Assembly: GCA_903842345.1 (NCBI GenBank)
Contig: CAIMLR010000007.1
Coordinates: forward strand, 124,001 to 188,000
Length of the DNA stretch: 64,000 bases
Origin: an uncultured Myxococcales bacterium
GTDB lineage: Bacteria; Myxococcota_A; UBA9042
Direction of reading: 5' to 3'
Part shown: positions 1 to 64,000 of the stretch, piece by piece
How positions within the stretch are numbered: position 1 is the stretch's first letter
Layout: every line of letters begins with the position of its first letter
The notes under the pieces: generated by a model
Told to the model about the DNA's origin: nothing
Seen by the model: only the letters and a program-made list of their open reading frames with translations
The model's database searches: none
Made by a program: the position numbers and the translations under genes

Positions 1-744
1 CTGCAGCCGGGCGACGAACTGCTGACGCTGGACGGCAAACCGCTGACGTCCCTGATGCAGCTCTACGACGAGCTGCGTCGGCCATTCGACGACGTGCGCG
101 GCAAGAAGGAGAACCAGGGACGCGCGCCGGAGGAGATTGTGGCGCAGGCCAAGCTGGCGCTGAAGCCGCATCTGCTGCACTTGCGCCGCCGGGTCGCGCA
201 GCCGCAGCCGGGTCAGGCTGATTTTGTCGAGCTGGACGCGCCGCTGACCTTGGGTATCGCGCTGTCGCCCGACCACCGGCCGCACGCGCAAATCGGCATC
301 GGGCCGGCGACGGACTACACGGTTGCGCCGCTCATCGCCAATCCGCGGCCGATCGCGTCGGCGCTGACGTGGACCGGCGAGAAATTCGTCGAGGGCGCGG
401 AGATGGTCTTCCGCACGCTCGCCGGGCTGTTCAAGGGCGACGTGCCGGTGCGCGAGGTCGGCGGACCGCTGTTCATCGCGCAGATCGCCAACAAAAGCGC
501 GGAATTGGGCGCAGAGACTTTCCTCGTGACAATGGCGGGGCTGTCGATCAATCTCGGCATCGTCAACCTGCTGCCGATTCCGCTCGTCGATGGCGGCCAC
601 CTGCTGTTCCTGCTGATTGAGGCGATTCGCCGCGGCCCTGTGCGCTTGCGGACCCGGCAGATCGCCGCGTACGTCGGCATGACGTTCCTGGGGCTGCTGT
701 TCCTGGTCGTGATGAAGAACGACATCGAACGGCTGATTCGCTGA
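1..744 (+). CDS. rseP: Site-2 intramembrane protease RseP, C-terminal part (5' end outside window)
   Basis: The open frame runs into the window from base 1 and ends at a TGA at 742-744, leaving 247 visible residues. It begins inside a PDZ domain (LQPGDELLTLDGKPL, residues 1-15). The last third carries the third M50 motif, NLLPIPLVDGGHLLF, whose Asp is a zinc ligand, followed by a final membrane helix (YVGMTFLGLLFLVV). In this family RseP cuts membrane-spanning anti-sigma factors and signal-peptide remnants inside the inner membrane. The N-terminal HExxH helix lies outside the window, so catalytic completeness cannot be judged. tsaB starts three bases downstream, which suggests co-transcription. 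Confidence 0.9.
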   Translation: MQPGDELLTLDGKPLTSLMQLYDELRRPFDDVRGKKENQGRAPEEIVAQAKLALKPHLLHLRRRVAQPQPGQADFVELDAPLTLGIALSPDHRPHAQIGIGPATDYTVAPLIANPRPIASALTWTGEKFVEGAEMVFRTLAGLFKGDVPVREVGGPLFIAQIANKSAELGAETFLVTMAGLSINLGIVNLLPIPLVDGGHLLFLLIEAIRRGPVRLRTRQIAAYVGMTFLGLLFLVVMKNDIERLIR

Positions 745-747
745 CGC

Positions 748-1464
748 ATGAACCTCATCGCGCTCACCACTTCAACGTCGCATTGGTCGGTTTGGCTGCA
801 CCGCCAGGACGGCTGGCAACGCGCCGCGCATGCGGAAGCGGGGCGCGGCACGGGCCAACGCGCCAGCCTGACGCGGATGGTGTGGCAGCTGCTCGCGGAG
901 GCGGACCTCCAGCCGTCCGACCTGCAGCGGGTGGTCTGCGACATTGGCCCCGGGAGCTTTACCGGACTGCGGCAGGGACTCGCGCTCGCGCGGGCGCTGG
1001 CGTGGGCCAATGCGATTCCGACCCACGGCGTGGGCTCGCTGCAATCCATGGCGTGGGCGGTCCAATCTCAGCTCGCGACGGGCCAAACGTGTGCGGTGGC
1101 GCTGCCGGCGCGCACAGACGTCGATTTTGTCGGCCTTGGCGACGGCGCGGCGTTCACGGAGCGCGCGTTGATGCAGCCGGACGCGCTGGCGTGGTGGCAG
1201 GAATTTCGCCCTGACGTGCTCGCGATTCCGGCGGCCGATCTGGGACGCTCGTTGGCCAAAATGGCCCTGGCGCAGGGCGCACAATGGTTGGAATTGCACC
1301 CGGAAGCCGAAGCAATGGGCCGGTGGAGCCTCGCGCAGCCGGCGGCGACATCGACTCTGGCGCCGCGCTATCTCGCTGTTTCTGAAGCTGAAAATCACGC
1401 TGGCGTGACGATCCCGGAGATCACGGTCGCGGCCATTGACCGCAGCGGTGGCGGCGCCATCTAA
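748..1464 (+). CDS. tsaB: tRNA threonylcarbamoyladenosine biosynthesis protein TsaB
   Basis: This 238-residue protein has the ASKHA-type N-terminus of the TsaD/TsaB family (MNLIALTTSTSHWSVWL) and the signature GPGSFTGLR at about residues 67-75, followed by a helix rich in Ala and Leu (GLALARALAW). TsaB is the non-catalytic scaffold that pairs with TsaD and, with TsaE, installs the t6A modification at position 37 of ANN-decoding tRNAs in the cytoplasm. Its length matches the family (about 230). The ATG at 748 sits three bases after the rseP stop. The C-terminus ends in a short Gly-rich tail with no obvious function. Confidence 0.92.
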   Translation: MNLIALTTSTSHWSVWLHRQDGWQRAAHAEAGRGTGQRASLTRMVWQLLAEADLQPSDLQRVVCDIGPGSFTGLRQGLALARALAWANAIPTHGVGSLQSMAWAVQSQLATGQTCAVALPARTDVDFVGLGDGAAFTERALMQPDALAWWQEFRPDVLAIPAADLGRSLAKMALAQGAQWLELHPEAEAMGRWSLAQPAATSTLAPRYLAVSEAENHAGVTIPEITVAAIDRSGGGAI

Positions 1465-1474
1465 GCAACCTACC

Positions 1475-1503
1475 TTGTCAGCCGTTCAGCTGATCGGCAC
1501 AAT
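1475..1503 (+). promoter_or_regulatory. Candidate sigma-70-type promoter of the RiPP-like operon
   Basis: TTGTCA (1475-1480, 5/6 to the -35 consensus) and CACAAT (1498-1503, 4/6 to the -10 consensus) are separated by exactly 17 bases. The site lies in the 160-bp gap after tsaB and would give a leader of roughly 115 bases before the PqqD-like gene. It was identified by eye only. Confidence 0.4.
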
Positions 1504-1624
1504 GAAGGCGGATGGGTGTCCGCTGAGTGCGCAACTTTTTTGCATCTCGCAGCAACAGAAGTTCAGGTGACCCGCGCGTCATGCGGGACAACGGTCACCG
1601 AGCCACCAAAGGATGCACTGCACG

Positions 1625-1975
1625 ATGACGGCAACCACGCAACTTCGCTACCGTTTGCACCCGCAAGCCGCGCACCGCAAGGTTGCCGGCGAAGTGTTTG
1701 TGGTCACGGGCGATCGGGCGTTTCATCGCATGCAAACCGCCACAGCCATCGCGCTTTTTGACGCGCTCGGGCAGGCCGAAGCGGGTGCAACCGCGGCGGA
1801 GCTCGTCGCGGCGCTGCGCCAACAATTCGATGTAAACAAAGTGATGGCGGAAAACGACGTCGCGGATTTTATTGAGACGCTCGTGACGCGCCAATTGGCC
1901 GTGCCGGTCCATCCGCCGCGCACCGCAGCCGATTGTCCCTCACCTGCCGACCCCCAAGCAGAGGTGACTCCATGA
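1625..1975 (+). CDS. PqqD-like RiPP recognition element (RRE) protein
   Basis: This 116-residue protein matches the PqqD pattern. An N-terminal beta-hairpin (HRKVAGEVFVVTGDRAFHRM) is followed by ATAIALFDALGQ, an acidic helix with 'TAAELVAALRQQFDV', and a final 'DVADFIETLVTRQLAV' helix. PqqD-like domains bind the leader of a ribosomal peptide and present it to modifying enzymes, usually a radical SAM protein. I chose ATG 1625 because AAAGGA (1608-1613) sits 11 bases upstream; an ATG at 1613 overlaps that element. The last 25 residues are Pro/Ala-rich and probably disordered. The stop overlaps the next start (ATGA at 1972-1975), so the giant lipoprotein is likely translationally coupled. It could be an RRE for the peptide at 9171, 7 kb downstream. 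The family call is firm; the partner is inferred. Confidence 0.8.
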   Translation: MTATTQLRYRLHPQAAHRKVAGEVFVVTGDRAFHRMQTATAIALFDALGQAEAGATAAELVAALRQQFDVNKVMAENDVADFIETLVTRQLAVPVHPPRTAADCPSPADPQAEVTP

Positions 1976-4900
1976 ATTCCAGCCATTCAAGCAACCGGTT
2001 CACGCCTCTGGCCCGCCAACCCCTGGTCTGGTTTAGCCTGCTCTGCGCCGCCACCGCGCTGTCTGCTTGCTCGCCGGACACACCCGCGCCGCATCCCGCG
2101 TGCATTTGGGAGGATGGCTGTCCGTCGGCGGACGCAGAAGGCGATGGCCAGGTCGGCGATTCCTCTGACGTGACGACGACGGTCACGCGGACGCTGGTCT
2201 TTTCAATTGATACCGCCATCGGTCCCGTGCTCACCGGCGACGTTTCCATCGCGACAATTGGCCCGAATGCGGACAAGGATCCGGCGACGGTCGGCGTGCA
2301 GGTCGATGTCTCCGTGACGACCGGCAACGTGCCTGACGGCGCGGCGCTGGAAGTGCTGCTGGACGGCGTCAAAGTGGGATCGCCGCAGGTCGTGCTCAAC
2401 AACGCGGGCCGGATCAATGGCATCACGTTGACGTGCACCGCGACCAACGCGCCGCACTCGATTTCCGTGCGCGCCATCGTCGACGCCGCCAAGGGCGACG
2501 CGGCTGTGAGCAAGGACAAGAGCCTGCTGGTCAAGTGCGCGCAGGCGTGCACCGCGACGGTCGATCCGCTGTCCCAGTCGTGCCTGACGCAGGACCAGGA
2601 TCCGCAGACGCCGGGTTTCCAGCAGAGTTTCATCGTGCACACGGACCAGTCGGATTGCACGGATGCGTACCTGCTCGTGGTGGGCCCGCCGGGAACGCCG
2701 ACTGAGACGGTGCATGTGGCGCTGAACGGTTCGACGTCCGTGCCCGTGATGGCGACGCTCGCGGTCGATGAAGCCGGGCTGATCGGCGTGACCGCGACGG
2801 TGATCGGCGTCGTCGAGGACATCAACAATCCGGATCGCCAGTCGGTGCCGTCCGCGCCGGTGAGCGCGGTCATCACGACGGAAGCGCCGACGATCGTGCT
2901 GATGCAGCCGGCTTCGGGCCAGATCAAGCTGAGCGACGACACCGATCCGGCGACGCCGGGCATCCAGATTACCCTCATCGGCATGGCGACAGCGCTGACG
3001 TCGGCCGACAAGAACGCGATCGAACTGTATGTCGACGGCACGCTGACGACGAAGACGACGCAGCAAATCGACGGCCAATTCGTGATTCCGCTGAGTTTCA
3101 CGACGACGGGGACGCACGCGCTGCTGGTGAAAGCGACGAACGGTTGCGGACTGAGCGGCCAGAAGTCGAAATCGCTGGCGGTGTTCGTCGACAAGGCAGG
3201 GCTCGCGATCCTCACGCCGACGCAGGATTTGGTGCTGCACGTGGCGGACGACCTGAACAAGACGACGGCCGACGTGCTCGACACGACGCTCTCCGTGGCT
3301 GTGACGACCGAGACCGCGGGCACGGACCTGGAGGTCTACTGCAAGCCCAAGATCGCCAAGGCCTACCCGACGACGCCGACCGCGACCGTCCTCTACAGCG
3401 ACGCGTCACAGCAGACGGTCGATATCCCGCTGTCGCTGTCGATCAGTCAGCTGGGCCAGGAAATCGAGTGCCGCGTGCAGGACAACTCGCCCAACCAGAC
3501 GGTGAGCGCGCCGGTGGGCTTTGTCGCCGCACTGCCGCCGCCGTGCCTGCATGTGATCACGCCCGCCGCGGCGGTGACCGTCACGACCGCTGGCGTGGAA
3601 TTCCTGCTGGCGACTTCCGGCTTGGATGGCCAGCTCGTGCAGGGCTACCTCATCACGCCGAGCGGCGTGCCGCTGGACGCCGTGGATCTGGGCACGCCGG
3701 TGACCAACGGTCTCGCCGGCACGTTCCCGCTGCTGGACGGCGGCGTACAGGTCCCGGACGGCACGTACACGCTGTCGTTCCAGGCGACGGATAAGTGGGG
3801 CAATCTCGCGGGTCAGTCGCTGTGCTCAGACGTCACGCGGACGGTGACCATCGACACGACGCCGCCGACGCTGGTGATTACGCTTCCGGTCAAGGCGACG
3901 CTGACGACGCTGGACGATCCGGACAGCGATCCCGCCAAGCCGGGCTACCAGATCGACGTGGAAGTGACGATTACGGATGCCCATGTGGTGTGCCTGAACG
4001 TCGACGGCGTCCTGTTCGCGTGCAATACCAACGTGCCAGAAGGCGCGGGCGTCGTCGTGTTCCACGATGTGACGCTGCAGCCGGGTCTGACGGCGCTCTC
4101 GGTGTACGGTTCGGACGTCAATGGCAACACCTCCGCGCCGGCTCCGACGCTCGTGACGCTGATCTCCGACGTGCCGATCGTGAAGTTCATCTCGCCAGTC
4201 GGCTCGCTGAAGGTCGCCACCGACAGCGTGACGTTCACGGTCAGCGTGACCAACCCGGCGGACGGCTTGCCCGTCGTGGCGGCAACGCTGGAGATCCTCC
4301 AGAACAGCGTGGCGATGCCCGTCACGCCGACGGAAACCGCACCGGGCGTCTACACCTTCACGTTGACCGGCTTCGCGTCGGGCGTGACGACCGTGCAAGT
4401 GGGCGCATTCGTGCCAGCGCAGCCTGAGAAGAAAGGCTATTCGGGCGAAATCACCGTCACCTTCAAGGGCGATCTGCCGACGGCGACGATCACCTCGCCG
4501 ACCGAGGGCCTCGTGTTCAACGCGAGCAACTTGACGTGCGCGCTGGGTCAGGCGGATTGCGTCCTGCCGGTCGCCGCGACCTTTACCAACGTCGAAGACG
4601 GCAGCGCGGTCGAATTGACCGTGACGTGTGGCGGCAGCGTCAGCAAGACCACCGGCACTGTGCAGGGCGGCAGCGCCAAGCTCGCCAACGTGAAGCTGCT
4701 GGACCAGAACGCGTGCGAGTTGTCGCTTGCGGTCACCGACGCTGCGGGCCAAACCGCGGTCTCGGCGGTCATTCACGTCACGGTGGATCGCGTCGCGCCG
4801 GTCTTTGGCGATCTCAAGTCGCCGACGCCGTACGCGGGCCTCACGCTGCTGGCGATCAACGACTTGGACGCCGATCCGACCAATGGCATGCAGGTGAACT

Positions 4901-7900
4901 GGGTCCAGCAGATCGCCGGGGTGCCCGCTGGCGCGACGGTGACGTGCGATGTGACGGACGATCTGGGCAAATCGGCGCCTGGCTTCTCGACCAACGTGGC
5001 AACGACGACGTCCGACGCGGTGTTCGAATCCGTGAATTTCGGCGCCATCACCCTGCCCAACGGCTACAACATCAAGATCGTCTGCACCGTGAAGGATCTC
5101 GCCGGCAACCAGAGCCAGAAGACGCTGCTCGCGCAGGTGCTCGCTGACTTGCCGCAGGTCGTCATGGGCACGCCGTACCCGAACGCCGATCCGTGCGCAG
5201 GCAACGGCGATTGCTCGTTTGGCGGCTTCTGCTACCAGAAAATCTGCACGGCGCCGTGGAACAAGGTCAGCGACCGCAAGCTCGCGTTCACGACCACCGG
5301 CCTGCCCGACGGCGCGCCTGCGCGGCTCTGCACCAACACGCCCGGCGTGACCGGCACCGCGTGCGCGACTGCCGGCTACGTCTCGATCGGCAGCACCACC
5401 ATCCAGAAATCCGCGGCGACGCTCGACCTCAGCACGCTCGCAGACGGCAGCTACCACGTGATGGTGGAAGTCTTCTTCGCCGCCAAGACCACGTGGGTGA
5501 CTTCACTGGACAGCGGCTTCCTCAAAGGTCGCGAGCGCGCGCTGCTCATCGACACCGTGCCGCCGCAAGTCGCGTCTGTGACAGGTCCGAGCGCGCCGGG
5601 CGTGCCCGCTGCTTGCCTCGCCGCCGCTTCGCAATCCGTGGCCGATGGCCAGCAGCCTGGCGGCAAGTTCCAGTTCCAGTTCGCCATGGCCAACGAGGAC
5701 GCAACCGTGTCCCTGCTCGTCAACAACGTCTCGGCCGGATCGCTGACGACGGTGGGCAAGAGCGGTTCGCTCGCCGTGACAATCGCAACGGAAGGCACGG
5801 CGACTTTTGAAACCGTGGCCGTCGATCTGGTCGGCAACGTCAGCGACATCCAGCAGTTGCCTTCGCTTTTCGTCGACACGATCGCGCCCAATGGCGCTTT
5901 CTCAACGCCGGACAAGTCGCCGCTCATCGTGGGCGACAGCCGCGACGTTGCCGTTGTGAGCGTGAATGACGACGTTGAAAACGAGCCGGTCACGGTCAAG
6001 GACCTCGGCCTCGTCAAGGCGGCGCAGAACTTCATCGCCGGCACCGCGCTCTTCCCGGACGCGACTTTTGGCCTGCTGTACGAAGGCTCGCACACGTTGA
6101 CCGCGGATCTGCGGGATCACTGCGCCAATACCTCCACGATCGGGACGACTCCCGCCTTGGTCGTTGTCGACACGCAGCCGCCGACGCTGACGATCACCGC
6201 GCCCTCCGAGGGATCGCTGTTCACGGACAACGACGATGCGGCGCCGGCGCAGAGCGGTTACCAGGTCGCGCTGACATTCTCGACGACCGGCGCGGCGACG
6301 TGGACGCTGGAGCTTGGCACGGACTGCGACTCCGGGTCCCTGAATTGCCCCAGCTATCAGCCGGCGGGGACCGGCACGATCGCCAATCCGGGTGGTTTGG
6401 AAGCGCCGACGCTTGTGACGGTGCCGTTTGGCAACACCGTGCACTACAAGTTCCGGCTGACTGCCGTGGACAGCGCCGGCAACAAGACCGTCGCGACGCG
6501 CGGCTTTGACGTGCTGCTGTCGGGCTGCCTCGTCAAGCTCACCGGCTTGCCGGGCAACGCGATGCTGAACACCCAAAAATGCGCGACGCCGGGGCAGAAT
6601 TGCGCCAGCGTCAGCCTGCCATTGACCGCGTCCTACGTCGGCCCGTGCGGTGCGGCGACGGCGATCAAGCTGATGAAGGGCGGCCTGGAGGTTGCCAGCG
6701 TCGCCCCGTCGGCGCAGGCCGCGGCGTTTGACGTGACAATCGTCGATGGCGACAACACCGATTTGGAAGCCGTGGTGTTTGAGGGGCTCAACGCCAAGGG
6801 TTCGTCCGGCAAGCTCGGCATCGCCGCGGACCTGACCAATCCAACCGTCAGCTTTGCCGCGGCGACTGTCCTCGGTTCGCCGACCGTGTCCGGGACGGCC
6901 GCGCTGCAAGGCAAGGACCAGGACTTGAACGCCGGCACGCCGGATCATCAGGTCCACCTGCAATTGGCGCTGGCGGATGCGCACTTGAATGGCGGAAAAC
7001 TCACGGCGCTCGACCGCACGGTCACTGGCGGCACGGCGCCGCTCAGCAATGCGTCCGTGACGCCGCCGGTCGCACTGACGGGCGCGGCGCAGCTGCTCGA
7101 CGTCCAATACGCCTCGCTGCTGCCCAATCAGGTCAACACGGTGAAGGCGACTGTGCAGGACAGCTTTGGCAATACCGGATCGGCGACCCTCGCCGTGACG
7201 GTGGACTGGCTGGCGCCGGCGGCGATTACGCTGGATGCGCTGGTGCCGGCGAACCTGAATCCGCGCCGTCCGTCGGCCAAGCTGACGTTCCAGGCGGTGG
7301 GCGACAACGGCGTGACCGGCAACGCGACGAGCTACCAAGTGCGGTATGCCAAGAAGGCGTTCACGACGCAGGCTGAGTTTGACGCCGCGTGCGATCCGAG
7401 CCAGATCGCGGGCTTCACCGCAGTCACGCCCGCCGCGTCGGGCGCATCGGACAGCGTGACGATCTCCGGCCCCGACGGCCGCAACCCGACCAACCTGTGC
7501 AAGTTCACGCCGTTTACGGACAACGGCATCTCGTCGTACTACTTCGCCATCGTGGCCGTCGACGCGGCGGGCAACAAAGGCCCGATGTCCAACGTCGTGT
7601 CGACCGACAAGTTGCGGCTGAACTACCAGCGCATCTCCAACAGCGGCGGTACGGGCTCCACGTTTGACCAACTCGCGTACCGCGCCCGCGTCTTTGGCCT
7701 GGGCGACCTGAACGGCGACGGCTTTGCCGATGTCGGTTTGGGCGGCGGCGCAACGACGCCTTTCTGCATCCTCTACGGCCGGGCGGGCAACGCTGACATC
7801 GACCTCGCGACCGAACCGGCGACGACGCTTCAGTGCCTTCCCAACGCGGGCGGCTTGGGCGGCGTTGTCGGCGGACCTGCGGACGTCAACGGCGACGGGC

Positions 7901-9129
7901 TCAGCGACCTCGTCATCGGCGCCAAGACCGGCAACGGCGTGCCGCGCGAAGTGTGGGTCTACCTCGGCAACAAGGGCGCGCAGTTGAACGCGACGCCTGC
8001 CGTCATCATCACGGGCGTCGTGGCGACGACCGCGACGGCGGCTGGACCGCAGCGCTTGCAGACCGTGGGCAACTTCAACGGCGACGTGTCGGCCAGCGGC
8101 AAGCCGGTCATGGACATCGCCGTGCGCAGCGCCAAGGACCTGAACTACGCGCAGTCGGAGACGGTCTACGTGATTCCGGGCAATCCCGGCTGGTCCAACG
8201 CTTCCCCGCTGACCATCACGCTGACCAACGCGCTGGACCGGAGCAACAACAACATTGTGCGCGTGCGTTTGAGCGATGGCACGAACACGTCCACGCTGTT
8301 CGGCCAGAACTTCCACGGCGGCAACGTGCTGCTGGAAAATGGCGGTGTCGGTCAGCAGTTTGACGAACTCGTCGTGTCGCAGCAGGCGTCGCCGCAGCAG
8401 GTCAACGTCATCCGCGGTCGCGAACTGTCGGGCGCGCTGGACCTGATGATGACGTCGGCGAGCACGGGCGTGCAGGCCAACGACACGGACACGGTGCGCA
8501 TCTTCCAGCAGACCGGGACCGGCCAGCAGTCCTTTGGCGCCTACTTCGATCTTGTCGAATTCGATGGCAAGCCCGGTCTTGACCTGGCCATTCAGCACCA
8601 GACCGGCGGCGTGGCGGACCATCCCGGCTTCTACTGGCTGCGCGGCTCGGCGATTCAGGCTGCGGCCGTCGCGCCGCCGCAGAACACGATCACGCTGTAC
8701 ATCACCGCGGCGGTCGCGGGCTTCACGGATCTGTTCTCCGTCGGCGCTGGCTACCTCAGTTGGTCGTTCGCGTGGGGTCCGCAGAACACCGGCAATTTCT
8801 TCGATGACCCGAGCACGGGCCTGCACACGGACGTCATGTACGCGCGCCCGCCGTTCACCGGCGCCACGGGCGGTGGCCAGCAGGTCATCTTGCGCATGGC
8901 GGTGCCGCGGTCAGAAACGGCGAATGAAGTGGGTTTTGTTTACGAAGACTTGGTGATTACCGATCCGTTCGTGCCGACCAACAGCCTCTTCGGCTACAAT
9001 ACGACGGCGGCCAGCGGAATCGGCTTCGCGCCGGCAGGCGACTTCAACAAGGACGGCTTCGTCGACTTGATCATCGGCTCAGCCGACGGCACGGGCGGCG
9101 TCAAGGGCAGCACGCTCATCGTTTACTAA
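1972..9129 (+). CDS. Giant (2385 aa) lipoprotein with Ig-like segments and C-terminal FG-GAP repeats
   Basis: The N-terminus is a lipoprotein signal: a hydrophobic stretch ending in LSAC, with the lipidated residue at Cys33. The body is a long series of Ig/cadherin-like beta segments, often introduced by D(T/R)xxPxxxI linkers (about residues 628, 940, 1193, 1301 and 1399), with scattered Cys pairs and an EGF-like cluster (CAGNGDCSFGGFCYQKIC, about residue 1075). From about residue 1905 it turns into FG-GAP/integrin-alpha-like units with Ca-binding loops (DLNGDGFADVG, DVNGDGLSDLVIG, DFNKDGFVDLIIG) that run to the end. It is probably anchored in the outer membrane and exposed. The start is the ATG at 1972 in an ATGA overlap with the RRE gene; a TTG 39 bases upstream would spoil the signal peptide. 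No enzymatic domain is visible. Its location inside a RiPP-like operon is the odd feature; adhesion or peptide display is only a guess. Confidence 0.85.
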   Translation: MNSSHSSNRFTPLARQPLVWFSLLCAATALSACSPDTPAPHPACIWEDGCPSADAEGDGQVGDSSDVTTTVTRTLVFSIDTAIGPVLTGDVSIATIGPNADKDPATVGVQVDVSVTTGNVPDGAALEVLLDGVKVGSPQVVLNNAGRINGITLTCTATNAPHSISVRAIVDAAKGDAAVSKDKSLLVKCAQACTATVDPLSQSCLTQDQDPQTPGFQQSFIVHTDQSDCTDAYLLVVGPPGTPTETVHVALNGSTSVPVMATLAVDEAGLIGVTATVIGVVEDINNPDRQSVPSAPVSAVITTEAPTIVLMQPASGQIKLSDDTDPATPGIQITLIGMATALTSADKNAIELYVDGTLTTKTTQQIDGQFVIPLSFTTTGTHALLVKATNGCGLSGQKSKSLAVFVDKAGLAILTPTQDLVLHVADDLNKTTADVLDTTLSVAVTTETAGTDLEVYCKPKIAKAYPTTPTATVLYSDASQQTVDIPLSLSISQLGQEIECRVQDNSPNQTVSAPVGFVAALPPPCLHVITPAAAVTVTTAGVEFLLATSGLDGQLVQGYLITPSGVPLDAVDLGTPVTNGLAGTFPLLDGGVQVPDGTYTLSFQATDKWGNLAGQSLCSDVTRTVTIDTTPPTLVITLPVKATLTTLDDPDSDPAKPGYQIDVEVTITDAHVVCLNVDGVLFACNTNVPEGAGVVVFHDVTLQPGLTALSVYGSDVNGNTSAPAPTLVTLISDVPIVKFISPVGSLKVATDSVTFTVSVTNPADGLPVVAATLEILQNSVAMPVTPTETAPGVYTFTLTGFASGVTTVQVGAFVPAQPEKKGYSGEITVTFKGDLPTATITSPTEGLVFNASNLTCALGQADCVLPVAATFTNVEDGSAVELTVTCGGSVSKTTGTVQGGSAKLANVKLLDQNACELSLAVTDAAGQTAVSAVIHVTVDRVAPVFGDLKSPTPYAGLTLLAINDLDADPTNGMQVNWVQQIAGVPAGATVTCDVTDDLGKSAPGFSTNVATTTSDAVFESVNFGAITLPNGYNIKIVCTVKDLAGNQSQKTLLAQVLADLPQVVMGTPYPNADPCAGNGDCSFGGFCYQKICTAPWNKVSDRKLAFTTTGLPDGAPARLCTNTPGVTGTACATAGYVSIGSTTIQKSAATLDLSTLADGSYHVMVEVFFAAKTTWVTSLDSGFLKGRERALLIDTVPPQVASVTGPSAPGVPAACLAAASQSVADGQQPGGKFQFQFAMANEDATVSLLVNNVSAGSLTTVGKSGSLAVTIATEGTATFETVAVDLVGNVSDIQQLPSLFVDTIAPNGAFSTPDKSPLIVGDSRDVAVVSVNDDVENEPVTVKDLGLVKAAQNFIAGTALFPDATFGLLYEGSHTLTADLRDHCANTSTIGTTPALVVVDTQPPTLTITAPSEGSLFTDNDDAAPAQSGYQVALTFSTTGAATWTLELGTDCDSGSLNCPSYQPAGTGTIANPGGLEAPTLVTVPFGNTVHYKFRLTAVDSAGNKTVATRGFDVLLSGCLVKLTGLPGNAMLNTQKCATPGQNCASVSLPLTASYVGPCGAATAIKLMKGGLEVASVAPSAQAAAFDVTIVDGDNTDLEAVVFEGLNAKGSSGKLGIAADLTNPTVSFAAATVLGSPTVSGTAALQGKDQDLNAGTPDHQVHLQLALADAHLNGGKLTALDRTVTGGTAPLSNASVTPPVALTGAAQLLDVQYASLLPNQVNTVKATVQDSFGNTGSATLAVTVDWLAPAAITLDALVPANLNPRRPSAKLTFQAVGDNGVTGNATSYQVRYAKKAFTTQAEFDAACDPSQIAGFTAVTPAASGASDSVTISGPDGRNPTNLCKFTPFTDNGISSYYFAIVAVDAAGNKGPMSNVVSTDKLRLNYQRISNSGGTGSTFDQLAYRARVFGLGDLNGDGFADVGLGGGATTPFCILYGRAGNADIDLATEPATTLQCLPNAGGLGGVVGGPADVNGDGLSDLVIGAKTGNGVPREVWVYLGNKGAQLNATPAVIITGVVATTATAAGPQRLQTVGNFNGDVSASGKPVMDIAVRSAKDLNYAQSETVYVIPGNPGWSNASPLTITLTNALDRSNNNIVRVRLSDGTNTSTLFGQNFHGGNVLLENGGVGQQFDELVVSQQASPQQVNVIRGRELSGALDLMMTSASTGVQANDTDTVRIFQQTGTGQQSFGAYFDLVEFDGKPGLDLAIQHQTGGVADHPGFYWLRGSAIQAAAVAPPQNTITLYITAAVAGFTDLFSVGAGYLSWSFAWGPQNTGNFFDDPSTGLHTDVMYARPPFTGATGGGQQVILRMAVPRSETANEVGFVYEDLVITDPFVPTNSLFGYNTTAASGIGFAPAGDFNKDGFVDLIIGSADGTGGVKGSTLIVY

Positions 9130-9170
9130 TCAGGCCAATCAGCGTCCACAAGGCGGCGAAGGGGAAACAC

Positions 9171-9347
9171 ATGAACCAGACGGAACAACAGCAGAACATC
9201 GAACAGCGCCAGGGCGATTGCCAGTCGGCGCTGCGGCCGTACGTCAAGCCGGAAGTGGAGACGCTGGGCGGCGCGCTGACCACGCTGCTGGCGTCGGGCT
9301 GCCAATGCCCGATTTGCCCGCCGGACCCCAGCGCCGACAACACCTGA
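9171..9347 (+). CDS. Putative RiPP precursor peptide (58 aa)
   Basis: This small gene lies between the giant lipoprotein and the kinase-like gene, with GAAGGGG (9158-9164) placed 6 bases before ATG 9171. The polar, Gln-rich N-terminus (residues 1-20) is followed by RPYVKPEVETLGG (22-34). That segment fits the YxxPxxxxLG leader motif bound by PqqD-like recognition elements in lasso and related peptides. Next come ALTTLLASG and a Cys/Pro-rich end, CQCPICPPDPSADNT, with Cys44, Cys46 and Cys49. The layout is that of a leader plus a Cys-containing core, and the flanking genes are maturases. The Cys residues could be substrates for radical SAM thioether formation. The product structure is unknown. 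An N-terminal signal peptide is absent. Confidence 0.75.
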   Translation: MNQTEQQQNIEQRQGDCQSALRPYVKPEVETLGGALTTLLASGCQCPICPPDPSADNT

Positions 9348-9349
9348 AC

Positions 9350-10189
9350 GTGACCCGCACGTTGGCCCCTTCCGTTCGGCGTTGGGCGTCGCGTTTTGGC
9401 GATACGGCCTATGCGGTGGACCTGCCAGAGGCGTTTGGCGCCGTGCGTCGGCCATGGCGTGGGCCACTCGGCGCGGATGTCGCCTTCCAGTTTGCCGCTG
9501 AAGCGACCGCGGCGCCTTTGGGGGAAGCGGCAACGCGGTTCTCCCGCCTTGACGCCGATGGCTTCGCGTTTACCGCCGCTTCGTGTCACGGCGCGGGTTC
9601 ATGGGCGCAGCGCGCCGGGACCGTCTACCTGCATGACGGGGAGCAATCGCCGCTGGCCCGCGTCCAGATGCTGCAGGAAGCGCTGTTTGCCCCGGTTTAC
9701 GGCCAGTTGCTCCTGCAAGGCGGCCTCCTCCTGCACGCCGCGACGCTCTGGATCGACGGCCGCGCCTACGTGGTGGCGGGCTACTCGACCGCCGGCAAGA
9801 CGACCCTGAGCGGGCGTTTTGCGCCGAATTGGCTGAGCGACGAGCACGCGTTCCTCGCCCGTGATGGCGACCAGTGGCACGTGCTGCGCCACATCGATTT
9901 CCGCGGCAATGAAGGCGATTTCCCGTGGCGCGCACCGGTCGCAGGCCTGCTCTGGCTCGGCCCGGACCGGAGCCAGTCGCGGGTCGCGCCGTTGTCGCCT
10001 GGGGACGCACTGCAGCGGCTCCTCCCGCAGGCTTTGGTCGCAGGTCCGCCGACTTCCGCGCTTGTGCTGGACGCAGTCGCGCACCTGTGTCAGCAATTGC
10101 CCGTGATGGAACTGAGTCACAACCTTGCAACTTCCGTAGCAGATTTGGCGGAAATGATCGCGGGAGCCAGCCATGCCGCAAGGGGATGA
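9350..10189 (+). CDS. HPr kinase-like P-loop protein of the RiPP-like operon
   Basis: This 279-residue protein resembles the HprK/PEPCK-like proteins found beside PqqD-type and lasso peptide genes. LLLHAATLWIDGRAYVVAG leads into a P-loop, GYSTAGKTT (residues 144-152), then LSDEHAFL, the acidic segment that follows the P-loop in HPr kinases. The C-terminus has Leu/Ala helices ending in LAEMIAG. I chose GTG 9350 because it lies two bases after the precursor stop, which fits translational coupling; the same frame is open upstream, but that stretch overlaps the precursor gene. The next gene overlaps its 3' end by 17 bases. Members of this family are thought to phosphorylate Ser/Thr or to assist maturation; whether the precursor is its substrate here is inference. 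Confidence 0.7.
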   Translation: MTRTLAPSVRRWASRFGDTAYAVDLPEAFGAVRRPWRGPLGADVAFQFAAEATAAPLGEAATRFSRLDADGFAFTAASCHGAGSWAQRAGTVYLHDGEQSPLARVQMLQEALFAPVYGQLLLQGGLLLHAATLWIDGRAYVVAGYSTAGKTTLSGRFAPNWLSDEHAFLARDGDQWHVLRHIDFRGNEGDFPWRAPVAGLLWLGPDRSQSRVAPLSPGDALQRLLPQALVAGPPTSALVLDAVAHLCQQLPVMELSHNLATSVADLAEMIAGASHAARG

Positions 10190-11360
10190 CGCCAGCCAAC
10201 TCGACAGCTTTCTCACGGCGCTGAAGGCGGCCTGGGCAACCGAAGATCGACCCGTCAGCGCCCACCTGGACGTGACGTATCGCTGCGACCTCGATTGCGC
10301 GCACTGCTACCTCGACAACCGCACGACCTGGCCGGAGATGACAACGGCAGAGTGGCTCGACGTGCTGCAGCAACTGCACGATGCCGGCGTTCTGTTCCTC
10401 GTATGGAGCGGCGGCGATGTGCTCATGCGCAGCGATTTTGCCACGCTCCTGACGCGCGCCGCGGAGCTGGGGCTGCTGAGTCGGGTCAAGACCCACGGCG
10501 GCCAGGTCGACGCCAACTGGGCGCGCCTTTTCGCCGACAGCAAGGTCATCCGCACCGACGTCAGCGTGTACAGCTTGCGGCCAGAGATCCACGACGCGCT
10601 GACGCGGCGACCGGGTTCGCTCGTCAACACGCTGAACGGCGTCGCGGCATTGCGGGCGGCGGGTGTGCCGGTCAAGGTTTCCTGCTGGGTGCAGCCGGCC
10701 ATCATCGACGAAATTGGCGCGCTCAGTCAGCACTTTGCCGCGATGGGCTGCACGATCAGCTTTGAAACGCGCACGACCCTGGACCTTTCCGCGTCGGCCA
10801 ATCTGGACGCGATGCGGCTGGAGGGCGATGACCTCCTGCGCGCGCGCGTCGCGATCCTGCAGGCGCAGCCCGTGGCCAGACCGACCGCGCTCGCCGATCG
10901 CACCGTTCAGGATCCCTGCGGCGCGGGCCGAACCCTCGTGTACATCAGCCCGGACGGCGAACTCTGGCCGTGCATCAACTTCCCGATGGCGCTGGGCAAC
11001 CTGCGCGAGAAGCCGTTGCTGGAGATCTGGCGGGAATCCGCGGCCCGCAAGAGCCTCGTGGCGTGGGACAACCGCGCGCGCACGTCGTGCCAAAGCTGCG
11101 CCGGCAGCGGGTTCTGCTTCTTCTGCCCGGGCGACGCGTACAAGACCACCGGCGATTTCCGCAAGGCGCCCAATCTTTTCCACGCCGAGACCCGCGCCAA
11201 AATGATCGCGTGGGAGCAGGTCAACGGCGACACGTTCAGCGCCGCGGACTGGTCCAGCGTGCCGGACGAAAGCGGCCGCGCGCCCGCCACCAAACAGTTC
11301 ATCTTCCCGATCCACCGACCCAAACGCGGCGCCGGCGCCCGGGTTACGCAGGCCAAATGA
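10173..11360 (+). CDS. Radical SAM/SPASM peptide maturase
   Basis: This 395-residue enzyme has the [4Fe-4S]-SAM motif CDLDCAHC (Cys38, Cys42, Cys45), preceded by the usual strand HLDVTYR. A 'GG' motif for SAM binding follows (WSGGD), then a TIM-barrel-length middle. A SPASM-type C-terminal cluster domain has Cys249, Cys267, Cys306, Cys309, Cys315 and Cys318 and the typical ISPDGELWPC and LGNLREKPLLEIW segments. SPASM proteins modify ribosomal peptides (thioethers, C-C crosslinks, epimerisation) using auxiliary iron-sulfur clusters. ATG 10173 follows GGGAG by seven bases and overlaps the kinase-like gene by 17 bases; the stop overlaps the next start. It probably acts on the peptide at 9171 with the PqqD-like protein. 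The reaction type cannot be read from the sequence. Confidence 0.88.
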   Translation: MPQGDDASQLDSFLTALKAAWATEDRPVSAHLDVTYRCDLDCAHCYLDNRTTWPEMTTAEWLDVLQQLHDAGVLFLVWSGGDVLMRSDFATLLTRAAELGLLSRVKTHGGQVDANWARLFADSKVIRTDVSVYSLRPEIHDALTRRPGSLVNTLNGVAALRAAGVPVKVSCWVQPAIIDEIGALSQHFAAMGCTISFETRTTLDLSASANLDAMRLEGDDLLRARVAILQAQPVARPTALADRTVQDPCGAGRTLVYISPDGELWPCINFPMALGNLREKPLLEIWRESAARKSLVAWDNRARTSCQSCAGSGFCFFCPGDAYKTTGDFRKAPNLFHAETRAKMIAWEQVNGDTFSAADWSSVPDESGRAPATKQFIFPIHRPKRGAGARVTQAK

Positions 11361-11761
11361 CGCTTGTTTGGCATGACCTCACCGGGCGGTCCATGTGGCC
11401 GTTGGGGGCGCCGATGCAGGCCGGTGTGGCGCCGGTTGTGGCGAGGACGCTGCAGGTGGGCGACATGATTGCCTTCATCGCCAGCGACGCGCCCGTCCTC
11501 TGGCTGCATCGCGTGGTGCGGGTTGAAGCGGACGCGGTCGTCACGCGCGGCGATACCAACGGCTACGACGACCCGCCCGTGCCGTTCACCGCAGTGCTTG
11601 GGCGGGTCGACGCGGTGCGGATTGGCGCGCTGGTGTTGCCGCTGCCGCATTCCGGGCGCCTTGGCGCGCTGCAGCGCCGCGCCGGCATCGCGTGGTCGCA
11701 TTTCGCGCCGGCGTTGCGGCGTTTGCGCGCGGGACGCGGGCCGGCGCGAAAAGGCGCATGA
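11357..11761 (+). CDS. Soluble S26-type (His-dyad) signal peptidase-like protein
   Basis: This 134-residue protein has the signal peptidase signatures of the SipW/Sec11 type. GRSMWPL carries the likely nucleophile Ser12, LHRVVRVEA puts His51 where bacterial LepB has Lys, and TRGDTNGYDD supplies Asp66 and Asp71/72. It has no N-terminal membrane helix, so it should be cytoplasmic. That fits removal of a peptide leader better than cleavage of exported proteins. Small S24/S26 proteins of this kind occur next to PqqD and HprK-like genes in RiPP clusters. It starts in an ATGA overlap with the radical SAM gene. The C-terminus is Arg-rich (RRLRAGRGPARKGA). Leader cleavage is inferred. Confidence 0.72.
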   Translation: MTLVWHDLTGRSMWPLGAPMQAGVAPVVARTLQVGDMIAFIASDAPVLWLHRVVRVEADAVVTRGDTNGYDDPPVPFTAVLGRVDAVRIGALVLPLPHSGRLGALQRRAGIAWSHFAPALRRLRAGRGPARKGA

Positions 11762-12774
11762 CGATCCTTGACAGCAGCGAACGCCAAGGTACTGTGGCCG
11801 GGGGCGCGCCGCAGGTGGCGCCATCGGGTGCCGTGTTGAAATCAACTGTGACTTCAGGCTATTGCCAACACCTATCCACAACCCTGATTGCACGGGCGAT
11901 TCGCTTGAGCGTGCCGGCTATTTTGCTGGGTCTGCCCGCATGCGCCAACGATCAGCTCGCGCAACTGCGCCACGATGCCACCGCCGTGCGGGAAGAGCTC
12001 GCGGAAGTGAAGCGCAGCCAAACGGCGTCCCGCATCCAGTTTGAAGAGCTGCGCAATCGGCTGATCCTGATTGAAGACAAGGCCGACTCCGAGAAGGTCG
12101 CCCGCGCGCGCCGGGAAGAATGGATTCCGCGGCTGCCGACAGTGAAAGTGGGCGAGTCCGATGCCCACGTCGACGCCCGCGACCGCGTTGGCCTGCCATC
12201 CAGCATTCCCAAGATGGACATGCCGCAAAAGGACACGCGTACTGCCAACCAATTGAGCGCGCAGACGATTCACCTGACGCACGACGATCCGCTGCCCGGC
12301 GAGGGCAACGACGATCCCGTCGAAGTGTCCGGTCCGGCCGATGAGACGCCGCCACAGGCTGCTGGCGCCAAGGCCAAGCTCGATCCGACCGCGTCGCTGT
12401 ATGAAAAGGCCAAGTCCCTGTTTGATCAGGGGCAAATCGCCGAGTCGCGGCGCGCATTTGAGACGCTGCACCGCCAGTACCCGCGCCATGACCTCGCCGA
12501 CAACGCGCTCTACTGGATTGGCGAAGGCTATTACGCCCAGGCGCAGTGGCTCACGTCCGCCCAGGCGTTCCTGCGGGTCGCCAAAGAATACCCGCGCGGC
12601 AACAAAGTGCCGGACGCCATGCTGAAAATGGCCATGTGCTACCGCAAGTTGGGCGACGATCGCGGCGCGGATGACGTGCTCAAACAGCTGACGCGGCTGT
12701 ATCCGGGCACGGAAGCGGCGGACAAGGCGACGGCGATGAAGAATGCGTCCGCCGATGGCGCGGCTCAGCCGTAA
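11758..12774 (+). CDS. TPR lipoprotein resembling YbgF/CpoB
   Basis: A hydrophobic segment ends in LLGLPAC, a lipobox. It is followed by a coiled-coil (about 45 residues rich in Glu, Arg and Leu), a charged linker, and a C-terminal block of TPR-like helices (ASLYEKAKSLFDQGQ, HDLADNALYWIGEGYY, KVPDAMLKMAMCYRKLG). This coiled-coil plus TPR order is that of CpoB/YbgF, which couples Tol-Pal with peptidoglycan synthesis in the periplasm, though no tol or pal gene is in view. The start is uncertain. ATG 11758 overlaps the peptidase stop but makes a signal peptide of about 60 residues, whereas GTG 11848 would give a more usual 32. It may be read through from the RiPP-like operon or have its own promoter. 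Confidence 0.72.
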   Translation: MTILDSSERQGTVAGGAPQVAPSGAVLKSTVTSGYCQHLSTTLIARAIRLSVPAILLGLPACANDQLAQLRHDATAVREELAEVKRSQTASRIQFEELRNRLILIEDKADSEKVARARREEWIPRLPTVKVGESDAHVDARDRVGLPSSIPKMDMPQKDTRTANQLSAQTIHLTHDDPLPGEGNDDPVEVSGPADETPPQAAGAKAKLDPTASLYEKAKSLFDQGQIAESRRAFETLHRQYPRHDLADNALYWIGEGYYAQAQWLTSAQAFLRVAKEYPRGNKVPDAMLKMAMCYRKLGDDRGADDVLKQLTRLYPGTEAADKATAMKNASADGAAQP

Positions 12775-12825
12775 GAACCGGCGTCTGTGGTGTTGCGGGA
12801 CGCGATGCCAGAAGTGGAGCGGAGA

Positions 12826-13989
12826 ATGTCGGGCATGTTGGCCAAAATCTGCAAGACGCTGCTGCCGATCGCGGCGTTTCTCGGGGCGTTGACCGTGCAC
12901 GCCCAGGAGCTTCCGGATCGCAACGCGCCAGCCATCGCGATGCAGCAATCCGCGCCGAGCGGCGAGCGCACCTACGTGGTGGAAGCGGGCGACACGCTGT
13001 GGAGCATCGCGGAAGGCCTCTACGATGAGCCGTGGTACTGGCCGTCGCTGTGGTCCTACAACCCGCAGATCACCAATCCGCACCTGATTTACCCGGGCGA
13101 TCTGCTCTACCTCAGCCGCAAGAGCTCGCAGACCGCCGCGGAGAAATCCATCACGTTTGCGACGTCCCGCTACGAGCCGCGGCCCAAGAGCGGCATCGAA
13201 TTGGTGCGCCGCGTGGGCTACATTTCCTCACGCGACTACCGCGAATCCGGCGTGCTGGAAGCGAGCCGCGAAGAGCGCAACATGCTCGGCCAGCTCGATG
13301 AGGGCTATGTTCGCTTCAACACGCGGCGCTGCGCTGAGGACGACAAGGCCAAGGCGGAACGCGACGCGTTTCGCGCCAGTGAAGACGGCGAGGCCAAGCG
13401 CGAAGAGAAGAAGTCCGACGACGACGAGGACGAAGCGCTCGTCGGCCCGTGCGTGCGCGACGGCGACCGCTACACGCTGTACCGCGTCGAGCGCGAGATC
13501 GTCCACCCGATCACCGGCAAGCGCGTCGGGTTCAAGATCAACTTCCTCGGCGACGCCAAGGTGCTGAGCACCGTCCGGCCGCTCGTCAGCGTGCTGATCA
13601 CCCGGTCACACAGTGAAATCAGCCGCGGCGATTTGCTGACCAACGTGTTTGAGCCGCTGCAGCTCGTGACGCCGCTGCCGAACAAGGTGCAAGTGGCGGG
13701 CGTGATCCTCGATTTCCACCATGAAACGACCGCGGCGGGCGCCTACAGCTACGTCTACATCGACAAAGGCGCGGACGACGGCGTGGAAAAGGGCAATCGC
13801 TTTGAGATTGTCTGGCGCGGCGATGGCTTGGCGCGCGGCAATGTCGGCAATCTGAAAGACTACCCGGACGAGCAGATCGGCGTGGCAATGGTCGTGGAAG
13901 CGTACGATCGCCACAGCCTGGCGCTGCTGACAACAACGGTGCGCGAACTCGAACGCGGCATGCCGGCGATCATGGCCAAGGGCTTCTGA
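12826..13989 (+). CDS. Secreted LysM-domain protein
   Basis: A Sec signal peptide (ICKTLLPIAAFLGALTVHAQ) is followed at about residues 45-92 by a LysM domain (YVVEAGDTLWSIAEGLY ... NPHLIYPGDLLYL). A long acidic/basic stretch comes next (AKREEKKSDDDEDEA), then a beta-rich C-terminal region of about 170 residues. LysM binds peptidoglycan glycan, so the protein should sit in the periplasm or on the outer-membrane inner face. ATG 12826 was chosen for GGAGCGGAG just upstream; a GTG at 12787 and an ATG at 12805 are less well placed. The C-terminal part resembles LysM proteins common in Myxococcota, whose function is not known to me. Confidence 0.82.
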   Translation: MSGMLAKICKTLLPIAAFLGALTVHAQELPDRNAPAIAMQQSAPSGERTYVVEAGDTLWSIAEGLYDEPWYWPSLWSYNPQITNPHLIYPGDLLYLSRKSSQTAAEKSITFATSRYEPRPKSGIELVRRVGYISSRDYRESGVLEASREERNMLGQLDEGYVRFNTRRCAEDDKAKAERDAFRASEDGEAKREEKKSDDDEDEALVGPCVRDGDRYTLYRVEREIVHPITGKRVGFKINFLGDAKVLSTVRPLVSVLITRSHSEISRGDLLTNVFEPLQLVTPLPNKVQVAGVILDFHHETTAAGAYSYVYIDKGADDGVEKGNRFEIVWRGDGLARGNVGNLKDYPDEQIGVAMVVEAYDRHSLALLTTTVRELERGMPAIMAKGF

Positions 13990-14019
13990 AAGACCGTGCG
14001 CCCGCTGGCCATTTGCGGT

Positions 14020-14049
14020 TTGCTTCCAAGCGCGAACGAGTAGTACAGT
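14020..14049 (+). promoter_or_regulatory. Weak candidate promoter before the FHA gene
   Basis: TTGCTT (14020-14025) and TACAGT (14044-14049) are 18 bases apart in the 117-bp gap before the FHA gene. The matches are 3/6 and 4/6, so this is only suggestive. Confidence 0.22.
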
Positions 14050-14106
14050 CGCAGCGCTAACCGGCTGTCGTGCGACGTCAGCGCTAGACCCTGCAAGGCC
14101 TTCGCA

Positions 14107-15993
14107 ATGTACTTGGAATGGCTCGACAACGAGGGCGAGTTGGCGCGGCTGCCGCTGGATCCGGCGATGGAAGCCGTGACGATCGGCCGCGGTCAGGCAT
14201 CCACGATCTACTCCAAGGAGACGTCCGTCTCCCGCAATCACGCACGCATCGGCTGGGAGCCGTCGGGCTACTACATCAAGGACCTCGGTTCTTCCAACGG
14301 CTCGTTCATCAACGGCGAGCGCGTGCAGCGCGGCCAACTGCATGAAGGCGACGTCGCGCGGTGCGGTGAAGTGCTGGAGATCCACGTCTGCCCCGGCGCG
14401 CCGACCGATGCCAAGCAGAAGACCATGCACCTGGTGGACAAAGCACCAGGTCGCGCGGCCCCGACGCCCGCCGCGGTGAAAAGCACGGATCGCGAAGTCC
14501 TGGTGGCGGCGGCGCGCGCAGCACGCCTGGGTCAAGCGGGCGGTGGCCTGCGCACAGACGCCCGCCCGGTGGAGCCGACGCCCGTACGCGAGGTCTCCCG
14601 CCCGCAGCTGGATGGCCGGGAGAGCGCGCCGCGCCCGGATCCGCGCGTCCTGACCCCGCCACCTGCCGCCGATCCCACTTTTCGCGCCCCGGTTCACGCC
14701 GCGCACCCGGATGCCCAGCGGCGCATCGCCCAGCTGGAGGACCAGCTCAACGCCACCCGCGCCGCGCTGACCAAGGCGGAGAACGACGCGAAGGCCGTGG
14801 ACGCGCGCTCCATGCGCTATTCCGTGGAGCTGGACGGCCTGAGCGACAAGTACGTCAAGCTCAAAGAGCACAACCAGGTGCTGAGCCAGGAGCTGGAGAG
14901 GACCCGCGGTGAGCTGCGGAACCGGGAAGACGAATCGTTTGAGGCCAATCGCGCCGTTGAAGAGCTCAAGAGCCAGATTGGCCAGGCGCGCGAGAAAGCG
15001 GCGGATGCGACCGAGCAGCTGTCCGGCCTGAAAGTGCGAATCACCCAGAAGGATCGGCAAATTGAGGAGCTGCAGCGACAGCTGGACCTGCTTGAGTACG
15101 AACTTCGTGCGGCGCGCGACGAAAACGACAGCCTGCAGTCGAGCTTCAACCGCGAAGGCGGCGACATGAGCCGGCTGGAGCGCAAGATCAACCTGCTCCA
15201 GGAAGTCATCCAGGAGAAAGAGGCGCTGATCGAGCAGCTGCGGATCGACCTGCGCGACAAGGACACGGAGATTCGCCAGGTGCGCATGGGCGTGGGCATC
15301 TCCGACCTGGAGCACGAAAAGCGCCGGCTGCTGGAGGACTACCACCAAGCGACGCGGCGCGTGGACGAGTTGAATGACCGGCTGCTGCAGCAGACGCGCC
15401 AGACGGAGACGCTGAAGGGTGAACTGGACGCCGCGCGCGACGCAGTGGAACGCAAGCCTGTGGCGCTGGCGGACGTGACGGAGCACCCGGATTTCAAGGC
15501 CAAGCTGCGCGAAGTGGAGCGGGCGCGCGAGGAAGTCAGCCAGCTGCAGCGCGATCTGGCGAAGGCCGATTTGCGGCTGGAGACGACTGCGGCGGATCTG
15601 GCCCAGCAGAAAAGCGCGGCTTCAGAATCGCACGTGGCGCAAAAACGCGTCGAAGCGCTCGAACTCAAGCTGCAGGAGACGGAGGCGCGGCTCAACGACG
15701 CGTTGACGACGCCCAAAACGTCCGCGCTGCCGCCGGATCTGGCCGATGGGATTGAGAGCCTGCTCGACGCCGCCGTGGCCGCGCGGTCGAACGCCGCGGT
15801 GGTGCGCCGGTACGCCGAGGACCTGCAGGCGCAGCGCAGCAAGTGGCCAGAGCTGGCGGACACGCTGGAGCTTGTCAACGACATCGCCAGCGTGTTGGCC
15901 AACGATCTGGCCGAACAGACGCGGACGCTGGAAGTGCTGCACCGCAAGGTTGTGACGCTCAGCCCCCTGCCCGCTGAAGGAACCGCCCCATGA
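14107..15993 (+). CDS. FHA-domain protein with long coiled coil
   Basis: Residues 20-95 form a forkhead-associated domain. VTIGRGQASTI is the phosphopeptide-binding loop region, SVSRNHARI the conserved Ser-Arg-Asn-His motif, and LGSSNGSFINGE the turn before the last strands. FHA domains bind phosphothreonine and often act with Ser/Thr kinases. A Pro/Arg-rich linker (about residues 120-200) is followed by some 350 residues of heptad-rich coiled coil (ERTRGELRNREDESFEANRA and similar) and a helical tail. The stop overlaps the ATG of the AAA+ ATPase gene. Scaffold or cytoskeletal roles are plausible. A candidate promoter lies at 14020-14049. Confidence 0.82.
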   Translation: MYLEWLDNEGELARLPLDPAMEAVTIGRGQASTIYSKETSVSRNHARIGWEPSGYYIKDLGSSNGSFINGERVQRGQLHEGDVARCGEVLEIHVCPGAPTDAKQKTMHLVDKAPGRAAPTPAAVKSTDREVLVAAARAARLGQAGGGLRTDARPVEPTPVREVSRPQLDGRESAPRPDPRVLTPPPAADPTFRAPVHAAHPDAQRRIAQLEDQLNATRAALTKAENDAKAVDARSMRYSVELDGLSDKYVKLKEHNQVLSQELERTRGELRNREDESFEANRAVEELKSQIGQAREKAADATEQLSGLKVRITQKDRQIEELQRQLDLLEYELRAARDENDSLQSSFNREGGDMSRLERKINLLQEVIQEKEALIEQLRIDLRDKDTEIRQVRMGVGISDLEHEKRRLLEDYHQATRRVDELNDRLLQQTRQTETLKGELDAARDAVERKPVALADVTEHPDFKAKLREVERAREEVSQLQRDLAKADLRLETTAADLAQQKSAASESHVAQKRVEALELKLQETEARLNDALTTPKTSALPPDLADGIESLLDAAVAARSNAAVVRRYAEDLQAQRSKWPELADTLELVNDIASVLANDLAEQTRTLEVLHRKVVTLSPLPAEGTAP

Positions 15994-17642
15994 GCCAGTC
16001 GCCAGTCGCCGCCGCCGCAGCCCAGTCGCCTCATCGCCCGGTGCCCACGGCGGTCGACGAACTACACTACCTCATTCGCGCGCAGTACAAGCTGCTCTAC
16101 GTGGTGTCCGCTGAAGAGGAGCGCGTGGAGCGTTGGCTGGGCGAATTGGCGACGCTGGAGAGCAAGCCGCTGCGCGAGCGCTGGGACGTCACGGCGTGGC
16201 AGGCGCGGCAGCTGATTCACTGGTCGTGCTCGCAAGGTTTTCGCTGCGCGTCGATGGACGTGCCGGGCGACGTGCGCGACCCGATTCGCGCGCTGGACTG
16301 GATCGCCAACAACTTGCAGCGCGACGCCATCGTGGTGCTGCGCGATTTTCACCCGTTCCTCAACGACCCGATGGTCGCGCGGCGCGTGCGCGATTTGCCG
16401 CACCTGTTCGCCGATGGCACAGCCAAGCGCTCCGTCGTGTTTCTCAGCCCGATCGTCAAGATTCCGGCGGAGATGGAGAAAGACCTGGTCGTCGTCGATT
16501 TTGACCTGCCGGATCGCCAGACGCTGGAAGACATCGTGCGCGATCAGGCTTTTGCGGGCGCGGCGTCGCAGCGTTTTGGCAAGAATTTCCAGAAGGTGCT
16601 GGAGAGCCCCGCGCTGCAGCGGGAAATCGCGGAAGCCGCGCTGGGCCTGACGGAGCAGGAGGCCCGGCAGGTCTTCCAGAAGACGAGCGTGCGGGACAAG
16701 GGCTTTCACCTGCCGACCATTCTGCAGGAAAAGAAACACATCATCCGCAAGTCGGGAATTCTGGAGTTCTACGAAACGGCGCTCGGCATGGAGTCCGTCG
16801 GCGGGCTGCAGCTGATGAAGGATTGGCTGAACAAGCGCCGCCACGCGTTTTCGCCCGCGGCCCAGGAATTCGGTCTGCCGGCGCCCAAGGGAATCCTGCT
16901 GCTGGGCGTGCCGGGATGCGGCAAATCCCTGTCGGCCAAGGCGATTTCCCAAGCGTGGCAGATGCCGCTCCTGCGGCTGGACGTGGGCAAGGTGTTTGGC
17001 TCGCTTGTCGGCTCGTCCGAAGAGAACATGCGCAAGGCCATCAAGACCGCGGAAGCCGTGGCGCCGGCGATCCTGTGGCTGGATGAATTGGAAAAAGGCT
17101 TCTCGGGCACCAAGTCGTCAGGGCAATCCGATGGCGGCACGACTGCCCGCGTGTTCGCGACGTTCCTGACGTGGCTGCAGGAGAAGTCCTCGCCGGTTTT
17201 TGTGATTGCGACCGCGAACGACGTCAGCCAACTGCCGCCGGAGCTGCTGCGCAAAGGCCGTTTTGATGAAATTTTCTTCGTCGACCTGCCCAACAAGTCC
17301 GAGCGCGAGGAAATCCTCAAGATCCAGCTGCGCAAGCGGCACCGCGTGCCAGAAACGTTTGACATGAAGCGGCTTGTGGACGCGACGTCGGGCTTCTCGG
17401 GCTCGGAGCTGGAAGAGGCGGTCGTCGGCGCGCTGTACGATACGTTTGACGTGAGCCAGGGCCAGACGGACATCCACACCGACGAGCTTGTGGCGGCGTG
17501 CCGCGAGGTGATTCCGCTGAGCCAGACGATGCGCGAACGGCTGGCAGAGATGCGCGAATGGTCCAAGTCGCGCGCGCGGCGGGCGTCGCCGGCGGATGAC
17601 ACGTCGTCGGGCAATGAAACGGCGCCGAAGCTGGAAATGTAA
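15990..17642 (+). CDS. Ycf46-type AAA+ ATPase
   Basis: The protein has 550 residues. The N-terminal 250 residues match the Ycf46 layout: ELHYLIRAQYKLLYVVSAEE, an inactive P-loop-less domain with the ADDFHPFL-like segment VVLRDFHPFLNDP, and VKIPAEMEKDLVVVDFDLP. A canonical AAA+ module follows, with Walker A GVPGCGKS (about 306-313), Walker B ILWLDELEKGF (about 361-370) and a sensor ending in RKGRFDEIFFVDLP. The start forms an ATGA overlap with the FHA gene. Ycf46 is best known from plastids and cyanobacteria, where it travels with Ycf35; the same pairing occurs here. Its substrate is unknown. The Ser/Arg-rich tail after the AAA lid looks disordered. Confidence 0.85.
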   Translation: MSQSPVAAAAAQSPHRPVPTAVDELHYLIRAQYKLLYVVSAEEERVERWLGELATLESKPLRERWDVTAWQARQLIHWSCSQGFRCASMDVPGDVRDPIRALDWIANNLQRDAIVVLRDFHPFLNDPMVARRVRDLPHLFADGTAKRSVVFLSPIVKIPAEMEKDLVVVDFDLPDRQTLEDIVRDQAFAGAASQRFGKNFQKVLESPALQREIAEAALGLTEQEARQVFQKTSVRDKGFHLPTILQEKKHIIRKSGILEFYETALGMESVGGLQLMKDWLNKRRHAFSPAAQEFGLPAPKGILLLGVPGCGKSLSAKAISQAWQMPLLRLDVGKVFGSLVGSSEENMRKAIKTAEAVAPAILWLDELEKGFSGTKSSGQSDGGTTARVFATFLTWLQEKSSPVFVIATANDVSQLPPELLRKGRFDEIFFVDLPNKSEREEILKIQLRKRHRVPETFDMKRLVDATSGFSGSELEEAVVGALYDTFDVSQGQTDIHTDELVAACREVIPLSQTMRERLAEMREWSKSRARRASPADDTSSGNETAPKLEM

Positions 17643-17654
17643 CGGGAGGCCCGC

Positions 17655-18065
17655 GTGTCGCATTTCACGACAGTCCAGACCAAGATCACGAGCCTGACGC
17701 GGCTGGAGCAGGTGCTGACGGAGTTGAAATTCAACTTCTCCAAGGCGGAGGCCGGGCAGCTCCTGAACGTGAATGGCTATCTGGGACAAAAGGCCCAAGC
17801 GCAGATCGTCATCCACGCGTCCAGGACGTACGACATTGGCGTGAACGTGGACGCCCAGACCGGCGCGGCGACGTTCGTGGCGGACTGGGAATTTGTTGAA
17901 ACGACGGCGGGTTACACGCAGGCCGAATTCACCAGGAAGGTCATGCAGCGCTACGCCTACCACACGGTCAAGGAAGAAGTGACCAAGCGCGGCTACACGC
18001 TGGAAGAGGAAAAAGTGGACGGCGAAGGCCATATCCACGTCAAAGTCTCGTCGTGGGGGGATTGA
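17655..18065 (+). CDS. DUF1257 (Ycf35-like) protein
   Basis: This 136-residue protein has the DUF1257 pattern: SHFTTVQTKITSLTRLEQVL at the start, GYLGQKAQAQIVI in the middle, and an ending with YAYHTVKEEVTKRGYTL and a charged strand. Plastid Ycf35 belongs to this family. The start is GTG 17655, nine bases after GGGAGG. The family almost always neighbours a Ycf46-type ATPase and DUF2997, as here, so the three probably form one functional unit in the cytoplasm. No enzymatic motif is visible. Confidence 0.85.
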   Translation: MSHFTTVQTKITSLTRLEQVLTELKFNFSKAEAGQLLNVNGYLGQKAQAQIVIHASRTYDIGVNVDAQTGAATFVADWEFVETTAGYTQAEFTRKVMQRYAYHTVKEEVTKRGYTLEEEKVDGEGHIHVKVSSWGD

Positions 18066-18068
18066 GCC

Positions 18069-18272
18069 ATGGCACAGCGGCGGGAAATCCAGTTCACGAT
18101 TGATGACAACGGCGAAGTGTCGATCCAGGTGCTCGGCGTCAAGGGCGCGGAGTGCGAGAAGCTGACGCGCGAGATGGAAGAAGCGCTGGGCATCGTGACG
18201 ACGCGGCAGCACACCAGCGAGTATTGGCAGGCGCCGGAGACGGTGGTGAAGTTGGAGCAAGGCGAGGAATAG
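18069..18272 (+). CDS. DUF2997 protein
   Basis: This 67-residue protein shows the short DUF2997 fold pattern: REIQFTIDDNGEVSIQVLGV (two strands) followed by GAECEKLTREMEEALG (helix) with the conserved Cys, then a tail ending in EYWQAPE. It starts three bases after the DUF1257 stop. These proteins occur with DUF1257 and a Ycf46-type ATPase; their function is not known. The single Cys in the helix is typical of the family. Confidence 0.82.
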   Translation: MAQRREIQFTIDDNGEVSIQVLGVKGAECEKLTREMEEALGIVTTRQHTSEYWQAPETVVKLEQGEE

Positions 18273-18275
18273 CGC

Positions 18276-18995
18276 ATGCCTGAAGCCCGCGCCCGCGACC
18301 TCCTGCAACAGCCGCTCGCGTGGCCGCTGGCGCGCGCGATCCGTCGCCAACAGCGTTTTTCCCGCGCGCACCTGCCGCTCGACACGCAGAAACGGCGGAT
18401 CGACCAATTCTGCGTGTTTTCCCCGCACGATTTTCAGGCTGATCGGCTGACAGCGTGGCTGGAGACGCACAGCTCGTTCAAGGAAACGTACGCGCGCGGG
18501 TTCCGCGTCAAGAGCGACAACGAGATTCCGGGCGACGTGCTCGAGGCGATCCAGCACGAGCACATGCCGCAGTTCAATTTGCGCAACATTGGGCGGGCAG
18601 AACGCGACGTCGAGTTGGACGACCCGCTGCCGCTGCAACGCCAGCGCGGGATTGGCGGGCAGTTGGGCGCGGAGCTGGATGAAGTCCGCGCGGCGAAAGT
18701 GCCAAAACCGCAGATGGCCGAAGTGTGGTCGGTGCGGCTGATGGGACGCGTGCGCGGAAGCCTCCAGCGGATTCTGGTGGAAGACCCGTGGGAGCTGCGG
18801 CTGGGACCGGAGGCGACGTCTGGCCACGAGGGGCGGAGCTATCAGTTCGTGGCCGAGGGCACGCACCCGCACGATCTGCCCGACGCGTGGTGGGGCCCCG
18901 AGCCGGTGCCGATGGCGGAGAACCGGATCGCCGCGCCGCCAGGTGAGGAAGAGACCGGCGACGTGATGGCGATGATGCGGGAGCTGACGAAGTGA
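18276..18995 (+). CDS. Protein of unknown function in the Ycf46 module
   Basis: I do not recognise this 239-residue protein. It is rich in Arg, Gln and Glu, has no signal peptide or membrane segment, and shows helical segments (RDLLQQPLAWPLARAIRRQQ; SDNEIPGDVLEAIQHEHMPQ) and a Gly/Pro/Trp-rich stretch near the end (WWGPEPVPMAE). It starts three bases after DUF2997, with GAGG upstream, and looks like the fourth member of that operon. A role with the ATPase is inferred only from position. Confidence 0.7.
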   Translation: MPEARARDLLQQPLAWPLARAIRRQQRFSRAHLPLDTQKRRIDQFCVFSPHDFQADRLTAWLETHSSFKETYARGFRVKSDNEIPGDVLEAIQHEHMPQFNLRNIGRAERDVELDDPLPLQRQRGIGGQLGAELDEVRAAKVPKPQMAEVWSVRLMGRVRGSLQRILVEDPWELRLGPEATSGHEGRSYQFVAEGTHPHDLPDAWWGPEPVPMAENRIAAPPGEEETGDVMAMMRELTK

Positions 18996-19143
18996 CGCGT
19001 GCGTCGCGCTGAGGCGAACGCCGAAAGATCTCCGCAACCTGCCTTGCCGCCGCTTGCATCCACCGGCAAAATCCCGCATCTCAGCGTTGTGGATTCTTGG
19101 AATTCCCAACCGCTGAGCTTCTGTCTTGATCCAGCGGCCAAGA

Positions 19144-19170
19144 ACCGCCTGAAATGAATTCAGGCGGTTT
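19144..19170 (+). terminator. Perfect 11-bp hairpin after the Ycf46 operon
   Basis: AACCGCCTGAA (19144-19154) and its exact reverse complement TTCAGGCGGTT (19160-19170) flank a five-base loop. A three-T run is included at the end but no long U-tract follows, so termination may be weak or bidirectional. It lies in the 261-bp gap between the operon ending at 18995 and the peroxiredoxin gene. Confidence 0.5.
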
Positions 19171-19256
19171 CGGCCGCGACCTGGACGAGTCTGTGAAAAC
19201 AAGTTTCACGGACGCTCACTTCCGCGCACTCGAGCGCCCACTTCGCGAGGCCCATC

Positions 19257-19730
19257 ATGATTTCCGTCGGCGACAAGCTTCCCTCCATCGAACTCCACGA
19301 AGGCAACCCCGGCGCCAAGGTGGACATTGCCGCCCTCTTCGCTGGCAAGCGCGGCATCCTCTTTGCCGTCCCGGGCGCTTTCACGCCAGGCTGCGACCGC
19401 TCGCACCTCCCCGGCTACGTCGCCGACGCCGAGAAGCTGCGCGCGAAGGGCGTCCAGGAAGTCGCCTGCGTGTCCGTCAACGACGCGTTTGTAATGGGCG
19501 CATGGGGCAACGCGCACCACGCCGAGGGCAAAGTCCGGATGCTCGCTGACCCGAACGCCGTGTTTACCAAGGCCGTGGGCTTGGACGTGCAGGCGGACGC
19601 ACTGGGCGGCACGCGCTCCAAGCGGTACGCGATGCTGATCGACGACGGCGTGGTGACCGCGCTCCACGTTGAGCCGGACGGTTTTGGCCTGACGTGCAGC
19701 CTGTCCAACGCAGTGCTCGCAGCGCTGTAA
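19257..19730 (+). CDS. Peroxiredoxin of the Prx5 (AhpE/glutaredoxin-type) family
   Basis: This 157-residue thioredoxin-fold protein has the active-site loop PGAFTPGCDRSHLPGY, with peroxidatic Cys46. A helix with VNDAFVMGAWG and the end 'GLTCSLSNAVLAAL' follow, where the second Cys is the likely resolving Cys of the atypical two-Cys Prx5 group. Such enzymes reduce hydroperoxides in the cytoplasm with thiol donors. The length equals the family norm. ATG 19257 is preceded by GCGAGG. No redox partner gene is next to it. Confidence 0.88.
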   Translation: MISVGDKLPSIELHEGNPGAKVDIAALFAGKRGILFAVPGAFTPGCDRSHLPGYVADAEKLRAKGVQEVACVSVNDAFVMGAWGNAHHAEGKVRMLADPNAVFTKAVGLDVQADALGGTRSKRYAMLIDDGVVTALHVEPDGFGLTCSLSNAVLAAL

Positions 19731-19898
19731 TCGGCGGGGCCGAAGTCCAATCCGCGAACTGGCTGCCAGGACGCGCCGTGGCCAAAATGCCGGCGCCGGA
19801 CATGGCGTCGTCACGCGCTTTTCGTGCAAATGCCATCGGATGCTGGCAGACTAGTTCGGCAGGCGCAAAGCCGGAACAACAGCAAAGCCAACCGCAAC

Positions 19899-22007
19899 AT
19901 GACCCACCAGCATACGCCGCGGACCACCGGCCCCCTTCCCGCCGCTTCCCAGGAAATTCTCGATCCGCGGCACGCGATCAACCGCGAGCTGAGCTCCCTG
20001 GCGTTTCAACGGCGCGTGCTGTCGATGGCGCTGGACCCGGCGGTGCCTCTGCTGGAGCGCCTGCGCTTTGTGACGATCACGTGCGCCAACCTCGATGAGT
20101 TTTTTGAGATCCGCGTGTCCCGCCTGCAGCGGCAGGTCGAGCTGGGTCTGACCGCGAGCGGCACCGATGGCCTGCCGCCCAACGAGACGCTCAATCGCAT
20201 CCACGACGAAGCGCGGGCAATCGTCGCGGAGCAGTACCGCATCTGGTCCGAAGTGCTGCTGCCGGAGCTGGCCACAGCGGGCATCCGCCTCCTGCAGTCC
20301 GAGGAGTGGACGAGCGATCAGACGAGCTGGGTGGAAACCTATTTTCGCCGCGAAGTCGTGCCGGTGCTGACACCCATCGGCCTGGATCCCGCGCATCCGT
20401 TTCCGCACGTGCAGAACAAGAACCAGAACCTGCTGGTTTCGCTCACCGGTCAGGACGCTTTTGGCCGGCAATCGGGCATCGCCATCGTGCAGGTGCCGCG
20501 CTCGCTGCCGCGCGTGCTCGCGATCCCGGGGACCAAGGCCGGCGTCCACGCGTTCGTGCTGCTCTCCACGGTCATCCAGGCGTGCGTGGGCGAGCTGTTC
20601 CCGGGCATGGCCGTGACAAACGTGGTGTCCTTTCGCGTGACGCGCGACGCCGATCTGTGGCTGGCGGAAGAAGACGCGGACGATTTGCTGGAAGCGCTGC
20701 AAGGCGAACTCCATCGGCGGCGCTACGGCGATGCGGTGCGGCTGGAAGTGGCCGGCCATTGCCCGGACGCGATGGCGGAGTTCCTGCTGGGCGAGTTTGA
20801 GCTCGATCCGATTGACCTGTATCGCGTGGGTGGCCCGGTCAACCTGCACCGCGTCGGCGCGATCCTGGACATGTGCGACCGCCCCGAGCTGCGCTATCCG
20901 CCGTACACGCCGCGTTTGCCGCGCGGCTGGCAGGACGAAGACGATCGGTTTGAATGGCTGCGACGCGCCGATTTGCTGCTGCACCATCCGTATGAGGCCG
21001 CGGCGCCCGTGCTCGAGTTCCTGCGCCAAGCCGCGGACGATCCGGACGTGCTGGCGATCAAACAGACGCTGTACCGCACGGGACCGCGATCGCCGTACGT
21101 GGAGGCGCTGGCGCAGGCGGCGCGCAACGGCAAGGACGTCACCGCGGTTGTGGAGCTGCGCGCGCGTTTTGACGAAGCGGCCAACATCGACCTCGCGGCG
21201 CAGCTGCAAAAAGCCGGCGCGAATGTGGTGTACGGCGTCGTGGGCTACAAGACCCACGCCAAGATGCTGCTCGTGGTGCGACGTGAAGGCGACGGGATTC
21301 GCCGGTACGTGCATCTCGGGACCGGCAACTATCACCCGCAAACCGCGCGGACGTACACGGATTTGGGCCTGCTGACGTCAGACCCGGTGATTGGCGAGGA
21401 CGTCCACAAGGTATTCCTGCAGCTGACCGGGCTGGGCACGCCGCGCAAGCTGGAGCGGCTGCTGGAATCGCCGTTCACGCTGGGCCGCGAGGTGATCGCG
21501 CGCATCGACGCGCAGGCGGCGCGCGCCCGGGCGGGGCTACCGTCGCGGATCCAGGCCAAGATGAACGCGCTGAGCGAGCCCAACGTGATCGCCGCCCTCT
21601 ACCGCGCCTCGCAGGCGGGCGTGCCCATCGACCTGCTCGTGCGCGGCATTTGCTGCCTGCGGCCGGGGATGCCGGGCGTGTCGGAGACGATTCGCGTGCG
21701 GTCGATTGTCGGCCGCTTCCTGGAGCACGCGCGCGTGTGGTGCTTTGGCGAAGGCGATGACGCTGAAGTGTGGTTCGCGAGCGCCGATTGGATGTCGCGC
21801 AGCTTCACTCGGCGCGTTGAAGTGGCGACGCCGGTGCGCAACGCGGATTTGCGCGCGCGGATTATCGAGGAATGTCTGGCGCAGCCGCTGCGGGACAACG
21901 TGCAAGCGTGGCTGCTGGCGGTGGACGGAACGTACACGCGGGCGACGCCGGGCGATGCAATCGCGTTTGGCGTACAGGATTGGCTGGCCGGGCGCGGGGA
22001 AAGCTGA
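19899..22007 (+). CDS. ppk1: Polyphosphate kinase 1
   Basis: This 702-residue enzyme makes long-chain polyphosphate from ATP, reversibly, at the inner face of the membrane. It begins with INRELSSLAFQRRVL, the usual PPK1 N-domain, and has FEIRVSRLQRQVELG and the phospholipase-D-like C-domains. YKTHAKML places the phosphorylated His at residue 453, and VGRFLEHARVWCF carries the second conserved His. ATG 19899 was chosen because it begins the conserved part; the frame is open back to 19824. The exopolyphosphatase gene follows, so both halves of polyphosphate turnover are encoded together. Confidence 0.92.
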   Translation: MTHQHTPRTTGPLPAASQEILDPRHAINRELSSLAFQRRVLSMALDPAVPLLERLRFVTITCANLDEFFEIRVSRLQRQVELGLTASGTDGLPPNETLNRIHDEARAIVAEQYRIWSEVLLPELATAGIRLLQSEEWTSDQTSWVETYFRREVVPVLTPIGLDPAHPFPHVQNKNQNLLVSLTGQDAFGRQSGIAIVQVPRSLPRVLAIPGTKAGVHAFVLLSTVIQACVGELFPGMAVTNVVSFRVTRDADLWLAEEDADDLLEALQGELHRRRYGDAVRLEVAGHCPDAMAEFLLGEFELDPIDLYRVGGPVNLHRVGAILDMCDRPELRYPPYTPRLPRGWQDEDDRFEWLRRADLLLHHPYEAAAPVLEFLRQAADDPDVLAIKQTLYRTGPRSPYVEALAQAARNGKDVTAVVELRARFDEAANIDLAAQLQKAGANVVYGVVGYKTHAKMLLVVRREGDGIRRYVHLGTGNYHPQTARTYTDLGLLTSDPVIGEDVHKVFLQLTGLGTPRKLERLLESPFTLGREVIARIDAQAARARAGLPSRIQAKMNALSEPNVIAALYRASQAGVPIDLLVRGICCLRPGMPGVSETIRVRSIVGRFLEHARVWCFGEGDDAEVWFASADWMSRSFTRRVEVATPVRNADLRARIIEECLAQPLRDNVQAWLLAVDGTYTRATPGDAIAFGVQDWLAGRGES

Positions 22008-22079
22008 CAAGCCCGCCGCTTGACCAAAACCGTCCTCAGCGCCACTCTGCCACCAGCCGCACGTTCGGCGCGAGGCACC

Positions 22080-23579
22080 ATGGCCGATCCCTCCCTCATC
22101 GCCGCCGTCGACCTTGGCTCCAACAGCTTCCACCTCGTCGTGGCGCGCGTACTGCAAGGCCAGATCGTCGTCGTCGATCGGATGCGAGAGACCACGCGGC
22201 TTGCGGCTGGCCTCGATCACAACCGCCGGCTTGACCCGGCGCTGATGCACCGCGCGCTGGGCACGCTCACCCAGTTTGGCCAGCGGATCCGCGAAGTGCC
22301 GCGGGACTCCCTGCGCGTGGTCGGCACGGCGACGCTGCGGCGTGCCAAAAATGCCGACGAATTCATGGACGCGGCCAAAGTCGCGCTCGGCGTGCCGATT
22401 GAAGTGCTGAGCGGACGCGAGGAAGCGCGGCTCATCTACCTCGGCGTGGCGCACAGCCTGGAAGTCCCCGACGGCCGCCGTCTGGTCGTCGATATCGGCG
22501 GCGGGAGCACGGAAATCATCCTCGGCGAGCGATTTGACCCGCTGGAAACCGAGAGCGCCGAGATCGGCTGCGTGACCTGGACTAGCGAGTATTTTGCCGA
22601 CGGCGAGCTCAAGAACGCCAACTTTCGCGCGGCGGAGACGGCGGCGAGCTTGGAATTGCAGCACATGGCGCGCCGCTACCGCACGCTGGGCTGGGACGAG
22701 GCGGTCGGCTCATCGGGCACGGTCGAGGCCATTGAAGGCGTGCTGCGCGCGATGGGCTGGAGCAAACGCGGTATCACGGCGCGCGGCCTCGCGAAGCTGC
22801 GGGAGGAGCTGATCAAGTTCGGCAAGATCCAGAAGGTCGACCTGCCCTCGCTGCGGCCCGACCGCGTCGCAGTATTTCCGGCCGGCGTGGCAATCCTGAC
22901 GGCGCTGTTTGAGACGTTCGACATTCGCAAGATGGAAGCGGCGACGGGCGCGCTGCGCGAAGGCGTGCTGTACGACCTCCTGGGTCGCATCCGCCACGAG
23001 GACCTGCGCGATCGCACGGTGATGGCGCTGGCGGCGCGGTGGCATGCCGACGAGGAACAGGCAGCGCGCGTCGAACGGACGGCGCTGAACCTGCTGAAGC
23101 AAGTGGGCGGCGAGTGGATCAACGACGAACCGTTGGCGCGGCAGCTGTTGAGCTGGTCGGCGCGGCTGCACGAAGTCGGCCAGACGATCGCCCACAGCGG
23201 CTACCACAAGCACGGCGCGTACCTGGTGGCCAATTCCGACATGCCCGGCTTCTCACGCGACGACCAGATGCTGCTGGCGAGCCTGATTCGCGTCCATCGC
23301 CGCAAGCTGGCGACGCTGTTCCGCGACACGCCGCCGCTGCGTTCCGAGTTCGCCCTGCGGCTGGCGGTGCTGTTGCGGCTCGCCGTGTTGCTGCATCGCG
23401 CGCGGAGTCCGCAGCCGCTGCCGCATGTGGCGATCCATGCCGAGGGCCGCAAAGTCAGCGTGACGCTGCCCGCGCGCTGGCTGGAAGATCACAGCCTCGT
23501 CGCCGCCGATCTGCGGTCAGAGGTCGACGAACTGAGCGTGATCGGCATGGAACTTGTGGTGAAGCCGGTCGAGCGCTAG
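22080..23579 (+). CDS. ppx: Exopolyphosphatase / Ppx-GppA phosphatase
   Basis: This 499-residue ASKHA protein has the two phosphate-binding loops of the Ppx/GppA family, AAVDLGSNSFHLVV at the start and VVDIGGGSTEIILGE at about residue 140, plus VGTATLRRAKN. The C-terminal part is an HD-like helical domain (LHEVGQTIAHSGYHKHG). It hydrolyses terminal phosphates of polyphosphate and may also act on pppGpp. The frame is open from a TTG at 22020, but ATG 22080 gives the usual N-terminus and has GCGAGG before it. It follows ppk1 by about 70 bases. Confidence 0.9.
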   Translation: MADPSLIAAVDLGSNSFHLVVARVLQGQIVVVDRMRETTRLAAGLDHNRRLDPALMHRALGTLTQFGQRIREVPRDSLRVVGTATLRRAKNADEFMDAAKVALGVPIEVLSGREEARLIYLGVAHSLEVPDGRRLVVDIGGGSTEIILGERFDPLETESAEIGCVTWTSEYFADGELKNANFRAAETAASLELQHMARRYRTLGWDEAVGSSGTVEAIEGVLRAMGWSKRGITARGLAKLREELIKFGKIQKVDLPSLRPDRVAVFPAGVAILTALFETFDIRKMEAATGALREGVLYDLLGRIRHEDLRDRTVMALAARWHADEEQAARVERTALNLLKQVGGEWINDEPLARQLLSWSARLHEVGQTIAHSGYHKHGAYLVANSDMPGFSRDDQMLLASLIRVHRRKLATLFRDTPPLRSEFALRLAVLLRLAVLLHRARSPQPLPHVAIHAEGRKVSVTLPARWLEDHSLVAADLRSEVDELSVIGMELVVKPVER

Positions 23580-23587
23580 GGCGCCGA

Positions 23588-25525
23588 TCAGTCCCAGAAA
23601 ATCTTCGGCGCGATGCCCACGGGGATGCCGTCGATGCGGACGTTGACGACGGTGGTGCCGGCTGCGCTCGGGGCGGTGACGCTGTAGGTCCAGGCGCCGT
23701 CGCTCGCGCCCGTGACGTTGGCGCTGTCGAGGGTCGCGGGCGCGCCGGTCAAGCTGACTTCGACCTTGGCGCCTTTGCGCAACGCGCCATCGCCATCGCG
23801 CGGTGTGACCAGGATCTTGACCGCGGTGCTGCCGCCCGACGGCGCGTGCCGGGACGGCGGATCGAGCGCGATGAGCTGCGGCTCGGTGACATCGTGGAGC
23901 TTGCCGGTCGCCAAACCGCGCAGGACTTGAACGTAGCCGGACGGCCAGACGATGCGGGCGCTGTCCAGGCTCGTCGCCGCGCCCGTGCCGATGAAGACAA
24001 GCGGCTCGGAGAGCGCAAACGGCGAACCCACGCCGTCGCCCACCAGCAGCCGCTCCTTGTCGCCCGGCAGCGACTTGGCCCAGACCCGCGCGCCCACGCC
24101 GAGGTGATTGCTCGTGGTGCCGTGCAAGCGCAGCGCGAGGCGGTGCCCGCCCGTATCGACGTCATTGCGGTACACACGCGGCACGCGGCCGACGCCGCCC
24201 ATGACCGCATCCACGTCGCCGTCGCCATCCAGATCGCCGATGGTCAGCGCCCGCCATTGGCCAACGCGGTCAATGTGCGCGGCGGCGGAAGCGTCGACAA
24301 AGTGAAAGTCGCCGCGCCCGAGGTGCAGCGTCGGGTATTGCGGCGCGAGACGCTCAATCGGCCCGTCGTCGTTGCCATTGGCGGCCAGCATGTCCAGGAC
24401 GCCGTCGCCGTCCACGTCGACAAACGCGATGCCCCACGGAATCAGCGCGTGCTTGGCCGGATCGGGGGTGATCGCCAACAGGCACGCGTCCACCGTGCGA
24501 TCGACAAACGGCCAGGCGTCGCGCGTCTGGAAGAAGTTGCGCTCCGTATCCGCGGAAACGCCAACGTCCAGACGGCCGTCGCCATCCAAATCGGCCACGG
24601 CCGCCGCCATGGGCACAAAATCGGCGAGCGTCGCGCCGGCGAAACTCGCGCTGTAGTAGCGCGCGTCGGGCGGCGTTGGATCAAACGGCGTGAAATGCGG
24701 CTCGTTCAGCGTGTTCGTCGTCGCGGCGCGGTAAAAAGTCGGCGTGCCGGCATAGCTGCAGGCGTTGTTGGCGCCCATCGCGAGCACCAGCGTGAACTCG
24801 CCTGGATGCAGCTGCGCCGCGAGCACGGCGTTGACTTGACCGCCCGGCGTCGCGTCGAGCCAATCCGGACGCGCCGTGAAGGTGCGCAGCCCCGTGCGTT
24901 GCACCGGCCACATCACTTTGCAGGTCTTTTCGCACGGCGGGCACTCGGCGCCGGCGAGCAGGTCGAGCCAGCCATCGCTGTCAAAATCCGCCATGTGCAG
25001 CGCTCGGGCCGGGGGCGCCGAAGCCTGCGCGCCCAACGCGCCAACCGTGAACGCGCCGTCCGCCGCACCCCACGCAACCTCCGCGGAGCTGCCGGAAAGG
25101 ATGTCGGGAAAGCCATCGCCGTCCAAATCGAAGACGGCCAGCGCGGACGTGAAGCCCACAGCGGGACGCAGCGCGCGGCGGTCGCCAAAGGTTGCGGTCG
25201 CGGGATCGTAGGAGAACCGGACAAGTTCCGTGTTGCCGGCGATCAGGTCGATCTTGCCGTCGCCATCGATGTCCCCGAGAAACCCGGCCAAGTTGGCCGA
25301 CATGCCGGTGCCACCCGCGCCGGTCAGGAACGCCGGGTCGTTGTCGGGAACCGCGTTCAGGTCAGCGAAGCCGCCGCCCAATGCGCCGACGGCCAGGGCC
25401 TCAGGCGGCGTGCAGACGGCCTTGGGCGCCTCCTGTGAACCGCCGCAAGCGCCCACAGCGGCGAGAAGCGCCAGCCAAGGCAGGAGACGCCCGGCGCCCA
25501 ATCCGCTCACCGCTCGCGATTCCAC
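23588..25525 (-). CDS. FG-GAP/ASPIC-UnbV repeat lipoprotein
   Basis: A lipoprotein signal ends in LAAVGAC, followed by a short linker and then FG-GAP (VCBS) units with Ca-binding loops: GDIDGDGKIDLIAGN, FDLDGDGFPDILSG, FDSDGWLDLLAGAECPPC, DLDGDGRLDVG, DVDGDGVLDMLAANG and DLDGDGDVDAVMGG. An ASPIC/UnbV domain comes next (NHLGVGARV ... DSARIVWPSGYVQVL), then a C-terminal Ig-like domain. This order suggests a seven-bladed propeller fused to ASPIC, displayed at the surface. The start is a GTG at 25525 with GAGG seven bases before it. It is convergent with ppx. No catalytic site is visible. Confidence 0.85.
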   Translation of the reverse strand: MESRAVSGLGAGRLLPWLALLAAVGACGGSQEAPKAVCTPPEALAVGALGGGFADLNAVPDNDPAFLTGAGGTGMSANLAGFLGDIDGDGKIDLIAGNTELVRFSYDPATATFGDRRALRPAVGFTSALAVFDLDGDGFPDILSGSSAEVAWGAADGAFTVGALGAQASAPPARALHMADFDSDGWLDLLAGAECPPCEKTCKVMWPVQRTGLRTFTARPDWLDATPGGQVNAVLAAQLHPGEFTLVLAMGANNACSYAGTPTFYRAATTNTLNEPHFTPFDPTPPDARYYSASFAGATLADFVPMAAAVADLDGDGRLDVGVSADTERNFFQTRDAWPFVDRTVDACLLAITPDPAKHALIPWGIAFVDVDGDGVLDMLAANGNDDGPIERLAPQYPTLHLGRGDFHFVDASAAAHIDRVGQWRALTIGDLDGDGDVDAVMGGVGRVPRVYRNDVDTGGHRLALRLHGTTSNHLGVGARVWAKSLPGDKERLLVGDGVGSPFALSEPLVFIGTGAATSLDSARIVWPSGYVQVLRGLATGKLHDVTEPQLIALDPPSRHAPSGGSTAVKILVTPRDGDGALRKGAKVEVSLTGAPATLDSANVTGASDGAWTYSVTAPSAAGTTVVNVRIDGIPVGIAPKIFWD

Positions 25526-25763
25526 TGCCGAACCTCATCTGCGCTGCGCCCGCACTGGCGCTTTCCCGGCAGTCTGACTTGCCGCCGATCGCCCGTCAAG
25601 CATGACTTATACGCGTAGTTTCAGGTAATTGCCCAATCCAGACCGGGCAGAATCCGCGCCGATGGCAGAGAACGATGCGCGAACTGTTTCGCATCCGCGC
25701 GTTGCCAATCCCCACCCCATCCCGCAAAATGCCGGCGCGGCGCCATCGCCGCCTGAGTCCACC

Positions 25764-26570
25764 GTGTCCACGTATGCCATCGGCGACATTCAGGGCTGCT
25801 TCGGCGCGCTGCAGCGTCTGCTGACCCACATTGACTTCCGCGCGGATCGCGACCGGCTGTGGCTGGCCGGCGATCTGGTCAACCGCGGACCGGATTCGCT
25901 CAAGGTGCTGCGTTGGTGCCAGGCGCACGCGGACAATGTCACTGCCGTGCTGGGCAATCACGACCTGCACGCCCTGGCGCGCGCGGCGGGCGCGGCGGGA
26001 CCCAAGCGGCGGGATTCGCTGGAAGAACTGCTCCACGCGCCGGATTGCGACGCGCTCCTGGCCTGGCTGCGCCACAAGCCGCTGCTGCACCGCGAAGGGC
26101 CGTTCACGATGGTCCACGCGGGGCTGCTGCCGGCCTGGACCGTGGCGGACGCGCAGGCGATTTCCGACGCGTTTGCGGTGGAGCTCAACGGCCCGCGGAT
26201 GCCGCTGGCGCTGCGGGCGCTGCGCGACCAGGACATTCACCTCCCCGAACTGGGCAAATTGGCGCACGACGCGGGCCTGCTCACGCGTATCCGCACATGC
26301 ACCGCGACGGGCGAGCCCTGCGTCGATTTTGCCGGCTCGCCGCAGGATGCGCCGCCGGGCTGCGTCCCCTGGTTCCGCGTGCCAGGACGCAAGAGCGCCG
26401 ACGAGTGCCTGATTTTTGGCCACTGGGCAGCGCTGGGCCTGCTGATGGAAGAAAACCTCATCGCGCTGGACACCGGCTGCGTGTGGGGCAACGCGCTGAC
26501 GGCCGTGCGGCTGGACGATCGCGCCGTGTTTCAGGTGGCGGCGGCCGAACGTCCGGCGAATTTGCGATAA
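25764..26570 (+). CDS. apaH: Diadenosine tetraphosphatase, symmetrical (ApaH)
   Basis: This calcineurin-like phosphoesterase has STYAIGDIQGCFGALQRLL (metal ligands in GDxxG), WLAGDLVNRGPDS, and LGNHDLHALA with the conserved Asn-His-Asp. A C-terminal GHWAALGLL and LDTGCVWGNALTAVRL complete the set. It cleaves Ap4A to two ADP in the cytoplasm. I used the GTG at 25764 because homologues begin with this motif; an ATG at 25662 in the same frame would add 34 Pro/Ala-rich residues. Length from GTG is 268, close to the E. coli enzyme (280). It is divergent from the lipoprotein on the other strand. Confidence 0.88.
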   Translation: MSTYAIGDIQGCFGALQRLLTHIDFRADRDRLWLAGDLVNRGPDSLKVLRWCQAHADNVTAVLGNHDLHALARAAGAAGPKRRDSLEELLHAPDCDALLAWLRHKPLLHREGPFTMVHAGLLPAWTVADAQAISDAFAVELNGPRMPLALRALRDQDIHLPELGKLAHDAGLLTRIRTCTATGEPCVDFAGSPQDAPPGCVPWFRVPGRKSADECLIFGHWAALGLLMEENLIALDTGCVWGNALTAVRLDDRAVFQVAAAERPANLR

Positions 26571-26618
26571 CTGCTGCGCTGCTGCTATCACGCGCGGCGG
26601 CCTTCTGGAGTGAAACCG

Positions 26619-28178
<1,560 letters not shown>

Positions 28179-28251
28179 AGATCCGCCGCAGCGCGTAGGA
28201 TCGTGGGCCCATTGAATAATCTGCGCGCCCAGACGTTGTTGTATCGACGGC

Positions 28252-28271
28252 GGACCGGCCTTTTCCGGTCC
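28252..28271 (+). promoter_or_regulatory. Hairpin in the leader of the small lipoprotein gene
   Basis: GGACCGG (28252-28258) and CCGGTCC (28265-28271) form a seven-base stem, with TTTT in the six-base loop. It ends a few bases before the ribosome-binding GAGG of the gene at 28284. The position could influence initiation, but this is only a structural observation. Confidence 0.3.
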
Positions 28272-28283
28272 CACGAGGTTGGC

Positions 28284-28796
28284 ATGCATCCAAAGCTTCT
28301 GGCGCTCGTGCTCGTGACGCTGCCGGCATGCGTGTCCCAGAACATGCCGCTCATGCCCGAGCCGTCGCCCGTCGTGATGCGCACGGACGTGCCGCTGGAC
28401 GTCGTGACAAAGCTGGCGGGCGCGCAGGACCCGCTGCCGGTCAAGGGCACTTCCTGGCAGTTCAGCGAACTGGAGCACGCGGTGGGTCGCGCGGTCATGA
28501 CGGGCGCGGCGCCGTGGGCCGAGGCGCATCGGGCGGAGCGCGAAGGCGGTTGGCAAATCCAGGTCGACGTCATCAAGAGCGACGCAGCCGTCGTGGACGG
28601 TCACGCGCGCACCAGCCTGGGCGTGCGCGCCACGCTCCGCGGCGTGGTCGGGCAAGTCTATTTGGCGCAAACGCAGTCGTTTTGCATGACCGCTGGCTTG
28701 GTCAGGAACGAGGCGGAAGCGCGCGACGTCCTCTGGCGCTGCATCAGCAACGTTGGCCGCAACATCAGCGGTTGGCTGGACGGCATTCATCCGTGA
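28284..28796 (+). CDS. Small lipoprotein of unknown function
   Basis: This 170-residue protein starts with the lipoprotein signal MHPKLLALVLVTLPAC (lipobox LPAC). The mature part begins with a Pro/Met-rich linker and has no family signature I recognise. Its last two thirds alternate strands and helices (GWQIQVDVIKSDAAVVDGHA; VGQVYLAQTQSFCMTAG). ATG 28284 has GAGG upstream. The SPFH lipoprotein gene begins 17 bases downstream, so the two probably act together at the membrane. Confidence 0.7.
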   Translation: MHPKLLALVLVTLPACVSQNMPLMPEPSPVVMRTDVPLDVVTKLAGAQDPLPVKGTSWQFSELEHAVGRAVMTGAAPWAEAHRAEREGGWQIQVDVIKSDAAVVDGHARTSLGVRATLRGVVGQVYLAQTQSFCMTAGLVRNEAEARDVLWRCISNVGRNISGWLDGIHP

Positions 28797-28813
28797 TTTT
28801 CGAGGAGTTTTCC

Positions 28814-29812
28814 ATGCCCAAGCTGCTGCTACTGCTGCTCGCCGTGACGTCCTTCGCCTGCGGGTCAACGATTGAACCGGGCCACCGCGGCCTCCTCTTC
28901 AACCCGCGCGACGGCGGTTTGCAGCACAACGTGCTCGAGCCAGGCCGTCATTACACGGGCTTCTACGGTCGCCTCGACGATTTTGACGTGACCTACACGA
29001 CCCGCCAGGAAGAGATGAATACGGTGTCGCAAGAAGGCCTGCGCCTTGTGGTGCACGTCTCGGCGATCTTCCGGCCGGTGGTGTCGGAGCTGTATGAACT
29101 CGATACTGAAATCGGCCCGTTGTACTACGAAGAAGTGATCGGCCCGGAATTCCGCAGCGCGGCGCGGGGCGTGTTCGCACGGCACAGCTACATGGACATC
29201 GCCAAGCAGAACGAGGCGATTGAGAACGAGATCGAGACCGACCTGCGGCGGCGGACCGCGGGCAAGCATGTGGAAATCACGTCCGTGACGCTGGAGGGCG
29301 TGAGCTACGCGCCGGAGATCGCCAAGGCGATCCAGGACAAGCTGGTGGGCGAGCAGGACACGGCGCGGCAGAAGGTGCTGCTGGACAACGACGCGCTGCG
29401 CCGCAAGCTTGAGCTGGAACATGAAGCGGAGCGCGAGAAGCTGAAGGCGGAATCCGAGCTGCGCGAGGCGACGCGGCGCGTGGAAGTGGCCAAGGCACAG
29501 GCGGAGCTGGATCGGCTGCGGGCGGCGACCGAGGGCGAAATCAAGGTGACGCGGGCGACGGCGGACGCGAAGGAAATGACGCTGCTGGCCACGGCGAAGG
29601 CGGCGATGAAGAAGGCTGAGGCGCAGGCGCTGACGCCGCTGATGGTGATGATGCGGGCGTATGAGGCGCTGGGGCAGCTCGGGCAGAACGGCGCGACGGT
29701 GTACCTCGGCGACTTCAGCCACGTGCCGGCGTTCTTGTTCCCGAAGGTGCCAGGCTTCTCCCCGGCGTTTGACCCGGGCAAGGGAAGCGCGCCGGAAGGC
29801 AAGCACAAGTAG
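28814..29812 (+). CDS. SPFH/prohibitin-family protein with a lipoprotein signal
   Basis: Of the 332 residues, the first 18 form a hydrophobic signal (KLLLLLLAVTSFAC) that fits a lipobox. An SPFH (band-7) domain then covers about residues 25-190 (TYTTRQEEMNTVSQEGLRLV; EIETDLRRRTAGKHVEITSV), and a long coiled coil at 200-280 is rich in Ala, Glu and Arg. Prohibitin-like proteins assemble into membrane-bound rings and can regulate membrane proteases; most are anchored by a transmembrane helix rather than by lipid, so the lipobox is unusual. GAGGAG is six bases before ATG 28814. The C-terminus is Gly/Pro/Lys-rich. Confidence 0.82.
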   Translation: MPKLLLLLLAVTSFACGSTIEPGHRGLLFNPRDGGLQHNVLEPGRHYTGFYGRLDDFDVTYTTRQEEMNTVSQEGLRLVVHVSAIFRPVVSELYELDTEIGPLYYEEVIGPEFRSAARGVFARHSYMDIAKQNEAIENEIETDLRRRTAGKHVEITSVTLEGVSYAPEIAKAIQDKLVGEQDTARQKVLLDNDALRRKLELEHEAEREKLKAESELREATRRVEVAKAQAELDRLRAATEGEIKVTRATADAKEMTLLATAKAAMKKAEAQALTPLMVMMRAYEALGQLGQNGATVYLGDFSHVPAFLFPKVPGFSPAFDPGKGSAPEGKHK

Positions 29813-29815
29813 CCG

Positions 29816-30664
29816 TCAACCGAGCTCGATTTCCTCGATGACCGCGCGATCCTTGCCGGCATGCTTGGCGCGGTACATGAGGTCGTCAGCGCGCTGCAGG
29901 AGTCCATCGACCGTGCCGGTGCCATTCTTGAACACCGCAGCGCCCACGCTCGCGGACACTGGCATCCCTGGCGTTTGACCGAACAGGGTCCGCAGTTCAG
30001 CCAACAGCCGCGCCACCTGCGCTTCCGTCGCGGCGCGGCCGGTCTCTGGCAACAGCACGGCAAACTCGTCCCCGCCCAGACGCGCGACGCGATCCGTGCG
30101 CCGCGTTGAACGCTGCAGTGCGAGCGCGACGTCCGCGAGCAGCTTGTCGCCCGCATTGTGGCCCAAGTTGTCATTGACCCATTTGAAGTTGTCGAGATCG
30201 AGAAACACGAGCGCAAAGGCCGCGTGCGAGCGCTCGGAGCGCTCCAACTCCTCGGAGACTTCCTCGTGGAACTGCCGCCCGTTGAGCAGACCCGTCAGCG
30301 AATCCGTGCGCGCCAGATGCCGTTCAAGCACCAACGCCATGCTCAAGCGCGCCGTCAGCACGGCGAACGTGGCAAAAGACATGAACTGCGTCACCGTATT
30401 GAACGCCCACATCCACGGCTGCGAGTAGTGCATCCCGCCCAGCCAGTTGGAGCCGAGCCAGGTCAGCGCCGTCGTCACCGCGAGCCCCACTGACGGCGCA
30501 GTCGCGCGCTGCCACGCGCCAATCGTCAGCGGCAGGAAGTACAGCGGATAGATGCGCAGCTCGTTGCCCGTGACGTAGTCGACCCAGCCAATGCCGAGCG
30601 TGACGAGCACCCCGAACAGCATCCGCGTCCGTTCTGGCCAAGTGCGCGGATCGGACAACGTCAT
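29816..30664 (-). CDS. Membrane-bound GGDEF diguanylate cyclase
   Basis: The 282 residues start with about four membrane helices (FGVLVTLGIGWVDYVTG, LYFLPLTIGAWQRA, VGLAVTTALTWLGSNWLG, TQFMSFATFAVLTARLSMAL). A cytoplasmic GGDEF domain follows. It contains DSLTGLLNGRQF at its start, FLDLDNFKWVNDNLGHNAGD, and the intact active site RLGGDEFAVLLPE. The RRTD five residues before GGDEF is the inhibitory RxxD site, so product feedback by c-di-GMP is expected. It is convergent with the SPFH gene. What signal the membrane domain senses is not evident. Confidence 0.9.
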   Translation of the reverse strand: MTLSDPRTWPERTRMLFGVLVTLGIGWVDYVTGNELRIYPLYFLPLTIGAWQRATAPSVGLAVTTALTWLGSNWLGGMHYSQPWMWAFNTVTQFMSFATFAVLTARLSMALVLERHLARTDSLTGLLNGRQFHEEVSEELERSERSHAAFALVFLDLDNFKWVNDNLGHNAGDKLLADVALALQRSTRRTDRVARLGGDEFAVLLPETGRAATEAQVARLLAELRTLFGQTPGMPVSASVGAAVFKNGTGTVDGLLQRADDLMYRAKHAGKDRAVIEEIELG

Positions 30665-30856
30665 CGCGGCGCCTCACCGGACGGCCCACTGGCGCGATTG
30701 GACGTGGGTGGAACAAGCCGCAAGGTGGAGCCTTAACGTCCAGTGCAACCGAAGTTCGCGACACTCTTGCGCGAATGCGGATCGCCCGACGCCGGCAGTC
30801 TGCCATGATTCGCGGGCAAACGGCCAATTTTGCCCGGCAGGCGCGGCGTCGGGCAG

Positions 30857-32572
30857 CTACTTCGCCTTGACCTTCTTGCCGTGCGCCTTCTTGCCATGCG
30901 CTTTCTTCCCGTGCTTGCCGGCGTGCGGCTTGTCGCCGTGGGCTTTTTCCGCCTTGGCTTGCTTGGCCGTCGCCGCCTTGTCCGCCTTGGCTTGCTTGGC
31001 CGCGGCCGCTTTTTCTGCCTTCGCATGCTTTTTCGCCGCAGCTTTTTCCGCTTTGGCGTGCTTGAGGGCGGCCGCCTTCTCTGCCTTGGCTTTCTTGGCC
31101 AGCGCCGCCTTTTCTTTCCTGGTCAACGGCTTCTCAACCTTGGCCGGCGCCGGCGGGGGCGCTGCGACCTTGGGCGCTTCCACCTTGGCGGGCTCGACCT
31201 TGGGCGCGGGCGCCACGTCCGGACAACCGTCGCCATCCTCAAACCCGTTCTTGGTCTCCGGGCTGGACGGGCACAAATCGTCGACGTCCAGGATGCCATC
31301 CTTGTCGTTGTCCGGATCGGGGCAACCGTCAGCATCCTCAAAGTTGTCGATGTCTTCTGCGACGTTCGGGCACTTGTCCTGGGCGTCCGGAATGCCGTCC
31401 TTGTCGTTGTCGAGGTCCGGGCAGCCGTCCGCGTCCTCAAAGCCGTCCTTGTCCTCGGCGATGCGCGGGCATTTGTCCGCGTCGTCGGGAATGCCGTCGC
31501 CGTCGTCGTCCAGGTCCGGGCAACCGTCGCTGTCCTCAAAGCCGTCCTTGTCCTCGGCTTCATTGGGACACTTGTCGTCCTTGTCGAGGATGCCGTCGCC
31601 GTCCTGGTCGCGGTTGATCTTGCGCGCGTCAAACTGCACACCTGCGGCCAGCCGCAGACCCGCCGAACCCATCGCCGACGTCGGCGCGCCGCCCGCCATC
31701 GCAAAGATCCGCCACGCGTCGCACACGCGCACGTCACCGCCGACAACGACGTCCACGACCGCCTGCGTCGTCGGCAGCGCGTTCGTCAACAGCGTGCCCT
31801 GGCCCTGCATTTCCGCGCGCAGCCCAAACAGGTCATCGGCAAACGCCCGCCGCGCCGCTGCACGCCACAGCCAGACCGAACCGGAGCGCGCAATCGTCGT
31901 GTCCGTGCCGTTCTCAACCGTAAAGCCCTGCGCGTCCACCGGATGCACGCGCAGCGACTGCGACGCCTGACCACGCACGCCCAGGTTGACGTCCGCGCGC
32001 CACGGCCCCAGCACCGCGGTTGCCAGCAGTTCCAGCGCGCCTGTCCAAGCGCCGCCCATCATCGAACCAGCCTTGGCCGTCGGCAGTTCGCCCACGCCCG
32101 CGAGGCCGAGGTGAAAGCTGAAGTCCGCCTCTTTCATGGACCAAAGCTGCCAGCGCGCGTCCACCCGCAGGTCGCCCATCGCCGGCGCGCTCGGCGTGTC
32201 CAGCTGCGCGAGGTTGGCGCCACCGCCGCGAATCACGCCGGCAATTGGCAGGCTGATGCCGACCATCCCGCGGTCCAAAAGCCCCAGAGCGCCGCCGAAT
32301 TCCACGGTTCCCAAATCACCGACCAGCGTCTGCGTCGCGCCGACTGTCGAATTCTGCAGGCGCAGCGGCATCCGCGCGTAGCCAAAACCCAGCCAGCCGG
32401 ACGCATCCAGATGTCCCGGCACCAGCGCCGACTTGGTCAACAGGCCGTCATCGGGACCCATGCCCGGCCGCCACGTCTGGACGTTCCAGGCCGGCGCTGG
32501 CAGCGGTTGACCCAGCGCGGGCACGGCCGCGAGCATCGCCAACAGCGCCCAGAGTTTCAGCAGAAATCGCAT
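30857..32572 (-). CDS. Envelope protein with thrombospondin type-3 repeats and Lys/Ala-rich tail
   Basis: A Sec signal (MRFLLKLWALLAMLAAVPALG) is followed by about 310 residues of barrel-like strands ending in Phe/Tyr/Trp patterns, suggesting an outer-membrane barrel. Four thrombospondin type-3 units come next (DQDGDGILDKDDKCPNEAED and related), each with Asp-rich Ca-binding loops and paired Cys. In OmpA-like relatives a peptidoglycan-binding domain follows at this point. Here there is a Pro-rich linker and then about 100 residues of Lys/Ala/His (AEKAAAKKHAKAEKAAA) ending in KKVKAK. Start ATG 32572 has AAGG eight bases before it; the upstream ATG at 32578 is closer. lolA lies just upstream on the same strand. 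Confidence 0.8.
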   Translation of the reverse strand: MRFLLKLWALLAMLAAVPALGQPLPAPAWNVQTWRPGMGPDDGLLTKSALVPGHLDASGWLGFGYARMPLRLQNSTVGATQTLVGDLGTVEFGGALGLLDRGMVGISLPIAGVIRGGGANLAQLDTPSAPAMGDLRVDARWQLWSMKEADFSFHLGLAGVGELPTAKAGSMMGGAWTGALELLATAVLGPWRADVNLGVRGQASQSLRVHPVDAQGFTVENGTDTTIARSGSVWLWRAAARRAFADDLFGLRAEMQGQGTLLTNALPTTQAVVDVVVGGDVRVCDAWRIFAMAGGAPTSAMGSAGLRLAAGVQFDARKINRDQDGDGILDKDDKCPNEAEDKDGFEDSDGCPDLDDDGDGIPDDADKCPRIAEDKDGFEDADGCPDLDNDKDGIPDAQDKCPNVAEDIDNFEDADGCPDPDNDKDGILDVDDLCPSSPETKNGFEDGDGCPDVAPAPKVEPAKVEAPKVAAPPPAPAKVEKPLTRKEKAALAKKAKAEKAAALKHAKAEKAAAKKHAKAEKAAAAKQAKADKAATAKQAKAEKAHGDKPHAGKHGKKAHGKKAHGKKVKAK

Positions 32573-32597
32573 GATCATGACCTTTTTCTTTGCGGGA

Positions 32598-33389
32598 TTA
32601 CGGCTGCAGGGACTTGACCTGGACGCCCGCTGGCGGGGTCCACTCAAACGCCTTGTCGTCCGTCGCCTCGTACTTCACGTCTTTCCACGCCAGCGCCGTC
32701 TCGTCACCCAGCGGGTCGATCAGGCGCGAACCGCGCACGGCGCCCGTCTTGCGGTCGACAAGCAGCGTCAGCGACCGCATCACCTGCGTGCCCTTGCGCG
32801 GCGTCAGCTTGAGCGGCACGACGTCCGGTTCCGGCGACCCGAGAATCTCCGTCTGGAAGTCGCGGCCGAGGTTGCCCTGACCGACGAGATACGACGTCGC
32901 CTGATACACTTGGCTATTCTTGACCGGCACTTTGGTCGCCAGCCGCTCGCGGCGTTCGTACGCCCACAGCGTGATGCCGTCGCAGAAGTAGAACACTTCC
33001 TCGTTGGGATACTCCCAGCGCATCTTGCCCTGCTTGCCCGTCTTGGCGTCGCCGCGCTGCAGGTACACGACGCCTTCGCGCGTGATGCCCGTCGCCAAGC
33101 CTTTCTTCTTCACGATTTGCGTGAAGTGCGCCTGAAAGCCCGGCTGCTTCTCGTAGAACGCCTGCACCGCGTCCGCGACCTGCTGCGGCGTCGGCTTGTC
33201 GGGCAGCGGCAGGACCGCGACCGGCTTGTCCGTCTCGTCAGCCGCGGGCTTGGCTTCAGGCGCGGCCACGGTTGTCACGACGGCAGGCTTCTTGGCCTTC
33301 TTGGCCTTGTGGGCCGCCAAAACGCCTGTCGGCACGGCGATCAAGCACGCCGTCGTCAGAAGAAATGCCACTTTTTGCCGATACGCCAT
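32598..33389 (-). CDS. lolA: LolA-like outer-membrane lipoprotein carrier
   Basis: This 263-residue protein has a signal peptide (VAFLLTTACLIAVPTGVLA), a Lys-rich linker (AHKAKKAKKPA), and the LolA pattern: VADAVQAFYEKQPGFQAHFTQ, GKMRWEYPN, FCDGITLWAYER, RSLTLLVDRKTGAV. LolA ferries lipoproteins from the LolCDE transporter across the periplasm. With many lipoproteins in the window this fits. A LolC/E-like gene lies 21 kb away; no lolD or lolB is in view. The ATG at 33389 was chosen since upstream codons in that frame give no signal peptide. Confidence 0.83.
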   Translation of the reverse strand: MAYRQKVAFLLTTACLIAVPTGVLAAHKAKKAKKPAVVTTVAAPEAKPAADETDKPVAVLPLPDKPTPQQVADAVQAFYEKQPGFQAHFTQIVKKKGLATGITREGVVYLQRGDAKTGKQGKMRWEYPNEEVFYFCDGITLWAYERRERLATKVPVKNSQVYQATSYLVGQGNLGRDFQTEILGSPEPDVVPLKLTPRKGTQVMRSLTLLVDRKTGAVRGSRLIDPLGDETALAWKDVKYEATDDKAFEWTPPAGVQVKSLQP

Positions 33390-33468
33390 TACGCCTCCAA
33401 CAGCGCCAAACCCGTGCAGTATCGCCGCAGGTTGACGACCCGACAACCTTTGCGCAGGTCGACATTGC

Positions 33469-33496
33469 ATTATCTGTTTTTCCATTTTAGTTGCAT
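33469..33496 (-). promoter_or_regulatory. Candidate promoter for the lolA-TSP3 pair
   Basis: In minus-strand sense ATGCAA (33491-33496) and GATAAT (33469-33474, 5/6 to the -10 consensus) are 16 bases apart. They lie in a patch markedly richer in A+T than its surroundings, within the 275-bp divergent gap between lolA and ftsK. The -35 match is poor. Confidence 0.35.
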
Positions 33497-33664
33497 GGAC
33501 TTGCAGACCGCGACTTACAGGACACACTGCGGCCCTGTGCTGCAAGTCCGCGAGACTACGTAAGCGCGCGTGGCTGTCCGGAGATTTCTGGCGGGCGATC
33601 TGGGCCGTGGTAGCGTCGAACGTGCCCAACTTCCACGTGAAGCGGGCTCGAATTGGAGAAAGCC

Positions 33665-36523
33665 ATGGCCCGCGCGCAGACAGACACGCTCATCAACCGG
33701 GACGGGATCGACAACGACGTTGCCGAGCCGCGCCGCAACAAAAAAGCGGGCGAGCCGGCGACGGCCAAGCAGCACAACGTGCGCGGCGAGATCGTCGGCC
33801 TCGTGCTGCTGTTCTCCGGCCTGGCATTTGCCGCCGCGCTCGTGACGTTCTCACCGCGCGACCTGAAGATCCTGCAGGACGGTCGCCAGACCGCGGAAGC
33901 CGTGCACAACGCGATTGGCCCAGTGGGCGCGCGCATCGCCGACCTGATGCTCAACCTGTTTGGCCTCGGCGCGTTCGTGCTGGACGCGCTGTTGCTGGCG
34001 CTGGCTGGCCGCACGCTGATGGGCAAGATGGCGGCGCCCAAGCTGCGTCCAACGGCTGGCATCGTCGGCGCAACGCTCTCCGTGCTCATCTTGCTGTACA
34101 TGTCGTCCAAGAGCGTCGGGCTGCGGCCGTTGGGCCACGATCCGGCGGGCTTCATTCCCGGCGCGATTGCCGTTGTCCTGTTGGCGCTCCTGTCGACGCT
34201 GGGCACGACGCTCGTCGCGGTGTGGATGCTGGCGGCGTCCCTCGCGGCGCTGACGGGCAAAGCGCTTGTCGGCGACACGGTGCGCTGGTTCTCCGGCCGC
34301 GCGCAGCCGGTTGCCGCGACGCTCGGCGTGTCGAGCGCCCAGGCGGCGCGTCAGGGTCTGGGGACGCTGAGCGCAGTGCCCGCGTGGTTCGCCCGTCGTC
34401 GCGCGGAGAAAGCGATGGCCGCGGAGACGGCGATGGCCGACGAACCCGACGAGCAGAGCGCGGACGCGGCCGTGAGCGCCTTCTTTGGCGAAGTGGAAAG
34501 CGTCAAGGCAGCCGTGGCGGCGCCTTCCAAGGGTGCGGAAACGGCTGTCCGCATGGCCCCGCCGCTTTCGCCGAGCGAGCCGGCGGTCAAGGAAGAGCGG
34601 CGCTTTGAGAGCCTGGATGTGCCGACGTCCGTGCGCCGCGCCCGCGAAGAAGCGAGCGTGCGGATTCGCCTGCCGGAGACGCCGGTTGTTGCGCATCGCG
34701 CGCTGACCGACGTGACGCCGCAGGAACAGGTCGAGACGAGCCACGCCGATCTGGCGCGCATTGCCGCAGCGACGATGCCGACCGCCGCGCTGGCGACCGG
34801 TCCGATGCCGACGATCGAGATTGAAGACCTGCCGCTGGAAGCCATCAAGGCGACGCTGCCGGAGATCGCAGACGTGCCACCGCCGGTGCCGGAAGCGCCT
34901 GTGGCCATTGCGGCTGCGCCTGCCCATCGCCTGACGCAGCCGGATCGCGGCCCGCGGATCATCGAGACGGAAGCGCTGCGGACCGATCGCCCGGCCGTCG
35001 CGGCGAGCTCGATCCAGGGCAACCTCGGCCTCTCCAAGACGTGGGTTTGCCCGCCGGCGTCGCTTGTGCAGGAGCCGCCGGCGCGCGTCGTCAACATGGA
35101 CGCGGCGATGCTGCGTGAGAACGCGCTGGTGCTGGAGCAAAAGCTCAGCGAGTTCAACATTCACGGCGAAGTGACCGATATCCGCCCGGGTCCGGTCGTG
35201 ACGACGTACGAATACCGCCCGGCGCCGGGCATCAAAATCTCCAAAATCGTCAACCTGCGCGATGACTTGACGATGTCGCTGTCAGCGCTCCGCGTGCGCA
35301 TCGTGGCGCCGATTCCCGGCCGCGACGTGGTCGGCATCGAAGTCCCGAACCAGAACCGTCAGATGGTCTACTTCCGCGAGATCATTGAAGCGCCGGTCTT
35401 CCGCGAGTCGACGAGCCCGCTGACGCTCATCCTCGGCAAGGACATTGAAGGCCGGCCGATTTGCACCGACCTCGCGCGCGCGCCGCACATGCTGGTGGCC
35501 GGCGCGACCGGTACGGGCAAGTCCGTGGGCATCAACACGTTCCTCTGCTCGATGCTCTACCGCTGCTCGCCCGATGAGGTCAAGCTGATCCTGATCGACC
35601 CGAAGATCCTGGAACTGAGCGTCTATGAAGGCATTCCGCACCTGCTGCTGCCGGTGCTGGACGAGCCGCGCAAGGCCGAGTTGGCGCTGAAATGGGCCGT
35701 GGCGGAGATGGATCGCCGGTATCGCCTGCTGGCCGATGCGGAAGTGCGCAACCTCGCCGGTTACAAGGCGAAGCTGCCGGAGCTGCGCGCCGCGGCGCTG
35801 CGCAAGAAGCAACTGGCGGAGCGCGTGGATGCCAACGGCGACATGAGCGAGGACGTCATCGATATCCCCGACGACATGCCGTACATCGTGGTGGTCATCG
35901 ACGAATTCGCCGACCTCATCATGGCGGCGGGCAAGGAAGTGGAGATCCCGGTGGCGCGGCTGGCGCAGAAAGCGCGCGCGGCGGGCATCCACGTGATCCT
36001 GGCGACGCAGCGGCCGTCGGTCGACGTCATCACCGGCATGATCAAGGCCAACTTCCCGACGCGGTTGAGCTTCCAGGTCGCGTCGTCGATGGACTCCAAG
36101 GTCATCCTGGGCGCGGTCGGCGCGGAGACGCTGCTGGGCAAGGGCGACATGCTGTTTGTCCCGCCGGGTGAGGGCCACCTGCGCCGCTGCCACGGCACGT
36201 GGATCACCGACGACGAGGTCGTGGCCATCGCCAAGCACTGGCGGGATCAGGGCGCGCCGAAATACGAGATGGACATTCTCCGCGACCCGGATGACCAGGC
36301 GCACAGCGCGTCGGACATGGACGACGCGGAGATGGACCCGCTGTACGACGACGCGATCCAGATTGTGCTGGAGAGCCAGCAGGCGTCGGTGAGTTTTCTG
36401 CAGCGCAAGCTGGGGATTGGGTATGGGCGCTCGGCGCGGATCGTGGACACGATGGAAGCGAGGGGCATCGTGGGGCCGAGTCGGGGGCCGAATAAGCCTA
36501 GAGAGATTTTGATTCAGCACTAG
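33665..36523 (+). CDS. ftsK: DNA translocase FtsK/SpoIIIE
   Basis: This 952-residue protein starts with four hydrophobic helices (VRGEIVGLVLLFSGLAFAAA; MLNLFGLGAFVLDALLLALA and others), then a long Ala/Pro/Glu linker. A RecA-like motor follows, with the alpha/beta core (VTTYEYRPAPGIKISKI), Walker A GATGTGKS (613-620) and Walker B VVVIDEFADLIM (Asp746). The gamma winged helix (SFLQRKLGIGYGRSARIVD) completes it. It pumps chromosome ends to the septum and activates XerCD at dif. ATG 33665 follows GGAGAAAG. A strong hairpin terminator is 35 bases downstream. Confidence 0.94.
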   Translation: MARAQTDTLINRDGIDNDVAEPRRNKKAGEPATAKQHNVRGEIVGLVLLFSGLAFAAALVTFSPRDLKILQDGRQTAEAVHNAIGPVGARIADLMLNLFGLGAFVLDALLLALAGRTLMGKMAAPKLRPTAGIVGATLSVLILLYMSSKSVGLRPLGHDPAGFIPGAIAVVLLALLSTLGTTLVAVWMLAASLAALTGKALVGDTVRWFSGRAQPVAATLGVSSAQAARQGLGTLSAVPAWFARRRAEKAMAAETAMADEPDEQSADAAVSAFFGEVESVKAAVAAPSKGAETAVRMAPPLSPSEPAVKEERRFESLDVPTSVRRAREEASVRIRLPETPVVAHRALTDVTPQEQVETSHADLARIAAATMPTAALATGPMPTIEIEDLPLEAIKATLPEIADVPPPVPEAPVAIAAAPAHRLTQPDRGPRIIETEALRTDRPAVAASSIQGNLGLSKTWVCPPASLVQEPPARVVNMDAAMLRENALVLEQKLSEFNIHGEVTDIRPGPVVTTYEYRPAPGIKISKIVNLRDDLTMSLSALRVRIVAPIPGRDVVGIEVPNQNRQMVYFREIIEAPVFRESTSPLTLILGKDIEGRPICTDLARAPHMLVAGATGTGKSVGINTFLCSMLYRCSPDEVKLILIDPKILELSVYEGIPHLLLPVLDEPRKAELALKWAVAEMDRRYRLLADAEVRNLAGYKAKLPELRAAALRKKQLAERVDANGDMSEDVIDIPDDMPYIVVVIDEFADLIMAAGKEVEIPVARLAQKARAAGIHVILATQRPSVDVITGMIKANFPTRLSFQVASSMDSKVILGAVGAETLLGKGDMLFVPPGEGHLRRCHGTWITDDEVVAIAKHWRDQGAPKYEMDILRDPDDQAHSASDMDDAEMDPLYDDAIQIVLESQQASVSFLQRKLGIGYGRSARIVDTMEARGIVGPSRGPNKPREILIQH

Positions 36524-36558
36524 CGGGGGGTGCGGCCGGCGCCGCAGGCGCGCCGGAT

Positions 36559-36585
36559 GCGAGAGAAACCGCAGGTTTCTCTCGC
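36559..36585 (+). terminator. Intrinsic terminator-like hairpin after ftsK
   Basis: GCGAGAGAAACC (36559-36570) pairs perfectly with GGTTTCTCTCGC (36574-36585) around a three-base GCA loop. A pyrimidine-rich stretch containing TTCCTTTT follows. This is the clearest terminator in the window. Confidence 0.7.
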
Positions 36586-36605
36586 GCTCTCTTCCTTTTG
36601 GCTCG

Positions 36606-36936
36606 CTGCGCAGGTCGGGCTGCGCCCTCCCCGTGCTCGCTCGACGAAGTCTTGGGTAGGAGGTCGATGGGTGGCACGGCTGATCTGGGCCGGCTGCGCA
36701 GGTCGGCTGCGCCTCCCCGTGCTCGCCTTGGATGGGGGGCTTGGCGCTTCGCGCCTCGCTGGGTGAAGGCGGCTTGGCGCTTCGCGGCTCGCGGGAGGAC
36801 TACCGGGGCTTGGCGCTTCGCGCCTCGCTGGAGGGCGCGGCCCAGGCTTGGCGCTTCGCGCCTCGCTGAGTGAAGGCGGCTTGGCGCTTCGCGCCTCGCG
36901 GGAGGACTACCGGGGCTTGGCGCTTCGCGCCTCGCT
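36606..36936. repeat. Non-coding repeat cluster with a 107-bp tandem duplication
   Basis: Six copies of a 23-base unit beginning GGCTTGGCGCTTCGCGCC start at 36738, 36771, 36807, 36845, 36878 and 36914. Each contains the small hairpin GGCGC-TTC-GCGCC, except copy 2 (36771), whose second arm is changed. Copies 1-3 and 4-6 are offset by exactly 107 bases and share spacers, so the block is a tandem duplication. A second, roughly 35-base direct repeat beginning CTGCGCAGGTCGG occurs at 36606 and 36694. Both strands stay open over the block, but the codons read as simple repeats, so I treat it as non-coding. The whole gene-free stretch is 36524-37043. Confidence 0.85.
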
Positions 36937-37043
36937 GGGCGAGTGGCCGATGGCGTGCTTGGCCCTACCGTTGGCTCGAACCCGCTGGGAACACGCAATG
37001 ACCGGACGGCCCGAGGGCCCGTTCCTACCCCTGACGCAGCCAG

Positions 37044-37367
37044 CTACGCCTTCGCGTCCACGTTGCTCCGGAACTGCACAATCTCCGGCGCGCGCGGGCC
37101 AAATGTCGCCTCCGCGAACCGGATGAGCTTTTGCCGCTCCACCGCCGCCGCCTTCAGCTCCTTTTGCAACGCCGCCGTCGCGGTCTTGAGCGCCGTGCGC
37201 GCCGCCTCCTGGTCCGCGTTGTATTTCTCAATCAGCGGCGAGCGCTTGGCCAGCGACTCGGCGATGGGGCCCGCCACCGGCGGCAGCTCTTTGAGGTGCG
37301 CCTTGGTGCCGGCGACGGCAAGGTTGTTGCGCAGAATTTGGCCAGCTGTGGATTGGGTTGCAGTCAT
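37044..37367 (-). CDS. Small protein of unknown function
   Basis: This 107-residue protein is not one I recognise. It has a short polar N-terminus (MTATQSTAGQILRNNLAVAG), the segment LPPVAGPIAESLAKRSPLIE, and a helix rich in Ala, Lys and Glu (LKTATAALQKELKAAAVERQ), ending in FGPRAPEIVQFRSNVDAKA. It has no signal peptide or membrane helix. AAGGAG lies six bases before ATG 37367, so it is probably a real gene. A 12-base palindrome upstream (37429-37440) may be its operator. Confidence 0.6.
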   Translation of the reverse strand: MTATQSTAGQILRNNLAVAGTKAHLKELPPVAGPIAESLAKRSPLIEKYNADQEAARTALKTATAALQKELKAAAVERQKLIRFAEATFGPRAPEIVQFRSNVDAKA

Positions 37368-37784
37368 TTTCGTCTCCTTGGGTCGGTGAAGTGGGTGGAT
37401 TGGGCCAGAATGGACTGTGCGAATGTAGAACAACGTTGTTGAGGTCCAGAACAGGGCTGAAAGTGACGGGTCGATTCGCGCGGCAACGGATGAATAGGGT
37501 GATTGGGCGGGTGAAGCGTGTTGCTCGCTGGTGCGGTACGGTTGTTGTCGGGGCCAAGCGGAGAGAGCCGCGCGCGACGGCTTGTGGGGTCACTGTACGG
37601 GAGCGCGGATTTGGCTGGCAAGAGGGTAGTTGTGGTTGGATGTCATGGGGTTGTCATGACGGCGCCGCGCGGGTCAGCCAGTGGGCTTCGCGTCCAACGC
37701 ACGCATCGCGCCGGGTCCCGCGGCAAAATCCGTCGCGGCACGAATACCTCCTGCGCCATAGCCACACCGCGCGCCAGGAGTCCC
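37368..37784. other. Intergenic region (417 bp) with two inverted repeats
   Basis: I see no convincing gene here. It contains the perfect palindrome AACAACGTTGTT (37429-37440), on the upstream side of the small minus-strand gene, and the inverted repeat GTCATG-N7-CATGAC near 37640-37660, upstream of the DUF4160 gene. Either could bind a regulator. Promoter elements are not clear on either strand. Confidence 0.4.
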
Positions 37785-38045
37785 ATGCCCGTCATCAGCC
37801 GCTTCTTCGGCATCGTCATCCGCATCCACTTCCGCGAACACGCGCCGCCGCACTTCCACGCCCAATACGGCGACGAAGCGGCGAGCATCGCTATTGGCGA
37901 CTTCGCGGTGCTCGAAGGGCGGCTACACCCGCGCGTTCTGGGCCTTGTGATGGAATGGGCCGCCTTGCACAACGCCGAGCTTCTCGTAGACTGGCAGCGC
38001 GCGCTTGCGGGGCAACAGCCACATCCAATCGCGCCATTGCACTGA
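37785..38045 (+). CDS. DUF4160 protein
   Basis: This 86-residue protein shows the DUF4160 pattern: MPVISRFFGIVIRIHFREH, HFHAQYGDEAASIAIGDF and LVMEWAALHNAELLVDW, with conserved His residues in 'EHAPPHFHA'. The family is usually followed by DUF2442, as here at 38054, and the pair is suspected of being a toxin-antitoxin-like unit. AGGAG lies six bases before ATG 37785. The function is not established. Confidence 0.85.
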   Translation: MPVISRFFGIVIRIHFREHAPPHFHAQYGDEAASIAIGDFAVLEGRLHPRVLGLVMEWAALHNAELLVDWQRALAGQQPHPIAPLH

Positions 38046-38053
38046 GGTCGCCG

Positions 38054-38353
38054 ATGACCCTGCACGTTGACAGCATCCCGATCCCGCGCGGGCTTTTCCG
38101 CGTCGTTGCCGTGCAAGCGGTCGGCCCAACGTCGCTGCGCGTCAGCTTTGACGACGGCGTCAGCGGCGAACTCGACATGGACACTTACCTGCAATGGGAC
38201 GGCGTGTTCGCAGCGCTCAAGGCCGATCCGACCCTGTTCGCGCAGGTGTTTGCGGACCCGGAGTCGGGAACCGTTGCGTGGCCGGGCAATATCGACATCG
38301 ACAGCGAGGCGCTCCACGCCAGAATCGTCTGGGATCGCGCGCAGCACACCTGA
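38054..38353 (+). CDS. DUF2442 protein
   Basis: This 99-residue protein carries the DUF2442 signature: VVAVQAVGPTSLRVSFDDGV, then GELDMDTYLQWDGVFAAL and a C-terminal 'VAWPGNIDIDSEALH'. It follows the DUF4160 gene by eight bases and should be co-translated with it. The ATG at 38054 was used because the upstream part of the open frame overlaps DUF4160. DUF2442 is proposed as the partner of DUF4160; the mechanism is unknown. Confidence 0.83.
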   Translation: MTLHVDSIPIPRGLFRVVAVQAVGPTSLRVSFDDGVSGELDMDTYLQWDGVFAALKADPTLFAQVFADPESGTVAWPGNIDIDSEALHARIVWDRAQHT

Positions 38354-38355
38354 GA

Positions 38356-38796
38356 CTACCGCACGTCCGCCTCAACCAACTGCGCCAGCAGCCCCAGCGA
38401 CTGCTGCCACCCCAGCTGGCAAAACTCCACCGGCATCTGCGCCGGCAGGTTCTCCTGGACAATCGTCACTTCCGTGCCGCACAGGACCGGCCGCAGGCTG
38501 ACGGTAATCGTCATTTCCGCGGGCATGTTCGCATCGTCAAAGCGGTCGACGTAGCGGATGCGCTCGTTGGGCACCAGCTCCGTGAACGTGCCGCCAAAGC
38601 CGTGGCTCTGGCCGGTGCCGAGGTTGGTGAACGTCATGTGGTAGGTGCCGCCGACGCGGGCGTCCAGGTGTTGGACTTCGCCGACAAAGCCGTGGGGCGG
38701 CAGCCACTTGCACTTGGCGCGCGGATCGAGGAAGGCGCGGTAGATGCGGTCAGCGGGGGCGCAGAGGATGCGGTGGAATTGGACGGCGTTGGACAT
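38356..38796 (-). CDS. SRPBCC/AHSA1-family protein
   Basis: This 146-residue protein has the START-like helix-grip pattern: VQFHRILCAPADRIYRAFLD at the start, KWLPPHGFVGEVQHLDARVG, GTFTELVPNERIRYVDRFDD, and a final long helix GWQQSLGLLAQLVEADV. Such proteins bind hydrophobic ligands or act as Hsp90-activator-like domains; the ligand cannot be inferred. It is convergent with the DUF4160-DUF2442 pair. The start is the ATG at 38796. Confidence 0.85.
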   Translation of the reverse strand: MSNAVQFHRILCAPADRIYRAFLDPRAKCKWLPPHGFVGEVQHLDARVGGTYHMTFTNLGTGQSHGFGGTFTELVPNERIRYVDRFDDANMPAEMTITVSLRPVLCGTEVTIVQENLPAQMPVEFCQLGWQQSLGLLAQLVEADVR

Positions 38797-38952
38797 GTTC
38801 GGAATCCTTGGAAATTGCGTTCGTCCCCGATGATGCCGGGCACGAACGCATTCAGCAACACGCGCGCAATTCCCGGCAGGGACTGGCAACAACGGCCGGA
38901 TTGCGCCATCCTGTACGCCGTCCGCGGGCCCAGCCGCCCGCCCGAGGTCTCC

Positions 38953-40104
38953 ATGTTGCGCCGCCTCCTCGCCCTCCTCCCTTGCCTCGTCCTCGCGGTC
39001 GGGTGCGCCAAGACCACGACGCCCGGCCCGGTCGACAGCCTCTGCACCGACGGCACGTTCCAGTGCTTTGGCAACGTCTCGGCGGCCTGCGCCGCGGGTG
39101 GCAAGAGCTACAACGTCACGCAATGCGGCACCGACAAGTTCTGCAACGCCACGACCGGCAAGTGCGAAGCGACCGTCTGCGAGAAAGGCAGCAGCAAGTG
39201 CGCCGGCAGCGACTCCAGCAACGTCTGCAACGCCGACGGCAGCGCGGTCACCGTCAAGACGTGCCTCGCCAGCGAGAAGTGCATGGCCGGCATCTGCGTT
39301 TCCAACAGCTGCGGCGGCACGCAGCAGAAGTGCGGCTGGAACGCGGTCCTGACGTGCACCGCCAAGGCGTGGGGCTTGCAGAACTGCAAGGCGGATGAGA
39401 TGTGCGACCCGGCGACGTTTGCGTGCAAGGCGCGCGCGTGCGACGGTTCCACGACGCAGTGCTCCGACGACAAGGCGACCGTCGCGATTTGCAGCCCCAC
39501 CGGCGACGCGTGGCAGACCCAGGCGTGCAGCGCTGGCCAAGCCTGCTTTGACGGCATTTGCCACGCGCTGGTCAACGGCACGACAGTCGAGGACACCGGC
39601 AGCAGCAGCACGGACGGCGACGCGGTCAGCGGCAACGACGCCAAGGACGGCAAGACACTCCTGGAACTGCCGCCCAAGGACATCCAGCTGGACGCGCCGG
39701 ATCTGTTCCAATGCGTGATCAGCGAAGCCGCGACGGCGCCCGATGGCGCGACGCCGATGGTCTTCTCCAACGCGAGCGCGGCGTGGCTGGACTCGCTGGG
39801 CACGCTGCAGATCACCGGCGCGGAAGGCACGCAGAAAGTCGAGATTCAGGTCGCCAAGATCACAGAGTTCGCGACCGGCAGCTTCACGGCGGTCGGCGGC
39901 GAGGCGCCCGATTCGCTCATCGGCTACAGCGACGGCACCGGCGCGCCCGGCAAGTTCCAATATCAGGCCGCGGATTACACGATTGCGATCGACGAATTCG
40001 GCGACATCGGCGGGCGCATCAAGGGCTCCTTCTCTGGTCAATTGGCCGACGCGAACGGCAAAAAAGTCTGGCTGCTTGACGGCAAGTTCGACATCAAGCG
40101 GTGA
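38953..40104 (+). CDS. Cys-rich lipoprotein
   Basis: This 383-residue protein has a lipoprotein signal (MLRRLLALLPCLVLAVGC). Cys-rich repeats of the CxxxTFACKAxxC kind cover about residues 25-210 (GTDKFCNATTGKCEATVC, SEKCMAGICVSNSC), then an Asp/Ser-rich linker (DTGSSSTDGDAVSGNDAKDG). A Cys-poor beta domain of about 140 residues closes the protein. It resembles surface lipoproteins typical of Myxococcota-like bacteria; function unknown. GAGG lies six bases before ATG 38953. The stop overlaps the start of the RNase G gene. Confidence 0.82.
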   Translation: MLRRLLALLPCLVLAVGCAKTTTPGPVDSLCTDGTFQCFGNVSAACAAGGKSYNVTQCGTDKFCNATTGKCEATVCEKGSSKCAGSDSSNVCNADGSAVTVKTCLASEKCMAGICVSNSCGGTQQKCGWNAVLTCTAKAWGLQNCKADEMCDPATFACKARACDGSTTQCSDDKATVAICSPTGDAWQTQACSAGQACFDGICHALVNGTTVEDTGSSSTDGDAVSGNDAKDGKTLLELPPKDIQLDAPDLFQCVISEAATAPDGATPMVFSNASAAWLDSLGTLQITGAEGTQKVEIQVAKITEFATGSFTAVGGEAPDSLIGYSDGTGAPGKFQYQAADYTIAIDEFGDIGGRIKGSFSGQLADANGKKVWLLDGKFDIKR

Positions 40105-41615
40105 TGATGGCGCACGAAAGTCCGGAACGTTTGCCTGAAGAGCTGTTCATCCAGTCCTCGCCCGAAGAGACGCGCGTGGCCGTCAAGCAGGGCGAGCGCG
40201 TGCTGGAGATCCAGGTCGAGCGCACGTCAGGTCGCGGGTTGTCAGGCAACATCTACCGCGGTCGCGTCGCGCGGGTCATTCCGTCCATGGACGCGGCGTT
40301 CGTCGAGATCGGCTTGGATCGCGCGGCGCTGCTGCACGCGCCCGATGTGTGGCTGCCCGGCCTGAGCGCGCAGCACGAGGACGACGAACAGCAAGCGCGC
40401 GCGCCGATCGCGATTGGCCGGCTCCTGAGCCCGGGTCAGCAGATCCTGGTGCAGGTGGTGCGCGAGCCGGTGGGCAAGAAGGGGCCGCGGATCACGATGT
40501 TCGTGTCGCTGCCGGGCCGCAACGCCGTGCTGCTGGCGCGCGACAGCCACGTCGGCGTGTCCAAGATGATCGCGGATCCGGCGGAGCGCGAACGCCTGCG
40601 GACGCTGGTGGCGGGACATGTGCCGGCGGGCTGCGGCGCGATCGTGCGGACGGTCGGCGACGGCGCGACGGAAGCCGAGATTGCCGACGACCTGCGCCTC
40701 CTTGCCGACCAGTGGAGCGACATCCAGGCACGCTTTGATACCGCGTCGGGGCCGAGCTTCCTGTACGACGATCTGGACCTGACCCTGCGGGCGCTGCGCG
40801 ACCAGGTCGGCCCGCACACGCAGACGGTCTGGATTGACGACGCCAGCGACTATGTACGCGTCGAACGGTTCGTCAAACGCTTCCACAAGGACAGCCAAGC
40901 GGCCGTGCGACTGTGGGATGGCCCGGGCACGCTGTTTGACGCGCACGGGATCGACAAGTGGGTGCGCGAGGCCGTGGAGCCGCGCGTGTTCCTGCCGTCG
41001 GGCGGCGAATTGGTGATTTCCCGTACTGAAGCCATGACGGTCGTCGACGTGAATTCCGGCCGGCAGACCGGGTCGGAGTCGCTGGATGAGGCGCTCCTGG
41101 CGCTGAACCTGGAAGCGGCGCACGAGGTCGCGGCGCAACTGCGGCTGCGCAACATCGGCGGCCTGGTCATCGTGGATTTTGTCGACATGCCCAATGCGGA
41201 GAACCGCCGGGTGCTGGAAGACGCGTTTGCCCAGGCGCTGGCGCACGACCGGGCGCGTGTGCGGGTGGGCAAGCTGAGCGAATTTGGCACGATCCAACTG
41301 ACACGCAAACGGGTGCGGGAGAGCCTGTACGAGCGGTTGACGGAGCCCTGCCCGACCTGCAAGAGCAAGGGCTACGTGCGATCGGCGAGCGATCTGGCCG
41401 TGGAAGTCGTGGGCCGACTGCGGCGCGCAGTGACGGCGGCGGAAGGTCGTTCCAGCGTGTTTCGCATCCAGGTGCCGACGCGGGTGCACGCGATCCTGAC
41501 GGAGACGCTGTCGGGCGCGCTCAAGGACCTGGAGAAGACCCACGGCTGCAAGATTGAGATCATCGCCAACGGCGGTACCGGCAACAGCGATGTGCGAATT
41601 GTCGGCGAGAGCTGA
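40104..41615 (+). CDS. rng: Ribonuclease G/E
   Basis: This 503-residue endoribonuclease has an S1-like start (NIYRGRVARVIPSMDAAFVEI), then the catalytic DNase-I-like subdomain with VVDVNSGR (Asp315) and IVDFVDM (Asp about 358), and the zinc-link CPTCKSKG. There is no long C-terminal degradosome scaffold, so it is closer to RNase G. It processes rRNA and mRNA 5' regions in the cytoplasm. The ATG at 40104 overlaps the previous stop; an ATG at 40107 is an equal alternative. Confidence 0.92.
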   Translation: MMAHESPERLPEELFIQSSPEETRVAVKQGERVLEIQVERTSGRGLSGNIYRGRVARVIPSMDAAFVEIGLDRAALLHAPDVWLPGLSAQHEDDEQQARAPIAIGRLLSPGQQILVQVVREPVGKKGPRITMFVSLPGRNAVLLARDSHVGVSKMIADPAERERLRTLVAGHVPAGCGAIVRTVGDGATEAEIADDLRLLADQWSDIQARFDTASGPSFLYDDLDLTLRALRDQVGPHTQTVWIDDASDYVRVERFVKRFHKDSQAAVRLWDGPGTLFDAHGIDKWVREAVEPRVFLPSGGELVISRTEAMTVVDVNSGRQTGSESLDEALLALNLEAAHEVAAQLRLRNIGGLVIVDFVDMPNAENRRVLEDAFAQALAHDRARVRVGKLSEFGTIQLTRKRVRESLYERLTEPCPTCKSKGYVRSASDLAVEVVGRLRRAVTAAEGRSSVFRIQVPTRVHAILTETLSGALKDLEKTHGCKIEIIANGGTGNSDVRIVGES

Positions 41616-42016
41616 AGAAAATCGCCCAGACGCCGCGGCAAAACCTGCGAACACACGAACACCAAGTTGCGGGGCGAGCTGGGCCCCGGTTCATGCGCAG
41701 CACCTCGGCGTACGCGGGGCGATCGCGTGGACTCACAACTCGGCTGCCGGGCGGCTGCGGGCATCACCCGCAACCAAACAAGGCAGGGCGGCGCGGCGGA
41801 AACGCTGCGGGACCGCGGGCAATGCGGGCGCGAAAGCGTCAACAGCGCCCAGGGTGGTGGTGTACCTGGCGCAAGCTGGGTGCACAGTGGGGGAGGCATC
41901 TGCTGGACCGTGTGGAGGCCCGGCGCGAAGGGCGAGCTGCGTCGGATACGGATGGGTCAGCCTCGCGGCGACGGCGTCAATTCCGAGCGTCGCGCGCGTT
42001 TGGGTCGCCTTCCGGG
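41616..42016. other. Intergenic region (401 bp), nothing identified
   Basis: Several open frames cross this gap, but none has a convincing ribosome-binding site, family signature or signal peptide. I looked for the conserved 5' box of RNase P RNA, a tmRNA end and a tRNA and found none. It separates convergent rng and mpl. Confidence 0.35.
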
Positions 42017-43579
42017 TCAGCCGTTCGCGGCAAATCGCGCTTCCAGCCGCTTGAGCAGCGCCGCGTGGAGTCCCTGAAAATCCCGGCCTGACATGGCCAG
42101 AATCACATCGCCAGGTTCGGCCTTGGCCGCGATGAAATCGACAATATCGCCAACCGCGGGGATGTAGTTCGCCGGCACGCCCAGCTTCTCAATGCTGCGG
42201 CAGACTGCGCCCGCATCCATCGTTTCGTCGGCCGTCAGCTTGTCGCCCTCCTTGAACAGCGGCTGACACAGCACCACGCGGTCGGCCTGCGCCAGCGCCT
42301 GCGGGTAGACCGTCTCAAAAACCTTGCGCCGGGACGTGTTGGACTCCGCTTCAAACACCGCCCACAGCCGCTGGCCTGGATATTGCCCGCGAATCGCCGC
42401 GACCGTCTCCAGCACCGCCGTCGGATGGTGGGCGTAATCGTCCATCACCAGCACGCCGCCGACCACACCGCGAATCTCCTGACGCTTCTTGACGCCCTGG
42501 AACGCCGCGATCGCCAACTGCAGCTGCGCGACGGACGCACCGAGGTCCAGCGCGATCGTCAGCGCCGCCGCGGCGTTGAGGCAGTTGTGCTTGCCCGCCA
42601 TGGGCGACTGGAACCGGCCAATCAGCTCACCTGCTTTGAAATTCGGCAGCGGATCACGGCCGTTCACCGGTGCTGCGATGCCCTTGAACAGCGAGAAATC
42701 AGCGCCCTTCGGCCCAACGCCGTGCAGCTGGATTTCGATGTCCAGCGGCCGACCCGGATCGGCGCACGGCACCGCAGCGACCTGAAACCCGTAGCGCGCG
42801 ACGCGTCCTGGGCAGGCGTCCAGCACGTCGGTCACGCGCTCATCTTCGCCCCACGCAACCAGGAGGCCGTCCGCCGGGAACAAGGTCGCGTACAGCCGGA
42901 ATGCGCGCTGCACCGCGGCGAAGTCCGGGTAGATGTCCGCGTGGTCAAATTCGCAGGACGTCAGCACGCCGTGATGCGGCCGGTAATGTACGAATTTCGG
43001 GCGCTTGTCGTAGTATGCGGTGTCGTACTCATCGCCCTCAATGACAAATGGCGCCCCTTCGCCCAGCCGAAAACTCGTCCCCAGGTTCCTGGGCACGCCG
43101 CCGACCAACAGGCCCGGCGACAGGCCCGACGCTTCCAGCAGCCATGCCGTCAGCGATGTCGTCGTCGTCTTGCCGTGCGTCCCGGCGATCACGGTGGAGA
43201 TGCGGCCCGGCAGAATCCACTCGCCCAGCGCTTCCGGAAAGCTGCAGTACGGCAGGTTTTCGTCGCGCACGCGCTGGGCCTCCACGTTGTCGCGGCGGAC
43301 CACATTGCCGATCACCACCAAATCGGGCTGCCAGTCGAGATTCTGCGCCGACCAGCCTTCATGGAACGGGATCTGCCACTTCAGGAGCTGCGCCCGCATC
43401 GGGTCAAAGACCGTGACGTCCGAACCGCGCACTTCCAAGCCTTTGGCTTGTAGCATGCCGGCAAAATTGCCCATGGCGGAGCCGCCGATGCCGATGAGGT
43501 GGACTTTCTTGATGCTGGCGTAGTCAACGGGAGGGCGCGGCTCAGGCACGCGCTCGGCGGGGCCGGGGATGAAGCTCAT
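42017..43579 (-). CDS. mpl: UDP-MurNAc:L-Ala-gamma-D-Glu-mDAP ligase (Mpl)
   Basis: This 520-residue Mur ligase recycles the murein tripeptide by joining it to UDP-MurNAc in the cytoplasm. It has KKVHLIGIGGSAMGNFAGML (dinucleotide-like N-domain), the ATP-binding AGTHGKTTTTSLTAWLL, and the Mpl-type sequence GGVPRNLGTSFRLGEGAPFV with EGDEYDTAYYDKRPKF. LVMDDYAHHPTAVLETV is in the C-domain. Mpl differs from MurC by these segments and by the substrate tripeptide. It is the last gene of the minus-strand group; only about 36 bases separate it from the next lipoprotein gene. Confidence 0.92.
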   Translation of the reverse strand: MSFIPGPAERVPEPRPPVDYASIKKVHLIGIGGSAMGNFAGMLQAKGLEVRGSDVTVFDPMRAQLLKWQIPFHEGWSAQNLDWQPDLVVIGNVVRRDNVEAQRVRDENLPYCSFPEALGEWILPGRISTVIAGTHGKTTTTSLTAWLLEASGLSPGLLVGGVPRNLGTSFRLGEGAPFVIEGDEYDTAYYDKRPKFVHYRPHHGVLTSCEFDHADIYPDFAAVQRAFRLYATLFPADGLLVAWGEDERVTDVLDACPGRVARYGFQVAAVPCADPGRPLDIEIQLHGVGPKGADFSLFKGIAAPVNGRDPLPNFKAGELIGRFQSPMAGKHNCLNAAAALTIALDLGASVAQLQLAIAAFQGVKKRQEIRGVVGGVLVMDDYAHHPTAVLETVAAIRGQYPGQRLWAVFEAESNTSRRKVFETVYPQALAQADRVVLCQPLFKEGDKLTADETMDAGAVCRSIEKLGVPANYIPAVGDIVDFIAAKAEPGDVILAMSGRDFQGLHAALLKRLEARFAANG

Positions 43580-43615
43580 GACAACCTCGTTGGAAGACGG
43601 ATGACGCGGATGGTG

Positions 43616-46600
43616 CTACGGCAGGAGCAGCCGCACTTGCTGCGGATCGGCCGGCGTGGCCTGGAAGCGCCAGATCCAAGCGAGGCGGCCGTCGGCAAAG
43701 ACTGCGACGCGCGGCGCCGATTGGTCGCCGGTTGATTCCGCGCTGGAAACGACGACTTCTGGATCGGCGAACGTGCCGTCAGGAGACAGCGTACGCGACG
43801 AGACTTCAAGTCCAGCGGCAACGCTGACGGCCTGCGGCGAGGTCCAGCCGAACACGGCGCCGCCATTGGCGAGCTGGGCGATTGTCGCGTCGACCTGGTC
43901 ACCAGCGGTGATGGTATTGACGGCGCTGACCTGACCCGTCGGCGCGCCCTGGTTGTCGGCCTGACGGAGGCCAATGCCAGCGCCGCTGCCGTCCGTCGAG
44001 GTGCCGGACCAGGTGATGGCGAAGCCCTTGGCGAACGGCGCGATGGCCGGGTGCGAGCCGGTTCCCGTGTTCGAGTAGGCCATCACGCCATTGATTGCGG
44101 CGCTGCCGGCGTTGAAGAGGTGGCCGCGCACGCGCTGTTTCACGGAGCTGTCGACATGCATCCAGACGACGGCGAAGCTGCCATCCGCGCGCATGGTCAC
44201 GGCGGGCTGCTGCTGATCGCCCTGCAGGGGATCGTCCAAACCGCTGCCATTGGGATCTTCATTGGCCAGCAACAAGTCGCCGGCGAGTTGACCGCTCACA
44301 TCGAAACGCTGAGCGCCGATGCCCAAAGTGCCCGTGCCTTCAAGATCGGTCGTCGTCCAGACCGCGACGAAATCGCTGCCGTTGCTGGCGAGCGCGGGCT
44401 CGGTCTGATCGCCTTGTGAATCGTTGGGCGCATTGGCGATGAACGCCGCAGCTTTGGCCGTGCCGGCGCTATCGAAAAGCCGCACGTAGATGTCGGCATC
44501 GCCAGCGGCTTTGGACGTCCAGGCCAACGCGAAGCCGTCACCCACCGTCGCGATCGCGAGCCGTGAGCCTTTGACTGCCGGTGCGCTGCCTTGAACCGGT
44601 GCGCCCGCTGCCGCCGCGACGCCGTCGGCGCTGAACATCCGCACGGTGACGGAAGCGACCGTCGCTGAGTCGCTCAGCCACGCGGTGGCGATCTTGCCGT
44701 TGCTGAGGACGGTCGTGACGCCGCCGTAGCCGGAAGTCGTGTCGCTCACGGCGATGCTGCCGTCGGGCACGCAGACGCCGTCGCCAGAGCAATGGTCGCC
44801 CGCGGTGCAGCCGCCTTTGGGGGCGACGCTCTTGCCGTCCGCGGCACACTGCTGAATCTTGGTCGCGTCGGCCGGATCGCATCGCAGCGCGTTGGGCGTG
44901 CACAGGACGCACGCGCCAGAGACGCATACCGGCAAGTTGGAGCCGCACACGGTGGGCGCGCCCCAGGTGCCCGACGCGCAGGAAGCGATGCTCTTGGACG
45001 TCAAGCACCGCGTGCCCGCGTCGTCGGCAAAGACCATGGCGCCAAAGTCGCCAATCGCCGCGCACTGCTTGGGCTTGACCGTGCAAGCCTTGCCCGTGCC
45101 GCCGAGGACGGTGACGCAAGTGCCGGTCGTGCAATCCGCGTCGGCTTGGCATGGCGCGGCGGGTGGGCAGACGTTCAAGTCGGTTTTGCCGTCGCAGTTG
45201 TTGTCCAAGCCGTCGCAGGAGACTTCGCTGCTCTCATAGCCCGCGACGCTCTGGTAGATGCACATCGACTGGGCGCTGATGCACGCCGCCGGCACGCCCG
45301 CCGCGCAGACCCCCTTGGCCTTGCACATGGACGCGTCGACGACGCCTTCGTCCGTCAATCCGTCGCAGTCGTTGTCCTTGCCGTCGCACTTCGTCTCAAT
45401 CGCTTCGTAGTCCGCGGCGATCGCCGTCGTGTCGCATTTCCACGTGCCGCCCGTGCAGTTCGCGCTGGCCAACGCGCACACGCCCTTGCTGCAGCCGCTC
45501 GCGCTGATGTCGAGGGCGTCCGGCTCGTCGGTCTGGCCGTCGCAGTCGTTGTCCACGCCGTCGCACAGCGTCTCCGCCGCTTGGAAGCCGGCGATGTGGC
45601 TGTAGTCGCACGTCGCCTTGCCCGCCGCGCACGTGACGGCCGCGCCAAAGCCGCACACGCCCTGAGTCTTGCACTTGGCCGACTTGGCGCCCACAGTCTC
45701 GTCGGTCAATCCGTCGCAATCGTTGTCTTTGCCGTCGCACGTCTGCTCAAACGCCTCGTAGCCCTTGCTCGCGATGCCGCTCCAATCGCACGCCCAGAGC
45801 CCGCCGCTGCACAGGGCCTTGGCGTCGGCGCAGACGCCAGTGCTGGGGCACGGCGACAAGCTCGGGCTCGGCAGGCTGACGTCCGTCGTGCCGTCGCAGT
45901 CGTTGTCCTTGCCGTCGCAGCTCTTCTCCGGCGATTCGTACTTGGCCACGGCGCCGTAGTTGCACACGAATACGCCCGCTTCGCAGCGTTTGACGATCTT
46001 GTCCGGGTTCGCGCCGCAGACGCCCTTGGTCGTGCAATCGCTGGTGTCCTTGGCCTGGAGCGGCAGGCTGCTGCCCGCGAGGTTGTCGGCCACGCCGTCG
46101 CAGTCGTTGTCCAAGCCGTCACACGTCTGCTCAAAGGCTTCAAAGCCGGCGACGCCCGTGTAGTCGCACGTCGCTGTGCCGCCCGCGCACACCTGTTTCA
46201 CGCCCGCGGCGCAGACGCCTTGGCCAAGGCAGCTCAAGCCGGTGACGGTCAAGTTCGCATCGACGATGCCGTCGCAATCGTTGTCCTTGCCATCACACGC
46301 GCTCTCGACCGCCTGATAGTCCGCGCCGCCGTACGCGCAGTCCCACGTGCCGCCGGTGCATGCGGGCGCTGGCAGGCTGGCGCACACGCCCGCGCGCTTG
46401 CACGTGGCGATGCCGGGCGAGACGTTGTCGTCGGTCTTGCCGTTGCAGTCGTTGTCCTTGCCGTCGCAGCTTGTCTCTACGGCTTCGTAGCCTGCTACGC
46501 CGCTCCAGTCGCAAATCCACGTGCCGGCGTTGCAGACCGCGTGGCTGAGGGATTGCCCCGCGCACACGCCGACCGCCGGGCACGTGCCCTTGGGCGGCAA

Positions 46601-46945
46601 CACGCCTTCGTCGGTGAGGCCGTTGCAGTCGTTGTCCTTGCCGTCACACAGCGTCTCAATCGCTTCATACCCCTCGGGGAGCGTCAGCGTCGTGCCGTCC
46701 TTGCCCTTGATGGCTGGGCCCTTGGGCGTCCAAGCGGTGCATTCCGCCACGCCGTTGGGCGACGTGCACGTGCCCGTCCAGCCGGCGCAGACCCCCGCGT
46801 CCGCACACGGGTTGGGATCGCACGGATCGGTCGCCGACTGCTTGTTGATGGTGACCGAACAGGCGCTGAGCGCGAGCGCAGCCACGCAGGCAAGCAACAT
46901 GGCCGGCGCGCGGTGGAGAACAAAAGGCACAAGGTGACGGGACAT
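43616..46945 (-). CDS. MopE-like Cys-rich lipoprotein (1109 aa)
   Basis: The signal MLLACVAALALSAC ends in a lipobox. From about residue 70 to 620 there are nine units with the motif CDGxDNDCDGxxD (for example CDGKDNDCNGLTDEG), each separated by about 50 residues with further Cys pairs (CKTQGVCGFGAAVTCAAG). The motif is the putative metal-binding repeat named after the Methylococcus surface protein MopE. A C-terminal, Cys-poor, beta-rich half (about 400 residues) shows regular strands of the kind GDGFALAWTSKAAGDADIYV, possibly a propeller. It is probably a surface lipoprotein. Start: ATG 46945 with AGGAG five bases before it; an ATG at 46948 is the alternative. Metal binding has not been shown. 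Confidence 0.85.
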   Translation of the reverse strand: MSRHLVPFVLHRAPAMLLACVAALALSACSVTINKQSATDPCDPNPCADAGVCAGWTGTCTSPNGVAECTAWTPKGPAIKGKDGTTLTLPEGYEAIETLCDGKDNDCNGLTDEGVLPPKGTCPAVGVCAGQSLSHAVCNAGTWICDWSGVAGYEAVETSCDGKDNDCNGKTDDNVSPGIATCKRAGVCASLPAPACTGGTWDCAYGGADYQAVESACDGKDNDCDGIVDANLTVTGLSCLGQGVCAAGVKQVCAGGTATCDYTGVAGFEAFEQTCDGLDNDCDGVADNLAGSSLPLQAKDTSDCTTKGVCGANPDKIVKRCEAGVFVCNYGAVAKYESPEKSCDGKDNDCDGTTDVSLPSPSLSPCPSTGVCADAKALCSGGLWACDWSGIASKGYEAFEQTCDGKDNDCDGLTDETVGAKSAKCKTQGVCGFGAAVTCAAGKATCDYSHIAGFQAAETLCDGVDNDCDGQTDEPDALDISASGCSKGVCALASANCTGGTWKCDTTAIAADYEAIETKCDGKDNDCDGLTDEGVVDASMCKAKGVCAAGVPAACISAQSMCIYQSVAGYESSEVSCDGLDNNCDGKTDLNVCPPAAPCQADADCTTGTCVTVLGGTGKACTVKPKQCAAIGDFGAMVFADDAGTRCLTSKSIASCASGTWGAPTVCGSNLPVCVSGACVLCTPNALRCDPADATKIQQCAADGKSVAPKGGCTAGDHCSGDGVCVPDGSIAVSDTTSGYGGVTTVLSNGKIATAWLSDSATVASVTVRMFSADGVAAAAGAPVQGSAPAVKGSRLAIATVGDGFALAWTSKAAGDADIYVRLFDSAGTAKAAAFIANAPNDSQGDQTEPALASNGSDFVAVWTTTDLEGTGTLGIGAQRFDVSGQLAGDLLLANEDPNGSGLDDPLQGDQQQPAVTMRADGSFAVVWMHVDSSVKQRVRGHLFNAGSAAINGVMAYSNTGTGSHPAIAPFAKGFAITWSGTSTDGSGAGIGLRQADNQGAPTGQVSAVNTITAGDQVDATIAQLANGGAVFGWTSPQAVSVAAGLEVSSRTLSPDGTFADPEVVVSSAESTGDQSAPRVAVFADGRLAWIWRFQATPADPQQVRLLLP

Positions 46946-46953
46946 CATGGCTC

Positions 46954-48333
46954 CTAGAACGACCACGTCAGCGAGAAACTGGAGGGCGAAACGCCGATCA
47001 TCGGCAAGGCGGCAGCCACTGGCGCCGCTTCCACCTGCGTGTGTTTGCGCGTCGAGGGCGCTGCGTCATGCGGGGCAAAGAGCCACCACGCGGCGCCCGC
47101 TGCAACCAGGACGCCGCCGCTGACGATCAGCGCATTGGCCAGCGTCGCGTTGTGCGTCGCGGACGTCGCAAGCGTATCAACCTGGCCGCTATAGGTCGCA
47201 GTCTTGGGATTCAGCCCGTTGGCTGAGCTCGCGTCGCTCATCGCCTGGATGCCAAACCAGCCGCCCGCGCCCAGCGCCAACACGCCCAGACCGGCCACCG
47301 TATACGGCCCGACCTTGTGGATCCAAGAGACTTTGCCCGCCGTGTCCGCGTGCTTCTCAACGCCCACCGGCGGCACGACGTCCTGCTTGACCACCGGCTT
47401 GGGCTCTTCAGCCGGCGGCGGCGGTTCCACGACCTTTGGCTGCTCAACGGGCTTGGCCACTTCCACCGGCTTGGGCTTCTCAACCGGCTTGGGCGGCTCG
47501 ATCGCTTTGGCCACTTCCGCCGGCTTGGGTTGCTCCACCGGCTTGACGGGTTGCACGGGCGCGACCGGCACGATCGGCGCTTCAGCCACCACCGGCTTCG
47601 CCGTTGCGGGCGGCACCACTGGGACAACGACTGGCGTTTCCTCCGGCTCCGGCTGGGCATTGACCATCGCCGCGCCCTGATCTTCAGGGACCAGCGCAAT
47701 CGCTACGAGGCTGCCATCGCCACCGACTTGCACCGTGCGCAATTCGCTGCTGAAACCTTTGGCCGTCGTCTCCATCGCCCACGTGCCAGGCGCGAGCCAC
47801 GCGTGTCCGGAGCCAATCAGCACGCGTTCCGCGCCGCGATGGCTCTTGCGATCGGCGCGGCTCAGCTCAACCCGCGCGCCTTCAGGCCGCACCAGGATCG
47901 CAACGCGCACGAGTCCCGCCGGAATCTGCGGCGTGACGCGCGCCACGACCTGCTCAGCCCGCTGTTTCTCGCCGGGATTGAGATCGCGCGCCAAGGCCCG
48001 CGTCGCCGTTTCACGCGCTTCTGCATACAGCCGCGCCCGTTCCTGCGCCTCCGCCTGCTCCACCACCCAGATCGGCTCGCCGCCCAGCCGCGTCGCCGCG
48101 CGCCAGTGCTCGGCCGCCAATTGTTCAAGCCCTGCGCGGGCTTCGACGCGCGCCAAGCTGGCAAGACGGAGGGCTTGGGTGTAGCGCTCGGGACCCGTCG
48201 GGCCTTCAACGTCGAGGCGGCCGGACTGCTGGACAACTTGGTTGCCGCTGCCGCACGCCACAAGTGTGCAGAACCAAACGCAGAGCAAGGACGGCCCAAA
48301 CAGCGCGCGGGTGCGAGGCTGGGGCAAGGTCAT
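46954..48333 (-). CDS. PEGA-domain lipoprotein with Pro-rich linker and two C-terminal membrane helices
   Basis: This 459-residue protein has a lipoprotein signal (PSLLCVWFCTLVAC), then a helical region (YTQALRLASLARVEARAGLE). A PEGA-like beta domain follows (VRVAILVRPEGARVEL ... HAWLAPGTWAMETTAKGFS), then a 120-residue linker dominated by KPVE/PKPVE repeats. Two hydrophobic helices close the protein (VAGLGVLALGAGGWFGIQAM and ALIVSGGVLVAAGAAWWLFA). A lipid anchor plus C-terminal helices is an unusual combination. It ends eight bases before the MopE-like gene. Function unknown. Confidence 0.78.
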   Translation of the reverse strand: MTLPQPRTRALFGPSLLCVWFCTLVACGSGNQVVQQSGRLDVEGPTGPERYTQALRLASLARVEARAGLEQLAAEHWRAATRLGGEPIWVVEQAEAQERARLYAEARETATRALARDLNPGEKQRAEQVVARVTPQIPAGLVRVAILVRPEGARVELSRADRKSHRGAERVLIGSGHAWLAPGTWAMETTAKGFSSELRTVQVGGDGSLVAIALVPEDQGAAMVNAQPEPEETPVVVPVVPPATAKPVVAEAPIVPVAPVQPVKPVEQPKPAEVAKAIEPPKPVEKPKPVEVAKPVEQPKVVEPPPPAEEPKPVVKQDVVPPVGVEKHADTAGKVSWIHKVGPYTVAGLGVLALGAGGWFGIQAMSDASSANGLNPKTATYSGQVDTLATSATHNATLANALIVSGGVLVAAGAAWWLFAPHDAAPSTRKHTQVEAAPVAAALPMIGVSPSSFSLTWSF

Positions 48334-48450
48334 TGGGGGTCTGGAGCGCGCACAGCTCATCAGTGCCAGACTACGGGCAGGCCCTTGGAGTGTCAACGAA
48401 ACCGCCCGCAAAACCGCCGCGCCGGACAACGCACGCGCCCTATCGGCCAA

Positions 48451-48723
48451 CTACTTGCCCAGCGCCGCCTTCATGCGCGCGAGGCGAGGCGCAACGTCGC
48501 CGTCCAGGCCAAACGTCCGCCCGGCTTCCTTGAACGCCACGCTGCCGGCAACCTCGTCCAAGCCGTGGCTGCCAAACGCGCGGCGCTGGACGCCCATTGC
48601 GAGGTCCATCAGGCGCGGGACGTCGCCCTTGGCCTTGGCGGCGGCGTAGTCGGCGCGGAACGCCGCGTCTTCAAAGCCGCGGACGATCTCCTCGAGGATT
48701 TCCAGAAACACCGACTTGTCCAT
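48451..48723 (-). CDS. Small helical protein next to the double-AAA ATPase
   Basis: This 90-residue protein reads as almost entirely helical: MDKSVFLEILEEIVRGFEDA, RADYAAAKAKGDVPRLMDLA, then FGLDGDVAPRLARMKAALGK. There is no signal peptide and I recognise no family. GAGG is six bases before ATG 48723. It starts eight bases after the ATPase stop, so a partner or adaptor role is plausible from position only. Confidence 0.65.
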   Translation of the reverse strand: MDKSVFLEILEEIVRGFEDAAFRADYAAAKAKGDVPRLMDLAMGVQRRAFGSHGLDEVAGSVAFKEAGRTFGLDGDVAPRLARMKAALGK

Positions 48724-48731
48724 GGCCATCC

Positions 48732-51080
48732 TCAATCGTCGGGGTAGATGCGAACCACGCGTCCTGCGTCTTTGTACTCGCGTTCTCCGGCCTTGGCGAG
48801 CAGCGGGTAGCTCAGCGGCAACCGGGCATCGCGCGCCCACACCGCCGCACGCAGCACGGCGTTTTGAATCTGGCCGCCCGTCAGTTCCCAGTCCGCTGCG
48901 AGGTCGCCCAGCTTCAGCTCGGCGTCCTGCGGCGCGTCCGCCGGAATCATGACCTGCCACAGCCGCGCACGTTCCGCGACTTCCGGCGGCGGAAAGTGCG
49001 GCTTGAAGCGGATGCGCCGCAGGAACGCGCCGTCAATCGCATCGGGATGGTTGGACGTCAGGATCACGACGCCGTCAAAATCCTCCAGCCGCTGCAGCAG
49101 GTAGTTCACTTCCAGATTGGCGTAGCGATCAACCGACGACTGCACGTCCGTGCGCTTGGCAAAAAGCGCGTCGGCTTCGTCGAACAACAGCGCGATGCCA
49201 GCGTCCTGGCTGGCGTCGAACAGCTTGGACAGCCGCTCCTCCGTCTCGCCGATGTACTTGGAAACGACGCTGGCGAGGTCGACGCGGAACAGTTCCAAGC
49301 CGAGATCGCGCGCGACCAGACCGGCGCACAGCGTCTTGCCGGTGCCGGACGGGCCGGAGAAGAGCGCGGTCAGCGCCCGGCCGTAGCCCATCGTGCGGCC
49401 GTAGCCCTGCTCGTCCAGCACAAAACCCGCGTGGCGGCCAAAGCGCACCATCTCGTCCAGCACTTCGCGGGTGTCGTCGGGCAGGATCGTCGTGTTCCAG
49501 CGGCCGCGCACGTTGACGCGCGTCGCGAGCCCGGCAAGGCGTGAGCTCGCCACTTCGCGGCACGCGCGCTCCACATCGCCGACGGCCAAGCGCGTGGTGC
49601 TGGCGTTGCGGGACGTCGCAGCGGCGAGTGCCAGGCTCGACGCGAGGTCGATTTCGTCGACTCCAAACTTGTAGACGCTCACGGACGCCACGGTGTCTTC
49701 GACTTCCGCCGCGGCCATCCGCTCCGCCAAACGGTTCAGCCAGAGCGCCTTGCGTTCGTCCACGGCCAGCGCTGCGGTCGGCAGCTCCACGCAGCCCAAT
49801 TCCCGCAGCAGCCCCAAGCGCGCGCGCGGCGTCAAATGCGTCGATTCCGCCGATCGGCCGACGTGACCGTGAAAGAACAGCGTCGTTGTCTCGCGCTCCA
49901 GCAGGTGCAGCAGGCTGGCCAAGCGCTCCGCGCCGTGTTCGCCGGAATCGATGGCTTCCGTGTGGCTGAAGAACACGCCCGATCGCGCCAGGCGCGCGCG
50001 GCCCAACAAGCTCCCGAGGCGGGTGAGATCGCCTTCCAGGAGCAGATCCAGCCGCACTTCCAGCATTCCTTCGCCCAACTGCGAGAGCGCCTCGCGGGCC
50101 AGCCGCAGCGCACCAGCGCGCTCAGAGCCGACGACGAGGAACCGCCGACGACCGCGAAATCCCCGCGTCAGCGCCTCCCGCAGCACCGGCGTCAGCGCCG
50201 GGGACGCGGTCTCCGTCCGCAGCGGGTGGGCAAGGACGCCGGTCATGTCATCCAATTCCGACGGCACGCCCAGCAGGTGCCGGCACACCCAGCGCGCGAC
50301 TTGCCACCGCGTGCTCTCCGCGCCGTCACCCGCCACGCGCACGAGACCGTAGCGCCGCAGCGTCGCGTTCTGCGCCAGATCCGCCAGCACCGCCGCGCCG
50401 CGCATCGCAAACGGATCCAGCGCGTGCAGCAGCAAGTCCTCGGGCCACGCGGTCTGCGTTGGATCGCGCCAGAGCGCGCGGTAGAGCCACAGGAACTCCG
50501 GCACCAGCGCCGGCGCCAGCAGCAGCCAGAGCGCGTCGCACGCCAGATCGTTCAGGCCAAACGCCGCGCGCAGCTCGTCAAACCGCCGCGCCGTGTCGCT
50601 CGCCGGCGCGATTGCGTCATACGGCGTCGCCAGTTGGGCATCAAGCCGCTGCACAAAAGCCTGCCGCTCGGCGTCCAGCGCTTCCCCGCGCAAGCAACGC
50701 AGCGCGGTCGCGTCCAGGGTCGCCCCGACGCTGCTTGGCCACGGCGTTCGCGTCGGGTCATCGCCCGGACGTTCCCAGGGCCGCAGCACCGCCAGATACC
50801 GCTGGAGCAGCGCGCGCACACGGTCCAGGTACGGGGCAAAATCGACCGCCGCGCCAGCCAGCCAGGGCGTCTCCGTCGCTACCGCGCCATCGGCGTCGCG
50901 CAGCAGCTGCCGCACCAGCTCCAACTGCGCCGCCGTCAGCGACTCCGTCGTGATTTCCGGGTCAATGTGTGCTTCTTGGAGGATCGCCTTGGCGCGCGAG
51001 CGGCTCACGCCCGGCAGCCAGGTCAGCGCCGTCTCAATCGGTCGGTGCGGCGGCAAGCCTGTCAGTCCGAGTCGCGCCAT
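48732..51080 (-). CDS. Two-domain AAA+ ATPase with degenerate first module
   Basis: The 782-residue protein has a helix-hairpin-like start (GVSRSRAKAILQEAHIDPE) and a long helical region. A first AAA-like module lacks the P-loop Lys: VVGSERAGALRLAREAL, about residue 320, then VFFSHTEAIDSGEHGAERLA. A second module is intact, with GPSGTGKT (about 575), LLFDEADALFAKRTD (about 633), VVILTSNHPDAIDGAFLRRI and a lid. This order resembles the ATPases of contractile-injection loci, but no sheath, tube or baseplate gene is present here. It is probably a remodelling ATPase acting with the small protein downstream. Confidence 0.78.
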   Translation of the reverse strand: MARLGLTGLPPHRPIETALTWLPGVSRSRAKAILQEAHIDPEITTESLTAAQLELVRQLLRDADGAVATETPWLAGAAVDFAPYLDRVRALLQRYLAVLRPWERPGDDPTRTPWPSSVGATLDATALRCLRGEALDAERQAFVQRLDAQLATPYDAIAPASDTARRFDELRAAFGLNDLACDALWLLLAPALVPEFLWLYRALWRDPTQTAWPEDLLLHALDPFAMRGAAVLADLAQNATLRRYGLVRVAGDGAESTRWQVARWVCRHLLGVPSELDDMTGVLAHPLRTETASPALTPVLREALTRGFRGRRRFLVVGSERAGALRLAREALSQLGEGMLEVRLDLLLEGDLTRLGSLLGRARLARSGVFFSHTEAIDSGEHGAERLASLLHLLERETTTLFFHGHVGRSAESTHLTPRARLGLLRELGCVELPTAALAVDERKALWLNRLAERMAAAEVEDTVASVSVYKFGVDEIDLASSLALAAATSRNASTTRLAVGDVERACREVASSRLAGLATRVNVRGRWNTTILPDDTREVLDEMVRFGRHAGFVLDEQGYGRTMGYGRALTALFSGPSGTGKTLCAGLVARDLGLELFRVDLASVVSKYIGETEERLSKLFDASQDAGIALLFDEADALFAKRTDVQSSVDRYANLEVNYLLQRLEDFDGVVILTSNHPDAIDGAFLRRIRFKPHFPPPEVAERARLWQVMIPADAPQDAELKLGDLAADWELTGGQIQNAVLRAAVWARDARLPLSYPLLAKAGEREYKDAGRVVRIYPDD

Positions 51081-51115
51081 GGCCAGAACCTACTGCCGTT
51101 CAGGACCGTGCGCAA

Positions 51116-52414
<1,299 letters not shown>

Positions 52415-52647
52415 TCAAATGCCAACATGCAGGTCCCGTTGGCGCGCGCACTGGACCACAACGGCGGCTGGCACGCAAGGGCGGGCGCGTGAATGGTTGG
52501 TGACACCGATGTCGCAAGGCCGCTGCGGCGCGTCGTTTGACAAGAATGTCAGGTCGTCGGTCCTCGCTTTGCGCTGGGCGGGATCGCTCCGTAGGGTTCG
52601 ATCAGGTCATACGGCGCGATCCCCAGCTGCCGGACCCGGAGGTCAGG

Positions 52648-53088
52648 ATGAAGACGTGGAAGCTGTTCATGGCGGCGATGGTGTTGACCGGAAGCGTGGC
52701 GAGCCAGGCTTGGGCGGACGACGATGCGATCAGTTCGCCCACCGATGCGTCGGCAACGGACGACGCGACGACCCAACCGGCGGATGCGTCGGCCACCGAG
52801 GCAGATGCCACGGCACCTGCGGCGGATGCGTCGGGCACGGCGGTCGATGCGGCGCCGACGGCAGACGCGGCGACAGCGGCGGATGCAACGGCGGCGGATG
52901 CTGCGGCAGACGGCACTGCGACGAGTGGCCCAGGCGACGGCGATCAGGATGGCGGCAAACACGGCGGCGGCTGCACGGCCGGCACGACAGCCAACAGCCC
53001 CATCGCGCTCGGCCTCGCAGGCGCAGTGCTCGGTTGGCTCGTGTCCCGCAGCCGCAAGCCCGTCAAGGCGCCCGTCCGCAGCCGCTGA
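52648..53088 (+). CDS. Secreted Ala/Asp/Thr-rich protein with MYXO-CTERM-like tail
   Basis: A Sec signal (MKTWKLFMAAMVLTGSVASQ, then AWADDD) is followed by about 70 residues of low-complexity ADATA/DASAT repeats and a Gly/Asp stretch. The end is a sorting-like tail: GGGCTAGTTANSPIALGLAG, then a short hydrophobic stretch (AVLGWLV) and Arg/Lys (SRSRKP). A Cys before a hydrophobic stretch and a basic end is the MYXO-CTERM layout, which is processed by a myxosortase in Myxococcota. GGAGG precedes ATG 52648. It may be a short surface stalk protein; no domain is seen. Confidence 0.72.
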   Translation: MKTWKLFMAAMVLTGSVASQAWADDDAISSPTDASATDDATTQPADASATEADATAPAADASGTAVDAAPTADAATAADATAADAAADGTATSGPGDGDQDGGKHGGGCTAGTTANSPIALGLAGAVLGWLVSRSRKPVKAPVRSR

Positions 53089-53092
53089 TCCG

Positions 53093-54832
53093 CTACGGCA
53101 AGGAGCCCGCGCAGTTCGTGTTGCTGCGGAAATCGATGTAGAGATACGGGTTGAAGCAGTAGTCCAGCGACCAGCCGGTCTTCTTGATGGCGTCGAACAT
53201 GCCCAGCGGCTGCTTGGTGTCCTCAAACCGCTTGGCGTTGGCGAAGCCCGGATCCAGGAAGATGGTGCCCACCGGCAGGTCGTAGAAGTCGGCGCCTTTC
53301 CAGCGCCACGCCCAGGGCGGTCGGCTGGCATCGGTATCCTTGTTGTAGAACTTGCCGCCCATGGCGACCAACTTGTTCCCGGCTGGGCGGCCGGTCGGCG
53401 GCACGTAGGTGTAGCTCGCGTCGATCCACATGCCATCGGCGCCGACGTCCTGGCGGCGGGGCCACCACGTGTCATAGGTTGAAACGAGGCCATACGTTGC
53501 CGCTGGACCTGGCGCCGCAGCGGTCGCCGGCTCAGTCGGCGTCACACCGGGCGCATAGTCAACCCACAGGAGCGTCGCCTGCGTGGAGGCGTTGTTGGTG
53601 CAATTCAGGCTGTCGCCACTGTCCAGCCACAGGCAACTTTGGTGGTTGCCTGACGTCAGGAACGCGGGAAAACGCTTGGGCGTACACCCCGCGATGGTCT
53701 CGCAGCCCCACGTATCCTTGGCCGAGGGGAACAGCGTCGCTTCCGGCAAGACGCCGCGCACATAGCCGGTCTTGGGAATGCCGCTCTCGGCCGTGACCCA
53801 CGTCCACTGCTCTTCCATGCTCTTTTGCTTGAACCACGTGGTCACGGCGACCGGATGCTCCGTGGGCCAGCGCGCCACGGCGACCGTAGCGCCCGAGGCG
53901 TCATTGTCAAAGGCCACGCCAGCCAGGACGGTTGTGCGATGCGGCCAGAAATAGACGTAGGTAATGAAGAAGTGGCTCTGCGTCTCGATCACCGACCAGC
54001 CGACCTCGCCGAGCGCCGGGAACTTCGTAAAGTTCATGCCGTTGTCGCCCGCCTGCCAGTTGCCGTCGTAGTCAAAGGACCGCAGCTGATCGTACTTGTC
54101 ATTGCCTGACGCCACGGCCTGCCGCAGCGTCGGCGCGTAGCGTTGCGCCAACTTCGCGTAGGGCGCCATGCCGTCAAAGCCGCGGACGTAGAAGTGGAAG
54201 CCAGTCTGGTTGGGCAGGTTGTAGCCGATCTCCGCCTGGACGAGGGGCGACAGCGTCACGTCCACGCGGCTCGCCGGCAGGACCGGCGACGTGGAGGTAA
54301 ACGAGAAGGAATTGCACGCGACGCTGAACTTGCCGTCGATGATCTCGCCGTTGACGACGACCTGGACGGTGTTGGGGCCAATGACGACGGCCTTGACCTG
54401 CGTGTTGAACGTGATGGTGAACGTGAATGGCACGCCGACGCCAGCGCCGCCGTCGGGCGGATCAGTGGAGACGATGTGGAAATCCGTGACTTTGCCGCCA
54501 CCGCAGCCGACGTCGCTCGCGTCCACATCCGCGCCCGGACCGGTGTCGAGGATGAACACGCCATCCTTGAGCTGCACATCCTCGCCGGCGTCGACAAGCG
54601 TCGCGTCCGCGCCATCGGCGATCGCATCCGCGCCATCGGTGGTATCGCCATCGGTCGCGTCCAGGCCGTCCTGCGCGCCGTCTGGCAGCTTGACGTCCTG
54701 CTTGGCGACGTCGCCGGTCGCATCGCCACCGCTGCCCGTGCCCGTCGAGGTGTCGCCGCAGCCGCTGCCCAAGGCACCCATGCACGCGACGCACAACAGC
54801 GCGCGCCACTTCATCTGAAGACCGTTGCCCAT
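53093..54832 (-). CDS. Asp-rich lipoprotein with an Ig-like domain and a Vps62-like region
   Basis: A lipobox (GALGSGC) follows a short signal. The next 80 residues are an Asp/Val/Ala-rich leader (DATDGDTTDGADAIADGADA). An SbsA-type Ig-like domain follows (STDPPDGGAGVGVPFTFTIT). The rest (about 380 residues) begins KLAQRYAPTLRQAV and has ITYVYFWPHRTTV, WTWVTAESGI and Cys-containing loops. Its start and aromatic pattern recall Vps62/DUF946 proteins, but this is weak. ATG 54832 was preferred for GGAG eight bases before it; an internal ATG at 54814 is possible. It is convergent with the MYXO-CTERM-like gene. Confidence 0.72.
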   Translation of the reverse strand: MGNGLQMKWRALLCVACMGALGSGCGDTSTGTGSGGDATGDVAKQDVKLPDGAQDGLDATDGDTTDGADAIADGADATLVDAGEDVQLKDGVFILDTGPGADVDASDVGCGGGKVTDFHIVSTDPPDGGAGVGVPFTFTITFNTQVKAVVIGPNTVQVVVNGEIIDGKFSVACNSFSFTSTSPVLPASRVDVTLSPLVQAEIGYNLPNQTGFHFYVRGFDGMAPYAKLAQRYAPTLRQAVASGNDKYDQLRSFDYDGNWQAGDNGMNFTKFPALGEVGWSVIETQSHFFITYVYFWPHRTTVLAGVAFDNDASGATVAVARWPTEHPVAVTTWFKQKSMEEQWTWVTAESGIPKTGYVRGVLPEATLFPSAKDTWGCETIAGCTPKRFPAFLTSGNHQSCLWLDSGDSLNCTNNASTQATLLWVDYAPGVTPTEPATAAAPGPAATYGLVSTYDTWWPRRQDVGADGMWIDASYTYVPPTGRPAGNKLVAMGGKFYNKDTDASRPPWAWRWKGADFYDLPVGTIFLDPGFANAKRFEDTKQPLGMFDAIKKTGWSLDYCFNPYLYIDFRSNTNCAGSLP

Positions 54833-54931
54833 GACCGTTTCTCCAACCGCCAGCCACGCCCCACGCGCGCTCAGGCTTGCCCACGACGCCGCGACGTGCC
54901 ACTGTCCCGGTCTCATCCAGCTGGGCCGCAC

Positions 54932-56959
54932 ATGGCCGAGCCGCACGTCAGGATGCTTGCCCCCCACTACCCGCGTCAAGAAGTCGTGCACACCCAAGAC
55001 CCGCTGCCCAAAACTGCGCGCTTCTACGAGCTGATGCTCGCGGGCCGGTTGCTGCGTTCGCGCCGCAGCTTGCACTTGTCGCTGGTCACGGCGATGTCGG
55101 TCGCCGGCATCGCGCTGGGCGTCGCAGCGCTGATCGTCGTGCTTGCAGTGAACACCGGATTTCAGGTCGCGTTCCAGGATCGGATCCTCGCAACCTACCC
55201 GCACCTCGTGATCATGAAACGCGGCGTGGATTTGCGCGAGTGGCGCGATGTGCAAGACAAGCTGCGCAACGTGGCCGGGGTACGCGTCGTGGCGCCGGCG
55301 ACGTATGACGACATGATGCTGTCGGCGGCAGGCGGTCGTGCGGGCGCGATTGTGCGCGGCGTGCCGGCGAGCACGGTCAATGGCCTGCCGGAGGGCGCGG
55401 TCGTGGCGGGCAAGCTCGACACGCAGGGCGAATTTCCGGTGCTGAAGCAGCAAAAATCCCAGCTGCGGGTGGTCAGCGGCATCGCCTCCGCGCGCCACGT
55501 GGTGGCAATTGGCGACGATTTTGCCGCGCCGTTCGCGCTGCTGCCGCCAGGCGTCGGTTCGGCCGCGCTAGTGGTATTTGACGCCAACGGCTGCGGTCAG
55601 AAGCCGGCGGAGAAGCCGGAGGATCCGGGTGTCTACCTGCTGGAGCCGAGCGGTCTGGAGCCGCTGCGCCGCAGCAAGCACGCGAAGTGCGCGCTCGTCG
55701 CGTCGTGGGAAGTGCTGGGCGGCCAGTACCTCGTGCGGTGGCAAGCCGACGGCGCCCAGCGCGAACAGACGGTGGAGTTGCACGAAGGCGAGACGCTCGC
55801 GCTCATTCTCCACGGCCAGCATGCCAGCGCCGTGCTGCCGCCGACTGAGCCCTTGTCGCCAGCGGTTGCCGCCGTCGCGCCCGTTCCGCTCGACCATCAG
55901 CCGCTGACCGTGACGCTGCCCGACGGCATGCAGCACACGCTGACGGAGCCGCAGTGGCTCGGTTTTGCCGGGGAATTGCCGGCGATGGCGCTCGGCGAAG
56001 GCCTCGCCAAGCGGCTGCAAGTGAAGGTGGGCGATGAAGTGCGCGCCGTTTCGCCATTGCGCGGCTTGGACAGCGGCGACGCCGGACAGGCGCAAGCCCA
56101 AAGCGCCAGCGGCCGTTTTCGCGTCGCCGCCATCATCCGCACCGGCTTCTTTGACCACGACCAACGCCTCGCACTCTGCGATTTTGCCGCCGCGCAGCGC
56201 TTCCTCGGCCGCGGCGATTTGGCGCGCTGGGTAGAAGTGCGCGTCGACGACCCGATCCTTGCCGCGGAACGCGCCGATTCCTTCCGCGCCGCGCTGGAGC
56301 CGACCGAAATTGGCGAATTGCTGAGCGATGCCAAATCGCTGCACGATCGCCTCGGGGCCATGCAGAAGGACAATCTGCCGGGCATGACGATCCGCGCGCC
56401 GACCAACACCGTCGCCGTGGTCGACAATTGGGTCAGCGCCTTTCGCGGGGCCCGGCAACTTCGTCCGCGCAATGGCAGCGCCTGGCGGGTGATCGACTGG
56501 CAAGAAATGAACCGCAACATCTTTGACGCGGCGCGCATGCAGAAGATCGCGATGTCCCTCTTCCCGTTCATCATCGTGCTTGTCGCCGCACTCAACGTCG
56601 TCGGCACGCAGGCGGTCGTCGTGCACGAGCGCGCCCGCGAGATCGCGATCATCCGCGCGATGGGCGGCACGCGGCGCTCAGTCGCCGCCATCTTTTTGGT
56701 GCAAGGTCTTGTCGTCGGCCTGCTGGGCACCGCGCTCGGCTTGGGCATTGGCGGTCTGGCTTGCCTGCTGCTGGACGCCGTCGGCTACCCGCTGGACCCG
56801 CAGGTCTACCTGATTTCAAGGCTGCCCGTGCTCATCGAGGCGTCGACGTTTGTGATCGCCGGCGTCTCCGCAACCCTGCTCGCGTTCGCCGCGGCGTGGT
56901 GGAGCGCGCAGAGGGCGGCAACACGTGCGCCGGTCGAGGCGCTACGCCGCTTGGATTGA
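54932..56959 (+). CDS. LolC/LolE-like ABC transporter permease
   Basis: This 675-residue FtsX-family permease has ARFYELMLAGRLLRSRRSLH, a first helix (AMSVAGIALGVAALIVVLAV), and NTGFQVAFQDRILATYPHLV, typical of LolC/LolE. The C-terminus has REIAIIRAMGGTRRSVAAIF and three more helices. LolC/E with LolD extracts lipoproteins from the inner membrane for LolA. The periplasmic part is about 270 residues longer than in E. coli LolC (399), with added beta segments at about residues 200-430. No lolD is adjacent. The start is either ATG 54932 or ATG 54953; neither has a strong ribosome-binding site. Confidence 0.8.
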   Translation: MAEPHVRMLAPHYPRQEVVHTQDPLPKTARFYELMLAGRLLRSRRSLHLSLVTAMSVAGIALGVAALIVVLAVNTGFQVAFQDRILATYPHLVIMKRGVDLREWRDVQDKLRNVAGVRVVAPATYDDMMLSAAGGRAGAIVRGVPASTVNGLPEGAVVAGKLDTQGEFPVLKQQKSQLRVVSGIASARHVVAIGDDFAAPFALLPPGVGSAALVVFDANGCGQKPAEKPEDPGVYLLEPSGLEPLRRSKHAKCALVASWEVLGGQYLVRWQADGAQREQTVELHEGETLALILHGQHASAVLPPTEPLSPAVAAVAPVPLDHQPLTVTLPDGMQHTLTEPQWLGFAGELPAMALGEGLAKRLQVKVGDEVRAVSPLRGLDSGDAGQAQAQSASGRFRVAAIIRTGFFDHDQRLALCDFAAAQRFLGRGDLARWVEVRVDDPILAAERADSFRAALEPTEIGELLSDAKSLHDRLGAMQKDNLPGMTIRAPTNTVAVVDNWVSAFRGARQLRPRNGSAWRVIDWQEMNRNIFDAARMQKIAMSLFPFIIVLVAALNVVGTQAVVVHERAREIAIIRAMGGTRRSVAAIFLVQGLVVGLLGTALGLGIGGLACLLLDAVGYPLDPQVYLISRLPVLIEASTFVIAGVSATLLAFAAAWWSAQRAATRAPVEALRRLD

Positions 56960-56985
56960 ACCCACCGCGCCTTGCGCACGATACT
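56956..56985 (+). promoter_or_regulatory. Candidate promoter for the barrel protein gene
   Basis: TTGAAC (56956-56961) and GATACT (56980-56985) are separated by 18 bases and match 4/6 each. The -35 overlaps the stop codon of the LolC/E-like gene, leaving about 100 bases before ATG 57094. Identified by eye. Confidence 0.3.
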
Positions 56986-57093
56986 TGCCGATGCAACTTC
57001 CCGCCGTTATGCTCGCGCTCCGGCACGGTTGGCTGTGGTTGGAAAACCCGGCGCACTGCAGTGCCCTGCCTTGACGGCGCGAGAGGAACCACG

Positions 57094-58482
57094 ATGGCGA
57101 TGGCGAACGAGGCTACCAACCAGCACCTGCCTCTTCCGGCGTTGCGCCAGCTGCGGGGTGCGCCATTTGCGGCGCGCCTGACCGGCCTTCTGGCGCTGAC
57201 GCTGGTCGGCATGCTGGCCGGCGCGCGCACGGCCCACGCGGTGGAAACGACCGACGTGCTCGATGCGTTTGACGACGACAACGGCGATCCCTTCGACATG
57301 GCGCTCCGCGTCCGCTTCCAGAACGAGAGCCGCACCGCGACGATCGGCCGCGAAAGCCGCTGCCTGGTCGGCGACGCCATCGGCAACGGCCTGTGCGGCA
57401 GTTCCGGCAACGTCTACGCCCGCGAAATGAAGTACCAGCGCTCCAAGAACACGATGTTCGTCGACGCGCGCTTCGGCCTCTACAAGGACCTCGAGTTCTC
57501 CGTCACCTTCCCGTTCGTCACGTCCGACAAGTGGCAGCACGACTTCGTCGACGGCGTCGATCGCACCAATTCGACGATCTTCTCCGCCAAGGATTCAGAA
57601 GTCCTGTTCAAGGCACCGTACAACAGCGCCGCGCGCTCCGGCTTTGGCGACATGGTCTTTGGCCTGAAGTGGTCGCCGTACAACTACTACCGCGACGCGA
57701 CGCACCCCACCTGGGTCTTTGGCGTCGACCTCAAGATCCCGAGCGGTCAGGCCATGAAGGTCGGCAACACCGGCGTCGGCGAAGGCTTCTACGACATCGG
57801 CCTCTACTCGACGATCTCGCGCCGCGCGCTGCAGATCTTTGAGCCATTCTTCAACTTGCACGGCAACTTCCGCTTTGGCGCGGAGAGCGGCCTGTTCAAG
57901 AACTACGGCGCCACGCAGGGCCGGGACGTCGATCCGGGCAACCAGATCGGCTCGCAGTTCGGGCTCACGGTCGTGCCGTGGGAAGACATCAAGGAAGACA
58001 AGCGCTTTGAGATCGAAGGCGGCTTTGGCATGGACTACATCTTCCGCGGTCGGGAATACACGGAAATCTGGGAGGCGCTCGCCTCGGCCGACAATCCGTG
58101 CCAAGCCGCCACGGGCTGCGTCAACACGCTGCACTCGCGCTCGGACCCGGGTGCGGACGGCAAGCTGACGCAGACGGACGGCATCACAACGGTCGAGCCG
58201 TACGGTCGTTTTGCCGGCTGGGCGGCGGTGCACTACCAGCCGATCAAGTACTTCCAGATCTCGGCGAAGGTCGGCTGGATGCGGGAAACCGCGCACTTCC
58301 TGACGTTCGCCGACCCGGGCGTCGATCTGGACGGAAAGAACGGCGTTGAAGTGAAGAACTCCAACAACACGAACGAGTTCAGCCCGGTCTACCTGCCCAG
58401 CGTCGACACGATTGGCCAGCGGATTCGCCTGCTTGACGCCAGCAACACGCTGTTGATGATTTCCGTGAGCGGCAAGTACTAG
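57094..58482 (+). CDS. Outer-membrane beta-barrel protein
   Basis: This 462-residue protein has an unusually long signal region with a core LTGLLALTLVGMLAG and AHAVE as cleavage site. The mature part is rich in alternating strands with aromatic ends (FGLYKDLEFSVTFPFV; TWVFGVDLKIPSG; VHYQPIKYFQISAKVGWMRE) and closes with LLMISVSGKY, a terminal strand suited to BAM insertion. Two Cys in the extracellular-type loop NPCQAATGC may pair. GAGAGGA lies before ATG 57094. Function not identified; porin-like or substrate-specific transport is possible. Confidence 0.75.
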   Translation: MAMANEATNQHLPLPALRQLRGAPFAARLTGLLALTLVGMLAGARTAHAVETTDVLDAFDDDNGDPFDMALRVRFQNESRTATIGRESRCLVGDAIGNGLCGSSGNVYAREMKYQRSKNTMFVDARFGLYKDLEFSVTFPFVTSDKWQHDFVDGVDRTNSTIFSAKDSEVLFKAPYNSAARSGFGDMVFGLKWSPYNYYRDATHPTWVFGVDLKIPSGQAMKVGNTGVGEGFYDIGLYSTISRRALQIFEPFFNLHGNFRFGAESGLFKNYGATQGRDVDPGNQIGSQFGLTVVPWEDIKEDKRFEIEGGFGMDYIFRGREYTEIWEALASADNPCQAATGCVNTLHSRSDPGADGKLTQTDGITTVEPYGRFAGWAAVHYQPIKYFQISAKVGWMRETAHFLTFADPGVDLDGKNGVEVKNSNNTNEFSPVYLPSVDTIGQRIRLLDASNTLLMISVSGKY

Positions 58483-58502
58483 TCGCCGACTCGCACTTTT
58501 CA

Positions 58503-58531
58503 TTGAACCAGCGCCGCAAAAACGTTACGCT
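58503..58531 (+). promoter_or_regulatory. Weak candidate promoter for the somatomedin-B-like lipoprotein gene
   Basis: TTGAAC (58503-58508) and TACGCT (58526-58531) have a 17-base spacer; matches are 4/6 and 3/6. It lies in the 144-bp gap after the barrel gene. Confidence 0.22.
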
Positions 58532-58626
58532 TCCGTGCGTGTGTTGTGTCTCGCGGATGGTCATTCGCGCGACCCGGCTGCGGGAACGCTGGCATTTGGG
58601 GTGCCGCGTTGTGGGGATGAATCGCA

Positions 58627-60465
58627 ATGAAACTCCTTGAACTCAGCCTGTTCGCCAGCCTCGTCGTCGGCTTTGCGCTCGTCGGCTGTGGCAGCACGGA
58701 CAGCACCGGGATCGGCGCGGTCAGCGGCCCATCCTGCAAGCTGACAAGCGACTGCGCGGCCGGCACGACCTGCGTCAACGGCGCCTGCGTCGCGGCGTGC
58801 AAGTCTGACGCGGACTGCGGCGGCCTCATGTGCGTCAAGGGCAAGTGCCAGGCGGCGCTCAGCGGCGCGGACATCGTCGGCGGCTTTGGCGACGGATTCA
58901 GCGCGGACGCGGGCAGCGAGCCCCTGGACGTCGTGATCCTCGACGACGCGAGCGTCGGCAATCTGGACAGCGGCAAGGGCGCACCAGACAGCGGCGTCGC
59001 CACCGGCTGCACCAACCCGGCCGGCTGCTGCAAAGCGGACAGTGAGTGCGCCGATCAGAACGACTGCACGAACGACCTCTGCGCCGCGGGCTTCTGCGTG
59101 CACCCGAAGCTGGCCAGCGGCACGTGCGGCTGCACCGGCACCAAGGACTGCGACGACGGGAACGCGTGCACCGCGGACAAATGCCTTTCCGGCGTCTGCA
59201 AATACAGCCTCTACACGAGCCCCAAGGGCAAGGACCCCGCGTGCTGCGCGGTCGACAGCGATTGCGTCGACCCGACCGGCGCGACGGCCGGCGCGTGCGT
59301 GCAGAACCGCTGCGAATGGCAGGCCATCACCCAGTGCAGCGGCGACACGGACTGTGAAGACGGCAAGCCCTGCACCAATGACACGTGCCAGAACGGCAAG
59401 TGCGCGCACGCCAAGGTCGCCGGCTGCTGCGAAACCGACAGCGCGTGCAATGACGGCAACAACTGCACCGTCGACACGTGCGCCGCCAACGTATGCCAGC
59501 ACGCCAAGCCGCCCGCGGGCTGCTGCCTTGCCGACACCGACTGCAACGACGGCGACGCGTGCACGATCGACGCCTGCGCCTCAGGCGACTGCACGCACAC
59601 GCCCGACCCGACCTGCTGCAAAGCCGACGGCGACTGCAACGACAACGACGCGTGCACCACGGACACCTGCTACAACGGCAAGTGCCAGCACGCCGCCGTC
59701 GGCAAGTGCTGCAAGACCGCGGCCGACTGCAACGACAACGACCCGTGCACGACGGACACCTGCGCCGGCACCTGCAACAACGCGCCGATCGCCGGCTGCA
59801 CCGCCAACAAGTGTGGCGACGGCACGTGCGCGGGCACCGAGACTTGCACGAGCTGCCCGTCGGACTGCGGTCCCTGTCCCGCTACCTGCGGCGACGGCAC
59901 CTGCGACGCGACGGAGAGCAACGCCACGTGTCCCGCCGACTGCCCGTCGTCAGGCGGCGGCAGCAGCTGCGTCGGTTTGTGCGGCAAGGGCATCGCGGCG
60001 GTGGGCACCTGCTCCTGCAAGACCAATTGCACGACCCAAGGCACCTGCTGTGGCGACTATCAAACCGCTTGCGGCGGCGGCGGTGGCGGTGCCAATTCCT
60101 GCGCCGGCAACTGCGGCCTCCAGGCCCCTGGCGGTTGCTTCTGCGACTCGCTCTGCGACTCGGACCCCACCGGCTGCTGCGGCGACTACCCGAGCATCTG
60201 CGGTGGTGGCGGCGGCAGCGGCGGTTCCTGCTCCGGCAGCTGCGGCGGCCCGTCCAGCTCCGGCACCTGCTACTGCGACAACTCCTGCGCGTCGATCGGC
60301 GACTGCTGCAGCGACTTTGCGAGCGTCTGCGGCGGCGGCGGGGCCACCTGCGACGCGAGCAACGGCTGCTTCAACAAGTGCGGCGGCGTCGACCTCAACA
60401 ACCTCTGCATCTGCGATCCGACGTCGCTTCTCGCGTGCTCCGGCGTCACCGCGTGCTGCCCGTAG
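58627..60465 (+). CDS. Cys-rich lipoprotein with CTxDxC repeats and somatomedin-B-like domains
   Basis: This 612-residue protein has the signal LFASLVVGFALVGC. After two CxxDxDC units and an Asp/Ser linker, about six units follow of the type CNDGNNCTVDTCAANVC, spaced by CC pairs (residues about 130-390). Then comes CGDGTCAGTETCTSCPSDC. Three C-terminal modules of about 35 residues match somatomedin B, with CxGxC at the start and CCxDYxxxC at the end (SCVGLCGKGIAAVGTCSC ... TCCGDYQTAC; CAGNCGLQAPGGCFC ... GCCGDYPSIC; CSGSCGGPSSSGTCYC ... DCCSDFASVC). They are joined by Gly-rich linkers. It should be a surface protein stabilised by many disulfides. Ligand unknown. Confidence 0.83.
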   Translation: MKLLELSLFASLVVGFALVGCGSTDSTGIGAVSGPSCKLTSDCAAGTTCVNGACVAACKSDADCGGLMCVKGKCQAALSGADIVGGFGDGFSADAGSEPLDVVILDDASVGNLDSGKGAPDSGVATGCTNPAGCCKADSECADQNDCTNDLCAAGFCVHPKLASGTCGCTGTKDCDDGNACTADKCLSGVCKYSLYTSPKGKDPACCAVDSDCVDPTGATAGACVQNRCEWQAITQCSGDTDCEDGKPCTNDTCQNGKCAHAKVAGCCETDSACNDGNNCTVDTCAANVCQHAKPPAGCCLADTDCNDGDACTIDACASGDCTHTPDPTCCKADGDCNDNDACTTDTCYNGKCQHAAVGKCCKTAADCNDNDPCTTDTCAGTCNNAPIAGCTANKCGDGTCAGTETCTSCPSDCGPCPATCGDGTCDATESNATCPADCPSSGGGSSCVGLCGKGIAAVGTCSCKTNCTTQGTCCGDYQTACGGGGGGANSCAGNCGLQAPGGCFCDSLCDSDPTGCCGDYPSICGGGGGSGGSCSGSCGGPSSSGTCYCDNSCASIGDCCSDFASVCGGGGATCDASNGCFNKCGGVDLNNLCICDPTSLLACSGVTACCP

Positions 60466-60545
60466 CGCCGGCGCCCCGTCGCCGGACCTTTACAACGCCG
60501 CTGGCGTGCTAACTTGTAGCCGGGTAACTGGCTGAGGAACGCAAC

Positions 60546-60890
60546 ATGAGTCTTCTGGATCAGGTCAAGGATGTCGCCGCCCGGCAGGTCGGCAAGGTGC
60601 TCGCGAGCGATGCCACGCTCAAGGTGCTGTCGAGTCCGCAGGTGAAAAACGCGATGGTCGCGGCCATCAATCTGCGTGCGGAAGCGCGCGACGTGGTGGA
60701 GTTGGGCGTCAAACAGGTGGCCAAGCAATTGGACCTGGTGACCCGCGACGACGTGGCCAAGCTCAAGCGCTCCATGCGCGACTTGCAGCATGAAGTGGAA
60801 GATTTGCGCGACCAACTCGCCGCCCAACATGAGACGGCGCCGGAAACAACGCTCGCCCCGGCCAAGCCCGCGGCGCGCAAAAGGAAGTGA
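60546..60890 (+). CDS. Small coiled-coil protein with basic tail
   Basis: This 114-residue protein starts with an amphipathic helix (MSLLDQVKDVAARQVGKVLA). The middle has ARDVVELGVKQVAKQLDLVT, followed by a coiled coil (DVAKLKRSMRDLQHEVEDLR) and a Pro/Ala/Lys tail ending in ARKRK. This is phasin-like in plan, but I cannot assign it. TGAGGAAC lies upstream of ATG 60546. It is followed by def after seven bases, so co-expression is likely. Confidence 0.65.
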   Translation: MSLLDQVKDVAARQVGKVLASDATLKVLSSPQVKNAMVAAINLRAEARDVVELGVKQVAKQLDLVTRDDVAKLKRSMRDLQHEVEDLRDQLAAQHETAPETTLAPAKPAARKRK

Positions 60891-60897
60891 GGAAACG

Positions 60898-61485
60898 ATG
60901 GCCGTGCTCGATGTGGTGACTTTTCCCCATCCCGTGCTGAAGCAGAAGTGCGCGGAGGTGACGCGTTTTGACGCGGACCTGCACCAGTTTCTCGACGACA
61001 TGGCGGAGACGATGAACGAGGCCGATGGCATCGGGCTCGCCGCCAACCAGGTCGGCGAGGCGCTGCGGATTTTCCTGATGGACGTGCCGACGAACCGGGG
61101 CTCCAACGAAAAGGAAGTCAAGACGACCGGACGCATCGAGGTCATCAACCCGAAGATCGTCGGCCAGCGCGGCGAGATGAAGTACGAGGAAGGCTGCCTG
61201 TCCTTCCCCGGCATGAGCGAATTCGTGACGCGCGCCGCGGAAATCGATCTGGAATACCAGGATCGCACCGGCACGGCGCAGAAGTTGACCGCCAAGGGCT
61301 TGGTCGCGGTGTGCATCCAGCACGAGCTGGACCACCTGAACGGCATCACGTTTGTCGACCGGCTGTCGCCGTTCAAGCGCAAGATCGCCATGCGCGAGTA
61401 CCTGCGCCAGAACCAGGACGTCATTGAGGACCAGGCGCGGCGCGAGAAGCTGAAGGCCCGCCGTACGCAGCAGAACGTCGGCTAG
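60898..61485 (+). CDS. def: Peptide deformylase
   Basis: This 195-residue metalloenzyme removes the formyl group from N-terminal methionine of new proteins. All three motifs are intact: GIGLAANQVG (44-53), EGCLSFPG, and QHELDHLNG with His142, Glu143 and His146. GAGGAAACG precedes ATG 60898. fmt, encoding the opposite step, starts six bases downstream; the def-fmt pair is a standard arrangement. The C-terminal Lys/Arg-rich helix is a little longer than in the E. coli enzyme. Confidence 0.95.
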   Translation: MAVLDVVTFPHPVLKQKCAEVTRFDADLHQFLDDMAETMNEADGIGLAANQVGEALRIFLMDVPTNRGSNEKEVKTTGRIEVINPKIVGQRGEMKYEEGCLSFPGMSEFVTRAAEIDLEYQDRTGTAQKLTAKGLVAVCIQHELDHLNGITFVDRLSPFKRKIAMREYLRQNQDVIEDQARREKLKARRTQQNVG

Positions 61486-61491
61486 ACGATC

Positions 61492-62439
61492 GTGCAGTAC
61501 CCCAAAGTCGCTTTCATCGGTTCCCCGCAATTTGCCGTTGCGTCGCTGGCGGCGCTCGTGGAGGCGGGCGTTCCGGTTGTCGCGGTCGTCTGCCAGCCGG
61601 ACAAGCCCGCGGGTCGCGGCAATGAGCTGCGTGCGCCGGCGGTGAAGGCGTTCGCGCTCGCCCACAACTTGCCGCTGCTGCAGCCGGTGAAAGTGCGCGA
61701 CGGCGCGCTTGCCGCGTGGTTGAAGGGCCAAGGGACGGAGCTTGTGATTGTCGCGGCGTACGGGCGGATTCTCGGCGCGGACGTGCTGCATTTGACGCCG
61801 CTGGGCTGCGTGAACGTCCACGCGTCGCTGTTGCCGCGCTGGCGGGGCGCGTCGCCGATCACGCGGGCAATCGCCGCGGGCGATGCGGCGAGCGGTGTGT
61901 GCCTGATGCAGATGGACGAAGGTCTGGACACCGGACCGGAGCTGGCGCGCGTGACGGTGCCCATTCTGGACACGGACACGACAGCGACGCTCGAAACCAA
62001 GCTGGCCGACGCGGGCGCGCAGCTGCTGCTGGCGAAATTGCCGGTGATCGCTGCGGGACGCCTGCACGCGACGCCGCAGCCGGAGGTGGGGCTGACGTTC
62101 GCGCCGCCGCTGCAGAAGCAGGAAGGGCGCATCGATTGGCGGCAGCCGGCGCGGCAAATCCACGCGCTGGTGCGGGCGATGCAGCCATGGCCGGGCGCCT
62201 CGACGACGCCGCCAGAAGTGCCGGGCGAAGTGTGGAAAGTCTTTGAGGACGGACTCGCGCTGGGCGATCACGCCGGCGAACCGGGGACGATCGTCGCGCT
62301 GGAGAAAGACGCGGTTTGGGTCGCGACGGGTGAAGGCAGCCTGCGCCTGACGAGCCTCCAGCGCCCCGGCAAACGGGCGATGCCAGCGGCGGAAGTGCTG
62401 CGCGGCATGCGGTGGACGGTGGGCGCGCGGATCGGCTGA
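61492..62439 (+). CDS. fmt: Methionyl-tRNA formyltransferase
   Basis: This 315-residue enzyme formylates initiator Met-tRNA using 10-formyl-THF in the cytoplasm. It has VAFIGSPQFAVASLAALVEA at the start, QPDKPAGRGNELRAPAVKAF, the formyltransferase core NVHASLLPRWRGASPITRAI with the Asn-His pair, and an OB-fold C-domain. The start is GTG 61492. It is co-transcribed with def. Confidence 0.95.
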   Translation: MQYPKVAFIGSPQFAVASLAALVEAGVPVVAVVCQPDKPAGRGNELRAPAVKAFALAHNLPLLQPVKVRDGALAAWLKGQGTELVIVAAYGRILGADVLHLTPLGCVNVHASLLPRWRGASPITRAIAAGDAASGVCLMQMDEGLDTGPELARVTVPILDTDTTATLETKLADAGAQLLLAKLPVIAAGRLHATPQPEVGLTFAPPLQKQEGRIDWRQPARQIHALVRAMQPWPGASTTPPEVPGEVWKVFEDGLALGDHAGEPGTIVALEKDAVWVATGEGSLRLTSLQRPGKRAMPAAEVLRGMRWTVGARIG

Positions 62440-62508
62440 ATGCGGTTGACGACGCGGCGACACAACTCTCCATTGGCACACGGTCGGCAGATCCTGTACA
62501 CAGCAACC

Positions 62509-63987
62509 ATGCGCTCCCGTCGGCCGCCGCACCTGCTCCCTTTGCTGTTGCTCGGTCTGGCGCTGCTCGCCGTGCCCGCGCACGCGCAGGCGGGGTTTGT
62601 GCACCTGCCGCCCGCGCACGTGGGCGACCCGCAAGCGGCGGCGCAACCGCGGCCTGAGTTGCAACTCCTGCCATTTGACGCGGCGACGGTCTGGCTCCAG
62701 ACGCGTTTCCAACAGCCGCGCACCCTGCTGCCCATCCATCCGACCGATCTGCAGACGCTGCATCAGGGCGGAACAGCGGCGCAGTCGCTGGACATCGTGC
62801 TTGTGGCCGACGGATTTGCCGCCAGCGAGCGCGATGCGTTCTTCACGGCGGCGGCGGGGACGTGCGACGCGCTCCTGCAGTGGACGCCCTACGCCGAATA
62901 CGCCAGCTTGTTCAATGTTTACGCGCTATTTTACCCGTCGCCGCAATCGGGCGCGAGCCACCCATCCCAGGGCGTCTACGTCGACAACGCGTTTGGCACG
63001 ACGTTTGACTACGGCGGCGTGGAGCGCCTCGCGGTCGCGGATGACGCCAAGGTGCTGGACGCCGTCGGCCAAGCGACGCCGGACTATGACATCGCGGTCG
63101 TCGTCGTGAATGACCTCGCTTACGGCGGTTCCGGAGGCGCGGTGCCCGTCGTTTCCATGGCGCCCGACGCGATTGCGATCCTGCGCCATGAGCTCGGCCA
63201 CAACCTCGCGCACCTTGCCGATGAGTACGACGCGGCCTACCCGGGCTATCCGGCAGGCGACGGCGAGCCCAACGTCGTCTCGCTCGCGCATCTGGAGCCG
63301 CTGAAGTGGCACGCGTGGGTCAAGCCGGAGACGCCGATTCCGACGCTGGAGGCGCAAGCGACAAGCCTGTACACGCCGGTGGGCGCCTACGAGGGCGCGC
63401 GCTACCAGTCCGTCGGCATGTTCCGCCCGGCGCCGAATTGCCTGATGCGGTCGCTGGACATGGCGTTCTGTCCGGTGTGCCAGGAGGCGCTCATTGTGGC
63501 GATCCAGAAGAGCACGTCGATGCTGCGGTCGCGGCTGCCTGGCCCGGGACCGATTGTCACGTGCACGCTGGGGCAGTGCCCAACTTTCACCGTGCAAACC
63601 GCGCCGATCGCGACCCTGAAGCTGCAATGGCTGCGGGACGGACTGGAAGTGGCGACGGGCGACAGTTGGTCGCCGGGAATGGCGGATGTGGGCGACCACA
63701 CGCTGACCTTGCGGGTGCAGGACGCGACGGACGCCGTGCTGAGCGATCCCGGGAACGCGCTTGTGGAAGAGGCGATTTGGAACCTGCACGTGGACGCGAC
63801 GGAGCCGCCGCCGGACCCGGCCGTGCGCGCGCTGGATTGCGGGAGTTGCAGCGAGGATGCGGTGGCGACGCCGGCCCCGGCACAAATCTCGACAGCCGGC
63901 GGTTGTCAGGCGGGCACGGCGGATGGCGCCATTTGGCCAGCGCTCCTGGCGTTGGCGGCTTGGGGCGTACGGAGAAGAAGCGCATGA
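62509..63987 (+). CDS. Secreted M64 (IgA peptidase-like) metallopeptidase with MYXO-CTERM-like tail
   Basis: This 492-residue protein has a signal (LLPLLLLGLALLAVPAHAQA), then LDIVLVADGFAASERDAFFT and the zinc site HELGHNLAHLADEY (His227, Glu228, His231), with the M64 pattern LADEYD and a Gly/Pro-rich segment. An Ig-like C-terminal part (about 120 residues) follows. The end is GGCQAGTADGAIWPALLALA then AWGVRRRSA, a Cys + hydrophobic + Arg tail like MYXO-CTERM. It is probably displayed on the surface. ATG 62509 was chosen for the signal; the frame is open from 62440. Natural substrates are unknown. Confidence 0.85.
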   Translation: MRSRRPPHLLPLLLLGLALLAVPAHAQAGFVHLPPAHVGDPQAAAQPRPELQLLPFDAATVWLQTRFQQPRTLLPIHPTDLQTLHQGGTAAQSLDIVLVADGFAASERDAFFTAAAGTCDALLQWTPYAEYASLFNVYALFYPSPQSGASHPSQGVYVDNAFGTTFDYGGVERLAVADDAKVLDAVGQATPDYDIAVVVVNDLAYGGSGGAVPVVSMAPDAIAILRHELGHNLAHLADEYDAAYPGYPAGDGEPNVVSLAHLEPLKWHAWVKPETPIPTLEAQATSLYTPVGAYEGARYQSVGMFRPAPNCLMRSLDMAFCPVCQEALIVAIQKSTSMLRSRLPGPGPIVTCTLGQCPTFTVQTAPIATLKLQWLRDGLEVATGDSWSPGMADVGDHTLTLRVQDATDAVLSDPGNALVEEAIWNLHVDATEPPPDPAVRALDCGSCSEDAVATPAPAQISTAGGCQAGTADGAIWPALLALAAWGVRRRSA

Positions 63988-64000
63988 TCACGGTACCGGC

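Follow-up and report, generated by a model that had tools for sequence, protein, structure and literature searches.

Linear polyphosphorylated peptides (LPPs) are RiPPs of Bacillota, described from the lpp cluster of Paenibacillus alginolyticus in a study published in 2026 (PMC13381572). According to the available part of that article, the cluster encodes an RRE, the HprK-like kinase LppK, a SipW-like leader protease, an NTP transferase and an MsbA-like exporter (PMC13381572). The precursor LppA has the leader YxxPxVLxHQxIxFETxxS, in which Ser3, 18 residues after the motif tyrosine (Y+18), is phosphorylated; the Ser-His-Asp protease LppS (S29, H68, D93), aided by the RRE, cuts LppA after residue Y+15 (PMC13381572). 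The distribution of LPPs is patchy and driven by transfer, according to the authors, and the combination of a kinase with a signal peptidase is described as restricted to Bacillota (PMC13381572). Kinase-bearing lasso peptides are represented by the bsf cluster of Bradymonas sediminis, with the HprK-like enzyme BsfK; here the leader contains YxxPxL, and the phosphorylated core Ser3 corresponds to Y+19 by the positions given in the accessible part of the report (PMC10368454).

The locus analyzed here comes from an uncultured Myxococcales bacterium and lies in a 64,000-nucleotide stretch of DNA, hereafter the window. Its genes stand on one strand in the order PqqD/RRE, giant lipoprotein, precursor peptide, HprK-like kinase, radical SAM/SPASM enzyme and S26 protease. 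On balance, the peptide probably gives rise to a Myxococcota RiPP of an LPP-like, kinase-and-signal-peptidase type whose pathway has recruited a radical SAM/SPASM enzyme. Going by the available text on LPPs, the two systems share a discrete RRE, a YxxP leader, an HprK-like kinase and a variable tail, as well as a signal-peptidase-I-like Ser-His-Asp leader protease, which in the window is putative and recognized by fold and residues. The Ser at Y+18 of the window peptide has the spacing of LppA Ser3, and the Ser-His spacing is 39 in both LppS and the window S26 protein (S12-H51); together with a Ser or Thr within Y+17 to Y+19 throughout the class peptides, these agreements support the view that the cassette works like an LPP pathway. 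Membership in the LPP family is not claimed, because the peptide agrees with the LPP leader consensus at Y, P, V+5 and S+18 only, without L+6, HQ, I+11 or FET, because neither an NTP transferase nor an MsbA-like exporter was found by Pfam in the cassette or ten flanking genes, and because the host is not a member of Bacillota and its cassette adds a radical SAM/SPASM enzyme and a giant lipoprotein. The N-terminal helix with which LppS contacts the RRE is likewise missing from the S26 protein, which has 11 residues before its Ser, and the patchy occurrence of LPPs in Bacillota contrasts with a conserved chromosomal locus in Myxococcota.

The bsf cluster, as far as its report was available, also shares a discrete RRE, a YxxP-type leader and an HprK-like kinase with the window. 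His129, Gly144, Gly149 and Lys150 of the window kinase match residues needed in BsfK, although the window kinase has D-E where BsfK has D-D (PMC10368454). The bsf system relies on a lasso cyclase and a B2 protease, whereas the window has a radical SAM enzyme and an S26 protease; neither a lasso macrolactam cyclase C nor a B2 peptidase was found among the cassette and ten flanking genes.

Three further systems resemble the cassette through its radical SAM enzyme. The PQQ system (PqqA/PqqD/PqqE) has the same pairing of a PqqD-type RRE with a PqqE-like radical SAM/SPASM enzyme; the window peptide lacks the Glu/Tyr core of PqqA, and the cassette adds a kinase and an S26 protease. The SynChlorMet cassette comprises the HprK-like ScmC, the PqqD-like ScmD and the radical SAM enzyme ScmE, all of which appear among the NCBIfam matches of the window cassette. 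Membership was rejected, as the scores fall below the curated cut-offs (32.7/125, 13.5/100 and 86.1/400 bits for ScmC, ScmD and ScmE, respectively), and a literature search on SynChlorMet and GeoRSP returned, among the matches listed, unrelated "SCMC" papers only. Sactipeptides and ranthipeptides share with the window a SPASM radical SAM maturase and Cys in the core, and the sactionine former SkfB is the closest solved structure; the window peptide differs from them in its short core with as few as one Cys in the family, and in the accompanying kinase and S26 protease.

The precursor gene and its partners

The precursor gene occupies positions 9171..9347 on the forward strand and encodes 58 amino acids. 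Translation yields both the YVKPEVETLGG segment and the CQCPIC segment reported in the preliminary description, which had placed the open reading frame in the middle of maturases, and rightly so; the kinase, radical SAM and PqqD genes form one cassette with it. The only start codon in the open frame is ATG 9171, preceded at 9159..9164 (+) by the Shine-Dalgarno-like AAGGGG, 7-12 bases upstream. The gene begins 41 bp after the stop of the lipoprotein gene and ends 2 bp before the GTG start (9350) of the kinase gene. The peptide matched no Pfam or NCBIfam family; in an NCBIfam scan of 38 members of the peptide family, a single match was obtained, at chance level (E 0.026), and automatic annotation will therefore probably miss the peptide. 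The closest homologue, from genome G004, also has 58 codons and aligns without indels. The dN/dS values against it are 0.25/0.55 over the whole gene, 0.49/0.42 for residues 1-20, 0.13/0.56 for residues 21-43 and 0.18/0.71 for residues 44-58, all from few sites and indicative only. The reading frame is more than a chance occurrence, since related genomes carry homologues that keep both the frame and the position. With a short peptide gene beside maturases, a conserved leader and a variable core, the frame almost certainly encodes a RiPP precursor.

The first gene of the cassette (1613..1975, +) encodes a discrete PqqD-family RRE protein of 120 aa (PF05402, 30.0 bits, cut-off 23.4), whose closest solved relatives are lasso RREs, with weak E values (best 0.0012). 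Its stop overlaps, as ATGA, the start of the gene for a giant lipoprotein of 2385 aa (1972..9129, +), which combines a lipobox (LSAC) with Ig-like domains and FG-GAP repeats. The lipobox Cys is kept in all 11 aligned homologues, and identity amounts to 69-79% within the genus and 40-43% within the family. Of approximately 40 Cys residues in this protein, 36/40 are kept in 11/11 aligned homologues.

Downstream of the precursor, the HprK/PEPCK-fold kinase (9350..10189, +) possesses a P-loop (G144..GK150T), His129 and Asp164. In alignment A4, His129, Gly144, Gly149 and Lys150 are invariant (13/13) and Thr152 is kept. An AlphaFold2 model (pLDDT 91) superimposed on PEPCK with Z 12.8 and an rmsd of 5.3 over 241 aligned residues and matched HprK/P with E 6e-4; the sequence matched TIGR04249 at 4.7e-8, below that family's cut-off. 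The radical SAM/SPASM maturase (10173..11360, +) carries a CxxxCxxC motif and six SPASM Cys, all invariant in 13/13 sequences of alignment A3. Its closest solved relatives are SkfB (2e-35) and PqqE (9e-24), along with chain 5v1q, named "Radical SAM".

The last gene (11357..11761, +) encodes a 134-aa protein of the S26 (archaeal/SipW) type with S12, H51 and D72 as Ser-His-Asp residues, proposed to be the leader peptidase. In alignment A5, His51 and Asp72 occur in 13/13 sequences and Ser12 in 12/13, the exception (L045) being short at the start. The match to TIGR02228 (1.8e-6) scored 27.9 against a cut-off of 51.85. A structure model (pLDDT 87) aligned with E. coli LepB at Z 9.7 and an rmsd of 2.6 over 93 residues, in a comparison in which unrelated Tudor folds also appeared lower down; Foldseek gave weak matches (best E 0.024). 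No transmembrane anchor is visible in the sequence. At 1e-10, the S26 profile matched 14 of 20 relatives, comprising 13/13 genomes of the family and 1/7 genomes from other families of the class, which indicates weaker conservation of the protease beyond the family.

Recurrence and chromosomal position

The same gene set recurs within a group of uncultured myxobacteria, while the end of the peptide varies strongly. When the peptide by itself was used as query against 52 related genomes, homologues turned up at the corresponding position within the same genus and family; a profile (A1) search at E 0.01 matched 28 of the 52 class genomes. Among weaker profile matches, 15 of the 17 examined adjoin the lipoprotein gene; two of 30 profile matches (L074 and L075), weak and with no cassette gene nearby, were rejected as homologues. 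Alignment A2 comprises 28 homologues from the window's class. At all 28 of these loci the lipoprotein gene lies directly upstream of the precursor, and the kinase and radical SAM genes follow at 27, the exception stopping at a contig end. Twelve longer loci were compared: 10 have all five partners in order, the S26 gene is found in all 12, and PqqD in 10, both misses being at contig ends.

A2, searched against 377 genomes of the phylum at E 0.001, matched 57, of which 36 belong to the window's class and 21 to other classes, with one precursor match listed per genome. Twenty of the 21 other-class loci were fetched (G238 was left out), and at a permissive E 0.001 an HprK-like match lay near 18 precursors, a radical SAM match near 15 and an S26 match near nine. 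In L106-L109, the kinase and radical SAM genes lie approximately 4-6 kb from the precursor.

Linkage was also evident from the radical SAM side. Among the 52 class genomes, 40 have the radical SAM gene, 36 the precursor and 33 both, with seven having the radical SAM gene only, three the precursor only and nine neither (Fisher 4e-4, ancestry ignored). The two genes are at most 2.5 kb apart in 32 of the 33 genomes; in G034, they lie at the ends of two contigs. Four of the seven radical SAM genomes (of 40) lacking a precursor match were inspected: a missed precursor-like ORF is present in L187 and L193, the latter with W for Y, and the pattern used found no precursor-like ORF in L189 or L196. As for the three genomes with a precursor but no radical SAM match at 1e-50, a weaker radical SAM match adjoins the precursor in G041, and G031 and G042 have theirs near contig ends. 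In a named collection, drawn mostly from the same genomes and thus not independent, the precursor was found at 26 of 28 cassette-type loci, 25 of them at E 1.2e-5 or better and L153 at 0.022; none was found at L154, on a contig edge, or at L158. One record, L138 (CAMDBH010000004.1), is titled as a "Klebsiella pneumoniae" MAG and carries the myxobacterial cassette, including the precursor and a radical SAM enzyme of 54% identity; mislabeling or a mixed bin is the probable explanation.

The surroundings of the cassette are conserved as well. Eight longer loci extend 0.9 kb or more to the left of PqqD, and in 7 of them TsaB-like genes stand left of the cassette; a TPR gene stands to its right in 11 of 12 longer loci. 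This fixed locus indicates that the cassette is passed on vertically in the family. In the window, the left flank includes an M50 protease and a TsaB/TsaD-family gene, and the right flank TPR, LysM, FHA, AAA, DUF1257 and DUF2997 genes. No exporter, NTP transferase or immunity gene was recognized when the ten flanking genes were scanned with Pfam; one of these ten gave no Pfam match. The FHA, AAA ATPase, DUF1257 and DUF2997 genes form a row at 14107-18269, and the AAA ATPase is 81-95% identical, in the same order, in those relatives whose sequence reaches that far.

Leader, tail and candidate modification sites

Alignment of the gap between the lipoprotein and kinase genes across relatives, the check proposed in the preliminary description, gave the predicted picture of a conserved leader followed by a variable, Cys-containing tail. 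The YxxP motif (Y24, P27; 9240..9251, +) is invariant in the 28 class homologues. The longer leader motif initially read from the window, YxxPxxxxLG, thus holds in its YxxP part (28/28), whereas its LG part does not (L at Y+8 in 8/28, G at Y+9 in 7/28). The class-wide pattern is instead [RK]xPYxxPx[VIL]x[ST], with Ser or Thr at Y+7 in 27/28, plus Leu at Y+16 in 25/28. Ungapped pairwise identity is 0.369 for the block from Y-3 to Y+16 (0.082 in shuffled sequences), 0.169 for the tail (0.091 shuffled) and 0.098 for the N-terminal part (0.077 shuffled), contrasts that delimit a free N-terminus, a conserved leader and a divergent tail. Comparing the tails with gaps gave 0.40 against 0.33 for shuffled sequences, a poorer separation than the ungapped comparison.

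The tail, counted from Y+16 on, is 11-25 residues long. In the window, the predicted core region is LASGCQCPICPPDPSADNT (9288..9344, +), or CQCPIC and onwards if the peptide is cut before Cys44. Cys is concentrated there: across the 28 homologues, it accounts for 59 of 530 residues after Y+15, compared with 2 of 1076 in the part that ends at Y+15. Every homologue has at least one core Cys, and 10 of the 28 have exactly one. The metal site that the C-x-C-x-x-C arrangement had suggested is therefore not conserved, and Cys cross-link chemistry, the other option raised at the outset, fits the peptide family better. A very improbable reading is that the peptide is a redox-cofactor precursor, in the style of PQQ or mycofactocin, used by the giant lipoprotein: the PqqD protein, the PqqE-like enzyme, the single match per genome at a conserved locus and the FG-GAP protein adjoining in 28/28 loci would suit such a role, but a cofactor needs a conserved core, and this tail diverges in both sequence and length and has no fixed residue save a Cys at varying positions.

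The proposed phosphoacceptor is Ser42 at Y+18 (9294..9296, +). Ser or Thr occupies Y+18 in 23/28 class homologues, whereas none of the other offsets between +8 and +23 exceeds 8/28; all 28 have a Ser or Thr within Y+17 to Y+19. A further 28 peptides, 20 from other classes and eight more from the window's class, typically take the form RRPYxxPx[VF]xSxxxFE[RT]xAL[SA]C; Ser stands at Y+17 in 10 of them, Ser or Thr at Y+18 in seven and Cys at Y+18 in 15. With Ser or Thr at Y+18 in seven of these 28, phosphoserine at this position cannot be general to the phylum. Two additional precursor types were seen in other classes: FET[ML]ALSC with varying tails (L106-L109), and FERQALSCxGC-like, mostly with a C-terminal RS or QS (L110-L114, L128, L129, L132, L133); some of the clusters concerned have other gene orders.

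The segment LLASGC also resembles a lipobox, and LASGC comes close to the lipobox consensus in the genus, which raises the alternative of a small lipoprotein or a spurious reading frame. This reading was rejected as extremely improbable: the distance between Leu and Cys varies across homologues (Cys is mostly at Y+20 in A2 and at Y+18 elsewhere), polar and charged residues stand in homologues where a hydrophobic region would be expected, and the long charged N-terminus, the cassette linkage and the YxxP conservation all argue against it.

More weight, although still rather little, attaches to the alternative that the product is a sactipeptide- or ranthipeptide-like RiPP in which the thioether alone matters and the HprK-fold protein has another ATP-dependent role, for example as a scaffold or as the kinase of another partner. 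The core Cys common to all class homologues and the proximity to SkfB are in line with it, as is the loss of the Y+18 Ser from most of the further peptides despite a kinase-like match near 18 of 20 other-class loci. Conversely, the P-loop and His of the kinase are invariant, Ser or Thr at Y+18 is strongly kept within the class, and BsfK and LppK, as presented in the available parts of their reports, are RRE-coupled HprK-like peptide kinases.

Proposed maturation route and role

For the preferred reading, an LPP-like RiPP with a recruited radical SAM/SPASM enzyme, the following route can be outlined. Conservation establishes its starting point, a leader with YxxPx[VIL] joined to a divergent Cys-containing tail. 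By analogy with known RRE biology, the PqqD protein would grip YVKPEV and present the peptide to the enzymes. The HprK-like enzyme may then phosphorylate Ser42 at Y+18, the position used in LppA, a modification toward which the balance of evidence tips slightly. The radical SAM/SPASM enzyme would introduce a Cys-based cross-link into the tail, most probably a thioether, and that the Cys are cross-linked by this enzyme is likely. Removal of the leader by the S26 Ser-His-Asp protease, near residues 39-43, is quite likely. Signal peptidases favor small residues at positions -3 and -1 of the cut, so ASG|C44 is one candidate site, and cleavage after L39, by analogy with LppA, is another.

The resulting product of approximately 15-19 aa might function in the cell envelope in concert with the giant lipoprotein of the cassette, a role suggested as a hypothesis by the fixed locus and the lipoprotein itself; whether the peptide partners with this protein is an even call. 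The divergence of the tail would similarly suggest lineage-specific recognition. A conserved leader with a divergent core is typical of RiPP toxins, and a defense or competition peptide of the bacteriocin kind has thus to be weighed. That function is nevertheless improbable here, given one copy per genome, conserved flanking genes and scanned flanks in which no exporter or immunity gene was found; the patchy, transfer-driven distribution that the accessible text reports for LPPs is also unlike that of the window cassette (PMC13381572). A conserved chromosomal place throughout a bacterial family, beside a 2385-aa lipoprotein, suggests a physiological role over warfare, and this fixed place sets the cassette apart from most RiPP clusters.

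Taken in its fullest form, the proposal describes a vertically inherited, single-copy, chromosomally fixed Myxococcota RiPP with two modifications, a phosphorylated serine and a Cys cross-link made by radical chemistry; a cytosolic signal-peptidase-like protease would cut it, and in the cell envelope it would be a lineage-specific ligand or tag for the giant lipoprotein of the same operon. That all of these elements hold together is doubtful. If the preferred reading is true, the cassette would represent a RiPP type that joins an RRE-guided kinase, a signal-peptidase-like leader protease and a radical SAM/SPASM enzyme. This combination of three modules was not found in the literature searched, including the available parts of PMC13381572, PMC10368454 and PMC12710340, and the word "radical" does not occur in the accessible text of PMC13381572. 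What appears to be new is that radical SAM chemistry is added to the LPP logic outside its original phylum, which would extend the kinase and signal-peptidase logic from Bacillota to Myxococcota, with the LPP family, on the text available, as the nearest known relative.

The lipoprotein was also surveyed along its length. Conservation per 120-residue block ranges from 0.53 to 0.70, with no obvious hypervariable receptor region among these blocks. At 23588-25525 (-), the window encodes another protein whose translation, on visual inspection, resembles FG-GAP proteins.

Follow-up and report, generated by a model that had tools for sequence, protein, structure and literature searches.

The stretch of palindromic repeats behind ftsK in an uncultured Myxococcales bacterium raises the question whether it represents a local duplication, a mobile repeat or a part of a larger element with a role at the end of the gene. 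The window, the whole stretch of DNA analysed (64,000 nucleotides; C7:124001-188000 of a 5.85-Mb draft genome), holds the repeats between the stop codon of ftsK and the stop end (37044) of a minus-strand ORF (Table 1). In agreement with the original prediction, six hairpin units are arranged in two like-spaced triplets. The 21-nt unit GCTTGGCGCTTCGCGCCTCGC starts at 36739, 36772, 36808, 36846, 36879 and 36915 (spacing 33, 36, 38, 33 and 36), with five of the six copies exact and one change in the second copy, and the second triplet repeats the first one 107 bp further on (98% over 94 nt), which TRF recovers with a period of 107, 97% matches and a score of 388. Equally real is the second 35-bp direct repeat, as the two modules of about 35 nt differ by two single-base gaps only. 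The span of 36606-36936 assigned to the repeats is, however, too narrow, since the element starts at about 36524 with a head (36524-36595) that begins directly 3' of the ftsK stop codon. The repeats in the window do not stand alone as a duplication, nor do they amount to a demonstrated REP/RAYT system, but make up the 3' part of a composite element with dispersed copies, and the family is defined by the head, which lies upstream of that span. The 70-nt head folds better than shuffled sequences (z -2.71; 1 of 200 shuffles as good), while folding of the whole 371-nt stretch is no better than that of shuffled sequence (z -0.56), so that a large structured RNA is not favoured.

Table 1. Features of the element and its surroundings, in window positions
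Feature	Position	Strand	Basis or remark
Tandem repeats reported by TRF	30871-31603	-	inside a long frame, 30857-32647; apparently protein repeats
ftsK, gene bearing the element at its end	33653-36523	+	Pfam FtsK_SpoIIIE, alpha, gamma, 4TM; stop TAG 36521-36523
GC hairpin A, near-invariant within the genus	36536-36556	+	cross-copy comparison, folding
Hairpin B	36559-36585	+	12 perfect pairs; covarying versions
Hairpin B, purine-rich 5' arm	36559-36570	+	followed by loop GCA
Hairpin B, pyrimidine-rich 3' arm	36574-36585	+	
Pyrimidine tail, presumed third strand	36587-36595	+	mirror of hairpin B 3' arm
Body module 1 (first ~35-nt repeat)	36605-36640	+	aligns in the G000:C2 copy and, with more divergence, behind ftsK in G002
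Body module 2 (second ~35-nt repeat)	36693-36726	+	sequence, alignment to other copies
Tandem array, six hairpin units in two triplets offset by 107 bp	36738-36938	+	sequence, TRF, unit counts
129-aa ORF convergent with ftsK	37044-37433	-	no Pfam family above cut-off
DUF4160 and DUF2442 domains, adjacent frames	37518-38353	+	possible small accessory gene pair

A genome-wide count gives a divided answer, as the unit itself is confined to this locus and related arrays and the same head occur elsewhere. With zero or one mismatch the 21-nt unit is found at six places, all at this locus; with up to three mismatches 17 places are found, 9 of the 11 others lying within related arrays, as compared to a total of three for the reversed pattern, and the 13-nt core GGCGCTTCGCGCC has one further exact match on contig C15. 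BLASTN with the window stretch, the C39 copy and the C20 copy as queries identifies 15 places in the genome, located on contigs C2, C3, C4 (three), C7, C14, C20, C21, C30, C36, C39, C44, C46 and C47. Four of these are cut by contig ends (C4:371 kb, C36, C44 and C46); since the head side remains in two of them and the body side in the other two, the copy number amounts to 13 to 15. The common order is gene end, hairpin or hairpins, tail, GC-rich body and mostly a terminal array, with long bodies up to 98% identical and assembly breaks inside copies. The family of dispersed palindromes that had been proposed is thereby borne out by copies in the genome and, as outlined below, in the genus.

The terminal arrays differ between copies. 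One regular expression finds 6, 5, 4, 7, 5, 5, 3, 1, 5, 1 and 3 unit-like matches in the 11 copies examined, the first match being the body module in several of them, and the spacing of 33/36/38 nt in the window compares with 30 nt in C2, 62 nt in C39 and 41-42 nt in C30. Units are uniform within C7, C2 and C30 and variable within C21; C2 has units in common with C30, and C20 with the C4 copy at 111 kb. Such variation in number, spacing and unit fits local amplification, as the suggestion of an amplifying repeat locus had implied. A strict scanner, which may pass over other versions, found no further such hairpin in 464 kb of the genome, pointing to a special element rather than to the general terminator of the organism. 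On contig C47 at 131 kb (G000; L018, about 1460-1520), a hairpin GGGAGAAGGAGCC with the tail CCCTCCTCCTCCTC, followed by TTGGCTCGCTGCGCAG, appears by eye to be distantly related to the head and to have a comparable mirror tail.

Beyond the own genome, a similarity search in 52 genomes (own included) produced matches at E <= 1e-4 in five, all of one genus. The hairpin A core was found at 59 places in all five genomes of the genus (4 in the own genome, 2 in G003, 31 in G002, 12 in G001 and 10 in G004; reversed-pattern control 0), 58 distinct ones of which were read. A longer hairpin-A pattern located 34 of 35 stretches on named contigs in three uncultured Myxococcales MAGs and was absent from viral contigs; the one remaining stretch, from Ancylobacter, has no hairpin B and was taken as chance. 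Equally, a degenerate hairpin-and-tail pattern matched four genomes among 52 of the class and four among 377 sampled from the phylum, both times the own genome, G001, G002 and G004, with a reversed control of 0 and no match in another genus. This pattern covers arms of the GAGRRAAAC form only and misses even G003, whose versions differ, so that relatives of other shape may exist elsewhere. As far as searched, the element thus appears dispersed within, and specific to, one uncultured Myxococcales genus of lake bacteria. Rfam covariance models gave no match at gathering score in the window and none with E<=1 in 36500-37020, and literature searches on triplexes and terminators, REP in Myxococc-, Box C and hairpins lacking a U-tract, which cover few subscription journals, contain no description of the element among the matches listed.

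A further feature of the family is the relation between hairpin B and the tail behind it. Alignments of the copies misalign the hairpin loops; the 58 places were read by a parsing rule (purine arm, loop, pyrimidine arm, 3-nt spacer, tail) that fixes the general shape and not the match. Of the 53 places that were parsed, none has a tail that matches the mirrored 3' arm at fewer than 5 of 7 positions. Of the five unparsed places, three break off at a contig end or in a run of G, and the other two contain one shared foreign sequence in the hairpin. In the latter two, both in G002 (L250 from 1507, L264 from 1471), this sequence begins with GGAGGGTGTTGAATATCCCCG just after the hairpin B loop, as if an insertion element targets the hairpin. 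The window arm GAGAGAAACC has the tail CTCTCTTCC, which is the parallel complement of the purines 36561-36567 followed by CC, and the commonest version, at 17 of the 53 parsed places, combines GAGGGAAAC with CTCCCTTCC. Further arms and tails are GAGGGGGAAAC with CTCCCCCTTCC, GAGGAGGAAAC with CTCCTCCTTCC, GAGAGGAACC with CTCTCCTCC, GGGAGAAACC with CCCTCTTCC and GAGGGGAAAACC with CTCCCCTTTCC, while in imperfect versions the 5' arm is matched at 5/7 (GGAAGAAACC with CCATCATCC; GCAAGAAACC with CCCTCTTCC) or 6/7 positions (GGGCGAAACC with CCCACTTCC); the types of head include GAGAGAAA and GAGGGGGAAA.

For statistical evaluation, 25 distinct versions were used with none dropped, 20 from the search keyed to hairpin A, which makes no use of hairpin B or the tail, and 5 from the own genome without a standard hairpin A; one tail shortened by the parsing expression was entered whole. 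Out of 195 tail positions, 185 agree with the 3' arm read in mirror image (permuted mean 133.6, sd 5.8) and 181 with the complement of the 5' arm read in parallel (permuted 132.5 +/- 5.8). Neither value is reached in 100000 permutations, a figure that is no true probability as the versions are related and copying between copies is possible. The purine arm exceeds the tail in length by 1 in 24 of the 25 versions and by 0 in one. In a set of 15 versions with near-duplicates left out, C*G.C and T*A.T together account for 111 of 117 column triplets (columns 1-9 counted, hence 117 of 118 positions). Furthermore, at all three genes that carry the element in more than one genome, arms and tail differ jointly between at least two genomes, although the 5' arm of L270 fits at 5/7 only; at the ftsK end the head is of the GAGAGA type in the own genome and of the GAGGGGG type in G002. 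Judged by these comparisons, purine arm, pyrimidine arm and tail keep the register of a triplex while their sequence changes. An intrastrand Y*R.Y triple helix requires just such a tail, parallel to the purine arm and fitting it as Hoogsteen partner.

The position of the element relative to genes is close to fixed. The nearest called upstream gene is in sense at 52 of the 58 distinct places (52 of the 55 with any upstream call), antisense at three and missing at three. A sense stop codon precedes the GGCGCC core by 3-20 nt at 42 of the 58 places and lies within 56 nt at 48, whereas four sense upstream calls are 760-1209 nt away. In a frame test of 38 places, from which L062, L074, L075 and L164 were left out as bare hairpin-A core matches only (L062, a spurious locus, is absent from later tests), a sense frame ends within 250 nt in 38/38, within 40 nt in 33/38 and at 3-20 nt in 31/38; for random sample points, the first two values are 1198/2000 and 272/2000. 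On the downstream side, convergent genes are not clearly enriched at the 52 places, with 17 co-directional, 15 convergent and 20 without a called gene in the stretch examined, as compared to 177 to 94 at sample gene ends, all by a crude gene caller; where present, a next called gene on the minus strand lies 332-834 nt from the core. The near-fixed orientation together with the spacing from the stop codon favours a role in RNA. The upstream proteins are mostly unrelated, as 58 compared proteins (51 from core places and 7 from other copies of the own genome, with frames for C3 and C21 that look wrong) include three close orthologue groups between genomes, namely FtsK from two genomes, an aconitase-family protein from three and the product of the gene upstream of the C47 copy from two, plus one weak match. 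With so few upstream genes common to genomes, copies turn over between species.

The ftsK site was compared between genomes. In G002 the element is present at the ftsK end, including the two body modules, and three diverged units can be recognised by eye. In the window, a lipoprotein gene at about 38.8 kb lies about 2.3 kb from ftsK; in G003 and G004, as well as in G005, G006, G008 and G013 from four other genera, its homologue (39-67% identity) follows ftsK at a distance of no more than a few hundred bases. G011 has a weak lipoprotein match only, more than 1 kb beyond ftsK, and none was found in the stretch examined of G001, G002 and two further genomes. As the homologue is close to ftsK in relatives, what separates ftsK from the lipoprotein gene in the window, namely the element and the accessory genes (minus-strand ORF, DUF4160/DUF2442 pair and AHSA1-like gene), probably entered there, in accordance with the neighbourhood of accessory genes noticed originally. 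The ftsK end of G001 (L192, reverse strand) has a different tandem array of GGCATGAGTGCCCATCCCGCAACTGC-like units, indicating that this gene end gathered repeats more than once.

Based on the family, the architecture, the position and the covariation thus established, we consider, at a probability of about one half, that this genus-specific 3'-end element might be a triple-helix-assisted terminator or 3'-end cap with a hairpin array amplifying locally behind it. The narrower proposal of a natural bacterial triple-helix terminator, in which the hairpin's own pyrimidine tail, a third strand kept by genus-wide covariation, would end transcription or seal the mRNA 3' end without a U tract, is more tentative and for the time being doubtful. 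The conserved head of hairpin A, hairpin B and tail would be transcribed in sense at the gene 3' end, whereupon in the nascent RNA the tail would leave the foot of hairpin B and re-enter its major groove as third strand by C+*G-C and U*A-U triplets. RNA polymerase might then be stopped and released, or the RNA 3' end be capped, without a U tract, and the array may be born by slippage or recombination beside the three-stranded structure. The triple helices of MALAT1/ENE at eukaryotic and viral RNA 3' ends, which are built from a U-rich loop and an A tract, resemble this arrangement as a pyrimidine tract would occupy the major groove of a stem at the RNA end; they differ from the bacterial element, predicted here from sequence, with its C/U third strand and covarying hairpin. 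Against the triple-helix terminator or cap counts that C+*G.C triplets are disfavoured at neutral pH and that some versions, for example the one with the tail CTCCCCCTTCC, would need five neighbouring ones. A C-rich strand is likewise said to be disfavoured at neutral pH by Holder et al. (2015; PMC4666352), who equally mention that the related PIT/Box C motifs had no terminator activity in the tests of others. In favour of a structure in RNA counts, according to the same paper, that Y-type intrastrand triplexes can form in RNA and purine-type ones cannot.

These motifs, Box C/PIT/TM-ECO, are the closest known system. Bacterial intrastrand triplex motifs have been under discussion since 2000, as cited by Holder et al. 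(2015, PMC4666352), who also refer to previous studies by Maher and co-workers. Like the present element, the motifs are, by this paper, dispersed and intergenic, consist of three matching tracts on one strand (stems of 9 nt there, 7-10 nt here), have a second loop of 3 nt (GCG, GCC, AGA, AGG or GGG here) and occur at change-prone loci. The search rule quoted for PIT/TM in PMC4666352 allows stems of 6-15 nt, with one mismatch from a length of 7 nt onwards, and loops of 1-6 nt. Judged by eye against this rule, the window copy reads as 7/7 triplets with 9 nt, partly paired, between the inner tracts, or alternatively as 8 triplets with one mismatch and 7 nt between them, just beyond the loop limit; the GAGGGAAAC version, commonest and found in G002, would lie within the limits if taken as 8 triplets, one of them mismatched, its loops then measuring 5 and 3. 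The differences, by the same paper, are the sense-strand order, which is R-Y-Y here (class III) and Y-R-R there, the many covarying versions in contrast to one highly conserved sequence, the near-fixed orientation 3-20 nt after stop codons where the E. coli motif has neither strand bias nor set distance, and the attached GC hairpin, body and array, found here in one Myxococcales genus only. In its order (R-Y-Y in sense, R-R-Y in antisense) and its sequence, the element departs from the Box C/TM-ECO consensus CCCTCNCCC-N3-6-GGGNGAGGG-N3-GGGNGAGGG as given there.

The main rival to the terminator or cap, which we regard as somewhat unlikely, is derived from these motifs: the triplex would form in DNA and not in RNA, as H-DNA or as a single-strand fold during replication or transcription, as has been proposed for Box C/PIT/TM, and would stall polymerases or promote rearrangement with no role in ending transcripts. 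The head, a palindrome followed by a mirror repeat, suits such a structure, as do the ftsK ends that differ between congeners, the few upstream genes common to genomes and the varying arrays. On the complementary strand the triplex would be of the purine motif, which suits G runs better at neutral pH; this equally speaks for DNA, while zones of 7-10 triplets are short for H-DNA. TM loci of E. coli are reported to be more rearranged (PMC4666352); on the other hand, the near-fixed orientation and the spacing of 3-20 nt from stop codons are unlike the E. coli motif as described there.

An ordinary hairpin terminator, whose tail would track the stem through some other cause, be it an antiparallel hairpin formed alternatively by purine arm and tail or the copying of the stem during repair, is improbable. 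The element does resemble intrinsic terminators by a strong hairpin right after the stop codon, with a 9-12 nt pyrimidine stretch in the position of the U-tract, and the head folds stably without a triplex. It differs in that the C/U tail tracks the sequence of the stem and in that a run of U is missing; a terminator scan of 36000-38000 reported no site at the element, where the hairpin is present and the U run absent. Antiparallel pairing of tail and purine arm, in the best of nine registers, equally exceeds permutation (122 of 195; permuted mean 104.0, sd 3.1; 0 of 100000 as good), but the mirror fit is far better, and the version GGGAGAAACC with CCCTCTTCC fits at 7/7 positions as mirror and at 3/7 in antiparallel. 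Furthermore, template switching yields inverted and not mirror repeats, which counts against a stem copied during repair.

Very improbable is a selfish mobile repeat of the REP/BIME or MITE type that a transposase would mobilise, with a preference for gene ends and no host function. Copies at mostly lineage-specific positions, with near-identical long bodies and assembly breaks within them, would be compatible with such a passenger, and like REP/BIME the element comprises dispersed intergenic palindromes that are sometimes arrayed, hairpins A and B being short (20-40 nt) as is characteristic of REP. The long composite architecture and the mirror tail are, however, unlike REP/BIME with RAYT, no RAYT neighbour was found beside the element, and three-strand covariation is not expected of a passenger. 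Mobilisation by RAYT, which the original prediction had proposed to look for, is not supported: the sole Y1_Tnp of the genome (C17:104451, 158 aa) has a DDE transposase as neighbour, and none of eight exact pieces of the element occurs in the 2078 bases around it. A palindrome duplicated locally by chance and belonging to no wider family, to which the confinement of the 21-nt unit to this locus might have pointed, is refuted by the dispersed copies, the related arrays and the same head elsewhere.

The E. coli motif is, according to PMC4666352, highly conserved in sequence, so that the triplex and the mere sequence could not be told apart as the feature that is kept. In the lake genus, three tracts change jointly in 25 versions, in one register and in almost one orientation, which provides comparative evidence for selection on a three-stranded fold. 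The natural set of versions equally constitutes ready compensatory variants for testing this fold. If the element indeed ends transcripts, it would represent a new mode of termination in GC-rich bacteria.
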